Positions 1-64,000 of a stretch of 64,000 nt of DNA are shown here, piece by piece. This DNA is from Fibrisoma montanum (GTDB lineage: Bacteria; Bacteroidota; Bacteroidia; Cytophagales; Spirosomataceae). Position 1 is the stretch's first letter. Each line of letters opens with the position of its first letter. The notes under the pieces are model-generated. The model saw only the letters and a program-made list of their open reading frames with translations, searched no databases and was not told the origin of the DNA. The DNA lies in NCBI RefSeq assembly GCF_003583365.1, contig NZ_QXED01000014.1, forward strand, positions 62,001-126,000, read 5' to 3'. A program made the translations under genes and the position numbers.

Positions 1-95
1 GGTATGCCGGGAAGTCGAACCCGCGAAACAGGATCAAACACTTTGAGCCCCGAAACGGTAATTAGTACGTTCAACAACTTTAATGAAAAACAGCT

Positions 96-953
96 ATGCG
101 TTGGATTGGAGGACGCGAAAGTGATAACGTCGACGATCGCCGGGGAAGCGGTGGGGGCGGATTGGTAGTCGGTGGGGGCATCGGCACCTTGGTTATTGCC
201 CTGGTTGTATACCTGATGGGGGGCGATCCCACGGCCATACTGAACCGGACCGACAACAGCCCGGCTACGTCGCAGTCGCCAACGGGTCCGCAACCCGACG
301 ACGCAGCGGCCAGTTTTACACGCAAGGTACTGGCCAGCACCGAAGATGTCTGGAACAAGCTTTTCGCCCAGCAGGGAGCCCAGTATGCCGAGCCTACGCT
401 GGTGATGTTCCGGGGAGCTACGACTTCGGGCTGCGGAACGGCCCAGGAAGCCATGGGTCCGTTTTATTGCCCGGCCGACCAGAAAGTGTATATCGACCTG
501 TCGTTCTATGACGAACTCAGTCAGCGGTTTCAGGCACCCGGCGATTTTGCAATGGCCTACGTGATCGCGCACGAAATCGGGCACCATGTGCAGAAACGAC
601 TGGGGGTTATGGATCAGGTGGATGAACTGCGCCAGCGCCTGAGCCGACGCGAGTATAACCAGGTATCGGTGCGGCTGGAACTCCAGGCCGATTTCTTCGC
701 CGGTGTCTGGGCACACCACGCGCAGGGCCAGAATTTTGTCCTGTCGCCTGAAGACGTAGAAGAAGCCATTACGGCGGCCAACGCCATCGGCGACGACCGG
801 ATTCAGCAGCAGACGCAGGGGCGCGTGGTGCCCGACGCGTTTACCCACGGTACGTCGGCGCAGCGGGTGTACTGGTTCAAGAAAGGACTCAAAACCGGCG
901 ATCTCAGCCAGGGCGATACGTTCAACAGCCGCGAAGATGCCAATTTACAGTAA
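96..953 (+). CDS. Neutral zinc metallopeptidase (YpfJ-type), membrane-anchored
   Basis: A 285-residue protein of the neutral zinc metallopeptidase family represented by E. coli YpfJ. The N-terminus (MRWIGGRESDNVDDRRGSGG) is the family's characteristic opening: a WxGxRxSxNVxDRR-type stretch, a glycine-rich linker, then one transmembrane segment at about residues 24-42. The zinc site is HEIGHH at residues 159-164 (an HExxH motif), and the downstream ELQADFFAG stretch supplies the probable third ligand. The enzyme should sit in the inner membrane with its catalytic domain outside the cytoplasm; its substrate is not known. ATG 96 is chosen because it gives the complete family start. A terminator hairpin follows. 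The family call is firm; the role is not. Confidence 0.9.
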   Translation: MRWIGGRESDNVDDRRGSGGGGLVVGGGIGTLVIALVVYLMGGDPTAILNRTDNSPATSQSPTGPQPDDAAASFTRKVLASTEDVWNKLFAQQGAQYAEPTLVMFRGATTSGCGTAQEAMGPFYCPADQKVYIDLSFYDELSQRFQAPGDFAMAYVIAHEIGHHVQKRLGVMDQVDELRQRLSRREYNQVSVRLELQADFFAGVWAHHAQGQNFVLSPEDVEEAITAANAIGDDRIQQQTQGRVVPDAFTHGTSAQRVYWFKKGLKTGDLSQGDTFNSREDANLQ

Positions 954-974
954 CTAACCCTTGTTATCCGAGAA

Positions 975-1002
975 GCCCGGCATCTTGCGGTGCCGGGCTT
1001 TT
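975..1002 (+). terminator. Rho-independent terminator after the metallopeptidase
   Basis: A perfect 8-bp stem, GCCCGGCA (975-982) with TGCCGGGC (991-998), and an 8-nt loop are followed by TTTT. It lies 22 bp after the metallopeptidase stop. It covers the GTG at 990 that could otherwise extend the next gene, which argues for the ATG at 1014 as the start of that gene. Confidence 0.75.
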
Positions 1003-1013
1003 GCGTCAATCGT

Positions 1014-1829
1014 ATGCTCGAACAGATTCAGGAAGCCACCCGCTACATTCAATCCCAGACAAACCTACAGCCGGCTATCGGCATCATTCTCGGAACCGGC
1101 CTTGGCGCGCTGGCCGGTGAGGTAACGATCGAAACCACGCTGCCTTACGAAACCATTCCCCATTTCCCGCTCTCGACCGTTGAGTTTCATTCCGGTAAAC
1201 TGCTGCTGGGTACGCTGGGCGGCAAGCCGGTTGTGGTGATGCAGGGCCGTTTTCATTTCTACGAAGGCTACACCATGCAGCAGGTTACGTTTCCGGTGCG
1301 TGTCATGCAGGCACTGGGGGTCCGAACGCTGCTCGTGTCCAATGCTGCCGGGGGGCTGAACCCGGCGTTCAGCGTCAGCGATCTGATGGTAATCGACGAT
1401 CACATCAGCCTGTTGCTGCCTCAGAATCCGCTGACGGGTAAGCACCTGCCCGCCTTTGGTGATCGGTTTCCCGACATGAGCGAACCCTACGATCCGGCCC
1501 TGATCCGGCAGGCGTTTGACCTCGCGCAGGCGCTTGGGATTCCGTTGCAGCGGGGCGTATACGTCAGCGTGACGGGGCCGCAGCTCGAAACCAGGGCCGA
1601 ATACCGGATGCTGCGGCAGTGGGGCGCCGATGCCGTCGGGATGTCGACCGTACCGGAGGTGATTGTGGCTCACCAGATGGGCATGCGCATCTTCGGCGTA
1701 TCGGTCATTACCGACATGTGCATTCCAGAGACCCTCGAAAAAGCTGATATTGCTAAAATCATCAGGGCGGCCGGTGTGGCTGAGCCGAAGCTGACCGCCC
1801 TGATGAAGAAGCTGGTGAAGGCATTATAG
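1014..1829 (+). CDS. Purine-nucleoside phosphorylase (trimeric class)
   Basis: Cleaves purine (deoxy)ribonucleosides with phosphate to the free base and (deoxy)ribose 1-phosphate, for cytoplasmic purine salvage. The 271-residue length fits the PNP/MTAP trimeric class. Family landmarks in order are GTGLGALAG (phosphate-binding loop), [26 protein letters not shown], then [16 protein letters not shown] and [16 protein letters not shown], which carry the base- and ribose-contacting Glu and Met. ATG 1014 is preferred over the upstream GTG at 990 because the latter lies inside the preceding gene's terminator stem. The gene stands alone and converges on the short-chain dehydrogenase 11 bp away. Nothing is missing. 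Confidence 0.92.
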
Positions 1830-1840
1830 CCAGGTCCTAC

Positions 1841-2635
1841 TCAGGCAATCGTGCGTACCACACCCCCATCGACCCGAACGGCGGCTCCATTGGTAGCCGA
1901 TGCCAGCGGGCTGCTGAGGTACACGACCAGATTGGCCACTTCGTCGGTACTCGCAAACCGCTGCAGGATGGACGTAGGCCGGGCGTGCTGAAAAAACTCT
2001 TTTTCGACCTGGGCTTCGTCTTTTTGCTGCTGCCGGGCCAGGCTGCGAATAAACTCCCCAACCCCTTCCGAGTACGTCGGGCCGGGCAGCACGGCATTAA
2101 CCGTTACGTCGGTGCCGGTGGTGAGTTCGGCAAGCCCGCGCGAAATGGCCAGTTGAGCAGTTTTCGTGGTGCCGTAGTGAATCATCTCGGTGGGAATATG
2201 CAGCCCGGATTCGCTGGAAATGAACAGAATCCGGCCCCAGTTCCGCTGGAGCATCCGGGGCAGGTAGTGCCGCGCGAGCCGCACCCCACTCATGACGTTG
2301 ACGGTAAAGAACCGAAACCAGTCTTCGTCGGTAATGTCGACGAAATCTTTGGGCTCAAAAATGCCGACGTTATTGACCAGGATGTCCACCTCGGGTTCCT
2401 GCTGAATCAGTCGGTCAATGTCGCCGGTCTGCGCAAAATCGACCGCTACCCCACGAACGACGGCTTCGGGCTGCTGCTTCTTAAGCTGGTTGATAGCCTC
2501 CTGAATCCGTTGTTCGGTACGCCCGGTAATGATGACCGCGGCTCCTTCGGCCACTAACTTTTTGGCAATGGAAAAACCGATACCGGCTGTTGAGCCAGTT
2601 ACTAACGCTGTCTTTTGACGAAGCTGCAAGTCCAT
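1841..2635 (-). CDS. Short-chain dehydrogenase/reductase
   Basis: A classical SDR of 264 residues, an NAD(P)-dependent cytoplasmic oxidoreductase of unknown substrate. The Rossmann nucleotide loop is TGSTAGIG at residues 14-21; the structural NNVG motif is at 88-91; the catalytic set is Ser about 140-141, Tyr154 and Lys158 (YGTTK). Arg39 just after the second strand (TGRT) hints at NADPH preference, which is inference. The C-terminal GAAVRVDGGVVRT is the usual SDR ending. It converges on the phosphorylase gene. A small palindrome lies 29 bp upstream of its start. The family is certain; the substrate is not. Confidence 0.88.
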   Translation of the reverse strand: MDLQLRQKTALVTGSTAGIGFSIAKKLVAEGAAVIITGRTEQRIQEAINQLKKQQPEAVVRGVAVDFAQTGDIDRLIQQEPEVDILVNNVGIFEPKDFVDITDEDWFRFFTVNVMSGVRLARHYLPRMLQRNWGRILFISSESGLHIPTEMIHYGTTKTAQLAISRGLAELTTGTDVTVNAVLPGPTYSEGVGEFIRSLARQQQKDEAQVEKEFFQHARPTSILQRFASTDEVANLVVYLSSPLASATNGAAVRVDGGVVRTIA

Positions 2636-2663
2636 ACGTCTGTTGGGTTGATGGTTGTACAGC

Positions 2664-2680
2664 TACCACCCGCGGTGGTA
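2664..2680. promoter_or_regulatory. Palindrome upstream of the SDR gene, possible operator
   Basis: TACCACC-CGC-GGTGGTA is a perfect 7+3+7 inverted repeat whose near edge is 29 bp upstream of the SDR start codon, where a repressor site would block transcription. Too short for a terminator, and it has no T-tract. No cognate regulator is visible nearby; the role is a guess. Confidence 0.3.
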
Positions 2681-2885
2681 ACCCCTGCAAAGGTCGCTAT
2701 CTGGCCGATACCGGCGGAACAGTACACTCGGTTTATTGAAAAAGCGCTGACCAGTTCGCGAGTCAATCCATGTGCTGCTGAATGACTATACTCGGCTCAC
2801 CTCCCGCTGGCCATCTGTTAGCGTTTGTTACTTCTTGGACACCTGTAGCCCTCTGTGCCTTGCACACAGGAATCCTCAAACGTTA

Positions 2886-2914
2886 AAAACCCCGGCCATT
2901 GTGGTCGGGGTTTT
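2886..2914 (-). terminator. Rho-independent terminator of the M23 peptidase gene
   Basis: AAAACCCCG and CGGGGTTTT form a GC-rich stem around a short loop. It begins about 30 bp past the stop of the minus-strand peptidase gene. A/T runs on both arms mean it could work in either direction. Confidence 0.7.
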
Positions 2915-2943
2915 GACTGTTGATCAGACGTAGAAACCGGGTA

Positions 2944-4017
2944 TTAGTTTACCCGTAGCTTCTGTCCGGGCCGGAGCTTTGATCGGGCCGAGATGTGATT
3001 CTTGCGGGTCAGAGCCGAAACCGACATGCCGTAGCGGCTGGCAATGGAACTGAGCGTTTCGCCCGATCGAACGCGGTGCAGTACGGTCCGTTTAAAGCGC
3101 GGCTTGGGGCTGCTGCTGACATCGGACGTCCGCCCGCCCCGCAGATAATCCCAGACCGAACTGGTCAGCAGGAAGTGGTCGGAGTTGATGGTGTTGGCAG
3201 GAAACGTATAGATAGTGAGGGGGCTGAACGGATTCCCTTCGTAACGTACTTCGTAGTGCAGGTGCGGACCCGAGCTGCGGCCGGTGCTGCCGCCCAAACC
3301 CAGTTGGTCACCAGCCTTAATGAGCTGGCCCACTTCCACCGTTTGCTTGGACATGTGGCCGTAGAGCGTTTCCAGGCCATTGTAATGCCGAACCAGTACG
3401 TACCGACCGTAGCCACCACCGTCCCAGCCGACTACCCGCACGATACCGTCGAAACTGGCGTAAACCGGATCGCCGGTTTCCAGATCGAGATCGGCACCGG
3501 TATGCCAGCGGCCCCAGCGAAAGCCAAAATTAGACGTGAGTTTACCTTCGTTCAGGGGAGCCGACCAGTAGCGATTCGCCGGTGGGTCGTAGAGCTTGAT
3601 GTCGATTACCTCGTCGAATTCGAGGGGATTTATGTTGTAGGGGTCGATGTGGCGGGAATCCCAGACGGCGTAGTAATCGGCAATTTTAACCCATTCGTCG
3701 CCAACCAGTACGGAGTCAATGACTTCTACCACGCTGGTCTGACCCTGGTCGATCATGCTGGTATCTTCGCTGACGACCGGGTTAAGTTCTTTTTTCGGTT
3801 CAAACTGGCTGTTGAAGCGAAGTTGTGTTGTTTCCTGTTCAAAAGGGCCATCCGCTTTTTGAGGCTGATCAACGGCCGGTGCACTGGTGTTTACCTGATT
3901 CTTGGGTGTAATGCGCAGATTATTTTTAAATCGCCCCCGTTCCTGCGCCTGGGTTGTCAGAGCAAAGCTCAGGCACCCGATGGCCAATAGCCAGCGTACA
4001 GCCATTTTTTGCATCAT
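2944..4017 (-). CDS. M23 family peptidoglycan endopeptidase with LysM domain
   Basis: An exported cell-wall hydrolase or hydrolase-like protein of 357 residues. An N-terminal signal peptide (about residues 1-25, ending TTQAQ) is followed by a low-complexity linker and then an LytM/M23 domain at about 155-270. The metal ligands are visible: H172 and D176 in HTGADLD, and H254 in the HLH motif at 252-254; H221 in LYGHMS is the expected catalytic His. The C-terminal 48 residues are one LysM peptidoglycan-binding repeat (HRVRSGETLSSIASRYGMS). M23 enzymes cut peptide cross-bridges of peptidoglycan. A second ATG (codon 5) could also start it. All key residues are present, so activity is likely. Confidence 0.92.
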   Translation of the reverse strand: MMQKMAVRWLLAIGCLSFALTTQAQERGRFKNNLRITPKNQVNTSAPAVDQPQKADGPFEQETTQLRFNSQFEPKKELNPVVSEDTSMIDQGQTSVVEVIDSVLVGDEWVKIADYYAVWDSRHIDPYNINPLEFDEVIDIKLYDPPANRYWSAPLNEGKLTSNFGFRWGRWHTGADLDLETGDPVYASFDGIVRVVGWDGGGYGRYVLVRHYNGLETLYGHMSKQTVEVGQLIKAGDQLGLGGSTGRSSGPHLHYEVRYEGNPFSPLTIYTFPANTINSDHFLLTSSVWDYLRGGRTSDVSSSPKPRFKRTVLHRVRSGETLSSIASRYGMSVSALTRKNHISARSKLRPGQKLRVN

Positions 4018-4028
4018 CTCATAATAAG

Positions 4029-4084
4029 GGTTTACGGGTAAAGGGGCTCGATTGACTGGAACCGGGCCCCCTTAACCGTAAACC
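4029..4084 (-). terminator. Long hairpin between trxB and the M23 peptidase
   Basis: Two 21-nt arms (4029-4049 and 4064-4084) pair with few mismatches around a 14-nt loop. The structure begins 12 bp after the trxB stop and lies just before the peptidase start, so it most likely terminates trxB transcription. It could also sit in the peptidase 5' leader. Confidence 0.55.
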
Positions 4085-4096
4085 GTTGGTTTTTGG

Positions 4097-5065
4097 TTAG
4101 TGAACAAGTTGTTCCTGCACTTCGAGCGTCACTAAGTAACGCTCGGCATCCAGAGCCGCCATGCAGCCGGTTCCGGCTGCCGTGATGGCCTGGCGATAAA
4201 TGTTGTCCTGAGCGTCTCCGCAGGCAAAGACGCCGGGAATATTCGTTCGGGTACTGCCTTTTTCGGTCAGGATGTACCCGTGGTCATCCATATCGAGGTA
4301 GTCCCTGAAAATGTCGGTATTCGGTTTATGACCAATAGCTACGAAAAAGCCCGTTACGTCCAGAATGCTTTCTTCGCCGGTCTCCACATGCCGTACCCGG
4401 GCGCCGGTCACCTCCTCGTCGCCGAGAATCTCCAGCGTTTCCGTATAGTACAGTATTTCGATGTTTGGGGCCGTCTGTACACGTTGCTGCATGAACTTCG
4501 ACGCCCGCATTTCGCCCCGCCGAACCAGCATGTATACCTTCCGGCAAAGGTTGGCCAGGTAGCTGGCTTCTTCGGCGGCCGTATCGCCCGCGCCAACAAT
4601 GGCTACGTCCTGCCCCCGGAAAAAGAACCCGTCACAAACGGCACAGGCCGAAACGCCCCGGCCATTCAGCCGCATCTCCGACGGCAGGCCGAGCCACTTG
4701 GCCGACGCTCCGGTGGAGATAATGACGGTGTCGGCGGTAATTTCGTGCGAATCATCTACGATAGCCCGGTGAGGCCGGTCGCGGCCGGGCTGGTCCGAAA
4801 ACTCCACCTTCGTTACCATGCCGTATCGCACATCGGTGCCGAACCGGCGCGCCTGATTCTCAAGATCCTGCATCATCTGCGGGCCGTTCACCCCGTCCGG
4901 GTAACCAGGAAAATTATCAACTTCGGTGGTAATGGTTAACTGACCACCAGGCTGGGCTCCCTGGTACAATACAGGTTTCATGTTAGCACGCGACGCATAG
5001 ATCGCTGCAGTATAGCCGGCGGGTCCGGAGCCGATAATCAGGCACTTAACGTGTTCGGAAGTCAT
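4097..5065 (-). CDS. trxB: Thioredoxin-disulfide reductase
   Basis: A flavoenzyme that reduces thioredoxin with NADPH in the cytoplasm. The start is placed at ATG 5065, giving 322 residues; the open frame runs further upstream but that part is AT-rich and unrelated to the family. FAD loop GSGPAGYTAA is at residues 12-21. The redox-active pair is Cys141/Cys144 in SACAVCDG. The NADPH-binding GAGDTAAEEA and the C-terminal FAD motif GVFACGDAQD are present. It is a single gene ending in a hairpin before the M23 peptidase. A complete, ordinary low-molecular-weight TrxR. Confidence 0.95.
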   Translation of the reverse strand: MTSEHVKCLIIGSGPAGYTAAIYASRANMKPVLYQGAQPGGQLTITTEVDNFPGYPDGVNGPQMMQDLENQARRFGTDVRYGMVTKVEFSDQPGRDRPHRAIVDDSHEITADTVIISTGASAKWLGLPSEMRLNGRGVSACAVCDGFFFRGQDVAIVGAGDTAAEEASYLANLCRKVYMLVRRGEMRASKFMQQRVQTAPNIEILYYTETLEILGDEEVTGARVRHVETGEESILDVTGFFVAIGHKPNTDIFRDYLDMDDHGYILTEKGSTRTNIPGVFACGDAQDNIYRQAITAAGTGCMAALDAERYLVTLEVQEQLVH

Positions 5066-5274
5066 TGCAGAAGGCAATAAGTTGTCTGACAAATGAATAA
5101 GCCATTCGCTAATAAGGGATGGCTTAAAGACAACATACGCAAAATTGAAAAAATTCTCCCACGAAAGCAAAGAGAGTCTTAATGTATGATACAGTATAGG
5201 TAGTATGTAGTGTACGGTATTGAAATCACCGGCTACACAGTTTACACCAAACCGCTTGGTTCATACACGTCCTA

Positions 5275-7275
5275 TTAAAGCACCCGCCATTCGATGCGCC
5301 GGTTCAGGCGTCGGTTTTCGTCGCTGGTGTTGGGCGCAACGGGTTTGGTTTTACCGTAGCCGATGGCTTTGATCCGGCCCGGGTCAATGCCGGCTTTGGT
5401 CAGGTACGTGACCACCGACTGCGCCCGTTTCTGCGATAACGTGAGGTTGGCAGCCGCATCGCCCCGGTCGTCGGTGTGGCCCGCAATCTCAATCCGCATG
5501 GTTGGATTGGCGGTCAGGAAGGCCGAGAGCCGGTCGAGTTCCGTGCGCGATTTATCGGCCAGATCATAGCGCCCTGACTCGAAAAACAGGTTGTTCAGCG
5601 TTTCTTTGCCGGCCGAACCAACGGGTTCGAGGGGGACGCTCAGCGCCATCCCTTCGCCTTTGGTTTTCTGCGTAAAATCGAACGACAGGCTCTTGAACAG
5701 ATACCCCGGCACGCTCACGTACAGCGCGTACTCACCACCGCTCGGCAGGACAGTCGTGTACTGACCCGTCTGCTCGTCGGCCTGCACCCGCGAGATGACC
5801 TGGTTCGTGCCAAGATCGATCAGTTCGACGGTGGCTGCCAGTGGTTTTTTTGTCCGGGCATCGGCAACGGTGCCTTTCAGGAAGCTGACGGGCCTGACCC
5901 GCTCCCGCAGCGGTTCGGGCAGGTCGAAGACGTAGAGCCGGGACTTCTGCGAAACGCCATCTTTCTGCTCTTCAAACGAGTAGTAGGCCCGCCGACCATT
6001 CGACGATACGAACAGCGACGCCTGGTCTTCGGACGTATTGATGGGATACCCGAGGTTGGTAGGAGCCGACCAGCCGGAACTGGTACTGTCAGCAACGAAC
6101 AGGTCGTAGCCCCCCATGCCAATGTGTCCGTCTGACGCGAAGAACAGGCTCCGGCCATTGGCGTGAATAAACGGCGAGGCTTCATTGAAGGGGGTGTTGA
6201 CCTTGTCGCCGATGTTGACCGGCTCGCCCCAGGTTCCGGCGACATCGATGTCGCTGCGCCAGATGTCGCGCCGGCCCTGGCCACCCGGCCGGTCGGATAC
6301 GAAATACAGCCGCCGGCCGTCGGCCGAGAGGGAGGGCTGCGATTCGTAAAACCGGGTGTTGATGGTGGGGCCGAGGTTATTGGGGGCAGACCACGTAGTA
6401 CCGGTTTTATGGGATACGTACAGATCGCAGCTCCCGAAGCCTTTGCGCCCCTGGCAGGCCGTGAAGACCAAGGTGCGTCCGTCGGCCGAGAGGCTGGCCG
6501 TTCCTTCGTTGTCGGGGGTATTGATGTCCGAAGACAACGAGACCGGAGGAGACCAGGTTTCGCCATTGAAAGACGATACGTACAGATCCTCGTCGCCTTC
6601 GGGTTTGAGGGCCGTAAAGACCAGCGTCTGCTCGTCGGCGGTCAGCACCGGGAAGTACTGGGAAGGCGTCGTGTTCAGAACGGGCGAAACTGGTTTGGGA
6701 TCGACCGGCTGCGGGTGCTGCAGGGCTTCCTGACCAAACCGGGCGCCTTCGAGCAGCCGGGCGATTCGCTTGCCCTGAACGGACTCATCCGGAAACAAAC
6801 TTTTGTATTTTTCGAGGTAAGCCAGGGCTTCCTGGTACCGACCCAGCCGCAGCAGAATGTTGCTCAGCGACTGATAAGCCGCGCCGGTTGCCGGGTTGTC
6901 GGGCTGGAGCCGAACGGCATCGCGGTAAGACGCAATGGCCGGTTCGAAGCGTTTCGTGAACTCGTAGAGCTGGCCGAGCTTGAGGTGCGCATCGAGGAAG
7001 TTCGGGTCGCGTTTGATGGCTTCCTGCATGAACGGAATGGCTTCATTGGCCTTCCGCTGCCCGAACAGTTTGATCGATTGGTCGTATAACTCTTTGGCCT
7101 TCTGGTTCTGAGCGAAGGAGGGAAGAAGAAACGGAGGAAAGAGAAAGGGGAGGAGGGAGAAAAGAAGAATGCTTACCCATTTTCCTCTCGTCCCTTTCCT
7201 CCTTCCTCCCTTTCCTGCTTTCTCCTTTTTCAGGGTATGTCGAGATACTTGTGCGTCTGCAACGATATTTGCCAT
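5275..7275 (-). CDS. OmpA-family outer-membrane protein with TPR and PD40 repeats
   Basis: A 666-residue exported protein of the type common in Bacteroidota. In order: signal sequence (about 33-55), TPR repeats (about 56-190), a PD40/WD40-like propeller with repeated SADGRxLxFxS units (about 200-430), a carboxypeptidase-regulatory-like beta domain (about 465-540) and a C-terminal OmpA peptidoglycan-binding domain (about 560-666, with HTDDRGDAAANLTLSQKRA). The OmpA part should anchor the outer membrane to the wall; the propeller probably holds a partner. In gliding and type IX secretion systems this architecture resembles PorE/SprE-type proteins, but the assignment here is inference. The only ATG (7275) lies 46 bp inside queE. 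The first 55 codons are a purine-rich run followed by a pyrimidine-rich run, so the exact start is uncertain. Confidence 0.85.
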   Translation of the reverse strand: MANIVADAQVSRHTLKKEKAGKGGRRKGTRGKWVSILLFSLLPFLFPPFLLPSFAQNQKAKELYDQSIKLFGQRKANEAIPFMQEAIKRDPNFLDAHLKLGQLYEFTKRFEPAIASYRDAVRLQPDNPATGAAYQSLSNILLRLGRYQEALAYLEKYKSLFPDESVQGKRIARLLEGARFGQEALQHPQPVDPKPVSPVLNTTPSQYFPVLTADEQTLVFTALKPEGDEDLYVSSFNGETWSPPVSLSSDINTPDNEGTASLSADGRTLVFTACQGRKGFGSCDLYVSHKTGTTWSAPNNLGPTINTRFYESQPSLSADGRRLYFVSDRPGGQGRRDIWRSDIDVAGTWGEPVNIGDKVNTPFNEASPFIHANGRSLFFASDGHIGMGGYDLFVADSTSSGWSAPTNLGYPINTSEDQASLFVSSNGRRAYYSFEEQKDGVSQKSRLYVFDLPEPLRERVRPVSFLKGTVADARTKKPLAATVELIDLGTNQVISRVQADEQTGQYTTVLPSGGEYALYVSVPGYLFKSLSFDFTQKTKGEGMALSVPLEPVGSAGKETLNNLFFESGRYDLADKSRTELDRLSAFLTANPTMRIEIAGHTDDRGDAAANLTLSQKRAQSVVTYLTKAGIDPGRIKAIGYGKTKPVAPNTSDENRRLNRRIEWRVL

Positions 7276-7865
7276 TGCGGATTACGTTTTACGTAATCAA
7301 CGATGCGCGGTAGCATTTCGTTTGAGCGACCCCATTCGGTTTGCAAAAACAATCGACAATCGGGCCGCAGATGCGGGACGAACGACTCGGCAAACGCGAA
7401 GTCTGACTGGTTGTAGATGATGACTTTCAGCTCGTCGGCCCGCTCAAAAATTGCCGGGTTCGGCTTCCTGAACTTCTTGGGCGAGAAACAGATCCAGTCC
7501 CAGGAACCCGTTACGGACTCACAGACGCCGGAGGTTTCAATGTTGGTCTGGAAACCGGCCGACTGCAGGGCCGCGGTCAGGTTGGTGAGGTCGTGCATGA
7601 GCGGTTCTCCGCCCGTGACGACCGCCATGCGACCCGGATGGGCCAGGGCTTCGGTTACAATCGTGTCGATGGTACGTTTAGGGTGGACGTCGGCATCCCA
7701 CGACTCTTTCACGTCGCACCAGTGGCAGCCGACGTCGCAGCCGCCGAGCCGGATAAAATAAGCCGCCCGACCGGTATGTGCCCCTTCTCCCTGCAGGGTG
7801 TAAAAGGCTTCCATCACGGGCAGTACGGTCTGGTTTATAGTCTGTTGTTTCTGTTCGGTAGTCAT
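7230..7865 (-). CDS. queE: 7-carboxy-7-deazaguanine synthase (radical SAM)
   Basis: Converts 6-carboxytetrahydropterin to 7-carboxy-7-deazaguanine, the ring contraction step in making queuosine precursors. The radical-SAM cluster is Cys43, Cys47 and Cys50 (CDVGCHWC, a CxxxCxxC motif). The substrate-side signature FYTLQGEGAHTGRAAYFIRL and the SAM-site VTGGEPL are both present. Start ATG 7865 gives 211 residues, normal for QueE; a longer frame to 7985 runs through the likely promoter and is rejected. A TATCTTTG promoter element lies 41 nt upstream. No queC or queD lies in the window. The following OmpA-family gene overlaps its 3' end by 46 bp. Confidence 0.95.
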   Translation of the reverse strand: MTTEQKQQTINQTVLPVMEAFYTLQGEGAHTGRAAYFIRLGGCDVGCHWCDVKESWDADVHPKRTIDTIVTEALAHPGRMAVVTGGEPLMHDLTNLTAALQSAGFQTNIETSGVCESVTGSWDWICFSPKKFRKPNPAIFERADELKVIIYNQSDFAFAESFVPHLRPDCRLFLQTEWGRSNEMLPRIVDYVKRNPQWQISLQTHKYLDIP

Positions 7866-7905
7866 TGAAAAAACGTACGGGTTTTGAACCCGCTGAAAAA
7901 CAGGA

Positions 7906-7913
7906 CAAAGATA
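7906..7913 (-). promoter_or_regulatory. Bacteroidota -7 promoter element for queE
   Basis: Reads TATCTTTG on the minus strand, matching the TAnnTTTG consensus of the main Bacteroidota sigma factor, about 41 nt before the queE start codon. It supports the short start at 7865. Confidence 0.6.
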
Positions 7914-7990
7914 CGACATTGCCGGGTTGCGGCCCGTCTTTGCCGGGGTAATTAAGCGGAATCTATGCCGGGTCTCCTCCGGCAATTGTG

Positions 7991-7998
7991 TACCTTTG
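7991..7998 (+). promoter_or_regulatory. Bacteroidota -7 promoter element for the TonB receptor
   Basis: TACCTTTG, matching TAnnTTTG, 11 nt before ATG 8010 and 17 nt before ATG 8016. The initiation point should fall at about 8003-8006, so the message would have a very short leader. Confidence 0.6.
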
Positions 7999-8009
7999 CG
8001 GCAAATTTT

Positions 8010-10412
8010 ATGTTCATGTTCCGCGGCCGTAACTACGCTTTATTCGTTTTCTTTTTTCTTTTTCCGTATTTGGTTTGGTCTCAGACGACTTCGGTAATCA
8101 TCCGGCTGCAGGAAACAAATCGCCGGCCCCTCATAGGCGCAACCCTCCGGCTGACCGACCGGGCCGATACGACCCGCCACCTCTACGCCCTGTCCGATAC
8201 GTCAGGAACGGCTGCTTTTCGGGTTGCGCCGGAGAAACACTACGGTCTGCTGGTAACGTCGGTCGGCTTCAAACCCCTGCGGAAACTGATTCAGCCGGGG
8301 CAGACCAACGTAACCGTAACGCTGGAGCCGGACAACGTAACGCTGCAGGCGGTATCGGTCGTGGCGGCCAAACCGCTCGTGAAGCAGGAGGACGACAAAA
8401 CCATCGTTGATCCCGAACCCATTGCCGCTACCAGCACGAGCGCCTACGAGATTATGGAAAAAACGCCGGGTGTCTTTCTTGACCCCGACGGCAACGTGTA
8501 CCTCAGCAGCACATCACCGGCCACGATTTACATCAACGGGCGGGAGCAGAAAATGAGTGCGGCCGACATCGCGTCCATTCTGAAAAGTCTGCCGCCCAAC
8601 AGCATCGAACGCATCGAGATTCTCAGAACCCCTTCGGCCCGGTACGACGCCAGCGGTACGGGTGGCCTTGTCAATATCGTGCTGAAGAAAGGGGTTAAGC
8701 TGGGGCTGACGGGATCGGTCAACGCGGGGGTGAATCAGGGGCGGTTCGGCAATCAGTTTGCGGGGATCAATCTCAACAATACCCAGCATGGACGCACAAC
8801 GTATCTAAACCTGAATTACACCAACCGCAACAGCTACGAGCAGGTGCAGAGCAACCGCCGGTTTGCACCCGATACGGCGTTGACCCAGGATGCGTACACG
8901 ACGTATCCGGCGCAGATTGCCTACGTCGGCTATGGCGTCGGGTTTGAGCTCTCGCGGAAGTGGGATCTGAATTTCGACGGACGGTTTTCGTGGAATCAGG
9001 CCAATTCAGAGGCCGTCAATGAAAACACAATCCGTCGGCTCAGCACCGGCCGGGTGCTGTCGGATAACCTGAACGAGGTCGACAACCGAAACCGGGTGCT
9101 GTCGTTCAGCCAGGGCGTCACTACACGACTGAAGCTGGACACCATCGGTTCGGAACTGACCACCGACGTATCGTACAGTTTCATCGGTACGCGTGGTGTC
9201 CAGAATTTTTCAACGCGCTACCTCCAGCCCGAACGTCCCGGTACGCTGGGCGACGGCTCGTTCGTTAACCAGCGGCACCTGCTGGCGGCTCAGGTGGATC
9301 TGAAATACAAGTTGCCGGCTGCGATCACGCTCGAATCCGGGGTGAAAACAACGGTACAGACCTTCAGCAGCGACGCGGCTTATTTTACCGTAGTGAACCA
9401 GATCCGCCGGCCGGATCAGAGCCGAACCAACCGCTTCGATTACCGGGAAAACATCAACTCGGCCTACGTGCAGGCGTCACGCCTGTTCGGGTCGATCTTG
9501 TTGAAAGGGGGCGTTCGGCTGGAAAATACGAACATGGATGGACAACAGCGCCTACCGGCCGATACGTCGTTTCGGATCAATCGTACCGATCTGTTCCCGT
9601 ACGTGTATCTGAGTCGGCGCGTAGCCAAAATCGCCGGCTACGAATTGCGGAGTTATCTGGTGTACCGGCGGTCGATCACGCGCCCGGCCTATGATTACCT
9701 GAATCCGTTTGCCCGCTACGTCGACCAGTATCTGTACGAAACCGGGAATCCGGCGCTGCGGCCGCAGTTCACCGACAATTACGAAGCGAACATCAGCGTG
9801 GAAGATCGGCCCATCTTTGCCCTCGGCCGGAACTACACCCGCGACATTTTCACCAACGTAGTGTACCAGGACCCCGCCAACCGGAGTATTGCCTACCGGA
9901 CGTACGACAACCTGGGCGTAAACCGCGAAACCTACTTCCGGATTCTGGGGGCGATTCCGCCCGTCAACCGCTACTTTTTCGTGGTCGGGGCGCAGTATAA
10001 TCACAACGACTACACCGGCGTGTACGAAAACAGTCCGCTGAACTTCAGCCGGGGCAGCTGGTCGTTCTTTACGTTCCATTCGTTTAAAATCGACAAACGC
10101 TCGACGGCTACGATGAACGGCTTTTTTCGCACCCGCGGGCAGCTTCAGTTCTACGAGCTGAGCAACTTCGGAGCGCTGAACCTGAGCGTCAACCGGAAAT
10201 TCATGCAGGACAAGCTGATGATCACCCTGGCGGCCAACGACCTGTTGTTCACCAACTACTACCAGTTCGTTCTGAAGCAGGGGAGCGTTACGGCCGATGG
10301 CCTGCGCCGGAACGACACGCGCCGGTTTGGGGTAACACTGCGCTATAATTTTGGCCTGCGTAAACGCGAAGAACGGATGAATATGTTCAACGTCGAACCA
10401 CCCACGCAGTAG
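8010..10412 (+). CDS. TonB-dependent outer-membrane receptor (beta-barrel family)
   Basis: An outer-membrane transporter of about 800 residues. After a signal peptide (YALFVFFFLFPYLVWSQ) come a carboxypeptidase-regulatory-like beta domain (about 20-100), a TonB plug (about 115-225, with YINGREQKM and IERIEILRTPSARYDASGTGG) and a long beta barrel ending in a YNFGLRKREER tail. It resembles the Bacteroidota outer-membrane barrel family close to TonB receptors rather than SusC. ATG 8010 is chosen, with 8016 as alternative, because the promoter element at 7991-7998 lies downstream of the frame's first possible start at 7965. The LytTR regulator gene follows by 119 bp. The substrate cannot be told from sequence. 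Confidence 0.88.
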   Translation: MFMFRGRNYALFVFFFLFPYLVWSQTTSVIIRLQETNRRPLIGATLRLTDRADTTRHLYALSDTSGTAAFRVAPEKHYGLLVTSVGFKPLRKLIQPGQTNVTVTLEPDNVTLQAVSVVAAKPLVKQEDDKTIVDPEPIAATSTSAYEIMEKTPGVFLDPDGNVYLSSTSPATIYINGREQKMSAADIASILKSLPPNSIERIEILRTPSARYDASGTGGLVNIVLKKGVKLGLTGSVNAGVNQGRFGNQFAGINLNNTQHGRTTYLNLNYTNRNSYEQVQSNRRFAPDTALTQDAYTTYPAQIAYVGYGVGFELSRKWDLNFDGRFSWNQANSEAVNENTIRRLSTGRVLSDNLNEVDNRNRVLSFSQGVTTRLKLDTIGSELTTDVSYSFIGTRGVQNFSTRYLQPERPGTLGDGSFVNQRHLLAAQVDLKYKLPAAITLESGVKTTVQTFSSDAAYFTVVNQIRRPDQSRTNRFDYRENINSAYVQASRLFGSILLKGGVRLENTNMDGQQRLPADTSFRINRTDLFPYVYLSRRVAKIAGYELRSYLVYRRSITRPAYDYLNPFARYVDQYLYETGNPALRPQFTDNYEANISVEDRPIFALGRNYTRDIFTNVVYQDPANRSIAYRTYDNLGVNRETYFRILGAIPPVNRYFFVVGAQYNHNDYTGVYENSPLNFSRGSWSFFTFHSFKIDKRSTATMNGFFRTRGQLQFYELSNFGALNLSVNRKFMQDKLMITLAANDLLFTNYYQFVLKQGSVTADGLRRNDTRRFGVTLRYNFGLRKREERMNMFNVEPPTQ

Positions 10413-10519
10413 CCCGGCCGGGGGTGTCCGGGAGTGGGCAGGAAGAAACAAATCCCGCCCGTTGCCCGCTTTTGATCGACGTACGCCCCGGCAATGGACG
10501 CCGGCTATGTCAGAACCGC

Positions 10520-10527
10520 TATTTTTG
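10520..10527 (+). promoter_or_regulatory. Possible -7 promoter element at the LytTR gene
   Basis: TATTTTTG fits TAnnTTTG, but it ends only 4 nt before the ATG at 10532, so a transcript from it would be leaderless. No clear TTG -33 element at the right distance was seen; it may be chance. Confidence 0.35.
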
Positions 10528-10531
10528 TGCT

Positions 10532-11404
10532 ATGCTCCAGTCCGTACGTACTTTTCTGAATCAGCCGCTTGCCGAAGACTTCAGCCTGAAGAATACGATT
10601 CGCGAATCGCTGCTGGCGAGTCTGTACGTGTTCGGTTTTCTGGTCCTCCTGAACCTCCGGCAATTTGACTGGGAGCTGGTAGGCGGGGCATTTCTGCTCG
10701 GAGCTGGCTGTTTCATGGCGTCCCTGTCGGCCAATTGGTTGGCCCCCCGATTATTACCGTCGTGGTATGATGAAGAACGCTGGACGGTTGGCCGGCATAT
10801 TCCCCACACGCTGTTTGTCCTGCTGTGCATCAGTGTCACTAATCAGTTGCTATTAACGGTAATGGGCTCGGGCAAACCGCCTTTCTGGCAAATGTATCTG
10901 TACGTAACGCTGATTGGGTTCTTCCCCATAACGCTGGGGGTACTGGCCGCCGAGCGCCGTCGGTTCGCCCGCAACGCCACGCAGGCCCTGGCGGTTAATG
11001 CGCAACTGGAGCGACGACAGGAAAACCGACCGGCGCTTTTGGACCAACCGCAGCCGACCATTACGCTGCTGTCTGACACCGGTAAGGAAAAGCTCAGCCT
11101 GCACCCCGATCAGCTCGTTTACGTGGAATCGGTCGGCAACTACATCGATGTGCACTGGCTGAATCTGAACGCCCCGCAGAAGACGGTGTTGCGCAACACG
11201 CTCAAAGAGGTTGAAGCCGTACTCCGCGAGTATCCCCAGTTTTTCCGCTGCCACCGGGCCTTTATCGTGAACCTGAAAGCGGTGAACTGCACCGAAGGCA
11301 ATGCCCGTGGCTACCAGCTTACGCTGACCGGCGCTGCGGTCGGGATTCCGGTCTCACGCAGCTACCTGGATGCCTTCGATCAGCGCATGGCCATGCTGAC
11401 GTAG
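10532..11404 (+). CDS. Membrane-anchored LytTR transcriptional regulator
   Basis: A 290-residue DNA-binding regulator without a receiver domain. The N-terminal half has four predicted membrane segments (about residues 22-42, 48-66, 88-108 and 118-138). The C-terminal half (about 185-288) is a LytTR domain, with the typical VYVESVGNYIDVHW strand, VLRNTLKEVE and FFRCHRAFIVNLKAV. ATG 10532 starts the recognisable part; the open frame extends upstream through a non-family stretch. Membrane LytTR proteins are thought to respond to envelope signals directly or with a sensor kinase; none is encoded here. TonB receptor genes on both sides are plausible targets. Function by family only. Confidence 0.85.
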   Translation: MLQSVRTFLNQPLAEDFSLKNTIRESLLASLYVFGFLVLLNLRQFDWELVGGAFLLGAGCFMASLSANWLAPRLLPSWYDEERWTVGRHIPHTLFVLLCISVTNQLLLTVMGSGKPPFWQMYLYVTLIGFFPITLGVLAAERRRFARNATQALAVNAQLERRQENRPALLDQPQPTITLLSDTGKEKLSLHPDQLVYVESVGNYIDVHWLNLNAPQKTVLRNTLKEVEAVLREYPQFFRCHRAFIVNLKAVNCTEGNARGYQLTLTGAAVGIPVSRSYLDAFDQRMAMLT

Positions 11405-11553
11405 CCTTCCCATTCATCCCAGAAACGGTCTAAATACCCCAAAATCGGGCGTTTTGTCCCTTCCCGTTTGTCAGCTATCCCACCCTATTGCGAAGGGCAG
11501 GCCGGCCGCCGATGTTTGTATCAACGATTCGCTGACGCAAACACAATTCGGCT

Positions 11554-13734
11554 ATGATACGCATCTACTCAATCGGGCTTATTCTCCTCACAGCGCTGCT
11601 GCTGTTGCCGTTTACGGTCTTTGCCCAGAAGATCCGTGTGCAGGGAACGGCCACTTACAACGGTATTCGCCCGCTGCCCAACGTGAGCATTTCGCTGGAC
11701 GGTTCATACGACGGCGCCACTACCGACGACAAAGGCCGGTTCACGTTTGAGACGGAGGAAAATGGACCGTTTAAACTAATTGCGCGAGTCGCTGGCTTTG
11801 TCGACGTAGCCCAGCCAATCGAACTAAACGGCGCTACCACTGTGGTTGCTACCATCGTGTTCACGACGAAAGCCGTTACGTTGAATGACGTAACCGTCCG
11901 GCCGCGGCTGTTCGATCTGACTGATAAAAACAAGTACACGGTCATGAGCCCGCTGGACGTATTGACGACCGCTACGGATGGCAATATCACGTCGGCGCTC
12001 AGGACTCTGCCGGGTGCTCAGCCCGTTGGCGAGAGTGGCGACCTGTTCGTGCGGGGTGGGACCGGTACCGAAACCAGGGTGTACATTGACGGTTTGCTGG
12101 TCAATAACTTTACCTACAGCAGTCCGTCCAACATGGCCGCCCGCAGCCGCTTTGCGCCCGGCATGTTCAAGGGCACGTTTTTCTCAACGGGCGGCTACTC
12201 AGCTCAATACGGGCAGGCGCTCTCGTCGGCACTGGTACTTGAAACCGAAGATCTGCCGGTGAAAAGCAGCGCCGAACTGACCCTGTCGCCGGTCATGGCC
12301 GGCGCAACCCTCGAAAAGCTGAGCCGTGACAAGAAGACTGTCTACGGGGGAGGAATCAGCCATACGAGCCTGCGTCTGTATAATTTGCTTGCACCGGCTA
12401 CGGTTTTGTTCACTAAAACGCCCCGCTACTGGGACGGTAACGGGTTTGTCCGGCGGCAGTTCAGCAACGGGGGGATGCTCAAATTTTTTGTCAACGGTGG
12501 CCTGAGTGATGTCGGTCTCGACCGGCCAAATCTGGACTATGAGGGTGTGGTCAACAACATCCGGTTGACTAACCGAAATCTGTATACCAACCTGACGTAC
12601 CGCCGGAACCTGAACCGTGGCTGGAAGTGGCAGGCGGGGCTTTCCTACAACTATAACACCGATCTGACCAACGTAGCGGCTCGCGTTGACGGGGGCTTGC
12701 GAGCCGATTCGCTGGTCCGGCAGGCCGATCGGTCGGCGCTGTGGCAGGCTCGTAGTGTAGTTTCCAAACTGATACTGGCCCGCACCCGCCTGCACGTTGG
12801 TACCGAGCTGCAACGGGTCAGTGAGCAACGCAATGACAGCCGCAACGTCGACACCTTCCTGGCTCAGTTTGCCGAAACCGAATCGTACCTGACCGACCGG
12901 CTGTCGGCGCGGATTGGGCTGCGGTTCGAATACGCATCGGTGCTGCGGAAAGCCAACGTAGCGCCCCGGCTGGCGCTCGGGTACAGCACCGGAACAAATG
13001 GGCTGCTGTCGGTGTCGTACGGCCGGTTTTATCAAAAACCGGAGCGGCAGTTCCTGTGGCAGACCACTGATATAGGCTACACCAACGCCGATCATTACAT
13101 TGCCAGCTACCAGCAGCTTGCCAACGACCGGACGTTTCGGGCTGAGGGTTTCTTTAAACGGTACAACCACCTGATCCGGACAACGCCGAACCTGGATAAC
13201 GGCGGCTGGGGCTACGCCCGCGGGGTTGAGGTTTTCTTCCGCGACAAGAAAAGCATCAAAGGGGTTGATTACTGGCTGTCTTACTCGTTTCTGGACACGA
13301 AGCGGCTGTTTCTGGACTACCCAACGGTCGTACAGCCGTCGTTTGCCGCCCGGCACACAGCCTCGGCCGTCGTGAAGCGCTTTTTCTCAGCCGTTCAAAC
13401 CAATATTGGCCTGTCGTACACCTACGGCTCAGGTCGCCCGTATGTCAACCCAAACCGCCCGGTCGAAGCGTTCATGACCGATCGGACCCCGCCTTACCAT
13501 AACCTCGGCCTGAGCATCGCCCACCTGATGAGCGTTCGGAAAGCCCAGTCGGTGCTGGTTCTGACGGTCAGCAATGCGCTGGGTAACCGGCAGGTATTCG
13601 GCTACACCTACTCAACCCGACATCCAGAGCGCCGGGAAGCCATTGTGCCTACCAATAACCCTTTTGTGTTCGTCGGCCTGTTCGTCACCCTCGGTGCCGA
13701 TCGTCGGCAGGAAATCATCAATAGTCAATTGTAA
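11554..13734 (+). CDS. TonB-dependent receptor with carboxypeptidase-like N-domain
   Basis: An outer-membrane receptor of 726 residues. Signal peptide about 1-25 (LLLLPFTVFAQ); carboxypeptidase-regulatory-like beta domain about 26-110; TonB plug about 125-235, with ALRTLPGAQPVGESGDLFVRGGTG; then a beta barrel whose last residue is a leucine rather than the usual aromatic (end GADRRQEIINSQL). The size is at the short end for such receptors. The small exported TPR-like gene starts 26 bp after it, so the two are probably co-transcribed, and the LytTR gene is 149 bp upstream. Substrate unknown; the lack of a SusD partner argues against a standard glycan system. Confidence 0.85.
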   Translation: MIRIYSIGLILLTALLLLPFTVFAQKIRVQGTATYNGIRPLPNVSISLDGSYDGATTDDKGRFTFETEENGPFKLIARVAGFVDVAQPIELNGATTVVATIVFTTKAVTLNDVTVRPRLFDLTDKNKYTVMSPLDVLTTATDGNITSALRTLPGAQPVGESGDLFVRGGTGTETRVYIDGLLVNNFTYSSPSNMAARSRFAPGMFKGTFFSTGGYSAQYGQALSSALVLETEDLPVKSSAELTLSPVMAGATLEKLSRDKKTVYGGGISHTSLRLYNLLAPATVLFTKTPRYWDGNGFVRRQFSNGGMLKFFVNGGLSDVGLDRPNLDYEGVVNNIRLTNRNLYTNLTYRRNLNRGWKWQAGLSYNYNTDLTNVAARVDGGLRADSLVRQADRSALWQARSVVSKLILARTRLHVGTELQRVSEQRNDSRNVDTFLAQFAETESYLTDRLSARIGLRFEYASVLRKANVAPRLALGYSTGTNGLLSVSYGRFYQKPERQFLWQTTDIGYTNADHYIASYQQLANDRTFRAEGFFKRYNHLIRTTPNLDNGGWGYARGVEVFFRDKKSIKGVDYWLSYSFLDTKRLFLDYPTVVQPSFAARHTASAVVKRFFSAVQTNIGLSYTYGSGRPYVNPNRPVEAFMTDRTPPYHNLGLSIAHLMSVRKAQSVLVLTVSNALGNRQVFGYTYSTRHPERREAIVPTNNPFVFVGLFVTLGADRRQEIINSQL

Positions 13735-13760
13735 CCATAAACTCAATCCATTTTATAACC

Positions 13761-14420
13761 ATGAAAACGCTTGTCATTACCCTGATTAGTCTTGTTTTGC
13801 TGGCTCATGCTACGTTGGCTCAGAGCGATAAGTACCAGAAAGCAATGGAAAAGAACCTGGCCCAGTTTGATACGGCCCGCACCGTATCGTCGCTGCTCGG
13901 CCTGATGAATACGTTTGAACGAATTGGCTCCGTCGAAAAGGCGCAGTGGTTGCCTTACTATTACGCCGGAATGTGCGCTATGAACCTGGCCAACAAGGAG
14001 AAAGATAAAAACCAGATCGACAGTTGGGCCGATAAAGCCGAAAGCTTCGCCAGCCGGGCCGACTCGCTCAGTCCGAACAATTCCGAAATTTCGTGTCTGA
14101 AAGCGACCATCCACTTTGCCCGTATCAACGTCGACTTCATGAGCCGCGGACCCAAATATTCGGCCCTTGGTGCGGAGGCTTTACAACAGGCGTTGAAACA
14201 GAACCCGAACAACCCCCGTGCTATGGTTGTGCTGGCGCAGTTGAAACGCAGCGCCCCCGAAGGCTTTGGTGGCGACAAGGCGATGGCCTGTCAGTTGGCG
14301 GCCAAAGCCGCCCGGATCTTTGAACAGACCCCGACGGGTAACCCCATTAATCCAAAGTGGGGCCAGAACAGTGCCCAGGCCCTGCTGAAAAAATGCGAAG
14401 AGCCGACCGCGCAGAAGTAA
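13761..14420 (+). CDS. Small exported TPR-like protein
   Basis: A 219-residue protein with a clear signal peptide (MKTLVITLISLVLLAHATLAQ) and a helical body. The body contains tandem TPR-like helices, for example the stretch beginning EALQQALKQNPNNPRAMVVL and the preceding NNSEISCLKATIHFA. It is expected in the periplasm. It begins 26 bp after the TonB receptor, which suggests an accessory role for that receptor. Bacteroidota receptor genes often carry such short partners, but I do not recognise this one's function. The codon use is like its upstream neighbours, whereas the DNA after it turns AT-richer. Confidence 0.75.
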   Translation: MKTLVITLISLVLLAHATLAQSDKYQKAMEKNLAQFDTARTVSSLLGLMNTFERIGSVEKAQWLPYYYAGMCAMNLANKEKDKNQIDSWADKAESFASRADSLSPNNSEISCLKATIHFARINVDFMSRGPKYSALGAEALQQALKQNPNNPRAMVVLAQLKRSAPEGFGGDKAMACQLAAKAARIFEQTPTGNPINPKWGQNSAQALLKKCEEPTAQK

Positions 14421-14556
14421 CCGAAGGGGCCGGCTCCTGTTCGGAGGGTGGCCTGGACCACTTCAGTATTACTGGAATGTAGTTGCAACGAAAAAACGTG
14501 AGCGATTCCAACGGTTTAACAGTTTCAGGAGTCATGCCGTAGGGATCGCTCATGCC

Positions 14557-14916
14557 ATGAAAAATATATTGGTTATTCTGATGGTCATAGTCATGGAGGC
14601 ATGCCACCCCGGCGACGGAGCGGAGTGCCTGCCCTATGTGGGGCGAGTGTACGGTACCGGCTGTAGCGCCGTAGCCGTTAAAGTCCTTAATAAAGAGGTC
14701 AATTCGAGGATCCCGACAGGTCAGAATGCATTTGAGAATAACGTCATTGAGCTTATAGGAATACCAGACACTGTACGAGCCGGCCAAACGTTCTATTTTG
14801 ACTTCAGAGATGTTCAGCCACAGGATGAGGCTCCTCCCTGTCAGGCTATTTTTGCAGCCGCTTCCCGAAAAGTTGTGCTGACCCGGTTTGGTTACACGCG
14901 CTGTGACATCCCGTGA
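14557..14916 (+). CDS. Hypothetical small lipoprotein
   Basis: Not recognised. A 119-residue frame with a short hydrophobic start (MKNILVILMVIVMEAC) and a weak lipobox ending in Cys16, followed by a mature part with five more cysteines (ECLPYVGRVYGTGC, PPCQ, TRCDIP) that suggest disulfides in the periplasm. A longer frame lies antisense to it but resembles no family. The gene stands alone in the AT-richer patch. Export is likely; everything else is open. Confidence 0.5.
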   Translation: MKNILVILMVIVMEACHPGDGAECLPYVGRVYGTGCSAVAVKVLNKEVNSRIPTGQNAFENNVIELIGIPDTVRAGQTFYFDFRDVQPQDEAPPCQAIFAAASRKVVLTRFGYTRCDIP

Positions 14917-15561
14917 TTCTCCGCTGCTCAAACAAACCGCTTTATAGAATTTCGACCTGGCGACTGAATGGCAAGGTGGCTTCCCTATTAGTCTATTTAA
15001 ACAGCATACTGTCTTCGTCTGCACGTTTTACGGAGGCTATTGGGAAGTTGCCTGATTTTTCTATCATCACAACTAAATTGTATGAAAGCGTCCTCCTTTT
15101 TGCTACGTTACTGCTCCGGCAACCCAGCAGTAACGTTCTCAATGGCTCTTCATTGACGGACAGTAAATAGACCGTTATCGAACTGTCGGGTCAGCCAATA
15201 CCGGATTGCAGACAATCAGTTGTGCTTAGCAACGGCGATACGGTAATAGTCTAACTGCGTGGTGGGCCAAAACCGCAGTCCAGAGGTAGTGTCTCAGTGT
15301 AAATTTCAATGGCATTGCCTGCATGATCTGTTAGCGGATGCGACTAACCTATTCGGAATCGCATTCTGAAGACAGCGTGTGATTTGTACCTTTTCCAGAC
15401 GAGTTCTGTGACTGATGTGTTTGTTGCAAAAGTCCGTTAGCCGCTTAATCGAACTGTTCTGGCTGCTAGTATATGACCAAAAAGTACTTACTCTTGAGTC
15501 CAGTGGCTACCTGAACAAGCAAACCTGAAACTTTTGCAACAGTCACTGGCATCATAATAAG
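14917..15561. other. Gene-free stretch with IS-end-like motifs
   Basis: These 645 bp contain no coding region I can defend. Short open frames are unlike any family. The part near 15415-15549 contains a pair of inverted TGTTGCAAAAGT motifs listed separately. Base composition is lower in GC than the flanks, as expected for old insertions. Confidence 0.55.
15422..15549. repeat. Paired inverted TGTTGCAAAAGT motifs (IS-end-like, 128 bp)
   Basis: TGTTGCAAAAGT at 15422-15433 is matched by its exact complement ACTTTTGCAACA at 15529-15540. The right copy continues into GTCACTG and the left is preceded by GTGACTG eight bases earlier, so the symmetry reaches beyond the core. The TGTTGCAAA core resembles the ends of IS6-family elements, but no transposase lies between. 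It could be a solo-end remnant or a tiny non-autonomous element. Confidence 0.45.
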
Positions 15562-16326
15562 CTATGGTAATGGATACTTGGAAATATAGACCACACCCCG
15601 GCCCTGTTTACTGTTGCAAAATGAGAAAGGCTCACCCGTTTTGCCACCGCGACCGCAAACAGCATCTGTACCGGCCATGTATAGCCGTTGCTTGCTATCC
15701 AGGTACAGGCTATTCAACTGATGAAGCAGAGGAAGATCAACTCGACGCCCATCTAAAGTAATCACCCCAGGTGTTTCAAAATGACCAGTTGTAGCAGTTG
15801 GATCCACGAAGACCCGATTAATTCTATACGTAGTTCCTGTAGACGTCGTTACAGGATTAATCAATAGTCTTTTGTCGATTGGTTGACCTGATCGAGGTTC
15901 ATCGAGCAAAGGATTCCGCTTTGTGTACCGTTGCCACGTTTGGCCATCGTCCAAACTGTAGTTATCAGCATGAATTAAGATTTGTTGATAGTAGTCTTTT
16001 GGCGTTTGATTGATCAGCCCAGTCATGGTGAATAGGGTATCCTGATTCTGGACGATACCGAACATACCATTTGACTGCTGATAAACCTGCTGCCAGTGCT
16101 TGCCTTTATCCGTTGACCGGAAGATTGCAAATCCAGTCGTTATGAGTAACGTTTTGTCCCAGTCTCCCCACACTCCTTGAATTTCTTTATCCACTGGAGC
16201 TTTGAGCGTGTACCAGTTTGGGTATTCGGCGAGTACGGTGTCGTGCTCAGGATCGACGATGTCAGATGGAGCCTTTTTACAAGACAAGGCTAGTAGAAGG
16301 AGACTACAGCAGAGCAGAGTTTTCAT
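15562..16326 (-). CDS. Lipoprotein with BNR/sialidase-like propeller repeats
   Basis: A 254-residue exported lipoprotein. The signal MKTLLCCSLLLLALSC ends in a good lipobox (LALSC, Cys16). The mature part has Asp-box-like units of the kind seen in BNR propellers: IFRSTDKGKHWQQV and YSLDDGQTWQRY. It is too short for a full six-blade sialidase and shows no catalytic set, so a binding or structural role is more likely. It is flanked on both sides by the TTGCAAAAGT-type inverted motifs and lies in the AT-richer patch, which suggests a mobile or recently acquired gene. Confidence 0.65.
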   Translation of the reverse strand: MKTLLCCSLLLLALSCKKAPSDIVDPEHDTVLAEYPNWYTLKAPVDKEIQGVWGDWDKTLLITTGFAIFRSTDKGKHWQQVYQQSNGMFGIVQNQDTLFTMTGLINQTPKDYYQQILIHADNYSLDDGQTWQRYTKRNPLLDEPRSGQPIDKRLLINPVTTSTGTTYRINRVFVDPTATTGHFETPGVITLDGRRVDLPLLHQLNSLYLDSKQRLYMAGTDAVCGRGGKTGEPFSFCNSKQGRGVVYISKYPLP

Positions 16327-16637
16327 AATCGTTGATTCTTGGTTTTACTGCTTCTAAAAGGCAGTGACAGTAACTTTTACTATTTGACTTAACTAACGTT
16401 CATGCTGTCAATCTACAAAAGCCTCAGAACTACTTGCTCATACAACTACTCAGACTGAAAGCGAGTATTTGCGAAATTCGACGACCGCCAAATCAGTTCG
16501 GGTGAGTGGCGGACAGACTTTTGCAACAGCCACTGATGTTATGTAAAAGTAATATAAAAACAAAAGCTACGCTGTTACAAAAGTGATTAGCCTTGGTTTT
16601 ATCTAAATGATCTCTTACAGATTAATTGGCTCTTATT
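16327..16637. other. Divergent intergenic region with a second IS-end-like pair
   Basis: These 311 bp separate two divergent lipoprotein genes and should carry both promoters, though I see no clear TAnnTTTG element. The right part carries the second inverted motif pair (about 16518-16591). No gene is supported. Confidence 0.5.
16518..16591. repeat. Second pair of IS-end-like motifs
   Basis: ACTTTTGCAACAGCCACTG begins at 16518 and CTGTTACAAAAGT at 16572, about 35 bp apart and inverted. The first matches the right end of the 15422-15549 pair (ACTTTTGCAACAGTCACTG) with one change. The second is followed by GATTAGCC where the earlier left end has CCGTTAGCC. The two pairs flank the BNR lipoprotein gene. 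Confidence 0.45.
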
Positions 16638-17045
16638 ATGAAGCAATGTTTGAATACCTTGGTACCTCTTCTAATCATACTAGGTGCTTGCCAACAGCAA
16701 GAAAAAAATCAGCAGTTAACCATAAAGGGCCTCTTTGCAGATTCGACTGGCAAGCCAATTGCCAATATGCAGGTTTTGTTCGTTGAAGAAAAACCAAATG
16801 AGCACTTTAACCCTTTCATACCAAGTACTGTTGTTGCTCAACATGTATTACGTTCTGACTCAGAAGAGCGTTTTTCTCAACCAGTTAGCTGGCACTCGGG
16901 TGTTTTCTTCACGGTAGCCTCTTATCCTGATTCCGTTGCCCCCTATCTAATTGTTAGCTGCTCAGCCGAGACGCAAGGTAATACGTGTCGAATAGTTCCT
17001 CCCTTTCCTACTACTGTAAGCCTTACGGTTCGACGGTTTAATTAG
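16638..17045 (+). CDS. Hypothetical lipoprotein
   Basis: A 135-residue lipoprotein when started at ATG 16638; four more codons are possible upstream. The signal MKQCLNTLVPLLIILGAC has a good lipobox (ILGAC), followed by a Q/E/K-rich linker and then a beta-rich segment resembling a carboxypeptidase-regulatory or transthyretin-like fold (TIKGLFADSTGKPIANMQVLF). No known family is recognised. Located in the AT-richer patch next to the second IS-end-like pair. Confidence 0.55.
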   Translation: MKQCLNTLVPLLIILGACQQQEKNQQLTIKGLFADSTGKPIANMQVLFVEEKPNEHFNPFIPSTVVAQHVLRSDSEERFSQPVSWHSGVFFTVASYPDSVAPYLIVSCSAETQGNTCRIVPPFPTTVSLTVRRFN

Positions 17046-17090
17046 ACCTCTGAAATTTGTTGTACAAGTGGCATTAAGTTGGGTAAGTGA

Positions 17091-17516
17091 TCAATATTTG
17101 GTACCAGAGCTGCTTACGATAATACCTGTGTTATGATAGATGGGATAGATACTGGTAGTAGATGAGATTAACTTTGTATGCAGCCTAACAGGGTTAAAGG
17201 CTTCTCCACAAGCCTTTTGGAACGCATTAATATCTACTATATTCCTTACCCTTACATCAGCAGAACGCTTCTCAAGTGCTCTGATTAAACTTACAATCAG
17301 TCTGGCGTTGTCTCGACTAGCTTTACAAATAAACAGATCGACACCGCTCTCTAACTGATAATACAGGCCTATCAATTCAGTATTCAAGTCACAACTGGTA
17401 AGCTGCTTTGTTTGCTTTTTGGCTCCCAGCAAGACCATACAAGCCAGAGTGATAAGTCCCATTAAGAACAGAAGATGTGTCATCAGGTCTGCTTCTAAGA
17501 TTCGTTGTAACGCCAT
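17091..17516 (-). CDS. Hypothetical protein with one N-terminal membrane segment
   Basis: Not recognised. 141 residues, or 130 if it starts at the Met at codon 12. A hydrophobic segment (MTHLLFLMGLITLACMVLLG) is followed by a mixed soluble domain that contains LESGVDLFICKASRDNARLIVSLI. It might be an inner-membrane-anchored protein with its domain in the cytoplasm or periplasm. It is AT-rich like its neighbours and stands alone between a lipoprotein gene and a TonB receptor. Confidence 0.45.
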   Translation of the reverse strand: MALQRILEADLMTHLLFLMGLITLACMVLLGAKKQTKQLTSCDLNTELIGLYYQLESGVDLFICKASRDNARLIVSLIRALEKRSADVRVRNIVDINAFQKACGEAFNPVRLHTKLISSTTSIYPIYHNTGIIVSSSGTKY

Positions 17517-17713
17517 GGGTCGTTTTGTGGATTAATGAATTTGTTATATAAACTAACGATATTAATAAAACGTCCTTAATTGTCAGATTATCACGGTCGT
17601 TGACAATTTTTTACAATAATAAACTATGTAGCTGTTCAAAGTGAAACATTACCAGTCCGGAAACTGACAATTAGCCTAAGAATCGCTTTTGGTTGATCTA
17701 CCCGCACAAACAC

Positions 17714-17721
17714 TACCTTTG
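17714..17721 (+). promoter_or_regulatory. Bacteroidota promoter for the 17742 TonB receptor
   Basis: TACCTTTG (TAnnTTTG) lies 20 nt before the ATG. A TTTTGGTTG stretch at 17687-17695 sits 18-22 nt upstream of it and fits the -33 TTG element, so both halves are present. Confidence 0.65.
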
Positions 17722-17741
17722 CCGGGTTAGTTAACCCAAGC

Positions 17742-19853
17742 ATGAATCGACGCCTACTTGCAGTCTGTATACTTTGCCCCTGCCTGGCCACCGCCCAGGA
17801 TAGTCTTTCCACTACGTCGCCGGTCAATTCGCAGGGCCGACTGACGGACGATACGCTCCATCTGAACGAAGTGACCGTGACGGGATACGCCACGAACCGG
17901 CGTCTGCTCGAAACGGCCGCGTCGGTGGGCCTGCTGACAGCCCGGGATCTGAACCGCCGTTTTGGTACGCCCACGCTGGTTCCGGCGTTCAATACGTTGC
18001 CGGGGGTTCGGGCCGATGAGCGGTCGCCGGGGAGTTATCGGCTGTCGATTCGGGGGAGTCTGATCCGTTCGCCGTTTGGGGTGCGGAACGTAAAGGTGTA
18101 CTGGAATGAACTGCCGCTCACCGATGCCGGTGGCAATACGCCCCTGAATGCGCTGGATGTCCGGTCGCTGGGTCGGGTTGAAGTAATCAAAGGGCCATCG
18201 GGAAGTCTCTACGGGGCTGGTACGGGCGGCACCGTCCTGTTTGGCGGTCTGGCGGTACCGGCGGGGCGCTCGTCGGTCGAGGTGTCGGCGCTGGGTGGGT
18301 CGTACGGGTTGTACGGCAACGGTCTGACCTTGCAGACGGGTAAAAACAACGCGGCTGTTTCGCTGAGCTACAACCACCTGCAAAGCGATGGCTACCGTGA
18401 GAACAGCGCCCTCGTACGGGACAACATCAGTCTGGTCAGTTCGTTCAATGTCAGTCCCAAACGCACAATTTCGATGCTGGGCTTCTATTCGGACCTCTAT
18501 TACCAGACTCCCGGCGGACTAACCGAAGCGCAGTTTCGGGCCAATCCCCGGCAGGCCCGTCCCGGTACCCGCGTTACGCCCGGCAGTGTTGAACAACGGG
18601 CGGCCATTTATCAGAAGCTGGGCTATCTGGGCGTTTCGCAGGAATACCGCTGGAACGACCGCATCCAGAATACGACGGTTCTCTACGGATCAATCACCGA
18701 CTTTGCGAACCCATTCATTACCAATTACGAACGCCGGGCCGATCAGGGCCTTGGTGGGCGCACAATCACCCAGGTACGTTTCCCGAACGGACCGCTGCCC
18801 ACGACACTGACCATCGGGGCCGAATACCAGCGTAATTTTACCGTGACGCGCAACTACGGCAACCGGCGCGGCACTGCCGATACGCTACAGACCGACGACG
18901 AGCTGCGGGCGCAGCAGTCGGTGGTTTTTCTGCAAACCGAAACCACGCTGCCCGCCCGGCTGCTGCTGACGGCGGGCCTGAGCCGGAACGAGCTGCGCTA
19001 CGATTTTACCCGCTTCTCAATCCGACCCGTATCGCCCCAGCGCCGGACGTTCGATCCGGTTTGGCTGCCCCGGGTGGCGTTGCTGCGTACCTTCGGTCCG
19101 AACGTATCGGTGTTTGCCAGCATCAGTACGGGCTATTCGGGGCCGACAAGCCTGGAAGTGCTGTCGTCGACCGGCCAGTTTAATCCGACGCTGGAGCCGG
19201 AGCGGGGCGTCAACTACGAAGTGGGAGTCCGTGGGTCAGCTTTGAGCAGCCGACTGCGGTTCGATGTAGCGGCCTACCAGTTTCAGCTCCGGCAAACCAT
19301 CGTCCGGCGGTCAGCGGATAATGGTGCTGAGTTTTTTGTCAACGCCGGGCGCACGGATCAGCAGGGGCTGGAAGCACAGCTATCCTACGACTTTGTAAGT
19401 CCGGTTTCAAGGTCGTCGTCCCTGTTTTCCCTGCTGCGGCTCTGGCAAAACGTGAACCTGACCGACTACCGCTTCCGGAACTACCAGCAGGGGGCCACCG
19501 ATGTTTCCGACAAGCGGGTGCCCGGTATTGCCCCCACGACGCTCATCAGCGGGTTTGACGCCGAACTACGGCTGGGATTTTACGCCCACCTGACGTATCA
19601 GTTTCTGAATCCGTTTCCCCTCGATGAGGCCAACACGGCCCAGGCTGATCCAACCCGGTTGCTACAGGCCACGGTCGGATTCCGGCGCACGTTTGCCAGC
19701 CGCTGGACGCTCGATCTGTACGCCAGTGGTGATAACCTGCTGAACCAGACCTATTCGCTGGGCTACGACCTGAACGCCTTTGGTGGCCGCTACTTCAACG
19801 CGGCTGCCCCCCGAAACGGCGTGGCCGGTGCGCGACTGCGTGTACGCTGGTAG
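17742..19853 (+). CDS. TonB-dependent receptor, siderophore type
   Basis: A 703-residue outer-membrane receptor. A short signal (about 1-19, ending CLATAQ) leads straight to a TonB-box-like stretch (LHLNEVTVTGYATNRR) and a plug domain (about 55-160, with GVRADERSPGSYRLSIRG and RVEVIKGPSGSLYGAGTGG). A 22-strand-type barrel follows, with a C-terminal GARLRVRW. It lacks the carboxypeptidase-like domain of the other receptors, and the length and plug match siderophore or metal-chelate receptors of the FecA/FhuA kind. The ligand is not identifiable and no Fur box was recognised. Its stop lies 4 bp from the stop of the convergent membrane gene. Confidence 0.88.
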   Translation: MNRRLLAVCILCPCLATAQDSLSTTSPVNSQGRLTDDTLHLNEVTVTGYATNRRLLETAASVGLLTARDLNRRFGTPTLVPAFNTLPGVRADERSPGSYRLSIRGSLIRSPFGVRNVKVYWNELPLTDAGGNTPLNALDVRSLGRVEVIKGPSGSLYGAGTGGTVLFGGLAVPAGRSSVEVSALGGSYGLYGNGLTLQTGKNNAAVSLSYNHLQSDGYRENSALVRDNISLVSSFNVSPKRTISMLGFYSDLYYQTPGGLTEAQFRANPRQARPGTRVTPGSVEQRAAIYQKLGYLGVSQEYRWNDRIQNTTVLYGSITDFANPFITNYERRADQGLGGRTITQVRFPNGPLPTTLTIGAEYQRNFTVTRNYGNRRGTADTLQTDDELRAQQSVVFLQTETTLPARLLLTAGLSRNELRYDFTRFSIRPVSPQRRTFDPVWLPRVALLRTFGPNVSVFASISTGYSGPTSLEVLSSTGQFNPTLEPERGVNYEVGVRGSALSSRLRFDVAAYQFQLRQTIVRRSADNGAEFFVNAGRTDQQGLEAQLSYDFVSPVSRSSSLFSLLRLWQNVNLTDYRFRNYQQGATDVSDKRVPGIAPTTLISGFDAELRLGFYAHLTYQFLNPFPLDEANTAQADPTRLLQATVGFRRTFASRWTLDLYASGDNLLNQTYSLGYDLNAFGGRYFNAAAPRNGVAGARLRVRW

Positions 19854-19857
19854 ATGG

Positions 19858-20271
19858 TTACGCGGATCGGGGCCGGTGCTTCGTCAGCGCGAGTCGCAGG
19901 CTGAAAACCGCCAGCAGGAGGGTCAACGGCGTAAACGCGAGTTTCTCAAACTCATTCAGCGAAGCTAGATTGGCCACCGTGTTGACCGCAAACAACCCAG
20001 CCATCAGCCACAGTGCTATATTGATCAGCAACGGCAGAAAGTTGACGCGGAGAAGTCCGGCTCGTATGGCGACAACCACCAGCATGAAGGCATTTATGGC
20101 GATGGACGTCAGTTCAAAGCGTACCATCTGCGTATCGGAGGTCAGGCGGCCACCCCAGACGATGGTGTAAGGAATAACGTGCAGCAGAACCAGCAGGTGA
20201 AAGACAATAACCAGCGACAGCACAGCCAGCAGGCCGTTGGCTGCGAACCGTTCGGAAATAAGCGTTTTCAT
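19858..20271 (-). CDS. Small four-helix integral membrane protein
   Basis: A 137-residue membrane protein if started at ATG 20271 (MKTLISERFAANG); the frame opens 15 codons earlier. Four hydrophobic segments are visible: about GLLAVLSLVIVFHLLVLLHV, FELTSIAINAFMLVVVAIRA, FLPLLINIALWLMAGLFAVN and LAFTPLTLLLAVFSLRLAL. No catalytic motif or known family. It converges on the siderophore-type receptor with only 4 bp between stops, so the genes share no obvious terminator. Its upstream side faces the orphan DUF4242 fragment. Confidence 0.65.
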   Translation of the reverse strand: MKTLISERFAANGLLAVLSLVIVFHLLVLLHVIPYTIVWGGRLTSDTQMVRFELTSIAINAFMLVVVAIRAGLLRVNFLPLLINIALWLMAGLFAVNTVANLASLNEFEKLAFTPLTLLLAVFSLRLALTKHRPRSA

Positions 20272-20345
20272 GAAAAGCAGACTAACAACAGCTCTGTAGC
20301 GTGTTGTGGTCGTCAAAAGTAATGCCGGACGGCAGGCCTACAAAA

Positions 20346-20376
20346 ATCCGACCCACCGATGGGCGGTGGGTCGGAT
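20346..20376 (-). terminator. Terminator hairpin in the left repeat copy
   Basis: ATCCGACCCACCG pairs with CGGTGGGTCGGAT around a 5-nt loop. Read on the minus strand it is followed by five T. An exact copy of the DUF4242 terminator at 37065-37095. Confidence 0.8.
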
Positions 20377-20394
20377 GAGCGAACGAATACTGCC

Positions 20395-20537
20395 TTAAGC
20401 GGCTACGTCGGCCGTAGTCGGGTCGATGATCGTTGCTACCTCAGCGACCGAATTCGCCGGGAAGCCACCCTGTTCAGCGTGTTCGCGGATCATCTTTTCG
20501 TTGGGAGCAATGTATACGCAGTAAATTTTGTCGCCTG
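20395..20537 (-). pseudogene. Orphan 3' fragment of a DUF4242 gene
   Basis: Encodes, without change, the last 47 residues and stop codon of the intact DUF4242 protein at 37114-37395 (GDKIYCVYIAPNEKMIREHA and onward). Upstream of 20537 the reading frame keeps only a trace of likeness (THSCLPGDK against LHSYVTGDK), with no start codon or family N-terminus. It is a decapitated remnant, made by partial duplication or by insertion of the island into the original gene. Confidence 0.85.
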
Positions 20538-20625
20538 GTAAGCAGCTGTGCGTCACTCCGTTTGTCTGTACAGCTCTCGAAAATTGCTACATAAAACAAG
20601 TTGACTATGTACGTATTTATAATAG

Positions 20626-20659
20626 AAATGGCCGTTAATATCATGATTAACGGCCATTT
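20626..20659 (-). terminator. Terminator of the susCD operon
   Basis: AAATGGCCGTTAAT (20626-20639) is perfectly inverted at 20646-20659 around a 6-nt loop. It lies 30 bp after the susD-like stop on the minus strand. Confidence 0.7.
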
Positions 20660-20688
20660 TCGGAATACTACCTATGATTTAGTTTACC

Positions 20689-22266
20689 CTACCAACCTGG
20701 ATTCTGTTTGATATTTGGATTTCGTTCAATGACCGTCGTTGGAATTGGAAACAACCGGAATTTCGGATCCGCGATGCGACTACGGTCAATGACCAGCTTT
20801 GGTCGTTCCGCTTTGGTAGGAACTGCTCCCACCGACGCCTGTGACACCCGTTCGATGAAGATGTCATAAAAGCGCAGGCCATCAAACCACCCGTGCGCTT
20901 CCATAACCAGTTCCTTCCGGCGCTCAGTGTACAAGGCCTGGCGGAACCGCTGGTAGTCCAGACCCGTCAGGTCAACCTGCGCATCGGGTGAAGTAATGCT
21001 TTTTCCAAACGCCCGCCGACGTACCCGGTTAATCAGGTCGTACGCTTCCGCATTGGGACCTTTGTTCACCTCGTTCAAAGCTTCGGCCAGCATCAGCAAG
21101 ACGTCGGCGTAGCGCAGCACAATAAAATTAGGCTCCTCTTTGTCGAGGTCGGCGGTTCTGTTGAAGTCAACGTTCTTGCGGAAGCCGGGGGTATCCTGCG
21201 GAAAACCGTTGGCAGTTGGGTTGGCCGGGTCAAACTTAACCACCTGCCCGTTCCGCAGAAACTGGTTGTCGAACGTAACGTCTAGGCGGGTGTCGCCCGG
21301 GTTGTACGATTTATAAAAATCCAGTTCTACGTTCATCGTCTGGAATGAACTAGCGTAGGTGTTGCCCGTGTTGGCCGTTGAAATCTGCCGGGTCAGCCGC
21401 CCACCCAATCCCGACGTACGCGTCAGCTGAATATCGAAAATTACCTCCGCATTGTTTTCGTTGGTTTCGTAATCCCAGAGTTTGGCGAAACTGGCCTCCA
21501 GCGCGTGATCACCGTCCGTGATGACCTCCCGTAAGGTCGTTACGGCCTTTTGGTAGTCGTCTGGCTGCGCCAGTCCGGTAACGGTGGCACGGGTCAGGTA
21601 AACCTTTCCCAACAGCGTCTTGGCCGCACTACGGCTCGCACGACCTCGGTCAGCGGCTCCGTACGTTTTTACCGAAGGTAAATTGTCCTTGGCAAACGTC
21701 AGGTCTTCGATAATCTGCTGATAAACGCGTGATGCCGGTGCGGCTTCCACCTGCAGGTTATCGAGGCTGCGGGTTTCAGTAAGCAGCAGAGGCAGATCCC
21801 CGTAAAGCCGCACGCCGTTGAAATACGCCAGCGCCCGCAAAAAACGAGCCTCCCCTAAAATCCGCTTTTTCAGCGTTTCGTCCATGGCGATGCGGGGCAC
21901 GTTGTCCAGCACGGCGTTGGCGCGGTTGATAATCTGATAGGTGTTCTGGTAGATTCCACTTACATCACCGACGCGAGTATTCCAGGTATCCAGCCGTCCA
22001 AAATCCACCGATTGGTCCCATAGGATGCTGGTGACGGCTTCAGTCGGCAGTTCGTTTATGGCCAGCATATTGTAGCCATAGTAGTTGCCGTCGTTATCGT
22101 AGAATTTCTTGTAAACACCATTAACGGCCGCCTGGGCATCTTTGGCGTTGGCATAGAAATTACCCGGCGACAGGAAGCTGTAGGCTTCTTCTTCCAGGAA
22201 CTGTTCGTGGCAACTACTTAGCGACAACATAGCCGTGAGCGCCAGAAAGGTTGATATTTTTTTCAT
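20689..22266 (-). CDS. SusD/RagB-family glycan-binding lipoprotein
   Basis: A surface lipoprotein of 525 residues that captures oligosaccharide and covers the SusC channel. The signal MKKISTFLALTAMLSLSSC ends in a lipobox at Cys19. The body is the TPR-like SusD fold, with a hallmark N-terminal YAWDxW-like region (here DWDQSVDFGRLDTW-like), ARFLRALAYFNGVRLYGDLPL, and the C-terminal FRQALYTERRKELVMEAHGWFDGLRFYDI. It starts 19 bp after the SusC gene, so they form one operon. Binding specificity cannot be read from sequence; neighbours GH16 and GH74 point to beta-glucan or xyloglucan. Confidence 0.93.
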   Translation of the reverse strand: MKKISTFLALTAMLSLSSCHEQFLEEEAYSFLSPGNFYANAKDAQAAVNGVYKKFYDNDGNYYGYNMLAINELPTEAVTSILWDQSVDFGRLDTWNTRVGDVSGIYQNTYQIINRANAVLDNVPRIAMDETLKKRILGEARFLRALAYFNGVRLYGDLPLLLTETRSLDNLQVEAAPASRVYQQIIEDLTFAKDNLPSVKTYGAADRGRASRSAAKTLLGKVYLTRATVTGLAQPDDYQKAVTTLREVITDGDHALEASFAKLWDYETNENNAEVIFDIQLTRTSGLGGRLTRQISTANTGNTYASSFQTMNVELDFYKSYNPGDTRLDVTFDNQFLRNGQVVKFDPANPTANGFPQDTPGFRKNVDFNRTADLDKEEPNFIVLRYADVLLMLAEALNEVNKGPNAEAYDLINRVRRRAFGKSITSPDAQVDLTGLDYQRFRQALYTERRKELVMEAHGWFDGLRFYDIFIERVSQASVGAVPTKAERPKLVIDRSRIADPKFRLFPIPTTVIERNPNIKQNPGW

Positions 22267-22285
22267 GCTTAATTGAATAGATGGG

Positions 22286-25200
22286 TCAAAACTCGACGGT
22301 TAGTCCCGCCATATACGTCTTAGCCAGTGGGTAAGCGCCAAAATCAATGCCCTGGTTGATGGTGGATTGGCCCCGGTCGTTCACTTCAGGATTGTAGCCC
22401 GTGTATTTGGTGAACGTAAGTACGTTCTGCGCGGCTACGTACACGCGGGCCTGCTTAAGAAAGGGTTTATTCTTAACCGGCAGGGTGTACCCTAACCGAA
22501 TATTACGCAACCGGAGAAACGAACCGTCTTCAACAAAGAAATCGACATACTCATCAGCCGTAGGGGTGTTGTTGTAACCTGAACCACCGATCATAGGCAG
22601 CGTGCCGCCCGGATTCTGGGGGCTCCATGAGTCGTACAGCGTGCCCTTCGCTAGATTGTGGCGGCCCAGGGTCGCGTACAAATCCCGTTTGGTTGCGTTC
22701 AGCACGGAATTGCCATATACACCCTGGAAGAAGAAGTACAGTTCAAAGTTTTTGTAATTAAAGGTATTGTTCCAGCCGTAGATAAACTTGGGAGCCGGGT
22801 TGCCCAGAACGGTTCGGTCGTTTCCGTCCAGCTTGCCGTCGCCATTAACGTCTACGTAGCGAACATCACCAGGTTTGGCCGTGGGTTGTACCGAGGCTTT
22901 CACGTCTTCCGCTGTTTTGAAAATACCCGCCGTTTTGTAGCCGTAGAACAACCCAACCGGCTCGCCAACCTGCAGCATATTGCCTCGCCAGCGGTAATCG
23001 AACGTGAGCAGCGGGCCAAATACCTGATTCACCGTTGATAAAGCCAGCACTTTGCTGCGGTTGGCCGACCAGTTCAAATCCGTCCGCCAGCGCAGTGGGC
23101 CATCCAGTACGTAGCCGCCCAGCGTTAATTCAATGCCCTGATTCTGAATGTTGCCTACGTTTCCCTGCGTCGACGAGTAGCCTGAGTTAAGGGGTAGGCT
23201 GATGTCGAAGAGCAGGTCAGTCGTTTTCTTGAAATAGTAATCTGCCGTCAGCGAAAGCCGGTCATTGAATAAACTCGCATCCAGACCGATATCTGTTTGC
23301 GTGGTCGTTTCCCACTTCAGGTCAGGATTCCCGATGGCGGTGGGCGTCAGACCCGTCACCCGTTGTCGGTTAAAGGTGTAGTCAGAATTAGTAATGCGGG
23401 TCAGCGAGCGGTAGGGACCAATTTCCTGATTACCGATCTGACCAATACTGGCCCGCAGTTTCAAGTCGCTGATGAACCGAACCTGCTTGATAAACGGCTC
23501 TTCGCCCAGTTTCCAGCCAAGGGCCAGCGACGGAAAGAACCCCCACTTGTTATTCGCTCCGAAGCGGGATGAACCATCGGCCCGCGCCGATAGCGTAGCC
23601 AGGTACTTGTCTTTGAAGATGTAGCTGATGCGGCCCAGGTACGACGCTAGTGACCAGCGGTTTTTGGACGAGAAGATGCCCGGTCCACCCACCTGTGTTC
23701 CGGCCCCGATGTTTTCGAAGCCGAACGCGTCCGTCACAAAAATGCTGTTCGACATCCCGCGGAATTGCTGCGTCCGCTGCTGAAGTTCGTAGACACCTGT
23801 CACAGTAAGCTGGTGCGCCCCAAATGTTTTGTTGTAGGTGAGCTGATTGGTATTGATCCAGCTGTAGGCCGCCGTTGTTCCAATGGAAGCTGAGCCCTGG
23901 GCCGTCAGGTCGCGTTCTCCTTCTCCCGCGAAATAGTAATCCCGCTCCCGGTTATCAATATCGGTACCGAGTGTCACCCGCAGGTTTAGCCCATCCAGGA
24001 TGCGAAAATCACCGAATATGTTTCCCAGAATACGGTTTGAGGTCGTCAGGTCCGTTGTCGATTCAATGAGCTGAACCGGGTTCGTCCGGCCAAAGGGCGA
24101 CATAGGGCTGGGTTCGTCTTCCCGACGCGAATAAAGCCCGTTGTTGAGCCGAATGGGCAGGATGGGCAGGTATTGCAGCGATGCGTGTACCGCTCCCGCA
24201 TTGGCGTTACCCATTCCTCCGTCCACAATCTGGTTGTTGAGTGTCCGGCTCACCGTCAGGCTGGTGCCCGCCTTGAAGCGGTTGCTGATCTGGGCATCGA
24301 GATTCGTACGCAGGGAGTACCGCTTAAAATTCGACTTCTTCACCACGCCATCCTGATTAAAGTAGTTACCCGAAATAGCGTACTGAACCTTTTCGGAACC
24401 ACCCGAGAACGAAAGCTGGTAGTTCGAGATGGGAGCCGTCTGGAAAATCTCCTTTTGCCAGTTTGTGCCTTCGCCGGTCAACAGGGAGTTCCAGTCAGCC
24501 TGGTTATTGAATGTCGGGATGGTCTGGGGCGTATAGTACTGGGGTTGGCCAAGATTGGTAGCCTCCTGGTTTAAAAACTGAGCAAATTCCCGACCGTTCA
24601 GTACGTCGATGGTCCTGTCAACCTGCTGCACACCATGATACACGTCCAGATTTACTTTACCCTGACCGGCCTTTCCGCGCCGTGTCGTAATCAGCACGAC
24701 GCCATTGGCCCCGCGAGACCCGTAGACGGCCGTAGCCGACGCGTCTTTCAACACCTCAATTGATTCAATATCGTTCGGGTTCAGCGACGCCAGTGCGTTC
24801 GGGGAGGTGCGATAACCACCCAGTCGGCCGCCCGAGGGATTGGCTTCGTCGTTATTGTTGTAGATCGGAAAGCCGTCAACCACGTACAGCGGTTCGTTCC
24901 CGCCGTTAATGGAATTGCCTCCGCGAATGCGCACCGAAATACCACCGCCCGGGGCCGAAGACGCCTGCGTAACCTGAATGCCGGCTGCCCGCCCCTGTAG
25001 ACCCTGCTCCAGCGACACGGTGGGCATCTGCCTGATTTCATCGGCTTTAACGGTTGATACGGACCCGGTCAGATCGCTCTTTTTAACCGTACCGTACCCA
25101 ACGACCACCACTTCGTTCAGCGATTTGATGTCCGTTTCCAGTTGAACGGTCAGGTTGCTGCGAGCGCCAAGTGCGACCTCTCGCGTTAGGTAGCCGATGT

Positions 25201-25447
25201 ACGAGAAGACCAGCGTCGCATTCGCCGACGATTCTGGCACATTCAGCGTAAACCGGCCTTTGCTTTCGGTTGTAGTACCGGTTGACGTATTTTTTAATAC
25301 GACCGTTACGCCCGGTAAGGGTTCGTTGTTGGCATCAGTCACCAGTCCAGTGACCATTCGGCTTTGGCCCAGAGCCCAGTTCGACAAGCCTGTACATGTC
25401 AGTAGTAAAACTAGACATCTACCTAAAAAAGGGTATTTGTTCATCAT
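22286..25447 (-). CDS. SusC/RagA-family TonB-linked outer-membrane transporter
   Basis: A 1053-residue outer-membrane channel that imports oligosaccharides with its SusD partner. In order: signal peptide (about 1-27), carboxypeptidase-regulatory-like domain (about 30-115, VTGLVTDANNEPLPGVTVVL), the SusC signature LNEVVVVGYGTVKKSDLTGSV at about 114-134, the plug (to about 240, with VRIRGGNSINGGNEPLYVVDGFP and SATAVYGSRGANGVVLITT) and the barrel. Either of two adjacent ATGs (25447 or 25444) can start it. A LacI-type operator pair lies 164 bp upstream, so repression by the divergent regulator is likely. It is first in an operon with the SusD gene. Confidence 0.95.
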   Translation of the reverse strand: MMNKYPFLGRCLVLLLTCTGLSNWALGQSRMVTGLVTDANNEPLPGVTVVLKNTSTGTTTESKGRFTLNVPESSANATLVFSYIGYLTREVALGARSNLTVQLETDIKSLNEVVVVGYGTVKKSDLTGSVSTVKADEIRQMPTVSLEQGLQGRAAGIQVTQASSAPGGGISVRIRGGNSINGGNEPLYVVDGFPIYNNNDEANPSGGRLGGYRTSPNALASLNPNDIESIEVLKDASATAVYGSRGANGVVLITTRRGKAGQGKVNLDVYHGVQQVDRTIDVLNGREFAQFLNQEATNLGQPQYYTPQTIPTFNNQADWNSLLTGEGTNWQKEIFQTAPISNYQLSFSGGSEKVQYAISGNYFNQDGVVKKSNFKRYSLRTNLDAQISNRFKAGTSLTVSRTLNNQIVDGGMGNANAGAVHASLQYLPILPIRLNNGLYSRREDEPSPMSPFGRTNPVQLIESTTDLTTSNRILGNIFGDFRILDGLNLRVTLGTDIDNRERDYYFAGEGERDLTAQGSASIGTTAAYSWINTNQLTYNKTFGAHQLTVTGVYELQQRTQQFRGMSNSIFVTDAFGFENIGAGTQVGGPGIFSSKNRWSLASYLGRISYIFKDKYLATLSARADGSSRFGANNKWGFFPSLALGWKLGEEPFIKQVRFISDLKLRASIGQIGNQEIGPYRSLTRITNSDYTFNRQRVTGLTPTAIGNPDLKWETTTQTDIGLDASLFNDRLSLTADYYFKKTTDLLFDISLPLNSGYSSTQGNVGNIQNQGIELTLGGYVLDGPLRWRTDLNWSANRSKVLALSTVNQVFGPLLTFDYRWRGNMLQVGEPVGLFYGYKTAGIFKTAEDVKASVQPTAKPGDVRYVDVNGDGKLDGNDRTVLGNPAPKFIYGWNNTFNYKNFELYFFFQGVYGNSVLNATKRDLYATLGRHNLAKGTLYDSWSPQNPGGTLPMIGGSGYNNTPTADEYVDFFVEDGSFLRLRNIRLGYTLPVKNKPFLKQARVYVAAQNVLTFTKYTGYNPEVNDRGQSTINQGIDFGAYPLAKTYMAGLTVEF

Positions 25448-25824
25448 GTTTATTTTATACTTTTTCTATTTTGCTGGTTTGTGAAATTCGGGCAGATAAC
25501 TCATCTGTATGGGGTAAAGACTTTGCCGGTGGACAGAAACGTATTTCTAAGCTAGGGCCATTTATGGCGCTCCGCAATGATTTTTTAGTTAGAAAATAAG
25601 ATTTTTTTTACTTTAACGTTGCCGAAAACGTTAAAGCCCGTTACCGAAAAAGTACTCTGCTTTGATGCAGTTGAAGATTCTGTGTATATTTCCGTCTGGA
25701 GGGGGGTAGTGAACTTGCTTGCCTAAACCCCAATGCTGAACTTGCTCTACCTCGCTTTACTTGATTTAATAAATTGTATTTATTCGCTATCGAGCGAAAA
25801 GGCTGCCAGTGCTTCCACTTACGT
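25448..25824. other. Divergent control region between susC and lacI-type gene
   Basis: These 377 bp separate the divergent SusC and LacI-type genes. They contain the operator pair at 25611-25636. A near-palindrome AATAAA-TTGTA-TTTATT lies at about 25769-25785, close to the regulator start. No TAnnTTTG element was clear on either strand, and there is no gene. Confidence 0.55.
25611..25636. promoter_or_regulatory. LacI-type operator pair upstream of susC
   Basis: CTTTAACGTT (25611-25620), 6-bp spacer, AACGTTAAAG (25627-25636). Two AACGTT cores centred on CpG, as in LacI-family operators, lie 12 bp apart and are mirror images. The same design recurs at 28572-28597 and, fused into one 14-bp palindrome, at 28913-28926. 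Confidence 0.7.
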
Positions 25825-26838
25825 ATGAAAAACAATCCGGCAACAATTAAGGACATTGCCCGCAAGCTCAATCTGTCCGTAACAACCATCTCGAAAGCCC
25901 TGCGGGGTATGCCGGACATCAGCGTACCGACGCGCCAGTTAATCGTGGAAACGGCCCGCCAGATGGATTACCAGCCGAATCCGATCGCGCAAAGTCTGGT
26001 TAAGAATCAGACGCACAACATCGGCGTCATCATCCCCAGTTTTACGATTCCGTTCTATGCGTCGGCCATCAGCGGGATTCAGCAGACGGCGGCCGAAGCG
26101 GGCTACAACATCATGGTTTGCCAATCGAACGAATCGGTGGCAACTGAAATCACGTATACGCAATTGCTGCTCAACAACCGGGTGGATGGGCTGATTGTCT
26201 CTCTTTCGCGCGAGACGACCAGCTTCGACCATTTTGCCCCGCTGATCCGGCGGTCGATCCCGTTGGTGTTTTTCAACCGGGTATCGGAGGAAATGCCGGT
26301 TTCTAAAGTTGTCGTCGATGATTACCAGGGGGCGTACCGGGCTGTGAGCTACCTGATTGAGCGGGGTTGCCGACGGATTGCCCATATCGCCGGACCAGAG
26401 AATTTGCTGTTAAGCCAACAGCGATTAAAGGGATATGTCGATGCCATGCGGGAGGCAGGCCTGTCGGTACCGGATGAGTACATACGTCACGGCGATCTGA
26501 CGATTGCCAATGGGGCCTTCATTACGAGTGAGTTACTGACGGACGTCAACCCGCCTGATGCCGTTTTTGCCGTGTGCGATTCGGCGGCTTTCGGCGCGTT
26601 GCAGGCCGCCAAAAGCCGGGAGCTAAACATCCCGTCGGACCTGGCCCTGGTTGGCTTTACGGATGAGCCCGTGGCAGCCATCGTTGAGCCGGCCCTAACG
26701 ACGGTGGCCCAGCCAATTTTTGACATTGGGCAAGTAGCGGCCAAGCTGTTCCTGGATCAGATACGGCTGGGTGAATCGTACACGCCTACAACACACGTAC
26801 TGGAAACCAGACTGGTTGTGCGGCAGTCAACACCCTGA
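25825..26838 (+). CDS. LacI-family transcriptional regulator
   Basis: A 337-residue sugar-responsive DNA-binding protein. The N-terminal helix-turn-helix and hinge (TIKDIARKLNLSVTTISKAL then YQPNPIAQSLV) is standard for the family; the C-terminal periplasmic-binding-like domain begins at about residue 60 (NIGVIIPSFTIPFYASAISG) and includes the usual AVFAVCDSAAFGAL and ALVGFTDEP stretches. ATG 25825 is chosen; the frame opens 17 codons earlier in AT-rich DNA. It is divergent from the SusC gene and convergent with GH16. Operators with a LacI-type CpG core at three places in the island make it the natural regulator of the cluster. Effector unknown. Confidence 0.92.
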   Translation: MKNNPATIKDIARKLNLSVTTISKALRGMPDISVPTRQLIVETARQMDYQPNPIAQSLVKNQTHNIGVIIPSFTIPFYASAISGIQQTAAEAGYNIMVCQSNESVATEITYTQLLLNNRVDGLIVSLSRETTSFDHFAPLIRRSIPLVFFNRVSEEMPVSKVVVDDYQGAYRAVSYLIERGCRRIAHIAGPENLLLSQQRLKGYVDAMREAGLSVPDEYIRHGDLTIANGAFITSELLTDVNPPDAVFAVCDSAAFGALQAAKSRELNIPSDLALVGFTDEPVAAIVEPALTTVAQPIFDIGQVAAKLFLDQIRLGESYTPTTHVLETRLVVRQSTP

Positions 26839-26883
26839 GTGTTCAGCAAGCCGGGGGTAGCTACCTCCGGCTTGCTGAACACT
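26838..26883. terminator. Bidirectional terminator between lacI-type and GH16 genes
   Basis: A perfect 17-bp stem (26838-26854 with 26867-26883) and a 12-nt loop. Its left arm starts on the last base of the regulator's TGA. It can end transcription of both convergent genes. Confidence 0.75.
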
Positions 26884-26892
26884 TAGCATACT

Positions 26893-28386
26893 CTATTCTT
26901 TCAGAATACGGCGAACCTGCTGGCGGCCCTGCCCATCGGTGATCTGTAACAGATACATACCCGTATGGGCTTTGTTCATCGTAATTGGAACAAGCTGCTC
27001 GCCATTTTCTGCTACCTGAACGGTCCGGCTGAAGTCGGCCCGACCAGCCATGTCCAGCATCTTTAGGTGATACGTTTCTCCGGGAGTGCCCTTTACCAAA
27101 ACCTGTACGCGCTCGGTAATGGGGTTAGGATAGACCTCCACCGAAAACGAAGGATCACGCCTACCTTCCTCGGCTATAAGCCGTGCTCCCGCTGGTTTGG
27201 TTACCTTTAAAAAATCGATGTCGGGCCCGACGTTATTAAGGGCTGTCAGCCGAACCGTATTGGAGCCGCTGTTGAGCGCTACATTGCTGACGGTTACGGT
27301 TGCCCACGTACCCCAGCTGGTGGTTCCATTGAAAGCGAGCGAGGAGTTCACGGTTATGCCGTTTACCTGTAACTGCAGCGGCCGGTTAGCCCCCGAGCCG
27401 TTGGTATACCGGAACTCCAGCGTGTGAGTCCCGGCCGTTGACGCATTTACCGTCCACTGGGTGTACACCCCCGATCCAAAGCTGCCAGGGTAATCAACAT
27501 ACGCACTGTTGGAGGCCCCTGTCCAACCTGAAGCTGTCTGCACACCACCGGCTTTGGTCGCGTTTTCAGCTTCATAGGTGGTGCTGGTTCCCCCCGTACT
27601 GGCTGATTTTTGATACACTCTTACCCAGTCTACCTCCATGTACCGGGGCAGATTAACACAACTTAAGGTTCCGCCGGTCCAGGGTTGGTTGGCAGCATGG
27701 ACGTTCAGCATCATGTAAATACCATCGCTTACGGCATTCCACTGGTTTAAAAATGCATCTGCATCGGGCCGGGCGTAGGTACGCCGAACCTGTCCGTCTA
27801 CGTACCATTTGATGTAGTTAGGATCCCATTCGCAACCAAAGGTGTGAAACGCCGTCGACAAATCACCGCCATTCCAGGCTTGTCCGCTTTGCTGGTGCGT
27901 AGCTGAGCTGCTTCCCCAGTGTACGGTAAACTGAGCACTCTGGTTAGAGCCAAATATCTCCATGATATCCAGTTCGGGGGGCCACTGATCGTTGTTGAAC
28001 TTTGCCCAAAAAGCCGGTAACAGTCCGGCTGCAGCGGCCGGTACCTTAATCCGGGCTTCCCAATAGCCGTACTTCTGGATGAATTTGTTACGCGAGTTGA
28101 TGGCTCCTGATTTATAGCCGTTGTCGCATTCCATTTCAATTTTTAACGTACCGTTTGAAACCACCACATTTTCAGGCCGCGTTGTTTCATTAAAGGCCCC
28201 ACTGACCGGCCCCCAGCCAAATCCCTGGCTCCATTTGGTCTGATCGAGGGACGTACCATTAAAGTTGTCTTCAAACTTCAGCGTCCAGGTTGCTCCCGAG
28301 GGTGGCTGCGCCCAGCTTAGCGTAGGTAGTGTCAGAATACTCAGGAAGAGAGAAAGCCATTGCCAAATACGTAGTGATTTTAACAT
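26893..28386 (-). CDS. Secreted GH16 beta-glucanase with CBM6 and type IX sorting domain
   Basis: A 497-residue secreted endo-beta-glucanase. Signal peptide 1-26 (LPTLSWAQ). The GH16 domain (about 33-262) has the catalytic motif ELDIMEIF with Glu138 as nucleophile and Glu143 as acid/base. A CBM6-like module follows (about 273-403, YEAENATKAGG then FRYTNGSGANRPLQLQVNG), and then a type IX secretion C-terminal sorting domain (about 420-497, with EVYPNPITERVQVLV and GMYLLQITDG). GH16 members with this motif mostly cut beta-1,3 or mixed-linkage glucans. The gene is under a probable LacI operator 186 bp upstream. Its CBM resembles that of the GH74-type protein. Confidence 0.92.
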   Translation of the reverse strand: MLKSLRIWQWLSLFLSILTLPTLSWAQPPSGATWTLKFEDNFNGTSLDQTKWSQGFGWGPVSGAFNETTRPENVVVSNGTLKIEMECDNGYKSGAINSRNKFIQKYGYWEARIKVPAAAAGLLPAFWAKFNNDQWPPELDIMEIFGSNQSAQFTVHWGSSSATHQQSGQAWNGGDLSTAFHTFGCEWDPNYIKWYVDGQVRRTYARPDADAFLNQWNAVSDGIYMMLNVHAANQPWTGGTLSCVNLPRYMEVDWVRVYQKSASTGGTSTTYEAENATKAGGVQTASGWTGASNSAYVDYPGSFGSGVYTQWTVNASTAGTHTLEFRYTNGSGANRPLQLQVNGITVNSSLAFNGTTSWGTWATVTVSNVALNSGSNTVRLTALNNVGPDIDFLKVTKPAGARLIAEEGRRDPSFSVEVYPNPITERVQVLVKGTPGETYHLKMLDMAGRADFSRTVQVAENGEQLVPITMNKAHTGMYLLQITDGQGRQQVRRILKE

Positions 28387-28571
28387 AAAAAATCAGAGTT
28401 AAGGGTGAAATGAAAAAAGATTACATACATAAATAATACAATCCAACGACTAGTGACAAGGGTGGAATCAAGAAGACGAAGTTGGGGTATGGATGTAGCA
28501 GATGAATGGAAGTTATAACAGCTCAACAGCAATTATCAAGAAAAATATAAACTATTTATCAAAAAATTTTA

Positions 28572-28597
28572 CTTTAACGTTACCTAAAACGTTAAAG
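28572..28597. promoter_or_regulatory. LacI-type operator pair upstream of GH16
   Basis: CTTTAACGTT (28572-28581), spacer ACCTAA, AACGTTAAAG (28588-28597). Outer arms are identical to the susC site; only the 6-bp spacer differs. Centre is about 200 bp upstream of the GH16 start. Confidence 0.7.
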
Positions 28598-28912
28598 CTG
28601 TAAAGGGTATAACAAAGAAGTGAGTCGTTGAACTACTCTTTTGTTACAACTTACTTATTAACCGTCATCAAAATCTGAGAAGTCAATTCTAAGAATAAGT
28701 CAATACTTTGCTAACGCTTTCCTGTTAATTCCCGGTTGATAAAACCAAAAAGCCTCACACTACCGACCAAGGCCTGCGCAATTCCATACAACCTTAAAAA
28801 AAGTCAATTTGCAGCCATCGCTTACTAACTAGACAAGCACAGATCCCTTACAGGTGTTTAGTCGCCTTCGCTGCGCCGGATACAAACCAATTAAGGATTT
28901 TTTTGTGGTTCA

Positions 28913-28926
28913 CTTTAACGTTAAAG
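28913..28926. promoter_or_regulatory. LacI-type operator upstream of the GH30-like gene
   Basis: CTTTAACGTTAAAG, a perfect 14-bp palindrome with a central CpG, the classic LacI-family operator form. It lies 149 bp before the GH30-like ATG and joins the two half-designs seen at the other sites. Confidence 0.7.
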
Positions 28927-29075
28927 AACCTATGCTGACCAGTTAACCCAATTTTTTTAGGAATAGCTGTACTAAAAAGTGTTGCCTCTTTCTGTAACTT
29001 CTCCTTCGAAACGGGTCAAGTTTGAATTTGCAGAATCGTTTCAAAGCCCAAAGCTCTTTTAATAATACAATTCAT

Positions 29076-30584
29076 ATGTACCAAAGGACTACCTGTATTA
29101 ACCTCCTCATTACCGTCGTCACGCTGTTATCGGCTCGTACCGCAGTAACGGCTCAGGCCGACAACTTCACGGCGGTTCAGGCCGAGGTTGACTTTTCGAA
29201 AAAAATAAGACCCTGGGATGGGTTTGGATTCAACTATGTCGAAACCGCTCAAACTATAAACTACGGCAGGGATAAGCAGGAATACGGGGGTTTTAGTTTG
29301 CTAAAAGAGGCTGATCGGCAGCGTATTCTACAACTGGTGTTTGGTGAGGATGGGCTGAAAGTAGGGCTGCTGAAGATGTTCTACGATCCTCACCACCAGC
29401 AGGCGGCCAACGGCGCGTTTGACCACGAAAGCTCCACCCAATGGATTCGGCAGTTTGCCCGCGAGGGGCTAAAAATTACCCGACAGCGCGGGGCAGATCT
29501 GCAAATCATCACGACGCTGTACGGCCCGCCCCCATTCGTCACCAAGCAGAAAACCATGCGTGGCCGCGACCTTGACCCGGCCATGAAAAGTGCCTTGTCG
29601 CAATATCTGGTGGATTGGGCAACGTACTTGAAAGAGAAAGAAAAGCTGCCGGTCCGTTACATCTCCCTGCACAACGAAGGCGAAGACTGGTTCCGGTGGG
29701 ACCCGGTAGACGAGACGGGTAACATAGGCCACGGCCATGATTATAATATGTTCTGGTCGCCTGCTTTGGTGGCCGAGTTCATCAAACGCGTACGAACGGA
29801 CCTCGACAAAGCCGGCCTGAAAGACGTCGGCGTTACGCCCGGCGAAAATACGAACTGGTACCGCTGGAGCCACTGGGGCTACGCAAACGCCATTGCCGAT
29901 GACCCGCAGGCACTCCAAAATTTGGGACTGATTACGTCGCATGGCTTCTATGTCGGCAGTTACGGTCGCTGGTTTGGCGAGCACACTAGTTTCGGTACTG
30001 ATCTGTTACGCGAGAAACGACCGGAACTGCATGCCTGGGTAACGTCCACCAGCTGGAGCGGCATGGATACGAAAAACGTGAAGGAGTTTCACGGCAACAT
30101 CTATACCGCCAAAGTCAACGGAATCATTCCCTGGGCGGGTATTCAGCGGCCGGTTCAGTGGGTAGGTGGCGACCCGAATCCGGGCTCGGCGTTTACTGTG
30201 CGCGAAGACGGTACGTACGAAATCCGGCGGGGTTATTACTTCTACAAGCAGTTAACCCGCGCCGGTCAGCCGGGCATGGCCGTGGCCCGCACGTCGTCAA
30301 TGGATTCAGAGATGCCCATCATCGCCTTTGCCGGCAATGGGACTGCGAATAAAGATGCGTTCGTGGTCACCAACATGTCGGCGTTTAACCGGCGGATTGT
30401 CATTGCCCTAAAAGGCACCGGAGCAAAAACGTTTACGGGTTTCCGTACGACCGAAAAAGCCGACCGCTATCAAAACATTGCCGAGGAGACATACAAAGCC
30501 ATCGGAAACGTATCAGTTAACGCGGAAGGTAATCTGGTATACGAAGCGCCGGCGGGGTCAGTGACCACTTTCTTTGCCAACTGA
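29076..30584 (+). CDS. Exported GH30-like glycoside hydrolase family protein
   Basis: A 502-residue exported protein of clan GH-A, closest by eye to GH30 O-glycosyl hydrolases. Signal peptide about 1-27 (VVTLLSARTAVTAQ); (beta/alpha)8 barrel about 35-390, beginning RPWDGFGFNYVE as GH30 does; a beta side domain at the C-terminus. The acid/base Glu201 is present in SLHNEGEDW. At the expected nucleophile position the protein reads WVTSTSW, with Ser324 where Glu is usual, so catalysis is in doubt. ATG 29076 is preferred to an upstream TTG. It lies in the island behind its own operator, 9 bp before the GntP gene, so it is the first gene of an operon. Confidence 0.75.
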   Translation: MYQRTTCINLLITVVTLLSARTAVTAQADNFTAVQAEVDFSKKIRPWDGFGFNYVETAQTINYGRDKQEYGGFSLLKEADRQRILQLVFGEDGLKVGLLKMFYDPHHQQAANGAFDHESSTQWIRQFAREGLKITRQRGADLQIITTLYGPPPFVTKQKTMRGRDLDPAMKSALSQYLVDWATYLKEKEKLPVRYISLHNEGEDWFRWDPVDETGNIGHGHDYNMFWSPALVAEFIKRVRTDLDKAGLKDVGVTPGENTNWYRWSHWGYANAIADDPQALQNLGLITSHGFYVGSYGRWFGEHTSFGTDLLREKRPELHAWVTSTSWSGMDTKNVKEFHGNIYTAKVNGIIPWAGIQRPVQWVGGDPNPGSAFTVREDGTYEIRRGYYFYKQLTRAGQPGMAVARTSSMDSEMPIIAFAGNGTANKDAFVVTNMSAFNRRIVIALKGTGAKTFTGFRTTEKADRYQNIAEETYKAIGNVSVNAEGNLVYEAPAGSVTTFFAN

Positions 30585-30593
30585 CGGACAGGT

Positions 30594-31916
30594 ATGGCAG
30601 CACTTCTCATTGTTACCGGGGGGATAGTCGGGTTGCTGTTCCTGATGGTATTTCTTCGGCTTAACGCTTTTCTGGCGCTCATTATCACCTCCTTGATGGT
30701 AGGCGTAGCTGAGGGCATGGCACCCGTGGATGCGTTGAAGTCGGTGCAGAGTGGCGTAGGCAGTACGTTGAGTAGCATTGCCCTGATCCTGGCCTTCGGT
30801 GCCATGTTGGGTAAGATCGTTGAAGACAGTGGGGCCGCCCAGCGCATTACGTTTGGGTTGATTGGCCTTTTTGGCCAGAAACGATTGCAGGGGGCACTAC
30901 TGCTTACGGGGTTTGTTGTCGGCTTGCCGATGATCTACAATGCCGGCTTTCTGGTGCTGATTCCGCTGGTCTACACGCTGGCATCGGCTACCCGACTGCC
31001 TTTGCTGTACGTCGGTATTCCCATGTCGGCCTCCTTGTCGGTGGCGCACGGCCTGTTACCACCCCATCCGGCCCCAACGTCCGTAGCCGCGCTATACCAC
31101 GCTGACGTGAACCTGACATTGGTGTACGGCATTGTGTTGGCCATACCAGCCATCGGCTTGTCGGGCTTATGGTTCTCGCGCTTGTTTAAGCACTCAACGG
31201 CCGAAATTCCATCCCGGTTTTTTACCTACCAACCAAAACCGGACGCCGAATTACCACCAATTGGCGTGAGTCTGCTTTGTACGCTGCTACCGGTTTTTCT
31301 GATGATCGTATCGGCTATACTGGACTTACTGCTGACCAAAGACTCACCCTTGACGCAAGCCGCTCATTTTCTGGGCGACCCGACCATTGCCCTCGGGCTG
31401 GCGGTGTTGTTGAGCTGCTGGCTTCTGGGTACCCGCCGGGGCCGCACGATGGCCGAGATGATGGATCTGGCCGGCACGGGCGTTAGCAGCGTGGCTATGG
31501 TGCTCTTGATCATTGCCGGGGGCGGAGCGTTCAAGCAGGTACTTCTGGACAGTGGCGTCGGAGAAACCATCAAACAGGTAAGCGCTGGCCTTTCGCTGTC
31601 CCCGTTGCTGCTGGCCTGGTCGGTAGCGGCTCTGCTGCGGTTGGCGTTAGGCTCGGCTACGGTAGCGGCCATCACCTCGGCAGGGATTGTGCTGCCGGTT
31701 TTAGGAGCAGCACCGTCGGTGAAGCCGGAATTGCTTGTGCTCGCGTCGGGAGCCGGTAGCCTCATGTTCTCGCACGTCAACGACATTGGGTTCTGGATGT
31801 TCAAGGAGTATTTCAACCTGAACCTCCGGCAAACGTTTTTCTCCTGGACGGTTATGGAGACGATTGTAGCGGTAGTCGGATTATTGGGAAGCATCGGATT
31901 GAGCTATGTGGTATAA
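30594..31916 (+). CDS. GntP-family sugar-acid permease
   Basis: A 440-residue inner-membrane carrier with about 12-14 hydrophobic segments. GntP members co-transport gluconate or related sugar acids with protons. Landmarks are FGAMLGKIVEDSGAAQRI, the conserved PMIYNAGFLVLIPLVYTLA, GLLPPHPAPTSVA and, near the end, GAGSLMFSHVNDIGFWM, all hallmarks of the family. It starts 9 bp after the GH30-like gene and overlaps the next gene by 11 bp, so it is in the same operon. A sugar-acid substrate is likely; which one is unknown. Confidence 0.92.
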   Translation: MAALLIVTGGIVGLLFLMVFLRLNAFLALIITSLMVGVAEGMAPVDALKSVQSGVGSTLSSIALILAFGAMLGKIVEDSGAAQRITFGLIGLFGQKRLQGALLLTGFVVGLPMIYNAGFLVLIPLVYTLASATRLPLLYVGIPMSASLSVAHGLLPPHPAPTSVAALYHADVNLTLVYGIVLAIPAIGLSGLWFSRLFKHSTAEIPSRFFTYQPKPDAELPPIGVSLLCTLLPVFLMIVSAILDLLLTKDSPLTQAAHFLGDPTIALGLAVLLSCWLLGTRRGRTMAEMMDLAGTGVSSVAMVLLIIAGGGAFKQVLLDSGVGETIKQVSAGLSLSPLLLAWSVAALLRLALGSATVAAITSAGIVLPVLGAAPSVKPELLVLASGAGSLMFSHVNDIGFWMFKEYFNLNLRQTFFSWTVMETIVAVVGLLGSIGLSYVV

Positions 31917-32871
31917 AGCCTTTCTTCTTGGCATTCTGATGATGTCGTTGAAACCCGCTAAGCTGTTGAAACCGAAGGAGGTGTACCAGGTGCTGTACAT
32001 TAATTCGTACCATGCCGGCTACGGCTCCAGCGATTCAGTGATGGCTGGTATCCGTCAGACGCTGGCTGCGTCGGATAATGTAGCACTGAACGTATGCTTC
32101 ATGGATACCAAGCGGCACCCTGACCTAGCAACGGCGAAAGCCCAGGCGATCAAGCAACAGATTGACTATCTAAAACCTGACCTTGTGATTGCGTCAGACG
32201 ATGATGCTGTCCGCGAAGTCGTCGTGCCGTATCTGAAAAACAGCAGTATACCGGTTGTTTTCTGTGGAGTAAACTGGTCGGCCAAGGCTTATGGATTACC
32301 CGTCGCCAACGTAACGGGTATGCTAGAAGTGGTACCGATTCGCGAAACACTGGAGACCATGAAACGCTGCTATCCGCAGGCCCGGAAGCTGGTGATTTTG
32401 TCCGAAAACAGTCCCGCCGAGCAAAAGAATACACAGGTGCTGGACACCCTGTACCGTGCTCTTGGGTTTAGTCCCGAGTATGCACTCGTTGATGATTTCA
32501 ACGCCTGGAAGCAGGCCTTCCGAGACGTTAACCAGACGGCCGATCTGATCTACCTGTCAACGAACGGCAGCATCCGGGGCTGGCAGAACGAGGAAGTCAG
32601 GGCGTTCGTCGCCCAGACGATTCGTCGGCCGGTAATTACCTGCGACGACTTTATGATGCCTTATGCGGTGTACGGACAAACGAAGGTGGCCCGCGAACAG
32701 GGCGAATGGGCCGCTCGTACCGCCTTAAAAATTCTACAGGGTGCTAAACCGGCCAGCTTTCCGCTGACGCGCAATCTTCAGTCGGTTTGCTGGTTTAACC
32801 CGACTCTGGCCGAGCGCATACAGTTCAAACCGGATACCAAACAGTTACAATCTTGTCGAAAATTATTATGA
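31906..32871 (+). CDS. ABC-type substrate-binding protein, orphan
   Basis: A 321-residue protein with the bilobed fold of the ABC substrate-binding family that includes TrpX-like proteins. It begins VLYINSYHAGYGSSDSVMAG and has PDLVIASDDDAV, SIPVVFCGVNWS and ARKLVILSENSPAEQKNT in the expected order. The N-terminus (MWYKAFLLGILMMSL) is hydrophobic but has no clear signal cleavage site. No ABC permease or ATPase lies beside it. It overlaps the permease gene by 11 bp and the amidohydrolase start by 4 bp. It may feed a sensor or the GntP system; that is inference. Confidence 0.75.
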   Translation: MWYKAFLLGILMMSLKPAKLLKPKEVYQVLYINSYHAGYGSSDSVMAGIRQTLAASDNVALNVCFMDTKRHPDLATAKAQAIKQQIDYLKPDLVIASDDDAVREVVVPYLKNSSIPVVFCGVNWSAKAYGLPVANVTGMLEVVPIRETLETMKRCYPQARKLVILSENSPAEQKNTQVLDTLYRALGFSPEYALVDDFNAWKQAFRDVNQTADLIYLSTNGSIRGWQNEEVRAFVAQTIRRPVITCDDFMMPYAVYGQTKVAREQGEWAARTALKILQGAKPASFPLTRNLQSVCWFNPTLAERIQFKPDTKQLQSCRKLL

Positions 32872-33677
32872 TCATTGACGGAGACACCCACATCTCGCCC
32901 CTCCCGACGGGCGGCAACAGCATTACAATCGATGAACTTCTCCGGCGTATGGACCGGGCGGGCGTCGACAAAGCTATTACCTGGATTCAGCCTCCCTACT
33001 GGCGGTTAACTGAAGACTCGAACCGCTACGTGTACCAGGCCACCAAGGATCACCCCGACCGGATCCTGGGCTTTGGGTGGGCCGACCCCAACTGTGGTGT
33101 ACAGTACGCATTAGATGAGACCAGGCGGTGCATTGAGGAATATGGCTTCTACGGCGTCAAGATGAATGGTGCGCAAAACGACTTCTTCATTGACGACCCA
33201 AAGCTGGCCATGCCCGTGATCGAATACATGGCCACGACGGGCAAAATGATGGCTTTCCACATCGGCGGAGATTCGCCTGAGCATACGCACCCATTCCGAC
33301 TGGCTAAGATCGCCCGTTTGTTTCCCGCTATGCAGATTTTCAATGTGCACATGGGGGGCGCTCACTTCCACGACTTCGGCAATGCCTGCATTGAACTTAC
33401 GCAGGAGTGTCCGAACGTAACCATCATTGGCAGTGTAATTCGGTGCCAGCCCTTGTTGAAAGCTGTAAAAACCCTGGGGGCTAACCGGGTATGCTATGGC
33501 AGCGATACGCCGTTCGAACTCATGCACGTTGAAGTGGCCAAATACAACGCTTTGCTCGATGGGGAGGTGACTGAGGACGAAAAAGCGCTGATTATGGGCG
33601 AAAATATCGCCCGCCTGTTCGGATTGACCCCCTTGCCGACGACCGTAAGCGCCGACGTGCAAACCGTTATCGCGTAA
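32868..33677 (+). CDS. Amidohydrolase-family metal-dependent hydrolase
   Basis: A 269-residue TIM-barrel enzyme of the amidohydrolase-2 type. It begins IDGDTHISPL, where the usual strand-1 HxH is only DTH here, then has FHIGGDSPEHTH, FNVHMGGAHFHDF and the terminal metal Asp in VCYGSDTPFE. Relatives act on lactones, decarboxylate aromatic acids or hydrolyse related bonds. ATG 32868 overlaps the stop of the preceding gene (ATGA), the sign of translational coupling; a TTG at 32853 is the alternative. With the GntP permease it suggests import and ring-opening of a sugar lactone or acid, which is inference. Confidence 0.78.
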   Translation: MIIDGDTHISPLPTGGNSITIDELLRRMDRAGVDKAITWIQPPYWRLTEDSNRYVYQATKDHPDRILGFGWADPNCGVQYALDETRRCIEEYGFYGVKMNGAQNDFFIDDPKLAMPVIEYMATTGKMMAFHIGGDSPEHTHPFRLAKIARLFPAMQIFNVHMGGAHFHDFGNACIELTQECPNVTIIGSVIRCQPLLKAVKTLGANRVCYGSDTPFELMHVEVAKYNALLDGEVTEDEKALIMGENIARLFGLTPLPTTVSADVQTVIA

Positions 33678-33698
33678 CCAGTCTCTTGCCATAAACGC

Positions 33699-33727
33699 AA
33701 GCCGGTGAACCACCGATTCACTGGCTT
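33699..33727 (+). terminator. Probable terminator of the GH30-to-amidohydrolase operon
   Basis: AAGCCGGTGAA and TTCACTGGCTT form an 11-bp stem with one mismatch and a 7-nt loop, 22 bp after the amidohydrolase stop. The T-tract is weak (TTGTT). Confidence 0.5.
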
Positions 33728-33894
33728 GTTGTCCCCGCCGATGCCGCAACCGGCGATGGAAGTACATACTGAATAATTCCTTCTTCGGTCGCCTAACGTT
33801 CATGTATAACTAGCTCATAAATCACCCTTGCTTACTGCTTAGCGGAAAACGGTCGTTTTCCTGCTTGCCAGCCAACACCCTAAACTTTTAGATT

Positions 33895-36800
33895 ATGAAA
33901 AACTGTACAATCTATTACCTCGTTCTCTTTCTGCTGCTGGTCAGCAAAGGACAGGGGCAATCGTACCGCTGGGGTAATGTAGCGGTAGGTGGTGGTGGCT
34001 ACACCATCGGCATAAAGATTCATCCCAAGAATAGTGATCTGATTTACGTACGAACCGACGTTGGCGGTATGTATCGCTGGGACCCGGCGGGTCAAAGGCT
34101 AGTTCAACTCTTTAACTGGGTCACCTCCGAACAGGACAATCTATACGGTATTGTAGGCATTGCGCTGCACCCCACTGATCAGAACCTGGTGTATGCCGGA
34201 GCCGGTAAGTACCTGGGATCAACGCCACACGGCGTCTTTAAGTCAACGAACCAGGGCGCTACGTGGGTAAACCTGAACCTACCCGTCCCCAATGCCTTTG
34301 ACGTAAATAATGGCAATACCGACCATCGTTTCGGTAATCCAATTGAAGTTAACCCGCACGCGCCGAATCAATTATGGGTTGGAACCGTAAAAGACGGCTT
34401 GTACGTGTACGACGAAACCACGGGCCAATGGTCGCTCGTAGCCTCCATTCCAACCGGTTCCAGCGTTCGGAACATTGTATTTGACCCCAAACCTAATTCT
34501 TCGCTTGTATACGTCGGCATCCGGGATAAGGGGGTGTACCGAAGCACGGACGACGGTAAAACCTTCAGCCAGATTCCCGGCAGTGAAGGCTTTACCATTC
34601 AGGATTTAGACCTGTCGAAGAGTGGCAATAAACTGTACGTGACCACCGAAACGCAGGGTATCCTCCGCCTGGAAAACCCCAAAAAAGCGTCGCAGTGGAT
34701 AACCATTTCACCGGGTGGACAGACTGAATTCCGTGGCTTTGCCGTTAGTCCCCACGAAAACGATGTGTTGGTTACGTCGCCCAAAAACGGCATCGGGCTC
34801 AGCACGGTTTATGTCTCTACCAACGCCGGGGATACGTGGACACTGACCCAGAAAGGCACCATTGACCAGGTCTTTCCCTGGCATCCGGCTTCGTACCCCG
34901 GCTCGGCGATTTCTCAATTTGTTTTCGACCCAAATCCGGCCTATCCGAACCGCGTTTATTTCACCGACTGGTACAGCGTCTGGCGCACGGATAACGTCCT
35001 GGCACCTACTGTCGACTGGACCAACCAATATGGCCAGGGACACGAGGAAGTGGTCAACCTGAGCATGGCTGCTCCGCCGAACAACGGAGCAGGGGTTGTG
35101 CTGTACTCGGGCTTTGCTGACATCAGCGGGTTTCGTCATTCTAACCTGAAAGCGTTTCCCACGCAGAACATCCGGACCATAACCCCCGGAGCGGGCGGAA
35201 ACCTCAATGACATCACCGGCATTGACCACAGCGAAAACAACCCTTCGTTCGTAGGGCTGAGCAGTGAGGACAAACATGCACCCAACACCGGAGCGTTTGC
35301 TTATTCTACTGACAACGGGGAGACGTTCACGCTATCGGACGGTTACAATCCAGCCTGGGGATACGCCCGCGTTGCAGTAGGTACTACCTCAGCAGCACCG
35401 GGGGTGCCGGCTGTAGTCGCCGTGTCTAAAGGGGGAGGTGTACGCTACTCTACGGACGGTGGTAAAACCTGGGCTGCTTCAACCGGCACACCTGGTTCAA
35501 CGGATATGGGCATTACGAACTCCCTATTCAATAGTTATGTGTATCCCGTCGCTGCAGATCGCGTAACGCCTAATACGTTCTACATCTACGTCCGAAGTAG
35601 TGGGCAAGTGCTACGAAGCACCAATGCCGGTGGCAGCTTTGCGCCACTGACAACCTGGCCGGTGGGTGGCACGAGCCTTATTAACGTAGAAGCCACGCCG
35701 GGCGTAGCGGGTCATGTGTGGGGAGCCTTAGGCAATAGCGGCCTTTACTGGTGGAACGGCACGAGCAGTACCCGTATACCCGCTGTAGCCGAGGCCCGAC
35801 TCATGTCGTTGGGCAAGCCAGCGCCGGGTTCTCCGTACCCAACTATCTATCTGTACGGCCGCTTGACCGGAGACACCGAGCGGTGGATCTACCGGTCCAT
35901 CGACCAGGGAAGCACCTGGATTCGCATTAATAATGAGCGCAACCGGATTGGCGACAGCCCGCAGGTGATGAAGGCCGACCGTCAGGTGTACGGCCGCGTG
36001 TACATTGGCACCAACGGTACGGGCGTGTGGTACGGAGAAGCTGTTAACTCCGGCGTAGAGGATTCACAGGCACCGAGCATCCCCCTGAATCTGACGTCGC
36101 CCGGGAAAACAGACAAAACAGTTGATCTGATCTGGTCGGCAGCTACCGATAACATTGGCGTGATTGCGTATGATATTTACCAGGGTACTACGTTCGTGGG
36201 CACGTCGACTACCACTAGCTACCAGGTTGGCGGCCTGGCGGGGAACACGAACTATTTGTTCTCGGTGCGTGCGCGTGATGAGGCCGGCAATACGTCGGAA
36301 GCCAGCCAATCGCTCAGCGTAACGACCAATCCTGCGCCGTTGAAGTCAATCTACGAAGCCGAAGACGGGGTATTTTCAGGGCCTGTCATTGCCCAATCGT
36401 GGACGGCCTACTCGGGTACCGGCTACCTCGATTATCCCAGCTTCATCGGGGCTTTTAATCAGTGGACCATAACCGTTCCTTCAACTGGTATGTACACCCT
36501 TGAGATCCGGTATACCAACGGCTCTGGCGTCAATCGGCCTTTGAGCTTACAGGTTAACGGCACGATGGTGAAGTCCTCCGTTGACTTTAACGGTACCGGG
36601 ACCTGGGGCAATTGGCAGACCGTAACCGAAACGGCGTCCCTGAACGGGGGCGATAACACCATCCGCCTGACGGCTATCCAGGCCACAGGACCGGACATCG
36701 ACTATGTGAAGGTTACGCCTGTATCCGGTGGTAGAAAAGGACTTGCTACGGTAAGCGAAGGTGACATTTTTTCCTTATTTCCCAACCCGGTGCGGGACCA

Positions 36801-37017
36801 CGTAACGATCCGTTACTACTCGCAGAACGAGCAACCAGTACGCGTACTGATTTCGTCAAGTGCCTTGGTGCGCGTTGGCAACATAGAGAAAGTTGTAAAG
36901 GCAGGTCTCAACCAATTTACTGTTCAGTTGCCCTCCCTGCCGACGGGTTTGTATTTTGTGACGTTGCAGACGCAAGCGGGCGAGCATTGGGTTAAGAAGC
37001 TTGTCGTTGAGAAATAG
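33895..37017 (+). CDS. Secreted GH74-type xyloglucanase-like protein with FN3, CBM6 and type IX domain
   Basis: A 1040-residue secreted protein. Signal peptide about 1-22. The first 700 residues are tandem seven-bladed propellers of the GH74 family, with Asp-box repeats (GVFKSTNQGATW, GVYRSTDDGKTF, VYVSTNAGDTW). Both catalytic aspartates of GH74 seem present: Asp55 in YVRTDVGGMYRW, and Asp409 in FADISGFRH. A fibronectin type III domain (about 725-815), a CBM6 module (about 820-945) and a type IX sorting domain (about 957-1040, with LFPNPVRDHVTIRYY) follow. GH74 enzymes cut the backbone of xyloglucan. The CBM6 is much like that of the GH16 protein. It has its own upstream region and is the last gene of the island. 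Confidence 0.88.
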   Translation: MKNCTIYYLVLFLLLVSKGQGQSYRWGNVAVGGGGYTIGIKIHPKNSDLIYVRTDVGGMYRWDPAGQRLVQLFNWVTSEQDNLYGIVGIALHPTDQNLVYAGAGKYLGSTPHGVFKSTNQGATWVNLNLPVPNAFDVNNGNTDHRFGNPIEVNPHAPNQLWVGTVKDGLYVYDETTGQWSLVASIPTGSSVRNIVFDPKPNSSLVYVGIRDKGVYRSTDDGKTFSQIPGSEGFTIQDLDLSKSGNKLYVTTETQGILRLENPKKASQWITISPGGQTEFRGFAVSPHENDVLVTSPKNGIGLSTVYVSTNAGDTWTLTQKGTIDQVFPWHPASYPGSAISQFVFDPNPAYPNRVYFTDWYSVWRTDNVLAPTVDWTNQYGQGHEEVVNLSMAAPPNNGAGVVLYSGFADISGFRHSNLKAFPTQNIRTITPGAGGNLNDITGIDHSENNPSFVGLSSEDKHAPNTGAFAYSTDNGETFTLSDGYNPAWGYARVAVGTTSAAPGVPAVVAVSKGGGVRYSTDGGKTWAASTGTPGSTDMGITNSLFNSYVYPVAADRVTPNTFYIYVRSSGQVLRSTNAGGSFAPLTTWPVGGTSLINVEATPGVAGHVWGALGNSGLYWWNGTSSTRIPAVAEARLMSLGKPAPGSPYPTIYLYGRLTGDTERWIYRSIDQGSTWIRINNERNRIGDSPQVMKADRQVYGRVYIGTNGTGVWYGEAVNSGVEDSQAPSIPLNLTSPGKTDKTVDLIWSAATDNIGVIAYDIYQGTTFVGTSTTTSYQVGGLAGNTNYLFSVRARDEAGNTSEASQSLSVTTNPAPLKSIYEAEDGVFSGPVIAQSWTAYSGTGYLDYPSFIGAFNQWTITVPSTGMYTLEIRYTNGSGVNRPLSLQVNGTMVKSSVDFNGTGTWGNWQTVTETASLNGGDNTIRLTAIQATGPDIDYVKVTPVSGGRKGLATVSEGDIFSLFPNPVRDHVTIRYYSQNEQPVRVLISSSALVRVGNIEKVVKAGLNQFTVQLPSLPTGLYFVTLQTQAGEHWVKKLVVEK

Positions 37018-37060
37018 ATGTAGGTGTGCTGGAAGCCTTTAAGTTCATATAGCGAATCTG

Positions 37061-37256
37061 AAAAATCCGACCCACCGATGGGCGGTGGGTCGGATGAGCG
37101 AACGAATACTGCCTTAAGCGGCTACGTCGGCCGTAGTCGGGTCGATGATCGTTGCTACCTCAGCGACCGAATTCGCCGGGAAGCCACCCTGTTCAGCGTG
37201 TTCGCGGATCATCTTTTCGTTGGGAGCAATGTATACGCAGTAAATTTTGTCGCCTG
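37061..37256. repeat. 196-bp exact direct repeat, right copy
   Basis: Identical to 20342-20537, same orientation, 16,719 bp away. It covers the DUF4242 terminator and the last 47 codons of the intact DUF4242 gene (minus strand). It starts 44 bp after the GH74-type stop. Confidence 0.95.
37065..37095 (-). terminator. Terminator of the DUF4242 gene
   Basis: A 13-bp perfect stem (ATCCGACCCACCG / CGGTGGGTCGGAT), 5-nt loop, and five T on the minus strand: a textbook intrinsic terminator 19 bp beyond the stop codon. Duplicated at 20346-20376. Confidence 0.85.
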
Positions 37257-37395
37257 TTACATAGCTGTGTAACCACTGAATTTCAGGCCCCATGGTACGC
37301 AGTACACCACATGAAGTTTGAGAAATGGCCTGTAGTTGTTCGGTTGACAGATTTCCGGCCCCCGGAATTTCACGTTCAATTACATACTTGGGCAT
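37114..37395 (-). CDS. DUF4242 (nickel-binding-like) small protein
   Basis: A 93-residue protein of the DUF4242 family, a small ferredoxin-like fold; some members bind nickel. Typical features are YVIEREIPGAGNLS at the start, LHSYVTGDKIYCVYIAPNE in the middle and REHAEQGGFPANSVAEV towards the end. The intact gene has its last 47 codons duplicated at the other edge of the island. Its upstream neighbour on the same strand, a methyltransferase, is 113 bp away. The cell role is unknown. Confidence 0.85.
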   Translation of the reverse strand: MPKYVIEREIPGAGNLSTEQLQAISQTSCGVLRTMGPEIQWLHSYVTGDKIYCVYIAPNEKMIREHAEQGGFPANSVAEVATIIDPTTADVAA

Positions 37396-37508
37396 GTTAG
37401 AAGCGGTTAAAAGTAACCCTACTCATCTGGCTTTTCGGAACGCCCCGTTTTTTACATGGTAGCTGGTCTCCATGATTGACTTTCAGTACGTTGTAGGCTT
37501 GCTGGCTG

Positions 37509-38357
37509 TTATGCTTTCTCCCCGTAAATTACCCGGGCGCTGGCATCGATCCGTACGTTGCCATCCGGGTATTTCTGCTGAATCAAGTCAAACACATCGG
37601 CCTGAATCTGCGCTTTCTGGGCGTCATCGGCTTTGCTGAGCGCACCAACCACCGGGGCTACGACGTCGTTCATGAAACGCCAGTACACCTCGAAGCTACC
37701 CACGTTCAGTTTGCTGTTGACTTCCGTTTCGACTAGGTTGGTCAAACCGGCTTCGGCGAACAGGTCGGCGATAAGCCCTGGTTGCGCACAACGGAACATG
37801 CCGGGTGCGCCCGCCGGGGGGGAAGGGAGCTGCATGTGTTTGTTGATGACACTCATGGTGGCCGTGACCCAGAAATTCTTATCGGGTCCGTTCCAGACCG
37901 ACGTTGCCAGGCGGCCACCGGGTTTCAAGACGCGTACCATCTCCTGCGCAGCCAGCCGCATGTCCGGAAAGAACATAAAACCGAACCGGCAACTGACGGC
38001 GTCGAACGTATTGTCCTCGAAGGGCAGCTCGCAGACATCGCACACCTGCGTATCAAAATTAGTCAGGTTGCGTCGGGCCGCGTTTTCCTGCGCTACGGCC
38101 AGCATCCCCTCGGCCAGATCGGTGCTGATGACCCGGCCGCTGGTCAGCATCGACGCAATGGTCAGGCCCGGTTCGCCCGTGCCGGCGGCTACGTCCAGCA
38201 CCCGGTCATCGTCCCGGATTTTCAGGAGTCTGATGATCTCGTCGCCCATGGGCTTCAGGAAATCCATGGTCAGATCATCCCATTTCTTCCAGCCAGGTGA
38301 GAAGTTGTTCCAGGAGGCTTTCTGCTGGTCGCGAATTTGCTCCAATTGTAGGTCCAT
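37509..38357 (-). CDS. Class I SAM-dependent methyltransferase
   Basis: A 282-residue cytoplasmic methyltransferase of the UbiE/Methyltransf_11 type. The SAM-binding loop is VLDVAAGTGEPGL at about residues 53-65; motif II/III are seen in the stretch ending LPFEDNTFDAVSCRFGFMFF and in MVRVLKPGGRLATSVW. It could act on a quinone, lipid or small metabolite; no substrate clue is visible. It lies upstream of, and on the same strand as, the DUF4242 gene. Confidence 0.87.
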   Translation of the reverse strand: MDLQLEQIRDQQKASWNNFSPGWKKWDDLTMDFLKPMGDEIIRLLKIRDDDRVLDVAAGTGEPGLTIASMLTSGRVISTDLAEGMLAVAQENAARRNLTNFDTQVCDVCELPFEDNTFDAVSCRFGFMFFPDMRLAAQEMVRVLKPGGRLATSVWNGPDKNFWVTATMSVINKHMQLPSPPAGAPGMFRCAQPGLIADLFAEAGLTNLVETEVNSKLNVGSFEVYWRFMNDVVAPVVGALSKADDAQKAQIQADVFDLIQQKYPDGNVRIDASARVIYGEKA

Positions 38358-38604
38358 CGACGTAAGGGTTTAGGGTATGATGCGTTTGAATTCGTTGCTC
38401 GGTTGGGTTGTCATCCACCTATCGGCGGGTCAGACCGGCCAGCAGGCAGCACGAGTGAGCCGGATGCTGATAAAAGTATCAGGTAGCCGGAATTGTCCGT
38501 AAAATCCTTGATTAATCGGTAGGGCGCACTTAGCGAAAGGAAACCATAAGGAGCAGCGGCCTGCCGGCGTGATAAACGGGATAGATGACAAAAGCGGTTA
38601 GCTG

Positions 38605-38612
38605 TATTTTTG
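38605..38612 (+). promoter_or_regulatory. Bacteroidota -7 element for the ABC transporter operon
   Basis: TATTTTTG matches TAnnTTTG and lies 20 nt before the TTG start at 38633. No clear -33 element was recognised. Confidence 0.5.
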
Positions 38613-38632
38613 CCTAAATCAATCGCTGCGCC

Positions 38633-39268
38633 TTGCTCACCTTTACCAACGTAACGAAGTCGTATTCAGGGCGCACCGTCCTGACTATCCCCGCCCTGAC
38701 GGTTCAGCCCGGAATTCATTACGTTCGGGGAGGGAACGGTTCCGGGAAAACTACGCTGTTTCGGACCTGTGCCGGACTGCTGCCGTTTTCGGGTCAGATT
38801 CTGCTCGACAATCACTACGAAATCAGCCGCGATCCGGTGGCCTACCGGCTGCGGGTCAACTACGCCGAAGCCGAACCCCAGTATCCGGGGTTTCTGTCGC
38901 CCCGCGACCTGACGTATTTTGTCGGGAAAACCAAGCGAGCACCGGACGGGCAGATCGACAGCCTGGCCGAGGTGCTGGGAGTCGATCAGTTCTGGACGGC
39001 TCCCAGCAGTACGTTTTCGAGTGGGATGCTGAAAAAACTGGCCTTGCTGCTGGCGTTTCTGGGTCGACCGCGGCTTATTTTGCTCGATGAGCCGCTGACA
39101 ACCCTCGATCGGGCAACGGCCGGGCGGCTGTTCGATCTGATTCGCCGGTACCGGACTGAACAGGACGTAACGTTCCTGCTTACCTCGCACCAGGACGTAA
39201 CGCTGTCGGATCTCCCGCTGACGGGCGTCTGGGAGGTAGGAGGGGGGCGGGTCAGCGCCGTTGAATGA
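38633..39268 (+). CDS. ABC transporter ATP-binding protein
   Basis: A 211-residue ATPase of an ABC exporter. Walker A is GGNGSGKTT at about residues 33-41; the signature is SSGMLKKLALLLAF (about 127-140); Walker B is LILLDEP at about 146-152, and the switch His is in LLTSHQDV. The gene starts at TTG (no ATG fits before the family's first strand LTFTNVTKSYSG). The permease-like gene follows, its ATG 4 bp after this stop. The substrate is unknown. Confidence 0.88.
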   Translation: MLTFTNVTKSYSGRTVLTIPALTVQPGIHYVRGGNGSGKTTLFRTCAGLLPFSGQILLDNHYEISRDPVAYRLRVNYAEAEPQYPGFLSPRDLTYFVGKTKRAPDGQIDSLAEVLGVDQFWTAPSSTFSSGMLKKLALLLAFLGRPRLILLDEPLTTLDRATAGRLFDLIRRYRTEQDVTFLLTSHQDVTLSDLPLTGVWEVGGGRVSAVE

Positions 39269-39272
39269 GTCT

Positions 39273-40340
39273 ATGCTAGTAATCCTATACCGAACGCTGA
39301 TCAGTACGTTCTACGCACAAAACGCCGGCTTCTTTCTGGTGATTGTGCTGATTGCGTTCGGATTTATGCGGCCCATCGAACACGAAGCGCTGATTGCGGC
39401 TACGTTGGGCTCGCCGTTTCTGCTGGCCCTGGCGGCTGGCTTGTGGCTGCTCTATACCCTTAAAACCACGGCCTATGTGCGCCGACAGCTCCGTGCGCCG
39501 GAACATCTGTTTCTGCAAACGTTCTGTCTTTTGCCGAGCCCGCGACGCTGGAGCCTGTGGCTGCTGGTTCAGACGGCGCTGCTGGTGCCGATCCTAGGCT
39601 ACGGCGGCTGGATGGTAGCCCGGGGTTTACGCTACGGGGCGCACGAGGCCATCGGGGCCATCGTTGGTGTGCAGGGGTTGCTGCTAATGGGTGGCGCCTG
39701 GGCGAACGACTACCGGCTCCGGCACCCGAATCCCGAAGGGCCGGCGGTGCCCCGGTTGGGCTTCCGGTTGCCCTACGTCCTGTTTTTTCCGACGTACTGG
39801 CTTCGCCACGAACCCGTGTCGATGCTGCTCACCAAAGCGTTTTCGGGCCTGTTGCTGGCGGGCGTTTGCCGGCTGTACCCCACCGACGAGTACGACCAGC
39901 GGCTGCTGCTGATTGGCCTGGTGCTGTCGGTGGCGACCCACGCCCAGGTGGGTAGTCAGGTGAGCGCGTTCGAACACCGGTACCTGCTCATTCTGCCAAA
40001 TCTGCCACTGGCCTGGTACCAGCGGCTGGGGCGTTACGCGCTGACCTACGGGCTCATCTGGTTTCCTGAACTGCTGATTGTACTGCGTAACTGCCCGGTC
40101 GCCGTTGGGCTTGACTACGTCGTCTGGCTCTGGCTGACGGGCTGGGGCTGGCTGCTCTTCCTGCATGCGCTGTCGTATGCATCCGACCGGTCGCCGGACC
40201 GCTGGCTGACGGGCATCCTGATCGGCGTGGTGGTAGCAACGCTGACCATCATGTTTGGCCTGCCGGTGGGCGCGTGGCTGGCCATCGGGTGGCTGGGGGC
40301 GGTGGTGGGCGGGTACCGGTTTAAATCGCCACCGCGTTAA
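39273..40340 (+). CDS. ABC transporter permease-like membrane protein
   Basis: About 355 residues with roughly nine hydrophobic segments and short loops, of the kind found as permease partners of single-domain ATPases in Bacteroidota. No motif tells the substrate. ATG 39273 is 4 bp after the ATPase stop; a TTG at 39261 (overlapping that stop) is the other choice. The very high GC gives long spurious frames in this gene that are not real. Confidence 0.75.
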   Translation: MLVILYRTLISTFYAQNAGFFLVIVLIAFGFMRPIEHEALIAATLGSPFLLALAAGLWLLYTLKTTAYVRRQLRAPEHLFLQTFCLLPSPRRWSLWLLVQTALLVPILGYGGWMVARGLRYGAHEAIGAIVGVQGLLLMGGAWANDYRLRHPNPEGPAVPRLGFRLPYVLFFPTYWLRHEPVSMLLTKAFSGLLLAGVCRLYPTDEYDQRLLLIGLVLSVATHAQVGSQVSAFEHRYLLILPNLPLAWYQRLGRYALTYGLIWFPELLIVLRNCPVAVGLDYVVWLWLTGWGWLLFLHALSYASDRSPDRWLTGILIGVVVATLTIMFGLPVGAWLAIGWLGAVVGGYRFKSPPR

Positions 40341-40346
40341 CGCTGA

Positions 40347-41651
40347 TCAACTTTTCTTCTGCTTACCGGCCAGGTTCTGTTTGCCGGCGATGGTGGTGAT
40401 TGCCGCCACGAGCCGGTCCAGATCTTTGGGGGTGGTATAAATGTGCGGAGTTACCCGGACTCCATTGATGTTTTCCCACGCAATGGGTGAGGTGTGAATT
40501 TTGAACTGGTTGAGTAGCTGGCTTTCAATCTCGGCGGGTTTCATGCCATCAATCGAAAACAGGGCCAGGGCACCGGCGTACTCCGGTTTCAGCGACGTGT
40601 GAATGCGAACGCCCGGTAGGTCGCGGACGCGCTCGGCCCAGTAATTTTTGAGGTAATGCAGGCGGGCAAACTTGCGGGCCGCGCCGATGCTCAGGTGAAA
40701 GTCGACGGCCGTGCCGATGGCCATTTCGGAGGCAAACGAACGCGTACCGAGCGATTCAAACTTGCGAATGTCGGGGCCGTCGGGTTCGTTGTTCGAAAGC
40801 AGCGCCCATACGTTGCGGATTTTGTTCTGACGGATGTACAGCATACCACTACCAAACGGGGCGCAGAGCCATTTGTGCAGGCTGGTCGCGAAATAGTCGC
40901 AGCCGAGGTCGGGAATCCTGAAGTCAATATGAGCGAAGGAGTGAGCCCCGTCGGCGATGACCTCAATGCCCCGCTTGTGGGCTTCGTCGGCAATTTTGCG
41001 CACCGGCAGCAGTTGACCGACCCAGTTGATCAGGTGAGTGACGTGCACCACCTTAGTCCGGGGCGTGAAGGCCTGCACGAACTGGCTGACGTAGTACTCG
41101 TCATTCTCGACCGGTACGTTCAGGTCCAGGAACACCAGCTTGATACCGTCGCGTTTTTCGCGCTGTTTCCAGGCGTTCAGCATGTTGGGGTAATCCTGCC
41201 TGGTCAGCACCACCTCGTCGCCCGGTTTCAGGTTCAGTCCAAAAATGACCGTGTTCAGGCCCTCGGTGGCGTTGCGGTTGATGGCGAGTTCCTCCGCTGA
41301 GCAGCCGGCCAGATCGGCCAGTTTGCTCCGTAGTGCTTCGCGACCCTGGTCCAGAATCCGCCACATGAAGTACGACGGGGCTTCGTTGGCGTACTGGTAG
41401 AACCGAACGTGCGCATCCTGCACGGCTTTTGGCTGCGGACTTACCCCGCCGTTGTTCAGATTCAGGAGGTTGGGCGACACCGTAAATTCCGTTTTGATCC
41501 ACGACCAGAAGTCTTCGTCCTGCGCCCATTCAGCGGCCGTTTTTAACCCGGCATCGGCAACCGGCTTCGATTGCGCGTAGGGTTCAGGCAGAAAAGCGGG
41601 CAGCGTGAGGGCACCGGCGGCCTGCCGGAAGAACGTTCTGCGGGTAGTCAT
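40347..41651 (-). CDS. Class V aminotransferase-fold PLP enzyme with Tat signal
   Basis: A 434-residue fold-type I PLP enzyme. The N-terminus MTTRRTFFRQAAGALTLPAF carries a twin-arginine signal, so it is exported folded to the periplasm. The PLP Lys is K260 in SLHKWLC; Asp234 and His237 in ADGAHSFAHID lie in the cofactor site; the substrate-binding NRNATEGLNTVIFG is present. By fold it resembles isopenicillin-N-epimerase/cysteine desulfurase-like proteins; the actual reaction is unknown. ATG 41651 gives the complete Tat motif; the frame opens 14 codons earlier. It is convergent with the ABC permease-like gene, 6 bp apart. Confidence 0.87.
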   Translation of the reverse strand: MTTRRTFFRQAAGALTLPAFLPEPYAQSKPVADAGLKTAAEWAQDEDFWSWIKTEFTVSPNLLNLNNGGVSPQPKAVQDAHVRFYQYANEAPSYFMWRILDQGREALRSKLADLAGCSAEELAINRNATEGLNTVIFGLNLKPGDEVVLTRQDYPNMLNAWKQREKRDGIKLVFLDLNVPVENDEYYVSQFVQAFTPRTKVVHVTHLINWVGQLLPVRKIADEAHKRGIEVIADGAHSFAHIDFRIPDLGCDYFATSLHKWLCAPFGSGMLYIRQNKIRNVWALLSNNEPDGPDIRKFESLGTRSFASEMAIGTAVDFHLSIGAARKFARLHYLKNYWAERVRDLPGVRIHTSLKPEYAGALALFSIDGMKPAEIESQLLNQFKIHTSPIAWENINGVRVTPHIYTTPKDLDRLVAAITTIAGKQNLAGKQKKS

Positions 41652-41880
41652 GGCTTGGGAAAGAATAGGTGTATAGACAAAAGAAAGCAGCAAATGGCAT
41701 TATCGCAAGCGGTTTGCAAAAGATTATTAGGTAATAATAAGCATTAGCCATAGACATTTAAACCGGTGCCCGAGTCAGTGCCGTTACGTTTTTGTTACCC
41801 TATGTTTTTGTAAGGCACTCCTTGATTAGTTTTGGCATCGTATCCTGGGAAGTAGGATACTTGTTAACAACTCAAACGAT

Positions 41881-42300
41881 ATGAAAACGAACCGCGTCAA
41901 ACTGCCCGTATTGATGTTGCTGCTGGTAACTGCCTGTGAAATCCCGGCGCTCAATGGGGGGTACAACAAGCGATTGGGTAAGTATAACTCTAAGGTTGAA
42001 GCCCAAAATAATGCGATGCGGGAGATACTGGAACGCTTCAATAGGCTTCCCGACGATAAGAACTACAAAATCTTGTACACTTTCAACTCTGCGCCCGGTA
42101 GTAGAGGTGAGGAAGCTATGTGGTATAACCGAGGTAACCAGCGCCTGGCGTTAGAGGTTGATCCACAGAGTGGTATCGCGTGTTCTTGGTTTAAGATTGA
42201 CAAAACCATCTTGGAAAAAGCAGTTGCGGCAAACGATGGGATAACAGGGCTCGATTCTCTGGCCCAAACCGTAGGCAACCTTCCTGTTACGTGTCGTTGA
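41881..42300 (+). CDS. Hypothetical lipoprotein
   Basis: A 139-residue protein with a signal peptide and a lipobox (MKTNRVKLPVLMLLLVTAC, Cys19). The mature domain has no family I recognise. It contains a helix-rich start (KVEAQNNAMREILERFNRLP) and ends with two cysteines (ACSW, TCR) that could pair. A strong terminator follows directly. Confidence 0.55.
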   Translation: MKTNRVKLPVLMLLLVTACEIPALNGGYNKRLGKYNSKVEAQNNAMREILERFNRLPDDKNYKILYTFNSAPGSRGEEAMWYNRGNQRLALEVDPQSGIACSWFKIDKTILEKAVAANDGITGLDSLAQTVGNLPVTCR

Positions 42301-42308
42301 AGGTTATA

Positions 42309-42339
42309 AAACAGGACCGGTTGTTTGCCGGTCCTGTTT
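42309..42339 (+). terminator. Terminator after the 41881 lipoprotein
   Basis: AAACAGGACCGG (42309-42320) pairs perfectly with CCGGTCCTGTTT (42328-42339) around a 7-nt loop. Both ends are A/T-runs, so it may serve the convergent gene too. Confidence 0.75.
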
Positions 42340-42390
42340 CCATTTATAAGCCATCCTGCTTTCTGTTCGTACGTTGGGCCGGTAGATCAA

Positions 42391-42888
42391 CTACTCTATC
42401 TCGAACGTGACCGTTACGTTTGACCTGCCCAGAGCAGCCGCCAGCCCCGTTGGGTTGTCGACCCGGCTAAGCTTCGTATAGCTGTAGGAAGTCCGGAAAG
42501 TTTCATAGAAAAGTACCAGCGTATTGGAACCGTACAGCATCAGATCTCCCGTCTGTATCGTGCCGGGATTGGTCGCGTTTGAGGGTAGGCTATTGGGCAG
42601 ATCGACAAATTTTTCGTTTCCATTCAACTCTTTCATCGACAGCGTGAGCGGCAACTGCGCTTTAAAGGCGGTTACGGTCGGATTACTCTGCAGCGTCGCG
42701 GTAAAGGTGCTGGAGCCAACCCGGATGCGTAGCCGGTTTGAGGAAGTATTGGTCACTGGATTCGTAGCGGGGTCTGTTGGTGTCGACATACTCGATTGAT
42801 TCTCTGGAACCGGATTGTCCGTTTTACAAGCCATACTACCCAGGAAAACCAGCAGGAAGGGAAGAAGCAGAAAGAGAGTCCGTTTCAT
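42391..42888 (-). CDS. Cyclophilin-like-fold lipoprotein
   Basis: A 165-residue lipoprotein: signal and lipobox (LLVFLGSMAC, Cys21), a T/P/N-rich linker, then a domain of the cyclophilin-like fold family (RLRIRVGSSTFTATLQSNPT, GTIQTGDLMLYGSNTLVLFY, and the closing TVTFEIE). Family members are small beta-barrels of unknown activity, often beside redox proteins. A TACTTTTG promoter element lies 44 nt upstream. Confidence 0.8.
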   Translation of the reverse strand: MKRTLFLLLPFLLVFLGSMACKTDNPVPENQSSMSTPTDPATNPVTNTSSNRLRIRVGSSTFTATLQSNPTVTAFKAQLPLTLSMKELNGNEKFVDLPNSLPSNATNPGTIQTGDLMLYGSNTLVLFYETFRTSYSYTKLSRVDNPTGLAAALGRSNVTVTFEIE

Positions 42889-42931
42889 AGTTGTTGACTT
42901 GTATGTGCCTCACGAATACTTGAATACGATG

Positions 42932-42939
42932 CAAAAGTA
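42932..42939 (-). promoter_or_regulatory. Bacteroidota -7 element for the cyclophilin-like gene
   Basis: Reads TACTTTTG on the minus strand (TAnnTTTG), 44 nt before the start codon at 42888. Confidence 0.55.
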
Positions 42940-43091
42940 CCGGCTGGTTGCCCGGTACGTTTTATAGATTTTACGGTTTTGCCTACCACTTTTACTGACC
43001 CCGCCATAGAACACCGGTTTGCGTGGTAGATTTGATTAAAAATCGGATGGGACGGTCAGCCGCAGCTGCCACCCGCGCCGAACCAGAAGCG

Positions 43092-43982
43092 ATGATCGTC
43101 TACGACACGATAAAAAAATACTCGGAAACCTTCAACAACAAAACCCAGCACCCGCTGATTAGCTTGGTCAATCTGGATCAGTCCAAGCCCTTGATGCGGT
43201 CGAAGTTTACATTGGGTTTTTATGCCGTTGTCGTGAAAGAAACCCGTTGTGGCGACTTGCGGTATGGGAACCAGTATTATGATTATTCGGAAGGAACGCT
43301 GGTCTTTTTCGGGCCTGGTCAGATCGTAGGCAATGAACCCGAAGGTGAACTGCACCAACCCTACGGGAAGGCCCTCATCTTCCACCCCGACCTCATAAAA
43401 GGCACCAGCTTAGGCAAGCAGATTCACGACTATTCGTATTTCAGCTATCAGTCGAACGAAGCCCTCCATCTTTCTGAGAAAGAAAGAGAGGTGGTGATGA
43501 CTTGTTTCAGCAACATAGCCACCGAAGTAAGCCAGAATATAGACCGTCACAGTAAGGCGTTGATCGTAGCCAACCTGGAACTGTTGCTGAAATATTGTTC
43601 CCGTTTTTACGACCGCCAGTTTATTACCCGTAGTCATGTCAATTCTGGCCTCATTGAACAGTTTGAGCAGAAACTAAACGAGTATTTACTGAGTGATACG
43701 CTCAAAGCCGATGGCGTTCCAACAGTGGCTTATTTTGCCAGTGAATTACACCTGTCGCCCAATTACTTCGGCGATTTGATCAAAAAAGAAACGGGCAAGT
43801 CGGCGCTGGAATACATCCACCTGCATTTGATTGATTTGGCCAAAGAACGACTTTTTGATACCAGCAAATCCATCAGTGAAATCGCGTATGAGCTGGGCTT
43901 CAAATACCCTCAGCATTTTACGCGCTTCTTCAAACAGCAAGTTGGGGCTACTCCCCTTGCGTACCGAAGCGGGGTGAATTAG
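43092..43982 (+). CDS. AraC-family transcriptional regulator
   Basis: About 296 residues from ATG 43092; GTG 43023 or ATG 43047 would lengthen it. The N-terminal part is a cupin-like effector domain (LINLVNLDQ-type start, FFGPGQIVGNEPEG). The C-terminal 100 residues contain the two AraC helix-turn-helix units, with LHLSPNYFGDLIKKETGKSA and SISEIAYELGFKYPQHFTRF. It precedes a cupin gene and a carboxylesterase gene in the same direction and may control them. The effector is unknown. Confidence 0.88.
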   Translation: MIVYDTIKKYSETFNNKTQHPLISLVNLDQSKPLMRSKFTLGFYAVVVKETRCGDLRYGNQYYDYSEGTLVFFGPGQIVGNEPEGELHQPYGKALIFHPDLIKGTSLGKQIHDYSYFSYQSNEALHLSEKEREVVMTCFSNIATEVSQNIDRHSKALIVANLELLLKYCSRFYDRQFITRSHVNSGLIEQFEQKLNEYLLSDTLKADGVPTVAYFASELHLSPNYFGDLIKKETGKSALEYIHLHLIDLAKERLFDTSKSISEIAYELGFKYPQHFTRFFKQQVGATPLAYRSGVN

Positions 43983-44133
43983 TGCCCCGGTGACTCAACC
44001 GCTTATTGTCCCTGGCAATTCGGCCGGCAGGCCCGAATAGTTTTGCCGGGTTGCCCTGCTGCCGCTGATCTACAACTGGGTCTGACCAAATGACCGAATT
44101 GAGCTATTTAATCGAAACGAAACCGAGAACTAT

Positions 44134-44637
44134 ATGACAGTCTCAAACGGACGAATAGGATTTATAATTACGCTGGGCCTGTTGAGCCTTTGTCTCCAGG
44201 TCGGTAAAGCGCAACCGACCACAACCGGCACGAAACCCGTGACCGGTAGCGCTATTTTTCCCAAAGGGGAAAAGGGCTCCGCCCAGACTTTTACCGGTAC
44301 GGTATGGGTGCAGAGTCTGGTAGAAAACGACTCCATCTATCAACTGGTCAGTGGTAGCGTCACCTTCGAGCCGGGGGCGCGCAGCTTTTGGCACTCCCAC
44401 CCGAGCGGTCAGGTTCTGCTGGTTACGGACGGAATTGGTTATCATCAACTGGAGGGAAAGCCCCGGCAGGTCGTCCGAAAGGGGGACGTAGTCAAGTGCC
44501 CGCCCAATACTCCCCATTGGCACGGTGCTTCAGCCGACAGCCCCATGACACACATCCATATTATTCCCAAAACCGAAAAAGGTATTGTCAGGTGGCTCCG
44601 GGCCGTCACCGATGCCGAATATACCGGTGCCCGGTAG
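44134..44637 (+). CDS. Exported cupin-domain protein
   Basis: A 167-residue protein with a signal peptide (about 1-27, ending GKAQ) and a single cupin barrel. The metal ligands are visible: WHSHPSGQ gives two His, the beginning of GIGYHQLEG the next cupin strand, and PHWHGA the last His. It resembles the small cupins placed near (R)-mandelonitrile-lyase and carboxymuconolactone-decarboxylase-type proteins. A metal-dependent hydrolytic or lyase role in the periplasm is possible but not shown. It follows the AraC-family gene by 151 bp. Confidence 0.8.
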   Translation: MTVSNGRIGFIITLGLLSLCLQVGKAQPTTTGTKPVTGSAIFPKGEKGSAQTFTGTVWVQSLVENDSIYQLVSGSVTFEPGARSFWHSHPSGQVLLVTDGIGYHQLEGKPRQVVRKGDVVKCPPNTPHWHGASADSPMTHIHIIPKTEKGIVRWLRAVTDAEYTGAR

Positions 44638-44837
44638 ACCGGGTTGGGCTGCTCGACCAAACGAACGTCAATCGTTGGAAACTGGGTGGAAAAAAGGTCA
44701 AGCATATCCATGATTCGTTCGGGCCGAATAAGCTTGCATACACCCAACGTAACGATTTGCTGATCTCTGGTATAAATGGGCCAATTTTCACTTTAACTGA
44801 AAACGCCATTTTTTGAGAATCAACCAACTGCGATACG

Positions 44838-46499
44838 ATGACACCACTCGGTAGACGTGATTTTTTGACCCAATTGTCGCTGACTGCGACAGCCGTTTCT
44901 GTTCCCACCTACGGATTCTCATGGGGTGGCAAAACGGATGAGTTTGTCGAAGCTGACACCACCTATGGCCGGGTCAGAGGTGGGCGAACTGACGGGGTAA
45001 GTGTGTTTAAAGGGATACCCTACGGCGGCCGCGTTTCGGGCGACCGGCGCTTTCGACGACCCGCTCCGCTCGAACCCTGGACCGGTGTTCGGGACACCCT
45101 GCAGGTCGGCCCACCCGCCATCCAGGCCCCGCGTCGCAATGAACCGGCCCCGGCCGAAGATTGTCTCTTTCTCAACGTCTGGACCCCGGCTGCCGACAAC
45201 CGCAAACGGCCCGTCATGTTCTATAGCCACGGCGGTGGGTTTGTTATTGGATCAGGCGCTTCTGCGAGTCAGGATGGGTCTAATCTGGCGCGGAACTTCG
45301 ACGTAGTGGTTGTGGAAACCAACCACCGGTTAGGGCTGCTGGGCTTTCTGTATCTGGACGAGCTTGCCGGCAGCGACTACGCCGGATCGGGCAATATGGG
45401 TATGCTTGACATAACGGCCGGTCTGAAATGGGTCCACAACAACATTGCTCAGTTTGGCGGAGATCCGGCCAACGTCATGATCTGGGGTGAATCGGGCGGG
45501 GGGGCCAAAACCTCCTGTTTATACGCCATGCCCGAAGCCGCTCCTTATTTCAATAAAGCCTCGATTGAAAGTGGACCCGGCGTCCGGATGATTCCGAAAG
45601 ACGTAGCCGCAGAAACGACCGCCATGTTGCTTAAGGAATTGGCTATCGCACCGAAAGACTGGCGAAAACTTCTGGACGTACCCGCGGCTGATTTACTGGC
45701 GATGCAGAACAAACTGCCGTTTGTACCTCCCTTTCAGGAGAAGAATAAAAACCAGGGGACGATGCGTCGCAACTACGGCGGGTTTGGGCCGGTCGTGGAC
45801 GGCGTTGTACTGCCCCATCATCCGTTCGACCCGACGGCCCCGGATTTGTCCAGGAACAAGCCGCTGCTGGTAGGCTGGAATGAAGATGAATTCACCTTTT
45901 TTGCCTGGGAGCGCAGGGATACCGAATTTTCCAAACTGGATTTTGTGGGTCTGCAAAAAAAGCTGGAACCAGACTATGGAGCCGACGCTGGAAAAATCGT
46001 CGATACGTATCGGAGAGCTAACCCCAACGCTTCAGCTCCGGCTCTTTTCGTAGCGATCTCTTCCATCACCATGATGGGCCTGGGGTCGGTAGATATTGCG
46101 GAGAAAAAGACAAAACAGGGTGGCGCTCCGGCGTATCTGTACAACTTTGGCTATAAGTCGGAGAAAACGATTCCGGGCACCGACTATGCAATGGGTACGC
46201 CCCACGCCATGGATATTTCGTTTAAATTCAACAATGAACTGCCGCCCCGCGACGGCTCCGCCCCGAAAGAAAGTTTCTTCGGCGGTAACCGGCCCGAGCG
46301 CTTTACTGCTTCCCGGCACTTTGCCGAGCTCTGGACTACGTTTGCCCGAACCGGTATGCCCGCGGCCAAAGACGTGCCTGCCTGGCCCGCTTATACCCTC
46401 AAAACCCGACCCACGATGCGGATTGATGCCCAGTGCGAAGTGATCGACAACCGATTTAGTCAGGAACTCGCTCTGTGGCGGTCGCTTGGAAAAGTATAG
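44838..46499 (+). CDS. Type-B carboxylesterase/lipase, Tat-like signal
   Basis: A 553-residue serine hydrolase. The N-terminus (GRRDFLTQLSLTATAVSVP) has a twin-arginine motif, pointing to folded export. The family's EDCLFLNVWTP (107-117) and HGGGF oxyanion motif (131-135) are present; the nucleophile is Ser219 in GESGGGAK; the acid is expected around the NKPLLVGWNEDEFTFF region and the base in TPHAMDI. Such enzymes hydrolyse carboxylic esters of broad kinds. It lies downstream of the cupin gene by 200 bp in the same direction. The substrate is unknown. Confidence 0.9.
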   Translation: MTPLGRRDFLTQLSLTATAVSVPTYGFSWGGKTDEFVEADTTYGRVRGGRTDGVSVFKGIPYGGRVSGDRRFRRPAPLEPWTGVRDTLQVGPPAIQAPRRNEPAPAEDCLFLNVWTPAADNRKRPVMFYSHGGGFVIGSGASASQDGSNLARNFDVVVVETNHRLGLLGFLYLDELAGSDYAGSGNMGMLDITAGLKWVHNNIAQFGGDPANVMIWGESGGGAKTSCLYAMPEAAPYFNKASIESGPGVRMIPKDVAAETTAMLLKELAIAPKDWRKLLDVPAADLLAMQNKLPFVPPFQEKNKNQGTMRRNYGGFGPVVDGVVLPHHPFDPTAPDLSRNKPLLVGWNEDEFTFFAWERRDTEFSKLDFVGLQKKLEPDYGADAGKIVDTYRRANPNASAPALFVAISSITMMGLGSVDIAEKKTKQGGAPAYLYNFGYKSEKTIPGTDYAMGTPHAMDISFKFNNELPPRDGSAPKESFFGGNRPERFTASRHFAELWTTFARTGMPAAKDVPAWPAYTLKTRPTMRIDAQCEVIDNRFSQELALWRSLGKV

Positions 46500-46512
46500 C
46501 CGATCGCGTCAT

Positions 46513-47508
46513 TTAGAACCGCAGCAGCAAACTGACCCGGCCCCACTGGTGAGGCCGGGCGGTGCGAAACTCCCGGGTGCGGTGGGTCTGTGAAGCCGTC
46601 AGTTGAAAACCTGCGTAGCCCAGCACCCAGCCGTAGTCAATCTGGCCGTAGAAGTGCGTCAGCTCCTTGGACGGCAAAGCGTAGTAGTTCTGGCGTCCGC
46701 CAAACCAGCCGCCCTGCAGCAGCGAATTGTCCAGTACCGCCCGCAGGGTCGGTCGAACAAAGGCATACACCTGCCACCGGCGGCTACCTTTTGGATACAA
46801 ACGACTCGGGCTGGCGAAGTAATCGACAAACCGCCCGAGCCAGACCACGCCACCAACCCCCGCGAAGTTGGATACCGTACCGACGTTCACCTCGATACTA
46901 CCCGCTACGTCGAAGTTGGGGTGGATGCGTGGAAAAAGCCGCCCGTCGTAGCGTACCGCATAGCTGATAGCCAGGCTGTTGCGTAGTTGGTTGGACCAGC
47001 CGGCGGCATCGGCCTGCCCCAGCCATTCATGGAGCAGGTTCTGGAGTTTGTCGGCCTGGCTTACTGGACCGATGATGCCGACGTCGGCGGAGGAGGTCAG
47101 GCGTCGGCCGCCGATGGAATCAACCGTCGTGAGCGACCATGAACCATAGATGTAGCCGGCATAGGGCCGGTCGTAGGGATACAGTTTAGGCCTGGCTGTT
47201 CTGACATCGTGTGGCGTGTACATCTCCTGGCCGAGTGCAAAGCCGTAGAGCGAGCGGTAGGTACGTCCGTCTTTCGCCGGAAAGGCCAGGAGCAGATGCC
47301 GGGTTGGCCAGCGCTGCCAGTAATGGCTTTGCAGGCTCAGTCGCAGGCCATTGGTGTAGTAATAGTCGGTGATGTCGCGGTCCCGCCATTGCAGGGCGTC
47401 GTTCTCCCAATCCAGCCCGATCAGGGTGCCCTCTTCATGCGTCGACTGCGCCCGACCAGTACCCACAAGAAAGACTAAAATGATACTGAATAATGTAATA
47501 TGATACAT
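46513..47508 (-). CDS. LpxR-like lipid A deacylase family outer-membrane protein
   Basis: A 331-residue outer-membrane barrel of the LpxR (DUF2219) family, whose Salmonella member removes the 3'-acyloxyacyl chain of lipid A. After a signal peptide (about 1-20, GTGRAQ) the family's opening is DWENDALQWRDRDITDYYYTNG, and the conserved DRPYAGYIYGSW stretch with preceding EMYTPHD follows. It ends in an aromatic residue (VSLLLRF), as an outer-membrane barrel does. The catalytic Asn, Thr/Ser, His set cannot be fixed by eye. It is convergent with the carboxylesterase gene. Confidence 0.85.
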   Translation of the reverse strand: MYHITLFSIILVFLVGTGRAQSTHEEGTLIGLDWENDALQWRDRDITDYYYTNGLRLSLQSHYWQRWPTRHLLLAFPAKDGRTYRSLYGFALGQEMYTPHDVRTARPKLYPYDRPYAGYIYGSWSLTTVDSIGGRRLTSSADVGIIGPVSQADKLQNLLHEWLGQADAAGWSNQLRNSLAISYAVRYDGRLFPRIHPNFDVAGSIEVNVGTVSNFAGVGGVVWLGRFVDYFASPSRLYPKGSRRWQVYAFVRPTLRAVLDNSLLQGGWFGGRQNYYALPSKELTHFYGQIDYGWVLGYAGFQLTASQTHRTREFRTARPHQWGRVSLLLRF

Positions 47509-47789
47509 TGTAGTATGTAAAATCGTATAAATGTATCACTGATTGCCCAGAAAACCAGACTTGGTAGTCAGTTCTCCGGTTCCTGATGGCCGGAAATGGC
47601 AACAGGGGCGTAGTTCCGGTTCTGAGCGACAGCCACTAACCGCCGAAGACCGGGCCCGTGGGTAGTACTCTACTTAGTTGGTCCATTTAAATAGATAATC
47701 GAAACCAACACAAACTGAAGTCGTTAAGAGCAGATACCGGTTGGCGGTCAAGCTGAAGCCGGTTTTATCTCATTCTATAACCGCTTCGC

Positions 47790-48947
47790 ATGAAAGCAGC
47801 CGTTTTTCACAAAGCGGGGGACATCCGGTATGAAACGATGGATGACCCCCGAATCGAACATCCGAGGGATGTCATTCTGCGCATTACGTCTACGGCCATC
47901 TGCGGCTCCGACCTGCACATCTACGACGGATTTCTGCCTCAACTGCGCAATGAGGTGCTGGGTCACGAGTTCATGGGCATTGTTGAGGACGTGGGCGCGG
48001 AAGTGACCAATGTCAAAAAAGGTGACCGGGTCGTCGTGCCCTTTACGATTGCCTGCGGAAAATGCTTCTTCTGCAATCACCACCTGGAGATGCACTGCGA
48101 AAACTCCAATCCCGACGTGTACGGCCCCGACGGTGGTCTGATGACCGAGAAGGGTGGGGGGCTGTTCGGCTATTCGGACCTCTACGGCGGCTACAACGGT
48201 GGTCAGGCCGAATACGTCCGGGTGCCCTTCGCCGACTACGGGCTGCGTCACGTACCCGACGGCCTGAAAGACGAGCAGGTGCTGTTCCTGACCGATATTT
48301 TCCCGACCGGCTGGAGTTCCATCGAGTGGGGGGAGCTGACCGGGGGCGAAACGGTAGCCATTTTCGGTTCCGGACCGGTGGGCCTGATGGCGCAGAAATC
48401 GGCCTGGCTGCAGGGAGCGGGCCGGGTTATTGCCATCGACCCGTTGAACTACCGGCTGGAACGGGCCAGGCGCGTCAACAAGGTCGAGACCCTGAATCCG
48501 CATGAGGTCGACGTCGTGGAAGCCATCCGCAGCATGACCGAAGGCCGCGGAGCCGATGTCTGCGTGGATGCCGTCGGGATGGAAGCCGAACGGACCGTGC
48601 TGGATAAAGCCAAGGCGGTGTTCAACCTGGAAAAGGGGACGCCGGCCGTACTGGAACAATGTTTCCGGGCGGTGCGCCGGGGTGGCATCGTAACGGTCGT
48701 CGGGGTGTACGGGACGCCTTTCGACAACTACCCGCTGGGCCGGATCTTCGACAAGGGGCTGACGGTCCGATACGGGCAATCGCAGGTCCACAAAAACATC
48801 GATCATCTGCTCAATCTGGTGGTTGAAGGGAAAGTGGTGCTCGACGACATTGTGTCGCACGTACTGCCGCTGACCGAAATCTCGCGTGGGTACGACATCT
48901 TCAAGAAGAAAGAAGACGACTGCACAAAGGTGATCCTCAAACCGTGA
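47790..48947 (+). CDS. Zinc-dependent alcohol dehydrogenase, formaldehyde-dehydrogenase-like
   Basis: A 385-residue medium-chain zinc dehydrogenase. The catalytic zinc is held by Cys38 (ICGSDLH), the GHE motif (LGHEFMG) and a later Glu; a structural-zinc lobe has the Cys cluster CGKCFFCNHHLEMHC. The NAD loop is FGSGPVGLMA. The sequence is like the glutathione-independent formaldehyde dehydrogenase subgroup. It begins a run of four genes in one direction, spaced 71, 53 and 19 bp, with an SDR, a second ADH and DUF4126. Substrate unknown, possibly an aldehyde met in stress. Confidence 0.9.
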   Translation: MKAAVFHKAGDIRYETMDDPRIEHPRDVILRITSTAICGSDLHIYDGFLPQLRNEVLGHEFMGIVEDVGAEVTNVKKGDRVVVPFTIACGKCFFCNHHLEMHCENSNPDVYGPDGGLMTEKGGGLFGYSDLYGGYNGGQAEYVRVPFADYGLRHVPDGLKDEQVLFLTDIFPTGWSSIEWGELTGGETVAIFGSGPVGLMAQKSAWLQGAGRVIAIDPLNYRLERARRVNKVETLNPHEVDVVEAIRSMTEGRGADVCVDAVGMEAERTVLDKAKAVFNLEKGTPAVLEQCFRAVRRGGIVTVVGVYGTPFDNYPLGRIFDKGLTVRYGQSQVHKNIDHLLNLVVEGKVVLDDIVSHVLPLTEISRGYDIFKKKEDDCTKVILKP

Positions 48948-49018
48948 TACGGTTTTCGGTGTACGGCGCTGAGCTACATCCGGCGTCAGCCAACCGAAAC
49001 CCGTAAAAAAACTCAACT

Positions 49019-50068
49019 ATGGAAACACAACAGAATGGTAAGACCGTGCTCATCACGGGGGCCAGCAGTGGTATCGGTCGCGAACTGACGCGGCTTTTCG
49101 CCCGCGACGGCTATAAGCTGGTACTGGTCGGCCGCGACGAGGAAACACTGCGGCAACAGGCTTACAACTTTCAGAATCAATACGGTACGCAGGCAACCAT
49201 CATCAGCAAGGACCTGGCCGATCCCAATGCCCCCGACGAGATTTACGCCCAAACCAGCGGTGAGGGGATGCAGATCGACGTGCTCGTCAACGATGCCGGG
49301 TTTGGTGAGTACGGTATGTTCGCTACCGAAACCGATTTTCAGAAGGAACGGGATATCGTGCAGGTCAACGCCGTAGCGCTGATGCACCTGACGAAGCTGT
49401 ACCTCAAAGACATGGTCGCCCGCAACGAAGGGAAAATCCTGATGCTGGGGTCGGAAGTATCCGTTGCCCCGAATCCGCTGATGGCCGTGTATGGCGCGAC
49501 GAAGGCGTTTGTCAAGTCGTTTTCCGAAGCCATCCGCAACGAACTAAAAGACACCAACGTGACCGTAACGGTGCTGATGCCGGGGGCCACTAACACCAAC
49601 TTCTTCAAAGCCGCCGGCGCAACCGAAGCCAAAGGTGCTGATCCGAACAAGACCGCCGACCCGGCTGCCGTAGCCAGGGCAGGGTACGAAGCCCTGATGA
49701 GTGGTAAGGACCACGTAGTGGCAGGCTGGGTGAACAAGCTTGCCGTAGCGCTCGCTCACATCCTGCCTGATCCGCTGGTAGCCGCCAATGTGCGGAAGGA
49801 TATGATGCCGAAAGAAGAAGCTGACCGGCAGCAGCAACAGACCCTGGCCCTTGCCATCGGCGCGGCTGCCGTACTGATCGGCGGCATCTGGCTGCTGTCG
49901 CGGAGTCGGTCGTCGGTTGTTCCGGTCAGTGCCTACGATAAAGCCCGGTATCGGTTCAAAGCTGCCAAAGCCCACCAGTCGGCTAAAAGCGCGCTGTCGT
50001 CGGTAGGCGATTCCATTCAGGGAGCGTATCACAACGCCAGATCCGCCGTCGAAGACGCGCTCGTCTAA
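49019..50068 (+). CDS. SDR-family oxidoreductase with C-terminal membrane extension
   Basis: A 349-residue protein. The first 240 residues are a classical SDR: TGASSGIG nucleotide loop at about 14-21, NDAGFGEYG, and the catalytic YGATK motif with its upstream Ser. A C-terminal extension follows that is not in most SDRs: a hydrophobic segment (LALAIGAAAVLIGGIWLL at about 277-294), then a charged helical tail (KAAKAHQSAKSALSSVGDSI). The extension would fix the enzyme to the inner membrane with its catalytic domain in the cytoplasm. Second gene of the four-gene operon. Substrate unknown. Confidence 0.88.
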   Translation: METQQNGKTVLITGASSGIGRELTRLFARDGYKLVLVGRDEETLRQQAYNFQNQYGTQATIISKDLADPNAPDEIYAQTSGEGMQIDVLVNDAGFGEYGMFATETDFQKERDIVQVNAVALMHLTKLYLKDMVARNEGKILMLGSEVSVAPNPLMAVYGATKAFVKSFSEAIRNELKDTNVTVTVLMPGATNTNFFKAAGATEAKGADPNKTADPAAVARAGYEALMSGKDHVVAGWVNKLAVALAHILPDPLVAANVRKDMMPKEEADRQQQQTLALAIGAAAVLIGGIWLLSRSRSSVVPVSAYDKARYRFKAAKAHQSAKSALSSVGDSIQGAYHNARSAVEDALV

Positions 50069-50121
50069 CAGATGTTCTTTTCAGGTGGCCGGTGCGAAAA
50101 CCGGTCACCCTTTCTTACGTT

Positions 50122-51210
50122 ATGGAAGCCATCAAAACAAAAGCCTACGGCGCTAAGGCGTCGCTGATTGATTCGCTCAGCCGCCTGTCGCGGATGGACA
50201 TCGAGCGGAAGGCACCCAGGGAGGATGAGGTGCTGATTGATATTCTGTATTGTGGTGTGTGCCACTCCGACCTGCACCAGGTGCGCAACGACTGGGCCAA
50301 TACCATTTATCCGTGTATTCCCGGTCATGAAATTGTGGGTCGGGTTGTTGAGGCCGGCAGCCGCGTAACAAAGTTTAAAGCCGGCGATGTGGTGGGTGTC
50401 GGCTGCATGGTCGATTCGTGCGGTCAGTGTGCCTCCTGCAGCGGGGGGGATGAGCAATACTGCGAAGGACCCGTCAGTTGGACTGCTACGTACAACGGCT
50501 ATATGAAGCCCGATGGCAGCGGCTACAATACGTTCGGCGGCTACTCAACCAGCGTCGTCGTGAAAGAATCGTTCGTGCTGCGCATACCCGACAAGCTCGA
50601 CATCAGCAAGGCCGCTCCCATCCTGTGTGCGGGCGTAACGACCTATTCACCCCTGCGGCACTGGAATACCCAGCCCGGCGATAAGGTGGCCGTAGTGGGT
50701 ATTGGCGGCCTCGGACACATGGCGATTCAACTGGCGAAAGCCATGGGTGCGCACGTAACGGCGATTACCCACTCGGAAGGGAAGCGGGCAGCCGCCGAAG
50801 CGCTGGGGGCTGATGAGGTGCTGATCGAGAGCGACAAAAAAGCCATGGAAGCGCACCAACTGGCGTTCAAGCTGATCCTGAGTACCATTCCCGACAAGTT
50901 TGACATAAACCCGTACGTCAGCCTGTTACAGCGCGACGGGGCGTTAGTGGTGGTTGGGGTGTTGGGACCGTTCAAAAGCCCGACCAACAACATGGAGGTT
51001 GCGTTTCACCGGCGCTCGGTGGCGGCTTCCATCATCGGCAGCATTGCCGAAACGCAGGAGGTGCTGGATTTCTGCGCTGAACACGCCATTGCGCCCGAGG
51101 TGGAACTGATTCCGATGCAGGACATCAACAAGGCATTCAGCCGGATGCTGGACAACGATGTCAAGTTTCGTTTTGTAATCGATATGCAGACGCTCAAGGA
51201 CGAAAACTAA
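50122..51210 (+). CDS. NAD(P)-dependent alcohol dehydrogenase, YahK-like
   Basis: A 362-residue medium-chain zinc dehydrogenase of the cinnamyl-alcohol dehydrogenase/YahK class. Catalytic zinc residues are in CGVCHSDLH and GHEIVGRV; structural zinc cysteines are in CGQCASCSGGDEQYC; the NADP loop is GIGGLGHMA. Such proteins reduce a broad range of aldehydes. ATG 50122 is chosen; the frame opens 10 codons earlier. It is the third gene in the operon and differs from the first ADH in its class. Confidence 0.92.
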   Translation: MEAIKTKAYGAKASLIDSLSRLSRMDIERKAPREDEVLIDILYCGVCHSDLHQVRNDWANTIYPCIPGHEIVGRVVEAGSRVTKFKAGDVVGVGCMVDSCGQCASCSGGDEQYCEGPVSWTATYNGYMKPDGSGYNTFGGYSTSVVVKESFVLRIPDKLDISKAAPILCAGVTTYSPLRHWNTQPGDKVAVVGIGGLGHMAIQLAKAMGAHVTAITHSEGKRAAAEALGADEVLIESDKKAMEAHQLAFKLILSTIPDKFDINPYVSLLQRDGALVVVGVLGPFKSPTNNMEVAFHRRSVAASIIGSIAETQEVLDFCAEHAIAPEVELIPMQDINKAFSRMLDNDVKFRFVIDMQTLKDEN

Positions 51211-51229
51211 GTCTTTTAAAACGACCTTT

Positions 51230-51724
51230 ATGATCAATACCTATTTTCGGGCGTTCAGCCTGGGAGTCATCGCGGGCATGCGGTCAATGACGGCCCCGGC
51301 CCTGCTCAGCCGCAAACTGGTTCGAACCATCCCGACCAAACAGCCGTCGAAACCGATTCATTACCTGGCCCTGCCGACTACGTCTATGGTGCTGACAACG
51401 CTGGCCGGTGGTGAATTGATTGCCGATAAAGTACCCAGTGCCCCGAACCGGACGGAGCCGCCGGTATTCGGTTCGCGGGTAGTGACCGGAGCAACCTGTG
51501 GTGCATTCCTGAGCCAGGTAGAAGGGGGTGAAGTGGCCGCCGGAGCCGCGGCCGGAGGGCTGGGCGCTGCGGTCGGCACGGTCGCCTTTTTTCAACTGCG
51601 CATGTGGCTGACGCGTGGGCTGGGCATCCCGGACCCCGTAGTGGCGCTGGCCGAAGATGCCCTCGCTATTACGCTGGGCTGGCAGGTGGTCAACAGCATT
51701 GAGCCCGACGTACAGACGGCTTGA
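51230..51724 (+). CDS. DUF4126 small membrane protein
   Basis: A 164-residue membrane protein of the DUF4126 family: RAFSLGVIAGMRSMTAPALL near the start, GGELIADKVPSAPNRTEP, and a glycine/alanine-rich membrane segment (about 95-120, GAAAGGLGAAVGTVAFF). The role is unknown. It is the last gene of the four-gene oxidoreductase operon, 19 bp after the second ADH, and is followed by a terminator. Confidence 0.85.
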   Translation: MINTYFRAFSLGVIAGMRSMTAPALLSRKLVRTIPTKQPSKPIHYLALPTTSMVLTTLAGGELIADKVPSAPNRTEPPVFGSRVVTGATCGAFLSQVEGGEVAAGAAAGGLGAAVGTVAFFQLRMWLTRGLGIPDPVVALAEDALAITLGWQVVNSIEPDVQTA

Positions 51725-51747
51725 TGCCGCCAGGAGCGATCTATCAG

Positions 51748-51782
51748 AAATCCCGACGGTTAATCAGTACTTGTCGGGATTT
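51748..51782. terminator. Terminator of the ADH/SDR operon
   Basis: AAATCCCGAC (51748-51757) pairs with GTCGGGATTT (51773-51782), followed by TTT. It lies between convergent genes and has A/T runs on both sides, so it may serve both. Confidence 0.75.
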
Positions 51783-51787
51783 TTGAT

Positions 51788-52198
51788 TTACAGCCGGACC
51801 AGTGTTCTGACGGTCGTATGGGGTTGCTGCGATCCCAGTTCGAAAAAGTTGCCCAGGCGTAATTCCCCGTTGCGACGGCTGATCGGATAGGCCTTGTAGG
51901 CCGAATTCGATGAAAGCAAACTACGGACATACATCTGTCGGCCCGAAACGTAGTAGTCGTAAATGCCGCTGCCGAGCCTGGGTACGATGTATCCATCTGG
52001 ATTAGTAGTTTTCCCCCGGTTGACCTGTAACCAGCGGGTTGGCTCCCTGCCCAACGTACTAAGAAAACTGATTGTGTCCTTCCGGGCGGAGGCCTCAACC
52101 CAGGTGCCTGACAGTTCGTCCGGGTTTACCTCTTCCGAAGCCTTGCAGGCTACGAAACCTGTACCAAAAAGCAGAAAAAGATAAAGGCCGATTCGCAT
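51788..52198 (-). CDS. Hypothetical lipoprotein
   Basis: A 136-residue lipoprotein. The signal and lipobox are MRIGLYLFLLFGTGFVAC (Cys18). The mature part has a beta-rich composition (LSGTWVEASARKDTISFLST, IYDYYVSGRQMYVRSLL), like small lipocalin-type proteins that start with a GxW motif after a linker. That fold is a guess. It stands alone, with a long inverted repeat upstream. Confidence 0.6.
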   Translation of the reverse strand: MRIGLYLFLLFGTGFVACKASEEVNPDELSGTWVEASARKDTISFLSTLGREPTRWLQVNRGKTTNPDGYIVPRLGSGIYDYYVSGRQMYVRSLLSSNSAYKAYPISRRNGELRLGNFFELGSQQPHTTVRTLVRL

Positions 52199-52248
52199 AT
52201 TAATGTGTGGTTTCTATGAAGCTGTTCAGGGTTTCAGTGGGGAACATT

Positions 52249-52335
52249 TTTGTCATCCCGACGCAGGAGGGATCTTCGGTCGCCGGAGGTTTTTAGCTTC
52301 CCCCGAAGATCCCTCCTGCGTCGGGATGACAAAAT
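52249..52335. repeat. Long perfect inverted repeat (REP-like hairpin)
   Basis: Two 32-base arms (52249-52280 and 52304-52335) are exactly complementary around a 23-nt loop. The arms contain GTCATCCCGACGCAGGAGG and its complement. Such a long perfect arm is far beyond a terminator's need. The element lies in a 296-bp stretch between a lipoprotein start and the end of menB. It looks like a dispersed repeat of the REP/MITE kind; only one copy is in this window. Confidence 0.8.
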
Positions 52336-52494
52336 ATGCCTGATGTTTATCCCTTTTTCAAAATCCTAAACAGTTTCTATATGACCCCACCGTCGACCTG
52401 CCGGTTGGAATACAGGGAGATATAAAGGTAGACGACGTAGTGAACTCTTCAACAAGAAAGTAAAAAGGGCCAGCAAGATGCTGGCCCGGACCGT

Positions 52495-53319
52495 TTACGG
52501 AAACTTCGGAAACTTGCTGAAGTCCGGCTTGCGCTTTTCGAGGAACGCGTTCTTGCCTTCTTTCGCTTCGTCGGAGAGGTAGTACAGCAGCGTAGCGTCG
52601 CCGGCCAGTTGCTGAATACCGGCCTGCCCGTCGAGTTCGGCGTTGAAGGCGGCTTTCAGCATCCGCAGGGCGATTGGGCTTTTTTCGAGCATCTTGCGGC
52701 ACCACTCCAGGGTGGTTTCTTCCAGCTGATCGAGGGGCACCACTTTGTTAACCAGGCCCATGTCCAGGGCTTCCTGCGCGTTGTACTGATCGCAGAGGAA
52801 CCAGATTTCGCGGGCTTTTTTCTGCCCCACGATCCGCGCCAGGTACGACGCCCCAAACCCGCCGTCGAAACTGCCTACTTTCGGGCCGGTCTGTCCGAAA
52901 CGGGCGTTGTCGGCGGCAATCGTCAGGTCGCAGACAACGTGCAGGACGTGCCCACCACCGATGGCGTAGCCGGCTACCATGGCCACGACCGGTTTCGGAA
53001 TCCGCCGAATCTGCATCTGCAGGTCCAGTACGTTCAGACGCGGTACCTGATCTTCGCCGATGTAGCCACCGTGGCCCCGAACCGACTGATCGCCCCCCGA
53101 GCAGAAGGCTTCACCACCTTCGCCGGTCAGGATCACCACGCCAACCCGGTCGTCCTGCCGGGCGATTTCCATGGCTTCCGACATTTCTTTGACGGTCAAT
53201 GGCGTAAACGCATTCCGTTTGTGCGGGCGGTTGATGCTGATCTTGGCCACACCCTCGTAGTAGGAGAAAATGATCTCCTTGTACTCCTTAATTACTTCCC
53301 AGGGATAGTTGCTTGTCAT
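52495..53319 (-). CDS. menB: 1,4-dihydroxy-2-naphthoyl-CoA synthase
   Basis: Makes the naphthoquinone ring of menaquinone from o-succinylbenzoyl-CoA in the cytoplasm. The 274-residue crotonase-fold protein has the MenB signatures: [68 protein letters not shown] and [18 protein letters not shown]. The menE gene is 1.2 kb away on the other strand, supporting the call. Upstream is a 28-bp-stem hairpin. Complete. Confidence 0.95.
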
Positions 53320-53358
53320 ACTTAGTGACCGGGTCGCCGGTGCGATTAGTGAATGATC

Positions 53359-53423
53359 GAATGATTGAGTTGTTGAATGATTGAATGCAGGCTCAATTCA
53401 ATCATTCAACAACTCAATCATTC
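53359..53423. repeat. Perfect 28-bp inverted repeat between menB and DUF2452 gene
   Basis: Arms 53359-53386 and 53396-53423 match exactly around a 9-nt loop. Each arm itself holds two tandem-like AATGATTGA units split by GTTGTTG. The right arm overlaps the last codons of the DUF2452 gene. It may end that gene's transcription, but is likely a repeat element. Confidence 0.75.
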
Positions 53424-53876
53424 GGTATAATCAGTTTCGTGATACGCTACGTCCCACGTATGGTCGGCCATCATGCGGACCGTTGCGACGGTACGTTCGA
53501 AAGGAAATTTACGGCCCCACTCGTGCGGAGCGATCATCGACAGCACATCGGTGCCGTCTTTGCGGACGTAGAAGTAGTACGTGTGTCCGACAATGGGTTC
53601 AAAATTCATCTGCGCGTTGTAGATTCGCTCGGATACTTCGACCCGGTGGCGGATGGCTGTTGCCTGTTCGGCCAGCAACTGCATCTGTTTGTACAACTGC
53701 GCCAGCTGCAGGTCGGTTTGTTCCCGCATGGCAGACACGGCCCGGCCATGAATCTTGCCTTTATCCTCGGGCCGGATAATGGCGCCCCCGGCCGTGTGGG
53801 CGTATTCCATCAATCCCGGTGATTCGGCTACCTTCTCGGGTGCGATCGGATTGATCACTACTTTTGCTTCCTCCAT
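53418..53876 (-). CDS. DUF2452-domain protein
   Basis: A 152-residue cytoplasmic protein of the DUF2452 family: VVINPIAPEKVAESPGLMEY at the start, then ALRTQVDLQLAQL-like helices (TDLQLAQLYKQMQLLAEQAT) and a C-terminal stretch with FEPIVGHTYYFYVRKDGTD. The function is unknown. ATG 53876 is chosen; the frame opens 17 codons earlier. It is upstream of menB on the same strand. Confidence 0.8.
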   Translation of the reverse strand: MEEAKVVINPIAPEKVAESPGLMEYAHTAGGAIIRPEDKGKIHGRAVSAMREQTDLQLAQLYKQMQLLAEQATAIRHRVEVSERIYNAQMNFEPIVGHTYYFYVRKDGTDVLSMIAPHEWGRKFPFERTVATVRMMADHTWDVAYHETDYTE

Positions 53877-54015
53877 ACGAATGGGTAACGGATGCCCGGC
53901 CGCGTTTGTTCGGTATCGGGTTTTCACCGTACATTTACCTGTTGCTGGTGTGTGGTTTGTAGTTGAAGAGTGTCGGGTAACTACAAATCACAAACTACAA
54001 ACCGATTTTTGCCCA

Positions 54016-54023
54016 CAAAAGTA
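54016..54023 (-). promoter_or_regulatory. Bacteroidota -7 element for the DUF2452 gene
   Basis: TACTTTTG on the minus strand, matching TAnnTTTG, about 140 nt before the DUF2452 start. Confidence 0.35.
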
Positions 54024-54035
54024 CAACGAACCTGT

Positions 54036-54494
54036 ATGCAAAATACGCCTTCGGCCACAATTGACCGCCACACGTTTATCCGACTGGTAGGCAGCAGCGT
54101 TGGGGCCGTTTTACTGGCTCCCTGCGCCCTCGCCTGCAACTCGGGGGGCGACACTGAACCGGTGGCTCCCGAAGCCATCGATTTTACCTTCAACTGGAAT
54201 GAACCCAATACCGACTACGCGAACCTGAAACTGAAAGGGGGCTACGTCGTAGTACGCAATATCCTGGTTGCTCAAACCAAAGCCGGGGAGTTCCTGGCCG
54301 TATCGGCGAAGTGTACGCACCAGAACACCCAGCTTACGTACCGCAGCACCGAGGGGCAATTCTACTGCCCGCTGCATGCCTCGCGCTTTGACCAGACGGG
54401 TAAGGTTATCAACGGTCCTGCCACAACCCCGCTCGTTGTTTTCCGCGTTACGGTCGATGCCAATGCCGGAACCGTTCGGGTGACCAGCGCATAG
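54036..54494 (+). CDS. Rieske [2Fe-2S] protein with lipoprotein/Tat-like signal
   Basis: A 152-residue exported Rieske protein. The signal part is HTFIRLVGSSVGAVLLAPCA; a cysteine at the LALAC-type site could be lipidated. The cluster ligands are visible: Cys and His in CTHQN, then Cys and His in CPLHASRF, with 17-18 residues between. The likely role is electron transfer in the periplasm. It ends on the base before the menE start, so the two are co-transcribed. Its link to quinone metabolism is inference. Confidence 0.85.
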   Translation: MQNTPSATIDRHTFIRLVGSSVGAVLLAPCALACNSGGDTEPVAPEAIDFTFNWNEPNTDYANLKLKGGYVVVRNILVAQTKAGEFLAVSAKCTHQNTQLTYRSTEGQFYCPLHASRFDQTGKVINGPATTPLVVFRVTVDANAGTVRVTSA

Positions 54495-55556
54495 ATGATA
54501 CAGATCGACGGTCAACGGCCCGTTTCCGACTGGCCCCATCCCGCTACGTCCTACGAGGCCGACGCGCTGACGTTCTGCCGGGCGTGGCAGAGCGGGCAGA
54601 CCGAGTTTGTTCTGCACACGTCCGGCTCGACCGGTCAGCCCAAACCCATTACCCTGACGCGGGCGCAGATGCGGGCCAGTGCCCGGCTAACCGGCCAGAC
54701 ACTGGGTTTGCAGCCGGGCGATTCGGCCCTGGTGTGTCTGAACGTGCGGTACATTGCCGGGGTGATGATGCTGGTCAGAGGATTGGAACTTGGGTTGCGG
54801 ATGAGCATTATCGAACCCTCGGGCAATCCACTGGCGGACTTTCCCGCCGAAACCCGATTCGCCTTCACGGCGCTGGTGCCGCTGCAGCTACAGAGTATGC
54901 TGGAACACGCGACGGATAAACTGCCGGTCCTGAACGGCATGAAGGCCATTCTGGTTGGCGGGGCTGCCACGAGTCCGGCGCTGGAACGGGCCATCCAAGC
55001 GATTACGGCCCCGGTTTACGCTACCTATGGCATGACCGAAACGGTATCGCACATCGCCCTGCGCCGGCTGAATGGGCCGGGCGCAACGGAGGTTTTCACG
55101 GCGCTGGAGGGCGTTCGCCTTGGTACCGACGAGCGGGGTTGCCTGCACATTACGTCGGCCGCAACGAACGGTGAGCCGGTACAGACCAACGATGTCGTTG
55201 AGTTGCTGGATGCTACGCGCTTTCGTCTGCTGGGCCGGGCCGACTCCATCATCAACAGTGGCGGGGTGAAAGTACAGCCGGAAGCGGTCGAACGAATCGT
55301 TCAGGATGTGCTGGCCGCGTCGGGACCGGTGCCGAGGCTGTTCGTGGCCGGTCTGCCCGACGAGCGGCTGGGGCAGCGGGTGGTGGTTTTTGTTGAGCAG
55401 CAGCGCCTTGATGCCGAGCTGTGGGCCGCTGCTCAGGCCCGCGTTCGTGAGCGGCTGGGGCCGTATCATGTTCCCAAAGACGCCATCACAGTCGGTCAGT
55501 TTGCCGAAACCCCCACCGGAAAAGTCGATAAACACCGAATTGTGAACAGTTACTGA
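54495..55556 (+). CDS. menE: o-Succinylbenzoate--CoA ligase, short form
   Basis: Activates o-succinylbenzoate to its CoA thioester for MenB, by an acyl-adenylate. The 353-residue length is short for AMP-binding enzymes but usual for Bacteroidota MenE. AMP-binding signature: TSGSTGQPKPITLT at about 36-49; then YGMTETVSHIALR and GRADSIINSGGVKVQPEAVE, with the final catalytic Lys in PTGKVDKHRI. ATG follows directly after the Rieske stop without a gap. menB lies nearby on the other strand. Together they place this region in menaquinone synthesis. Confidence 0.9.
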   Translation: MIQIDGQRPVSDWPHPATSYEADALTFCRAWQSGQTEFVLHTSGSTGQPKPITLTRAQMRASARLTGQTLGLQPGDSALVCLNVRYIAGVMMLVRGLELGLRMSIIEPSGNPLADFPAETRFAFTALVPLQLQSMLEHATDKLPVLNGMKAILVGGAATSPALERAIQAITAPVYATYGMTETVSHIALRRLNGPGATEVFTALEGVRLGTDERGCLHITSAATNGEPVQTNDVVELLDATRFRLLGRADSIINSGGVKVQPEAVERIVQDVLAASGPVPRLFVAGLPDERLGQRVVVFVEQQRLDAELWAAAQARVRERLGPYHVPKDAITVGQFAETPTGKVDKHRIVNSY

Positions 55557-55599
55557 TGTTTTTTTGTCATGCAACAAACCATTGCCCGTTTCCGAGTCG

Positions 55600-56334
55600 A
55601 TGCCGTTTAAGAACCTGACCATCCGCTACCAGACCGCCCGGTCCTTGCCCGCGCCCTACGCCCATTTCTACACCCTGTCGGCACGTACCGCCTTCAACGA
55701 TTATTTGCAGGTTGAGTTTTCCATTACGTACCTCGACCGCGAGAGCGTGGACGAAGATGAACTGATTGCCGAAGGCTACACGCCCAACGACGACTTCAGC
55801 TGGTCGGGACGGCTGGGGGCTACCTGGCAGCAGGCCGTTGCGAACCTGGCCGATCGCACCGCGCTTGATCCGCTCGTAGAAGACCAGCTGAACGAGGATG
55901 AAGATTTCTTCGAGATGAAGCTGGAAACCGACGCTGGCGTCGAATCGGGCACCCCCCGCCAACGCGACGACTGGACGTATCTGGCGCAGGAACTGATCCA
56001 GGCGGCCTACGAAGCCGGCGGGCGCGAACAGGCGTTTGAGCTGACGTTTCTCGATGTCAGTCGTGAGAGTGATCTGGAGCTGTTCATGCGGGCGTCGTTT
56101 GTGGAGCGTAACGTAAAGATTGACCTGGCGCAGGACCGGCGCAAGACGTCGAAAACCCTGCCGTGGAGTGAGCTGCAGCGGATTATGGGAACGGTGTACA
56201 AAGCCGATTACGAAGCGCAGGAACCCCTGATCCAGCGGCCGAAACGGAGTGGCCAATGGCTGAATCTGGGCGGAGTAGAGTGGTACGACGTGAGCCACGA
56301 AGCGTCGATCGTATCCCTGTTCAGGAAACTGTAG
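55600..56334 (+). CDS. Conserved hypothetical protein in the menaquinone region
   Basis: A 244-residue acidic protein with no signal or membrane segment (ATG 55600; the frame opens 12 codons earlier). The sequence begins FKNLTIRYQTARSLPAPYAH and later holds an acidic stretch (DPLVEDQLNEDEDFFEMKLE) and repeated beta-like units. I know no family for it. It follows menE by 43 bp in the same direction, and its 3' end overlaps the methyltransferase gene by 14 bp. Confidence 0.75.
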   Translation: MPFKNLTIRYQTARSLPAPYAHFYTLSARTAFNDYLQVEFSITYLDRESVDEDELIAEGYTPNDDFSWSGRLGATWQQAVANLADRTALDPLVEDQLNEDEDFFEMKLETDAGVESGTPRQRDDWTYLAQELIQAAYEAGGREQAFELTFLDVSRESDLELFMRASFVERNVKIDLAQDRRKTSKTLPWSELQRIMGTVYKADYEAQEPLIQRPKRSGQWLNLGGVEWYDVSHEASIVSLFRKL

Positions 56335-56980
56335 CCGCCTGCCAGACCTGCGAAACCACCATCCCCCCGACCGCCGATTGTGACCGGGTCAGGGTAACCC
56401 CTTGTTCGCTGAGGAGCTTCGGCCAGTCGGCGAGCTGTTGGGTTTCGATGCCGGCCGTCAGCCTGAAAAAAGCGATCATCAGCCCGATCAGGGTTTGGTG
56501 CTGCCATTTTTCCATCCGGACGAAATCCGTCACCAACCACAGCCCACCCGGGGCGAGCGTCCGACGCAGGCGCGGCAGAATCGTATTCGCAAGGGTCTGC
56601 CCGGTGAATAAATCCAGCACAAACGGAGTCATGATAACGTCGAACCGCTCGTCGGGCTGCAGCGCGGTTTCATCCCCCAGCCGAAACTCAACCGAGCCGA
56701 GAAGGGGTCGGCGCAGCATCCGGCCGCTTGCCCGCGCCAGCATCCGGGCCGAGGCCTCAAGATAAAGCACCCGGCGGGGGTGGCACTGTAGTAAAACCTG
56801 CTCCAATACCATTCCCGTGCCGCCCCCGACGATCAGAATAGACGCATTGCCGGGAATTGCCGACAGAAAAGTCGTTTGCGCCTGCAAGAGCGACCGCCCG
56901 AATACGATGAAGCTCAACGCATCGTAAACAGGAGCTACCCGATCGAAATTGCCGCCAAAGCCTGTTACCTGTGTGGGCAT
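56321..56980 (-). CDS. UbiE-like SAM-dependent methyltransferase
   Basis: A 219-residue methyltransferase. It starts like UbiE/MenG proteins (NFDRVAPVYDALSFIVFGRS), with a SAM loop ILIVGGGTGMVLEQ at about 48-61, and PRRVLYLEASARML as motif II. It might methylate a quinone, but it lacks the length and other features of true MenG, and a neighbour of menE could be misleading. The 3' ends of this gene and the hypothetical protein overlap by 14 bp. Confidence 0.8.
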   Translation of the reverse strand: MPTQVTGFGGNFDRVAPVYDALSFIVFGRSLLQAQTTFLSAIPGNASILIVGGGTGMVLEQVLLQCHPRRVLYLEASARMLARASGRMLRRPLLGSVEFRLGDETALQPDERFDVIMTPFVLDLFTGQTLANTILPRLRRTLAPGGLWLVTDFVRMEKWQHQTLIGLMIAFFRLTAGIETQQLADWPKLLSEQGVTLTRSQSAVGGMVVSQVWQAATVS

Positions 56981-57196
56981 ACCAACGAAACGTCTACGTG
57001 AATACTGTGTTGAGCAAAGATTTGTGAAAAGTCACGGGAATTTGGGGGCGAGCAACAAAAAAACGGATAAGTCGCTCATCAGGCCATGCCCTCCGTTCGT
57101 ACAAGAGTAGTAGGTTTTACCGTCCGGAATCAATTCATTGCAGCTCTGTACGTTGACCGGTACTCTGTTCCAGATTATTCCTGACCCTGATCCCTT

Positions 57197-58459
57197 ATGG
57201 AAACCCAGTTGAGTTTTTCGCCGTCGACCGTCGGGAAGGTAACCCGCATACAGGTCGTTGATGCGCTGCGTGGTTTTGCCCTGCTTGGCATCCTGCTCGT
57301 TCACGTATCGGTCTGGTTCGACGGCGGTCCGCTGCCCGGTTCGGTGTACCAGATCAACGCGCAGGGTGTCGTGAACAACATCGTGCAGACGATCGTGGGC
57401 ATCTTCTTCAGCGGTAAATTTTACACCTTTTTCTCGTTTCTGTTCGGGCTGAGCTTTGCCCTGATGATGACCCGCTCGTCCGAGTCCGACGGTACGTTTC
57501 TGCGCCGGTTTGCGTGGCGGCTGGTCGTTCTGGGGGCCATTGGTTTTGGGCATCATCTGCACTGGCGGGGCGATATTCTGAGCATCTACGCCATGCTGGG
57601 CTTTCCCCTGCTGCTGTTTCGCAACGTACCGCAACGGTGGGTGCTGACCGTAGCGGTACTGCTCATTCTGAACGTGCCCGCTCAGATTCGTACCATCTAC
57701 AACGAAAACGTAGCGGCCCCGGCTACCAAAGCACAGACGGACCAACGCCAGAAAGAATTTGACAAAACGGTAGAGGCCAACTACAGGGTCATCAAGCAGG
57801 GGAGTTACCCCGAGGTGGTCGGCGTAAATCTCAGGGAGTTTGAAACCAAGATGAACTTTCAGTTTGATAGCGGACGAATTTACATTACCCTCGGCTTCTT
57901 TCTGCTAGGTCTCTACGCCGGACGTCGGCGGCTATTCCAGCACTTGTCCGACAACCGGACCTTCTTCCGAAACGTGACCCGATCCACGGGTTTTGGGGTC
58001 TTGGGCATCATTGTCCTGTTTGTAATCGCTATCTCAATCTACGGCAATAACAGCCAGCCCCCCAAGCTGGTCGGCTATCTCTTTAACTTCCTGTTTGGTC
58101 TCGGCGAAGGCAGCCTGACTGTTTTTTACATCGCCGGCCTGACGCTGCTGTTTCAGAAAGTAGCGTGGCAACGGGTTGTATCGCCGTTGGCGTTGATCGG
58201 CAAAATGGCCCTGACCAACTACGTCCTGCAATCCGTCATTGGTACGTTGATCTTCTACGGGTACGGATTCGGGCTCATCGGCGAAATTCCCTCGGCCGTA
58301 GCCATTACGTTAACCATACCCATCTTTCTGGCGCAGGTGCTGTTCAGTCGGTGGTGGTTGTCGCGGTTCCAGTACGGCCCGCTGGAGTGGGCCTGGCGGT
58401 CGTTGACGTATCTGAAAGCGCAGCCGATGCAGGTTCGGCAACTTCAGGAAACAAGTTAA
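57197..58459 (+). CDS. DUF418-domain membrane protein
   Basis: A 420-residue integral membrane protein with about nine or ten hydrophobic segments. The family start VVDALRGFALLGILLVH is present, as is the FYTFFSFLFGLSFALMM segment and, towards the end, the DUF418 hallmark GKMALTNYVLQSVIGTLIFYG. Relatives are proposed to be acyltransferase-like or transport-related membrane proteins. It stands alone. Confidence 0.88.
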   Translation: METQLSFSPSTVGKVTRIQVVDALRGFALLGILLVHVSVWFDGGPLPGSVYQINAQGVVNNIVQTIVGIFFSGKFYTFFSFLFGLSFALMMTRSSESDGTFLRRFAWRLVVLGAIGFGHHLHWRGDILSIYAMLGFPLLLFRNVPQRWVLTVAVLLILNVPAQIRTIYNENVAAPATKAQTDQRQKEFDKTVEANYRVIKQGSYPEVVGVNLREFETKMNFQFDSGRIYITLGFFLLGLYAGRRRLFQHLSDNRTFFRNVTRSTGFGVLGIIVLFVIAISIYGNNSQPPKLVGYLFNFLFGLGEGSLTVFYIAGLTLLFQKVAWQRVVSPLALIGKMALTNYVLQSVIGTLIFYGYGFGLIGEIPSAVAITLTIPIFLAQVLFSRWWLSRFQYGPLEWAWRSLTYLKAQPMQVRQLQETS

Positions 58460-58524
58460 CGCGTCCTGTTAGCTGAATTTTCTGGCTATAGGTCGGTCCG
58501 AGTGCCAGCGAGCATCCATGAGCG

Positions 58525-58573
58525 AACATCGACCAGGCACCCGATACGCATGGCAGAGTGCCTGGTCGATGTT
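58525..58573. terminator. Hairpin between convergent DUF418 and LolA-like genes
   Basis: A perfect 16-bp stem (58525-58540 with 58558-58573, arm AACATCGACCAGGCAC) and a 17-nt loop sits between the two convergent stops. It is likely a two-way terminator, though there is no strong T-tract. Confidence 0.6.
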
Positions 58574-58585
58574 GGTCGGCAAAAT

Positions 58586-59287
58586 TCACTGTACGCTAAA
58601 CTCTGAATCAGAGACACCCTTGTTTACGTTCAGGTTGTCAACTTTTATCACCACCTGGTTCTGGGATACCCGCGAAGTGATGGTGAACGTATAGTTTACC
58701 CCCTTGATTTCCTTGTAGTCATTGAACTGAAGAGTCTCGGTTGTCCCATTTGGGTTCAGTCGTGTTTGCTGCACCTTAAGGCCAGTTTCGGCATCGAAAT
58801 TATTGCTACAGGTATAGGAGCCGTCGGCTGTCGTGTGGGCTAATTTGTAGGTACTCCTGCCGTTGATTTGTTCCGGGCCAATGACTGTCGTCTTGATGCC
58901 GTGTTCTGCAAAGTGCAGTTCCGGACAAATCCGGTTCTGAATCAGCATACCCTGAGCCTTCGAGCCTTCAATAGGGTGAGTGCCCTGGGCATCCGTCATA
59001 ACCACGGTAGAGCCGTCACTAATTGTTTTGTAGAAGACATTGCCGTTCGCATTTACCGTTGTCAGAAACTTGCCGGGTTCCTCCTGTCTAATAAGCAGCT
59101 GCATGGCGTTGCCGTTCAGCTGGATCGAGACACCCATTGAGATTTCTTTCACGTTTGCCAGGGCTTTTCGGCCGCCAATCGCTGTGAAGTACTTGTTCAG
59201 AATGTCGTCGGCAGTAGGGGCGGTTTGTGCAGCGGCAAACCGCCAAAAGGCGGGTACAATCAGCAGGGTAATTACAAGTTTTCTCAT
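58586..59287 (-). CDS. LolA-like outer-membrane lipoprotein-sorting-type protein
   Basis: A 233-residue exported protein with a signal peptide (MRKLVITLLIVPAFWRFAAA) and a mature domain of the LolA/LppX type (TADDILNKYFTAIGGRKALANVKEISM at the start, GLKVQQTRLNPNGTTE later). Relatives carry lipoproteins or lipids across the periplasm. The function of this clade is not known. ATG 59287 is chosen; the frame opens 11 codons earlier. Confidence 0.72.
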   Translation of the reverse strand: MRKLVITLLIVPAFWRFAAAQTAPTADDILNKYFTAIGGRKALANVKEISMGVSIQLNGNAMQLLIRQEEPGKFLTTVNANGNVFYKTISDGSTVVMTDAQGTHPIEGSKAQGMLIQNRICPELHFAEHGIKTTVIGPEQINGRSTYKLAHTTADGSYTCSNNFDAETGLKVQQTRLNPNGTTETLQFNDYKEIKGVNYTFTITSRVSQNQVVIKVDNLNVNKGVSDSEFSVQ

Positions 59288-59662
59288 AATTGGTTTGGAT
59301 ATGAATTGGTTTGAGGGCAAAATTACAGGCTCGCGTGAGGGGTAGCCAGAACCGGTTTTGCATCGGTAGGAACCGGTTTACCAAAGGCATCAGGTAAGGC
59401 TTGTCCGGCTTAAAAATCAGGGTCAAGAACGACTTACCTCTCCTGTTCAAGCATAGTTTGATCGGAGGCTCTTTGTCCTTTTCGGCAACCAACTGTAAAA
59501 AGTGACACAATGCTCAATACAAAGCGGCTACGGACAATCACAAGGTCATTTTGACGCAAAAAGCCGTGGTTTGTACGTAAATCCGGTCAAAATGGCCGAA
59601 AAACAGCACCGGCCCGTGATTTGTTACTGAATAGGTGTAAGCAACTGAATAGAGCCTAAGCC
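59288..59662. other. Upstream region of clpB with an inverted repeat
   Basis: These 375 bp hold no gene. They contain an imperfect inverted repeat at 59544-59555 and 59586-59597 (GGTCATTTTGAC and GTCAAAATGGCC, one mismatch), about 65-120 bp before clpB, which might be a heat-shock control site. No canonical CIRCE or sigma-32 site was seen. Confidence 0.5.
59544..59597. promoter_or_regulatory. Inverted repeat upstream of clpB
   Basis: GGTCATTTTGAC and GTCAAAATGGCC, inverted with one mismatch, 30 bp apart. Position 66-119 bp before the clpB ATG is suited to regulation; the cognate protein is unknown. Confidence 0.35.
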
Positions 59663-62314
59663 ATGAACTTCAATAATTATACAATTAAGGCGCAGGAGGT
59701 CGTACAACACGCGGCCCAGATGGCGCAGGGCAATCAGCAGCAGACCGTCGAAACCGGCCACGTGCTGAAAGCCATTCTGGAAGAGGATCCAAACACCGTC
59801 GGGTTTCTGGCCAGGACAATCGGCACTGATAGTAAACGCCTGACGATGGCCCTTGACGCCATCGTGAACGGGTATCCAAAAGTATCCGTTTCAGGGGGCG
59901 CTCAGCAGGGCATTTACCTGGGCAGTGATTTAAATGCGGCTCTGCAACGCGCACAGACGCAGATGAAAGACTTTGGCGACGAGTACGTCAGCGTCGAAAT
60001 GATGCTGCTCGGCCTCGTTGGTGGAAAAGACGCCGTAGCCACGTTACTGAAAGATATCGGATTCTCCGAAAAGACCTTAAAAGACGCCATTCGCGAACTG
60101 CGTGGCAAAAACAACCCTGTGAAAGACCAAAACGCAGAAGCAACGTACCAGTCGCTGGAGCGGTACGGGATCAACCTGAACAAACGGGCCAGTGAGGGTA
60201 AGATTGACCCGGTCATTGGTCGCGATGAAGAAATTCGGCGAGTACTCCAGATTCTGAGCCGCCGGACCAAGAACAACCCGATGCTGCTGGGAGAACCGGG
60301 CGTCGGTAAAACGGCTATTGTCGAAGGGCTGGCCCAGCGCATTGTGCAGGGCGACGTTCCCGAGAACCTCAAGTCGAAGATTATTATGTCGCTCGACATG
60401 GGTTTGCTTGTGGCGGGTGCCAAATACAAGGGTGAGTTTGAAGAGCGCCTGAAAGCGGTCATCAAGGAAGTGACCGACTCGGAAGGCGAAATCGTGCTCT
60501 TCATTGACGAGATTCACACGCTCATCGGTGCGGGTGGTGGTGGCGAAGGCGCGATGGACGCAGCCAACCTGCTGAAACCAGCGCTGGCGCGGGGTGAACT
60601 GCACGCCATTGGTGCCACTACGCTGAAAGAGTACCAGAAATACATTGAGAAGGATAAGGCGCTCGAACGCCGGTTCCAGGCCGTTATGGTCGACGAACCC
60701 GACGTAGCAGACGCCATCTCCATCCTGCGCGGTATCAAGGAGCGCTACGAACTGCACCACGGCGTACGCATCAAAGACGACGCCGTGATTGCCGCCGTTG
60801 AACTCTCGAACCGCTACATTTCCGACCGCTTCCTGCCCGACAAGGCCATTGATTTGATGGACGAAGCAGCGGCCAAGCTGCGTCTGGAAATCGACTCCGT
60901 TCCCGAAGAACTGGACGAGCTGAACCGGCGCATCATGCAGCTGGAAATTGAGCGCGAGGCCATCCGTCGCGAAGACGACCGCGAGAAGGAGAGTGCGCTA
61001 AGCCAGCAGATTGCCAATCTCAATGAACAGCGTACCGAATTACAGGCTCGTTGGGAAACCGAAAAGCAATCGGTGAACGAGAGCCGGACGCTGAAAGAAC
61101 AACTCGACCAGCTACGTATTGAAGCCGAACAGGCCGAACGCGCCGGTGAGTACGGTAAAGTAGCCGAGATCCGCTACGGCCGCATTCCGGAAATTGAGAA
61201 CCGGCTAAAGCAACTCAGCAATAGCGATCAGCCCGAAGGGGGTGGTGACCGGATGCTGCAGGAAGAAGTGACATCGGAAGACATTGCCGAAGTCGTAGCG
61301 AAATGGACGGGCATTCCGGTAAGCCGGATGATGCAGTCAGAGCGCGACAAACTGCTGTTCCTTGAAGCTGAGCTGGGCAAACGCGTTGCCGGTCAGGAAG
61401 AAGCCATTGAAGTGGTATCGGACGCCGTTCGGCGGAGCCGCGCGGGTATGCAGGATCCTAAACGGCCCATCGGTTCATTTCTGTTTCTGGGTACCACGGG
61501 CGTTGGTAAGACCGAGTTGGCGAAGGCGCTGGCCGAGTTTCTGTTCAACGACGAGAACGCGCTGGTCCGCATCGACATGAGTGAGTATCAGGAGCGTCAT
61601 GCAGCCAGCCGGTTGATTGGCGCCCCTCCGGGCTACGTCGGTTACGACGAAGGTGGTCAGTTGACTGAAGCCGTTCGCCGGAAACCGTACAGCGTTATCC
61701 TGCTCGACGAGATTGAGAAGGCGCACCCGGACGTGTTCAACATCCTGTTGCAGGTACTGGACGACGGTCGCCTGACCGACAACAAAGGGCGGGTGGCCAA
61801 CTTTAAGAACACAATTATCATCATGACCTCGAACATCGGTTCGCACGTCATTCGGGAGCGGTTCGCCGAGATAACCAATGCCAACCGCGACCAGGTGATT
61901 GAGGACACGAAAGAGGAAGTGTTCGAGTTGCTGAAGCAGACCGTACGACCTGAGTTCCTGAACCGGATTGACGAACTGGTGATGTTCCAGCCGCTGACCA
62001 AGCGTGAAGTCCGCAAGATTATGGACATCCAGTTCCGGCAGATTCAGGCGCGGCTGGCTGAGCAGGGCATTACGCTCGAAGCCGACAACGAAGTGCTCGA
62101 CTTCATCGCCCGCGAAGGCTTCGATCCGACGTTTGGTGCGCGTCCGCTGAAGCGCGTCATGCAGCGTCGCATCCTCAACGCCCTCTCGAAAGAGATCCTG
62201 GCGGGCCGGATTCAGAAAAACGCCATCGTCGGCATGATGATGAACGAAGACGAAAATGGCAAAGAAGATATCATCTTCTATAACCTGGATAAGGTGGTGC
62301 CTGCTTTGGAGTAA
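59663..62314 (+). CDS. clpB: ATP-dependent chaperone ClpB
   Basis: A disaggregase of 883 residues that threads aggregated protein through its ring with DnaK. In order: N-domain (about 1-145), first AAA+ module with Walker [14 protein letters not shown] at about 210 and Walker [13 protein letters not shown], coiled-coil M-domain (about 400-530, rich in E, R and Q), second AAA+ module with Walker [15 protein letters not shown] at about 610 and Walker [11 protein letters not shown], and a C-terminal small domain. The M-domain sets it apart from ClpA/ClpC. Complete, single gene, followed by a terminator. Confidence 0.97.
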
Positions 62315-62330
62315 TAGTTTCTTTGAAGAC

Positions 62331-62370
62331 AAAAACGCCCGGCTGCTTTAATTAGTAGTTGGGCGTTTTT
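62331..62370 (+). terminator. Terminator after clpB
   Basis: AAAAACGCCC (62331-62340) pairs with GGGCGTTTTT (62361-62370); the inner bases can extend the stem through G-U pairs. A T-run follows. It lies upstream of the next gene's ATG at 62406 and rules out the frame's earlier start at 62370. Confidence 0.8.
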
Positions 62371-62405
62371 TGATATATTTGGCTTATAAGATATGTGCTT
62401 ATAAA

Positions 62406-63707
62406 ATGAATAGTAGTATAAAAGATAATCCGTCATTTCAAAAATTTGGCAAAGACCTGGAAGGGTTAGAGCTCTTCCATAAACTGTATAAGATTACATC
62501 CATATTTGGGCTGAAGAGCAAACAGATGGATGAGTTATTTAAAAAATTACCAGAATTAAGGCAGCAATATGAAGATATAATTTATACTCCTGATAAGTTC
62601 AATAAGTATTTTCTTTCACGAGGATGGGTTGCGTATGAAACGATGAATTTAGAGACCATGAAGACTACCGTGCGGCTGGCCGAGCAAGGTAAAGTTGCAG
62701 AAGCGGAAGAACTACTCATAGAATATAACGCCCCAAAATGTATTGAAGGGAAAATCAATATGCTTTGGGGTGTCCCGGCTTTTCGTTCTAGGTTTGAGTT
62801 AGTTCAAAAAGCATTCGAAGATTACAAAGAAAGTAGATATTATACCTGTATTCCTATCATTCTGTCTGTTATCGACGTTGCAGTTAATGACATAGAAGGT
62901 AAAGGTTTCTTCGCTGATGGTACTAATCTGATCGCTTGGGACTCGATTGCGGCACATAGTTCTGGGCTTAGCGAACTAGCTAAACTTCTTGGACAAACGC
63001 GCAAAAAAACCAACACTGACCCAATAGACATTCCTTATCGCAACGGTATTCTACATGGAAGAGATTTAGCTTATGATAACAAGATTGTAGCTGCTAAAAC
63101 TTGGGCGACTTTGTTTGCTGTTCGTGATTGGGCTCAATCAGTAAGAGATGGTAAGAAAGTCCCTCCTGTCGAGGAAATACCTAAAAGTTTACGCCAAAAT
63201 CTAAGGGAGATTAAGCAATCATTAGAACAAATAGCGGAGGGTAAAAAAGAACAAGTAATCATTAACCAATGGAAGCGAAGGATAGTGACTATTGGTGTAG
63301 ATATACCAAGAAGTGGAAATGTAATAGATTATGCTGACAAATCTCCGGAAAAAGAAATATGCCAATTGATTGATAATTGGCGTTTTAAAAAATATCATGA
63401 AATTGCTCGACAATTATTGCATTACAATAAAGCTAGCTTTCATTTAAAAAAAGCATCAGGTAAAATGCGTCAAATATTTGGTGATAGTGAACCCGAAGCC
63501 CTTGCATTCAAGGAGATAATTGACGAAGCACCTGCAATAACAGAATTAGTAGTAGTCATTGAGTATAGCAAAAGCTTCCAGAAATTCAGTAAAGAAGTTA
63601 AGTTTAGATTAGTGTACACAGACGATGACTATATACCAGTCGTCCGGGGGGCTGAAAGAGGCAGTTGGAAGATAGTAGAAAACTTCTGGTTCCTTAAAGA
63701 CAGTTAA
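62406..63707 (+). CDS. Unknown protein with HEPN-like RNxxxH motif (candidate RNase/defence)
   Basis: A 433-residue soluble, helical protein in clearly AT-richer DNA than clpB. No family is recognised overall. The middle part has DIPYRNGILHGRD, in which Arg212-Asn213-Gly-Ile-Leu-His217 fits the Rx4-6H catalytic motif of HEPN ribonucleases, including the typical Asn after Arg and Gly after His. Helices before it (YYTCIPIILSVIDVAVNDIE) and after it (AKTWATLFAVRDWAQSV) suit the HEPN four-helix bundle. The flanks (1-130 and 260-433) may sense a trigger or bind a partner. The composition suggests horizontal transfer. An abortive-infection or toxin role is inference. Confidence 0.7.
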   Translation: MNSSIKDNPSFQKFGKDLEGLELFHKLYKITSIFGLKSKQMDELFKKLPELRQQYEDIIYTPDKFNKYFLSRGWVAYETMNLETMKTTVRLAEQGKVAEAEELLIEYNAPKCIEGKINMLWGVPAFRSRFELVQKAFEDYKESRYYTCIPIILSVIDVAVNDIEGKGFFADGTNLIAWDSIAAHSSGLSELAKLLGQTRKKTNTDPIDIPYRNGILHGRDLAYDNKIVAAKTWATLFAVRDWAQSVRDGKKVPPVEEIPKSLRQNLREIKQSLEQIAEGKKEQVIINQWKRRIVTIGVDIPRSGNVIDYADKSPEKEICQLIDNWRFKKYHEIARQLLHYNKASFHLKKASGKMRQIFGDSEPEALAFKEIIDEAPAITELVVVIEYSKSFQKFSKEVKFRLVYTDDDYIPVVRGAERGSWKIVENFWFLKDS

Positions 63708-63830
63708 GGAAATAGCGCCACCAAGCTATTTTATAGTTCGCTTGCTCCGGCAGAAGCTAGCAATTTGATGACTTGTCCGCATCACCGTTTGTAGTGATAG
63801 TGATATTTTACTCTCTTAGGGAGCACAACG

Positions 63831-64000
63831 ATGGCACTGCATAGCTTCAGAACGATTATGCAAAACTTATTCGACCGCATGACTCTCAATCCAAACATCT
63901 GTTTTAACAAGCAACCCTCAACACAATTTATTTGGCTATTTAATAAGCTTACCCGTCTTTGTGACATTTATCGTCAAAATCGTTTGCATCTATTTTTGAA
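63831..64000 (+). CDS. Possible gene start, cut by the window edge
   Basis: From ATG 63831 a frame stays open to the end of the window (56 full codons, beginning MALHSFRTIMQNLFDRMTLN). An AGGGAG stretch about 10 nt upstream could be a ribosome binding site. It is AT-rich like the preceding gene. No family is visible in so short a piece. It could equally be chance. Confidence 0.25.
   Translation, partial: MALHSFRTIMQNLFDRMTLNPNICFNKQPSTQFIWLFNKLTRLCDIYRQNRLHLFL

Follow-up and report, generated by a model that had tools for sequence, protein, structure and literature searches.

How a complete polysaccharide-use gene cluster came to lie between two identical copies of the end of one protein-coding gene, which itself remains whole, is the question raised by a locus in Fibrisoma montanum. 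We analysed it within a window of 64,000 nucleotides (contig NZ_QXED01000014.1, positions 62,001 to 126,000), and all coordinates below are those of the window. An initial annotation, made from the letters alone, had proposed that an element entered a DUF4242 gene at its 3' end and brought its own replacement 3' end, or that a duplication was followed by loss.

The repeat and the genes between its copies

The feature itself is real. A letter-for-letter comparison bore out an exact, same-direction repeat of 196 bp, with the preceding base (C versus G) and the following base (G versus T) differing between the two copies. A repeat finder reported the pair as 209 bp at 98%, since the in-register match continues at 9 of the 13 bases that follow, a likeness reached by 14 of 200,000 random 13-mers from the window; farther out we saw only scattered in-register matches. 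A search for the repeat elsewhere, which the initial annotation had recommended, found two copies and no third in the 7.79-Mb genome, and the pair was the sole direct repeat within our limits (80–1500 bp, at least 94%, 0.5–80 kb apart) in the 951 kb of that genome scanned.

The identical stretch comprises codons 48–93 of the 93-residue DUF4242 protein, the stop codon and 53 bp downstream. As annotated, both copies hold the 3' end of the gene and its terminator, and only the right copy is complete, the left lacking residues 1–47. Both copies contain a hairpin whose arms measure 13 bp, with a T run after it; a simple terminator scan returned the 13-pair hairpin in the left copy and only a 5-pair version in the right, because the bases beyond the shared T run differ. 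The DUF4242 family now goes under PF14026, SCO4226-like.

Table 1. Features of the locus, in window coordinates; gene functions are predicted.
Feature	Coordinates	Strand	Remark
Gene of 137 aa, left native flank	19858..20271	-	no Pfam match; membrane protein in the initial annotation
Left repeat copy: DUF4242 codons 48 to stop and downstream terminator hairpin	20342..20537	-	fragment without start or leader
Probable inserted segment	20538..37060	.	16,523 bp
SusD	20689..22266	-	
SusC/RagA TonB-linked receptor	22286..25447	-	
LacI-type regulator	25774..26838	+	
GH16 with type IX secretion tail	26893..28386	-	
Putative glycoside hydrolase	29022..30584	+	GH30 in the initial annotation; sub-threshold GH59
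GntP-family gluconate:H+ symporter	30594..31916	+	
ABC_sub_bind-like protein (PF04392)	31906..32871	+	
Amidohydrolase 2 family protein (Amidohydro_2)	32853..33677	+	
GH74 xyloglucanase-type enzyme	33895..37017	+	fn3 and CBM35 modules; type IX secretion tail
Right repeat copy, within the intact DUF4242 gene and its terminator hairpin	37061..37256	-	
Intact DUF4242 gene	37114..37395	-	93 aa (PF14026, SCO4226-like)
DUF805 RNA (RF03081), leader of the intact DUF4242 gene	37412..37478	-	66 bits, cut-off 51.1
Methyltransferase gene, upstream of DUF4242, right native flank	37509..38357	-	

Between the copies lies an island that combines a SusC/SusD pair with carbohydrate-active enzymes, the mark of a polysaccharide utilization locus. 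It resembles other such loci of Bacteroidota in its SusCD pair, its regulator and its secreted glycoside hydrolases, and only the junctions set it apart from an ordinary locus of this kind. The gene set first described (SusCD-LacI-GH16-GH30-GntP-GH74) stands for the most part; it left two ORFs unnamed (31906–32871 and 32853–33677), and the protein called GH30 has no match above threshold, its only Pfam match being GH59 at 21.8 bits, below the cut-off of 27, with no NCBIfam match and no solved-structure relative found. The predicted GH74 assignment is well supported by its likeness to proteins of known structure: 31 distinct solved sequences match at E<=1e-10, 17 of them on the catalytic part (residues about 20–718; many named xyloglucanase) and the remaining 14 on the C-terminal modules only.

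The sister species and the joints of the probable insert

Within the genus we compared the locus with its sister species (G001), the sole other member compared. Window positions 17138–20274 and 37509–42278 match one stretch of that genome in order, at 85–88% beside the island and 78% farther out. There the two genes that flank the island stand 178 bp apart and the island is absent. The initial annotation had asked whether close relatives show an intact DUF4242 gene beside the left neighbour without the island; DUF4242, however, was not found in the sister genome, which is therefore not a clean pre-insertion allele. A second segment (42279–46512) is likewise absent from the sister species at the matching place, and it has no flanking repeat within the limits given above.

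This colinearity bears on whether the repeat could be an assembly artefact, that is, a collapsed or misplaced node of the assembly graph. The genome is a draft of 39 contigs, and, if short reads were used, 196 bp exceeds their common length; the assembly graph would look the same for an island-free chromosome accompanied by an island circle, which also weighs against reading the locus as an insertion. Yet a single stretch of the sister genome matches both flanks in order, and no replication gene that would permit standalone existence was recognised in the nine island ORFs. We regard an artefact as extremely unlikely.

Two genomes of other genera (G113 and G006) carry the order methyltransferase-RNA-DUF4242 seen here. 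Among 12 genomes with the methyltransferase (E<=1e-60), DUF4242 lies beside it in three, F. montanum included, and is absent or located elsewhere in the other nine. The methyltransferase-DUF4242 pair is probably older than the island and was probably present in the ancestor of the genus, in which case the sister species would have lost DUF4242 separately. Gain of the gene in F. montanum is the less likely alternative, because the same order and the same leader would need to be recreated. An insertion into DUF4242 thus carries the cost of an extra loss in the sister species or of a gain here. The third-position GC of DUF4242 (0.50) is the lowest among the genes measured, so it is the gene order in the two other genera, and not composition, that argues for a long residence of the gene.

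Alignments at the joints suggest which DNA is old and which is new. The 70 bp to the left of the left copy align with intergenic DNA of the sister species (score 23), a result equalled by none of 1000 shuffles and, in a second test, by one of 2000. By contrast, the 70 bp that precede the right copy gave no alignment with the same intergenic DNA (585 of 2000 shuffles were as good). Alignment on the terminator side of that left flank was weak (21 of 1000 shuffles as good), and we do not use it as support. As the left flank aligns and the inner flank of the right copy does not, the outer flanks look native and the two inner joints look new. The island is therefore probably derived, having been inserted with duplication of 196 bp of the target. 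Together with the 178-bp spacing of its flanks in the island-free sister, this supports the initial proposal of an insertion at the 3' end of DUF4242, a reading that we consider well supported. The suggestion that the element brought a replacement 3' end finds no support here: the DNA on the left looks native, and it is simpler to suppose that 196 bp of host sequence were duplicated.

The left copy might instead be the remnant of an old paralog, with gene conversion keeping it the same as the intact gene. The 13-base patch beyond the identical stretch, which matches better than chance, might mark where a conversion tract ends; we read it rather as the trace expected of a joint made in a patch of partial homology, with a conversion edge as the rival. 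Against a paralog, only scattered matches are seen beyond the 13 bases. We aligned the corresponding region of family members (124 match rows, less six that begin beyond residue 30, with identical segments counted once) and found that the pattern W-x-x-S-[YF]-[VI]-[TA] fits 68 of 68 distinct segments, that of the intact gene included. Immediately upstream of the shared stretch the left copy encodes THSCLP, residues that fall outside this pattern. Given also the native look of the left flank, we disfavour an old paralog and judge it distinctly improbable.

Age and origin of the island and the search for mobility machinery

Zero differences in 196 bp set a 95% upper bound of 1.5% on the divergence of the two copies, or 2.9% over the 102 sites under less constraint. 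Compared with the sister species, third positions differ by 24% in the methyltransferase gene and by 39% in the left neighbour (19858–20271), suggesting that the duplication is recent relative to the split of the two species, unless conversion has renewed the copies. The recency claimed at the outset is thus supported by the identity of the repeat, with conversion as the alternative.

The same comparison argues against an island that was ancestral in the genus and was lost by the sister species together with DUF4242. A single deletion would account for the lack of both in that species; the identity of the copies is hard to reconcile with such an age unless conversion has renewed them, and no relative of the GH74 protein at E<=1e-100 was found in 221 other genomes of the family, where at most the best three or four candidates per genome were scored. 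We consider an ancestral island very improbable.

Similarly, none of 199 genomes yielded a SusD relative at E<=1e-100 (up to seven best candidates scored per genome). GntP has relatives at that threshold in 187 of 200 genomes, its own included (best other, 53%), and because it is so widespread it is no marker of origin. Relatives of the GH30-like protein occur in three of 379 other genomes of the order, from two other families, at 53–55%; two of the three carry further island-type genes nearby (28–50% identical), plus one GH74 match at 21%. The GC content of the insert is 53.1%, with flanks of 55.3% and 54.8%, and third-position GC is 0.58–0.69 in the nine island genes against 0.69–0.78 in most flanking genes measured, the exceptions being DUF4242 and two genes of segment 42279–46512 (0.58 and 0.62). 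From these distributions and compositions we infer that the island is of foreign origin. Two potential sources were sought and rejected. A donor cluster already bearing a DUF4242 end was not seen around related clusters (GH74 searched in 222 genomes of the family, the GH30-like protein in 380 of the order), with no DUF4242 match in the stretches examined (for G407, 9 kb of a 26-kb contig). A tblastn search of a plasmid collection with GH74 returned 48 records, all below 60% identity and none covering 80% of the query.

The initial annotation saw no integrase, and we agree: Pfam recognised no recombinase or transposase domain in the nine island ORFs, and PHROGs no recombinase in seven of them. 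No tRNA was found in the window and no inverted repeat of at least 40 bp within 19.5–38.5 kb; the two 100-bp ends of the insert, compared with one of them inverted, showed no likeness either (1774 of 2000 shuffles did as well). The terminal inverted repeats and transposase that define a DNA transposon are accordingly not seen in the island. Among the features of an integrative element, it has direct repeats derived from the target at both ends, and no integrase or other recombinase was recognised inside it. It has those of a recombinase-free insertion, namely a joint with little or partial homology and a duplicated target, the foreign origin of the DNA being inferred.

A site-specific element could still account for the locus if the DUF4242 3' end were an attachment site, the element carried a replacement end, and its integrase had been lost or acted in trans. 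The interval is compact, and the target gene is left whole with its terminator, as happens at other 3'-end attachment sites. Integrative elements at 3' gene ends, such as the genomic islands at tRNA genes, likewise duplicate the end of the gene, keep the gene intact and have direct repeats at both ends; here, no integrase was recognised, the target codes for protein and the exact repeat is longer. Usual attachment cores are shorter than 196 bp of exact identity, which in this case extends over non-coding bases. Moreover, the repeat was found nowhere else in the genome, and the stretches around related clusters showed no DUF4242 match. We therefore think a site-specific element unlikely.

Possible recombination route and consequences

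The explanation we favour, with somewhat better than even confidence, is that a foreign cluster inserted into the 3' end of DUF4242 without a dedicated recombinase and duplicated 196 bp. A 16.5-kb polysaccharide-use cluster would have entered the 3' end of the host gene, its ends joining the chromosome 196 bp apart, which would duplicate the last 46 codons and the terminator. The original 3' end would have stayed beside the left neighbour and the intact gene behind the methyltransferase. Such an insertion might arise from two illegitimate joints, or from a circle that had closed illegitimately and then underwent one crossover within the 196 bp; illegitimate joints, a single crossover and an integrase acting in trans all fit the data equally.

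An event of this kind is already known from bacterial recombination. In a study of conjugation into E. coli, 56 of 60 clones gave the PCR product that signals a partial duplication of lacZ, and 14 sequenced clones had target duplications of 109–950 bp, ascribed to a circle that, after losing some of its homology, entered by a single crossover; these insertions were found beside homology-facilitated illegitimate recombination (PMC3240628). As described there, they share with our locus the foreign DNA, the direct duplication of the end of a target gene and the lack of a site-specific recombinase. They differ in their engineered homology and selected product, whereas here a natural 16.5-kb cluster is involved. 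Segments that vary between strains of a single species and are bounded by direct repeats, as described in another report (PMC2884548), are alike in being present in some genomes and in having repeats that could delete the segment; 66–94% of those repeats are shorter than 30 bp, in contrast to the 196 bp and part of a gene found here. Among the literature matches listed, none appeared to concern this locus.

Joining the flanks in a script gave an intact DUF4242 gene whichever repeat copy was kept. Recombination between the copies would therefore remove the island cleanly in one step and leave DUF4242 intact, a deletion that the initial annotation had predicted and that the joined sequences are consistent with. 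It is a long shot, but polysaccharide-use clusters might move within populations without recombinases in this manner, duplicating and thus preserving the end of the target gene, with one-step loss built in. The locus is a seemingly recent and clean case of a complete plant-glycan trait entering the chromosome of a member of the Bacteroidota with no mobile element visible. The insertion would have left the target gene undamaged, and the exact repeat predicts that the trait may be lost again in a single step.

RNA leader of the DUF4242 gene

A DUF805 RNA (RF03081) forms the leader of the intact DUF4242 gene (PF14026) at the right end of the island, the probably inserted polysaccharide-use segment. 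Comparison by hand across 190 Spirosomataceae genomes revealed a DUF4242 match directly downstream, on the same strand, for 10 of 55 above-cut-off DUF805 RNAs, and two further RNAs scoring below the cut-off lie directly upstream of such a match in the same orientation. DUF4242 matches occur in 39 of 200 genomes, a different sample from the 190 in which the RNAs were counted. The phrase "DUF805 RNA" did not occur in the literature searched.

Features of the window
Feature	Position	Content
DUF805 RNA	37412-37478	RF03081
Low-GC intergenic stretch of the island	28387-29021	ORFs all at most 50 aa
Genes flanked by GntP and GH74	31906-33677	ABC_sub_bind-like and amidohydrolase 2 proteins
Second segment missing at this place in the sister species	42279-46512	cyclophilin-like, AraC-type, cupin and carboxylesterase genes

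A second segment missing at this place in the sister species

Where the sister's sequence is colinear with the window, a second segment is missing from it, for which no flanking direct repeat was detected within limits of 80-1500 bp, at least 94% identity and a spacing of 0.5-80 kb.

Genes and gaps inside the island

GC content is 0.41 for positions 28001-29000, which overlap the low-GC stretch. Relatives of the ABC_sub_bind-like and amidohydrolase 2 proteins were found near a GH30-like gene, a putative glycoside hydrolase, in two genomes of other families.
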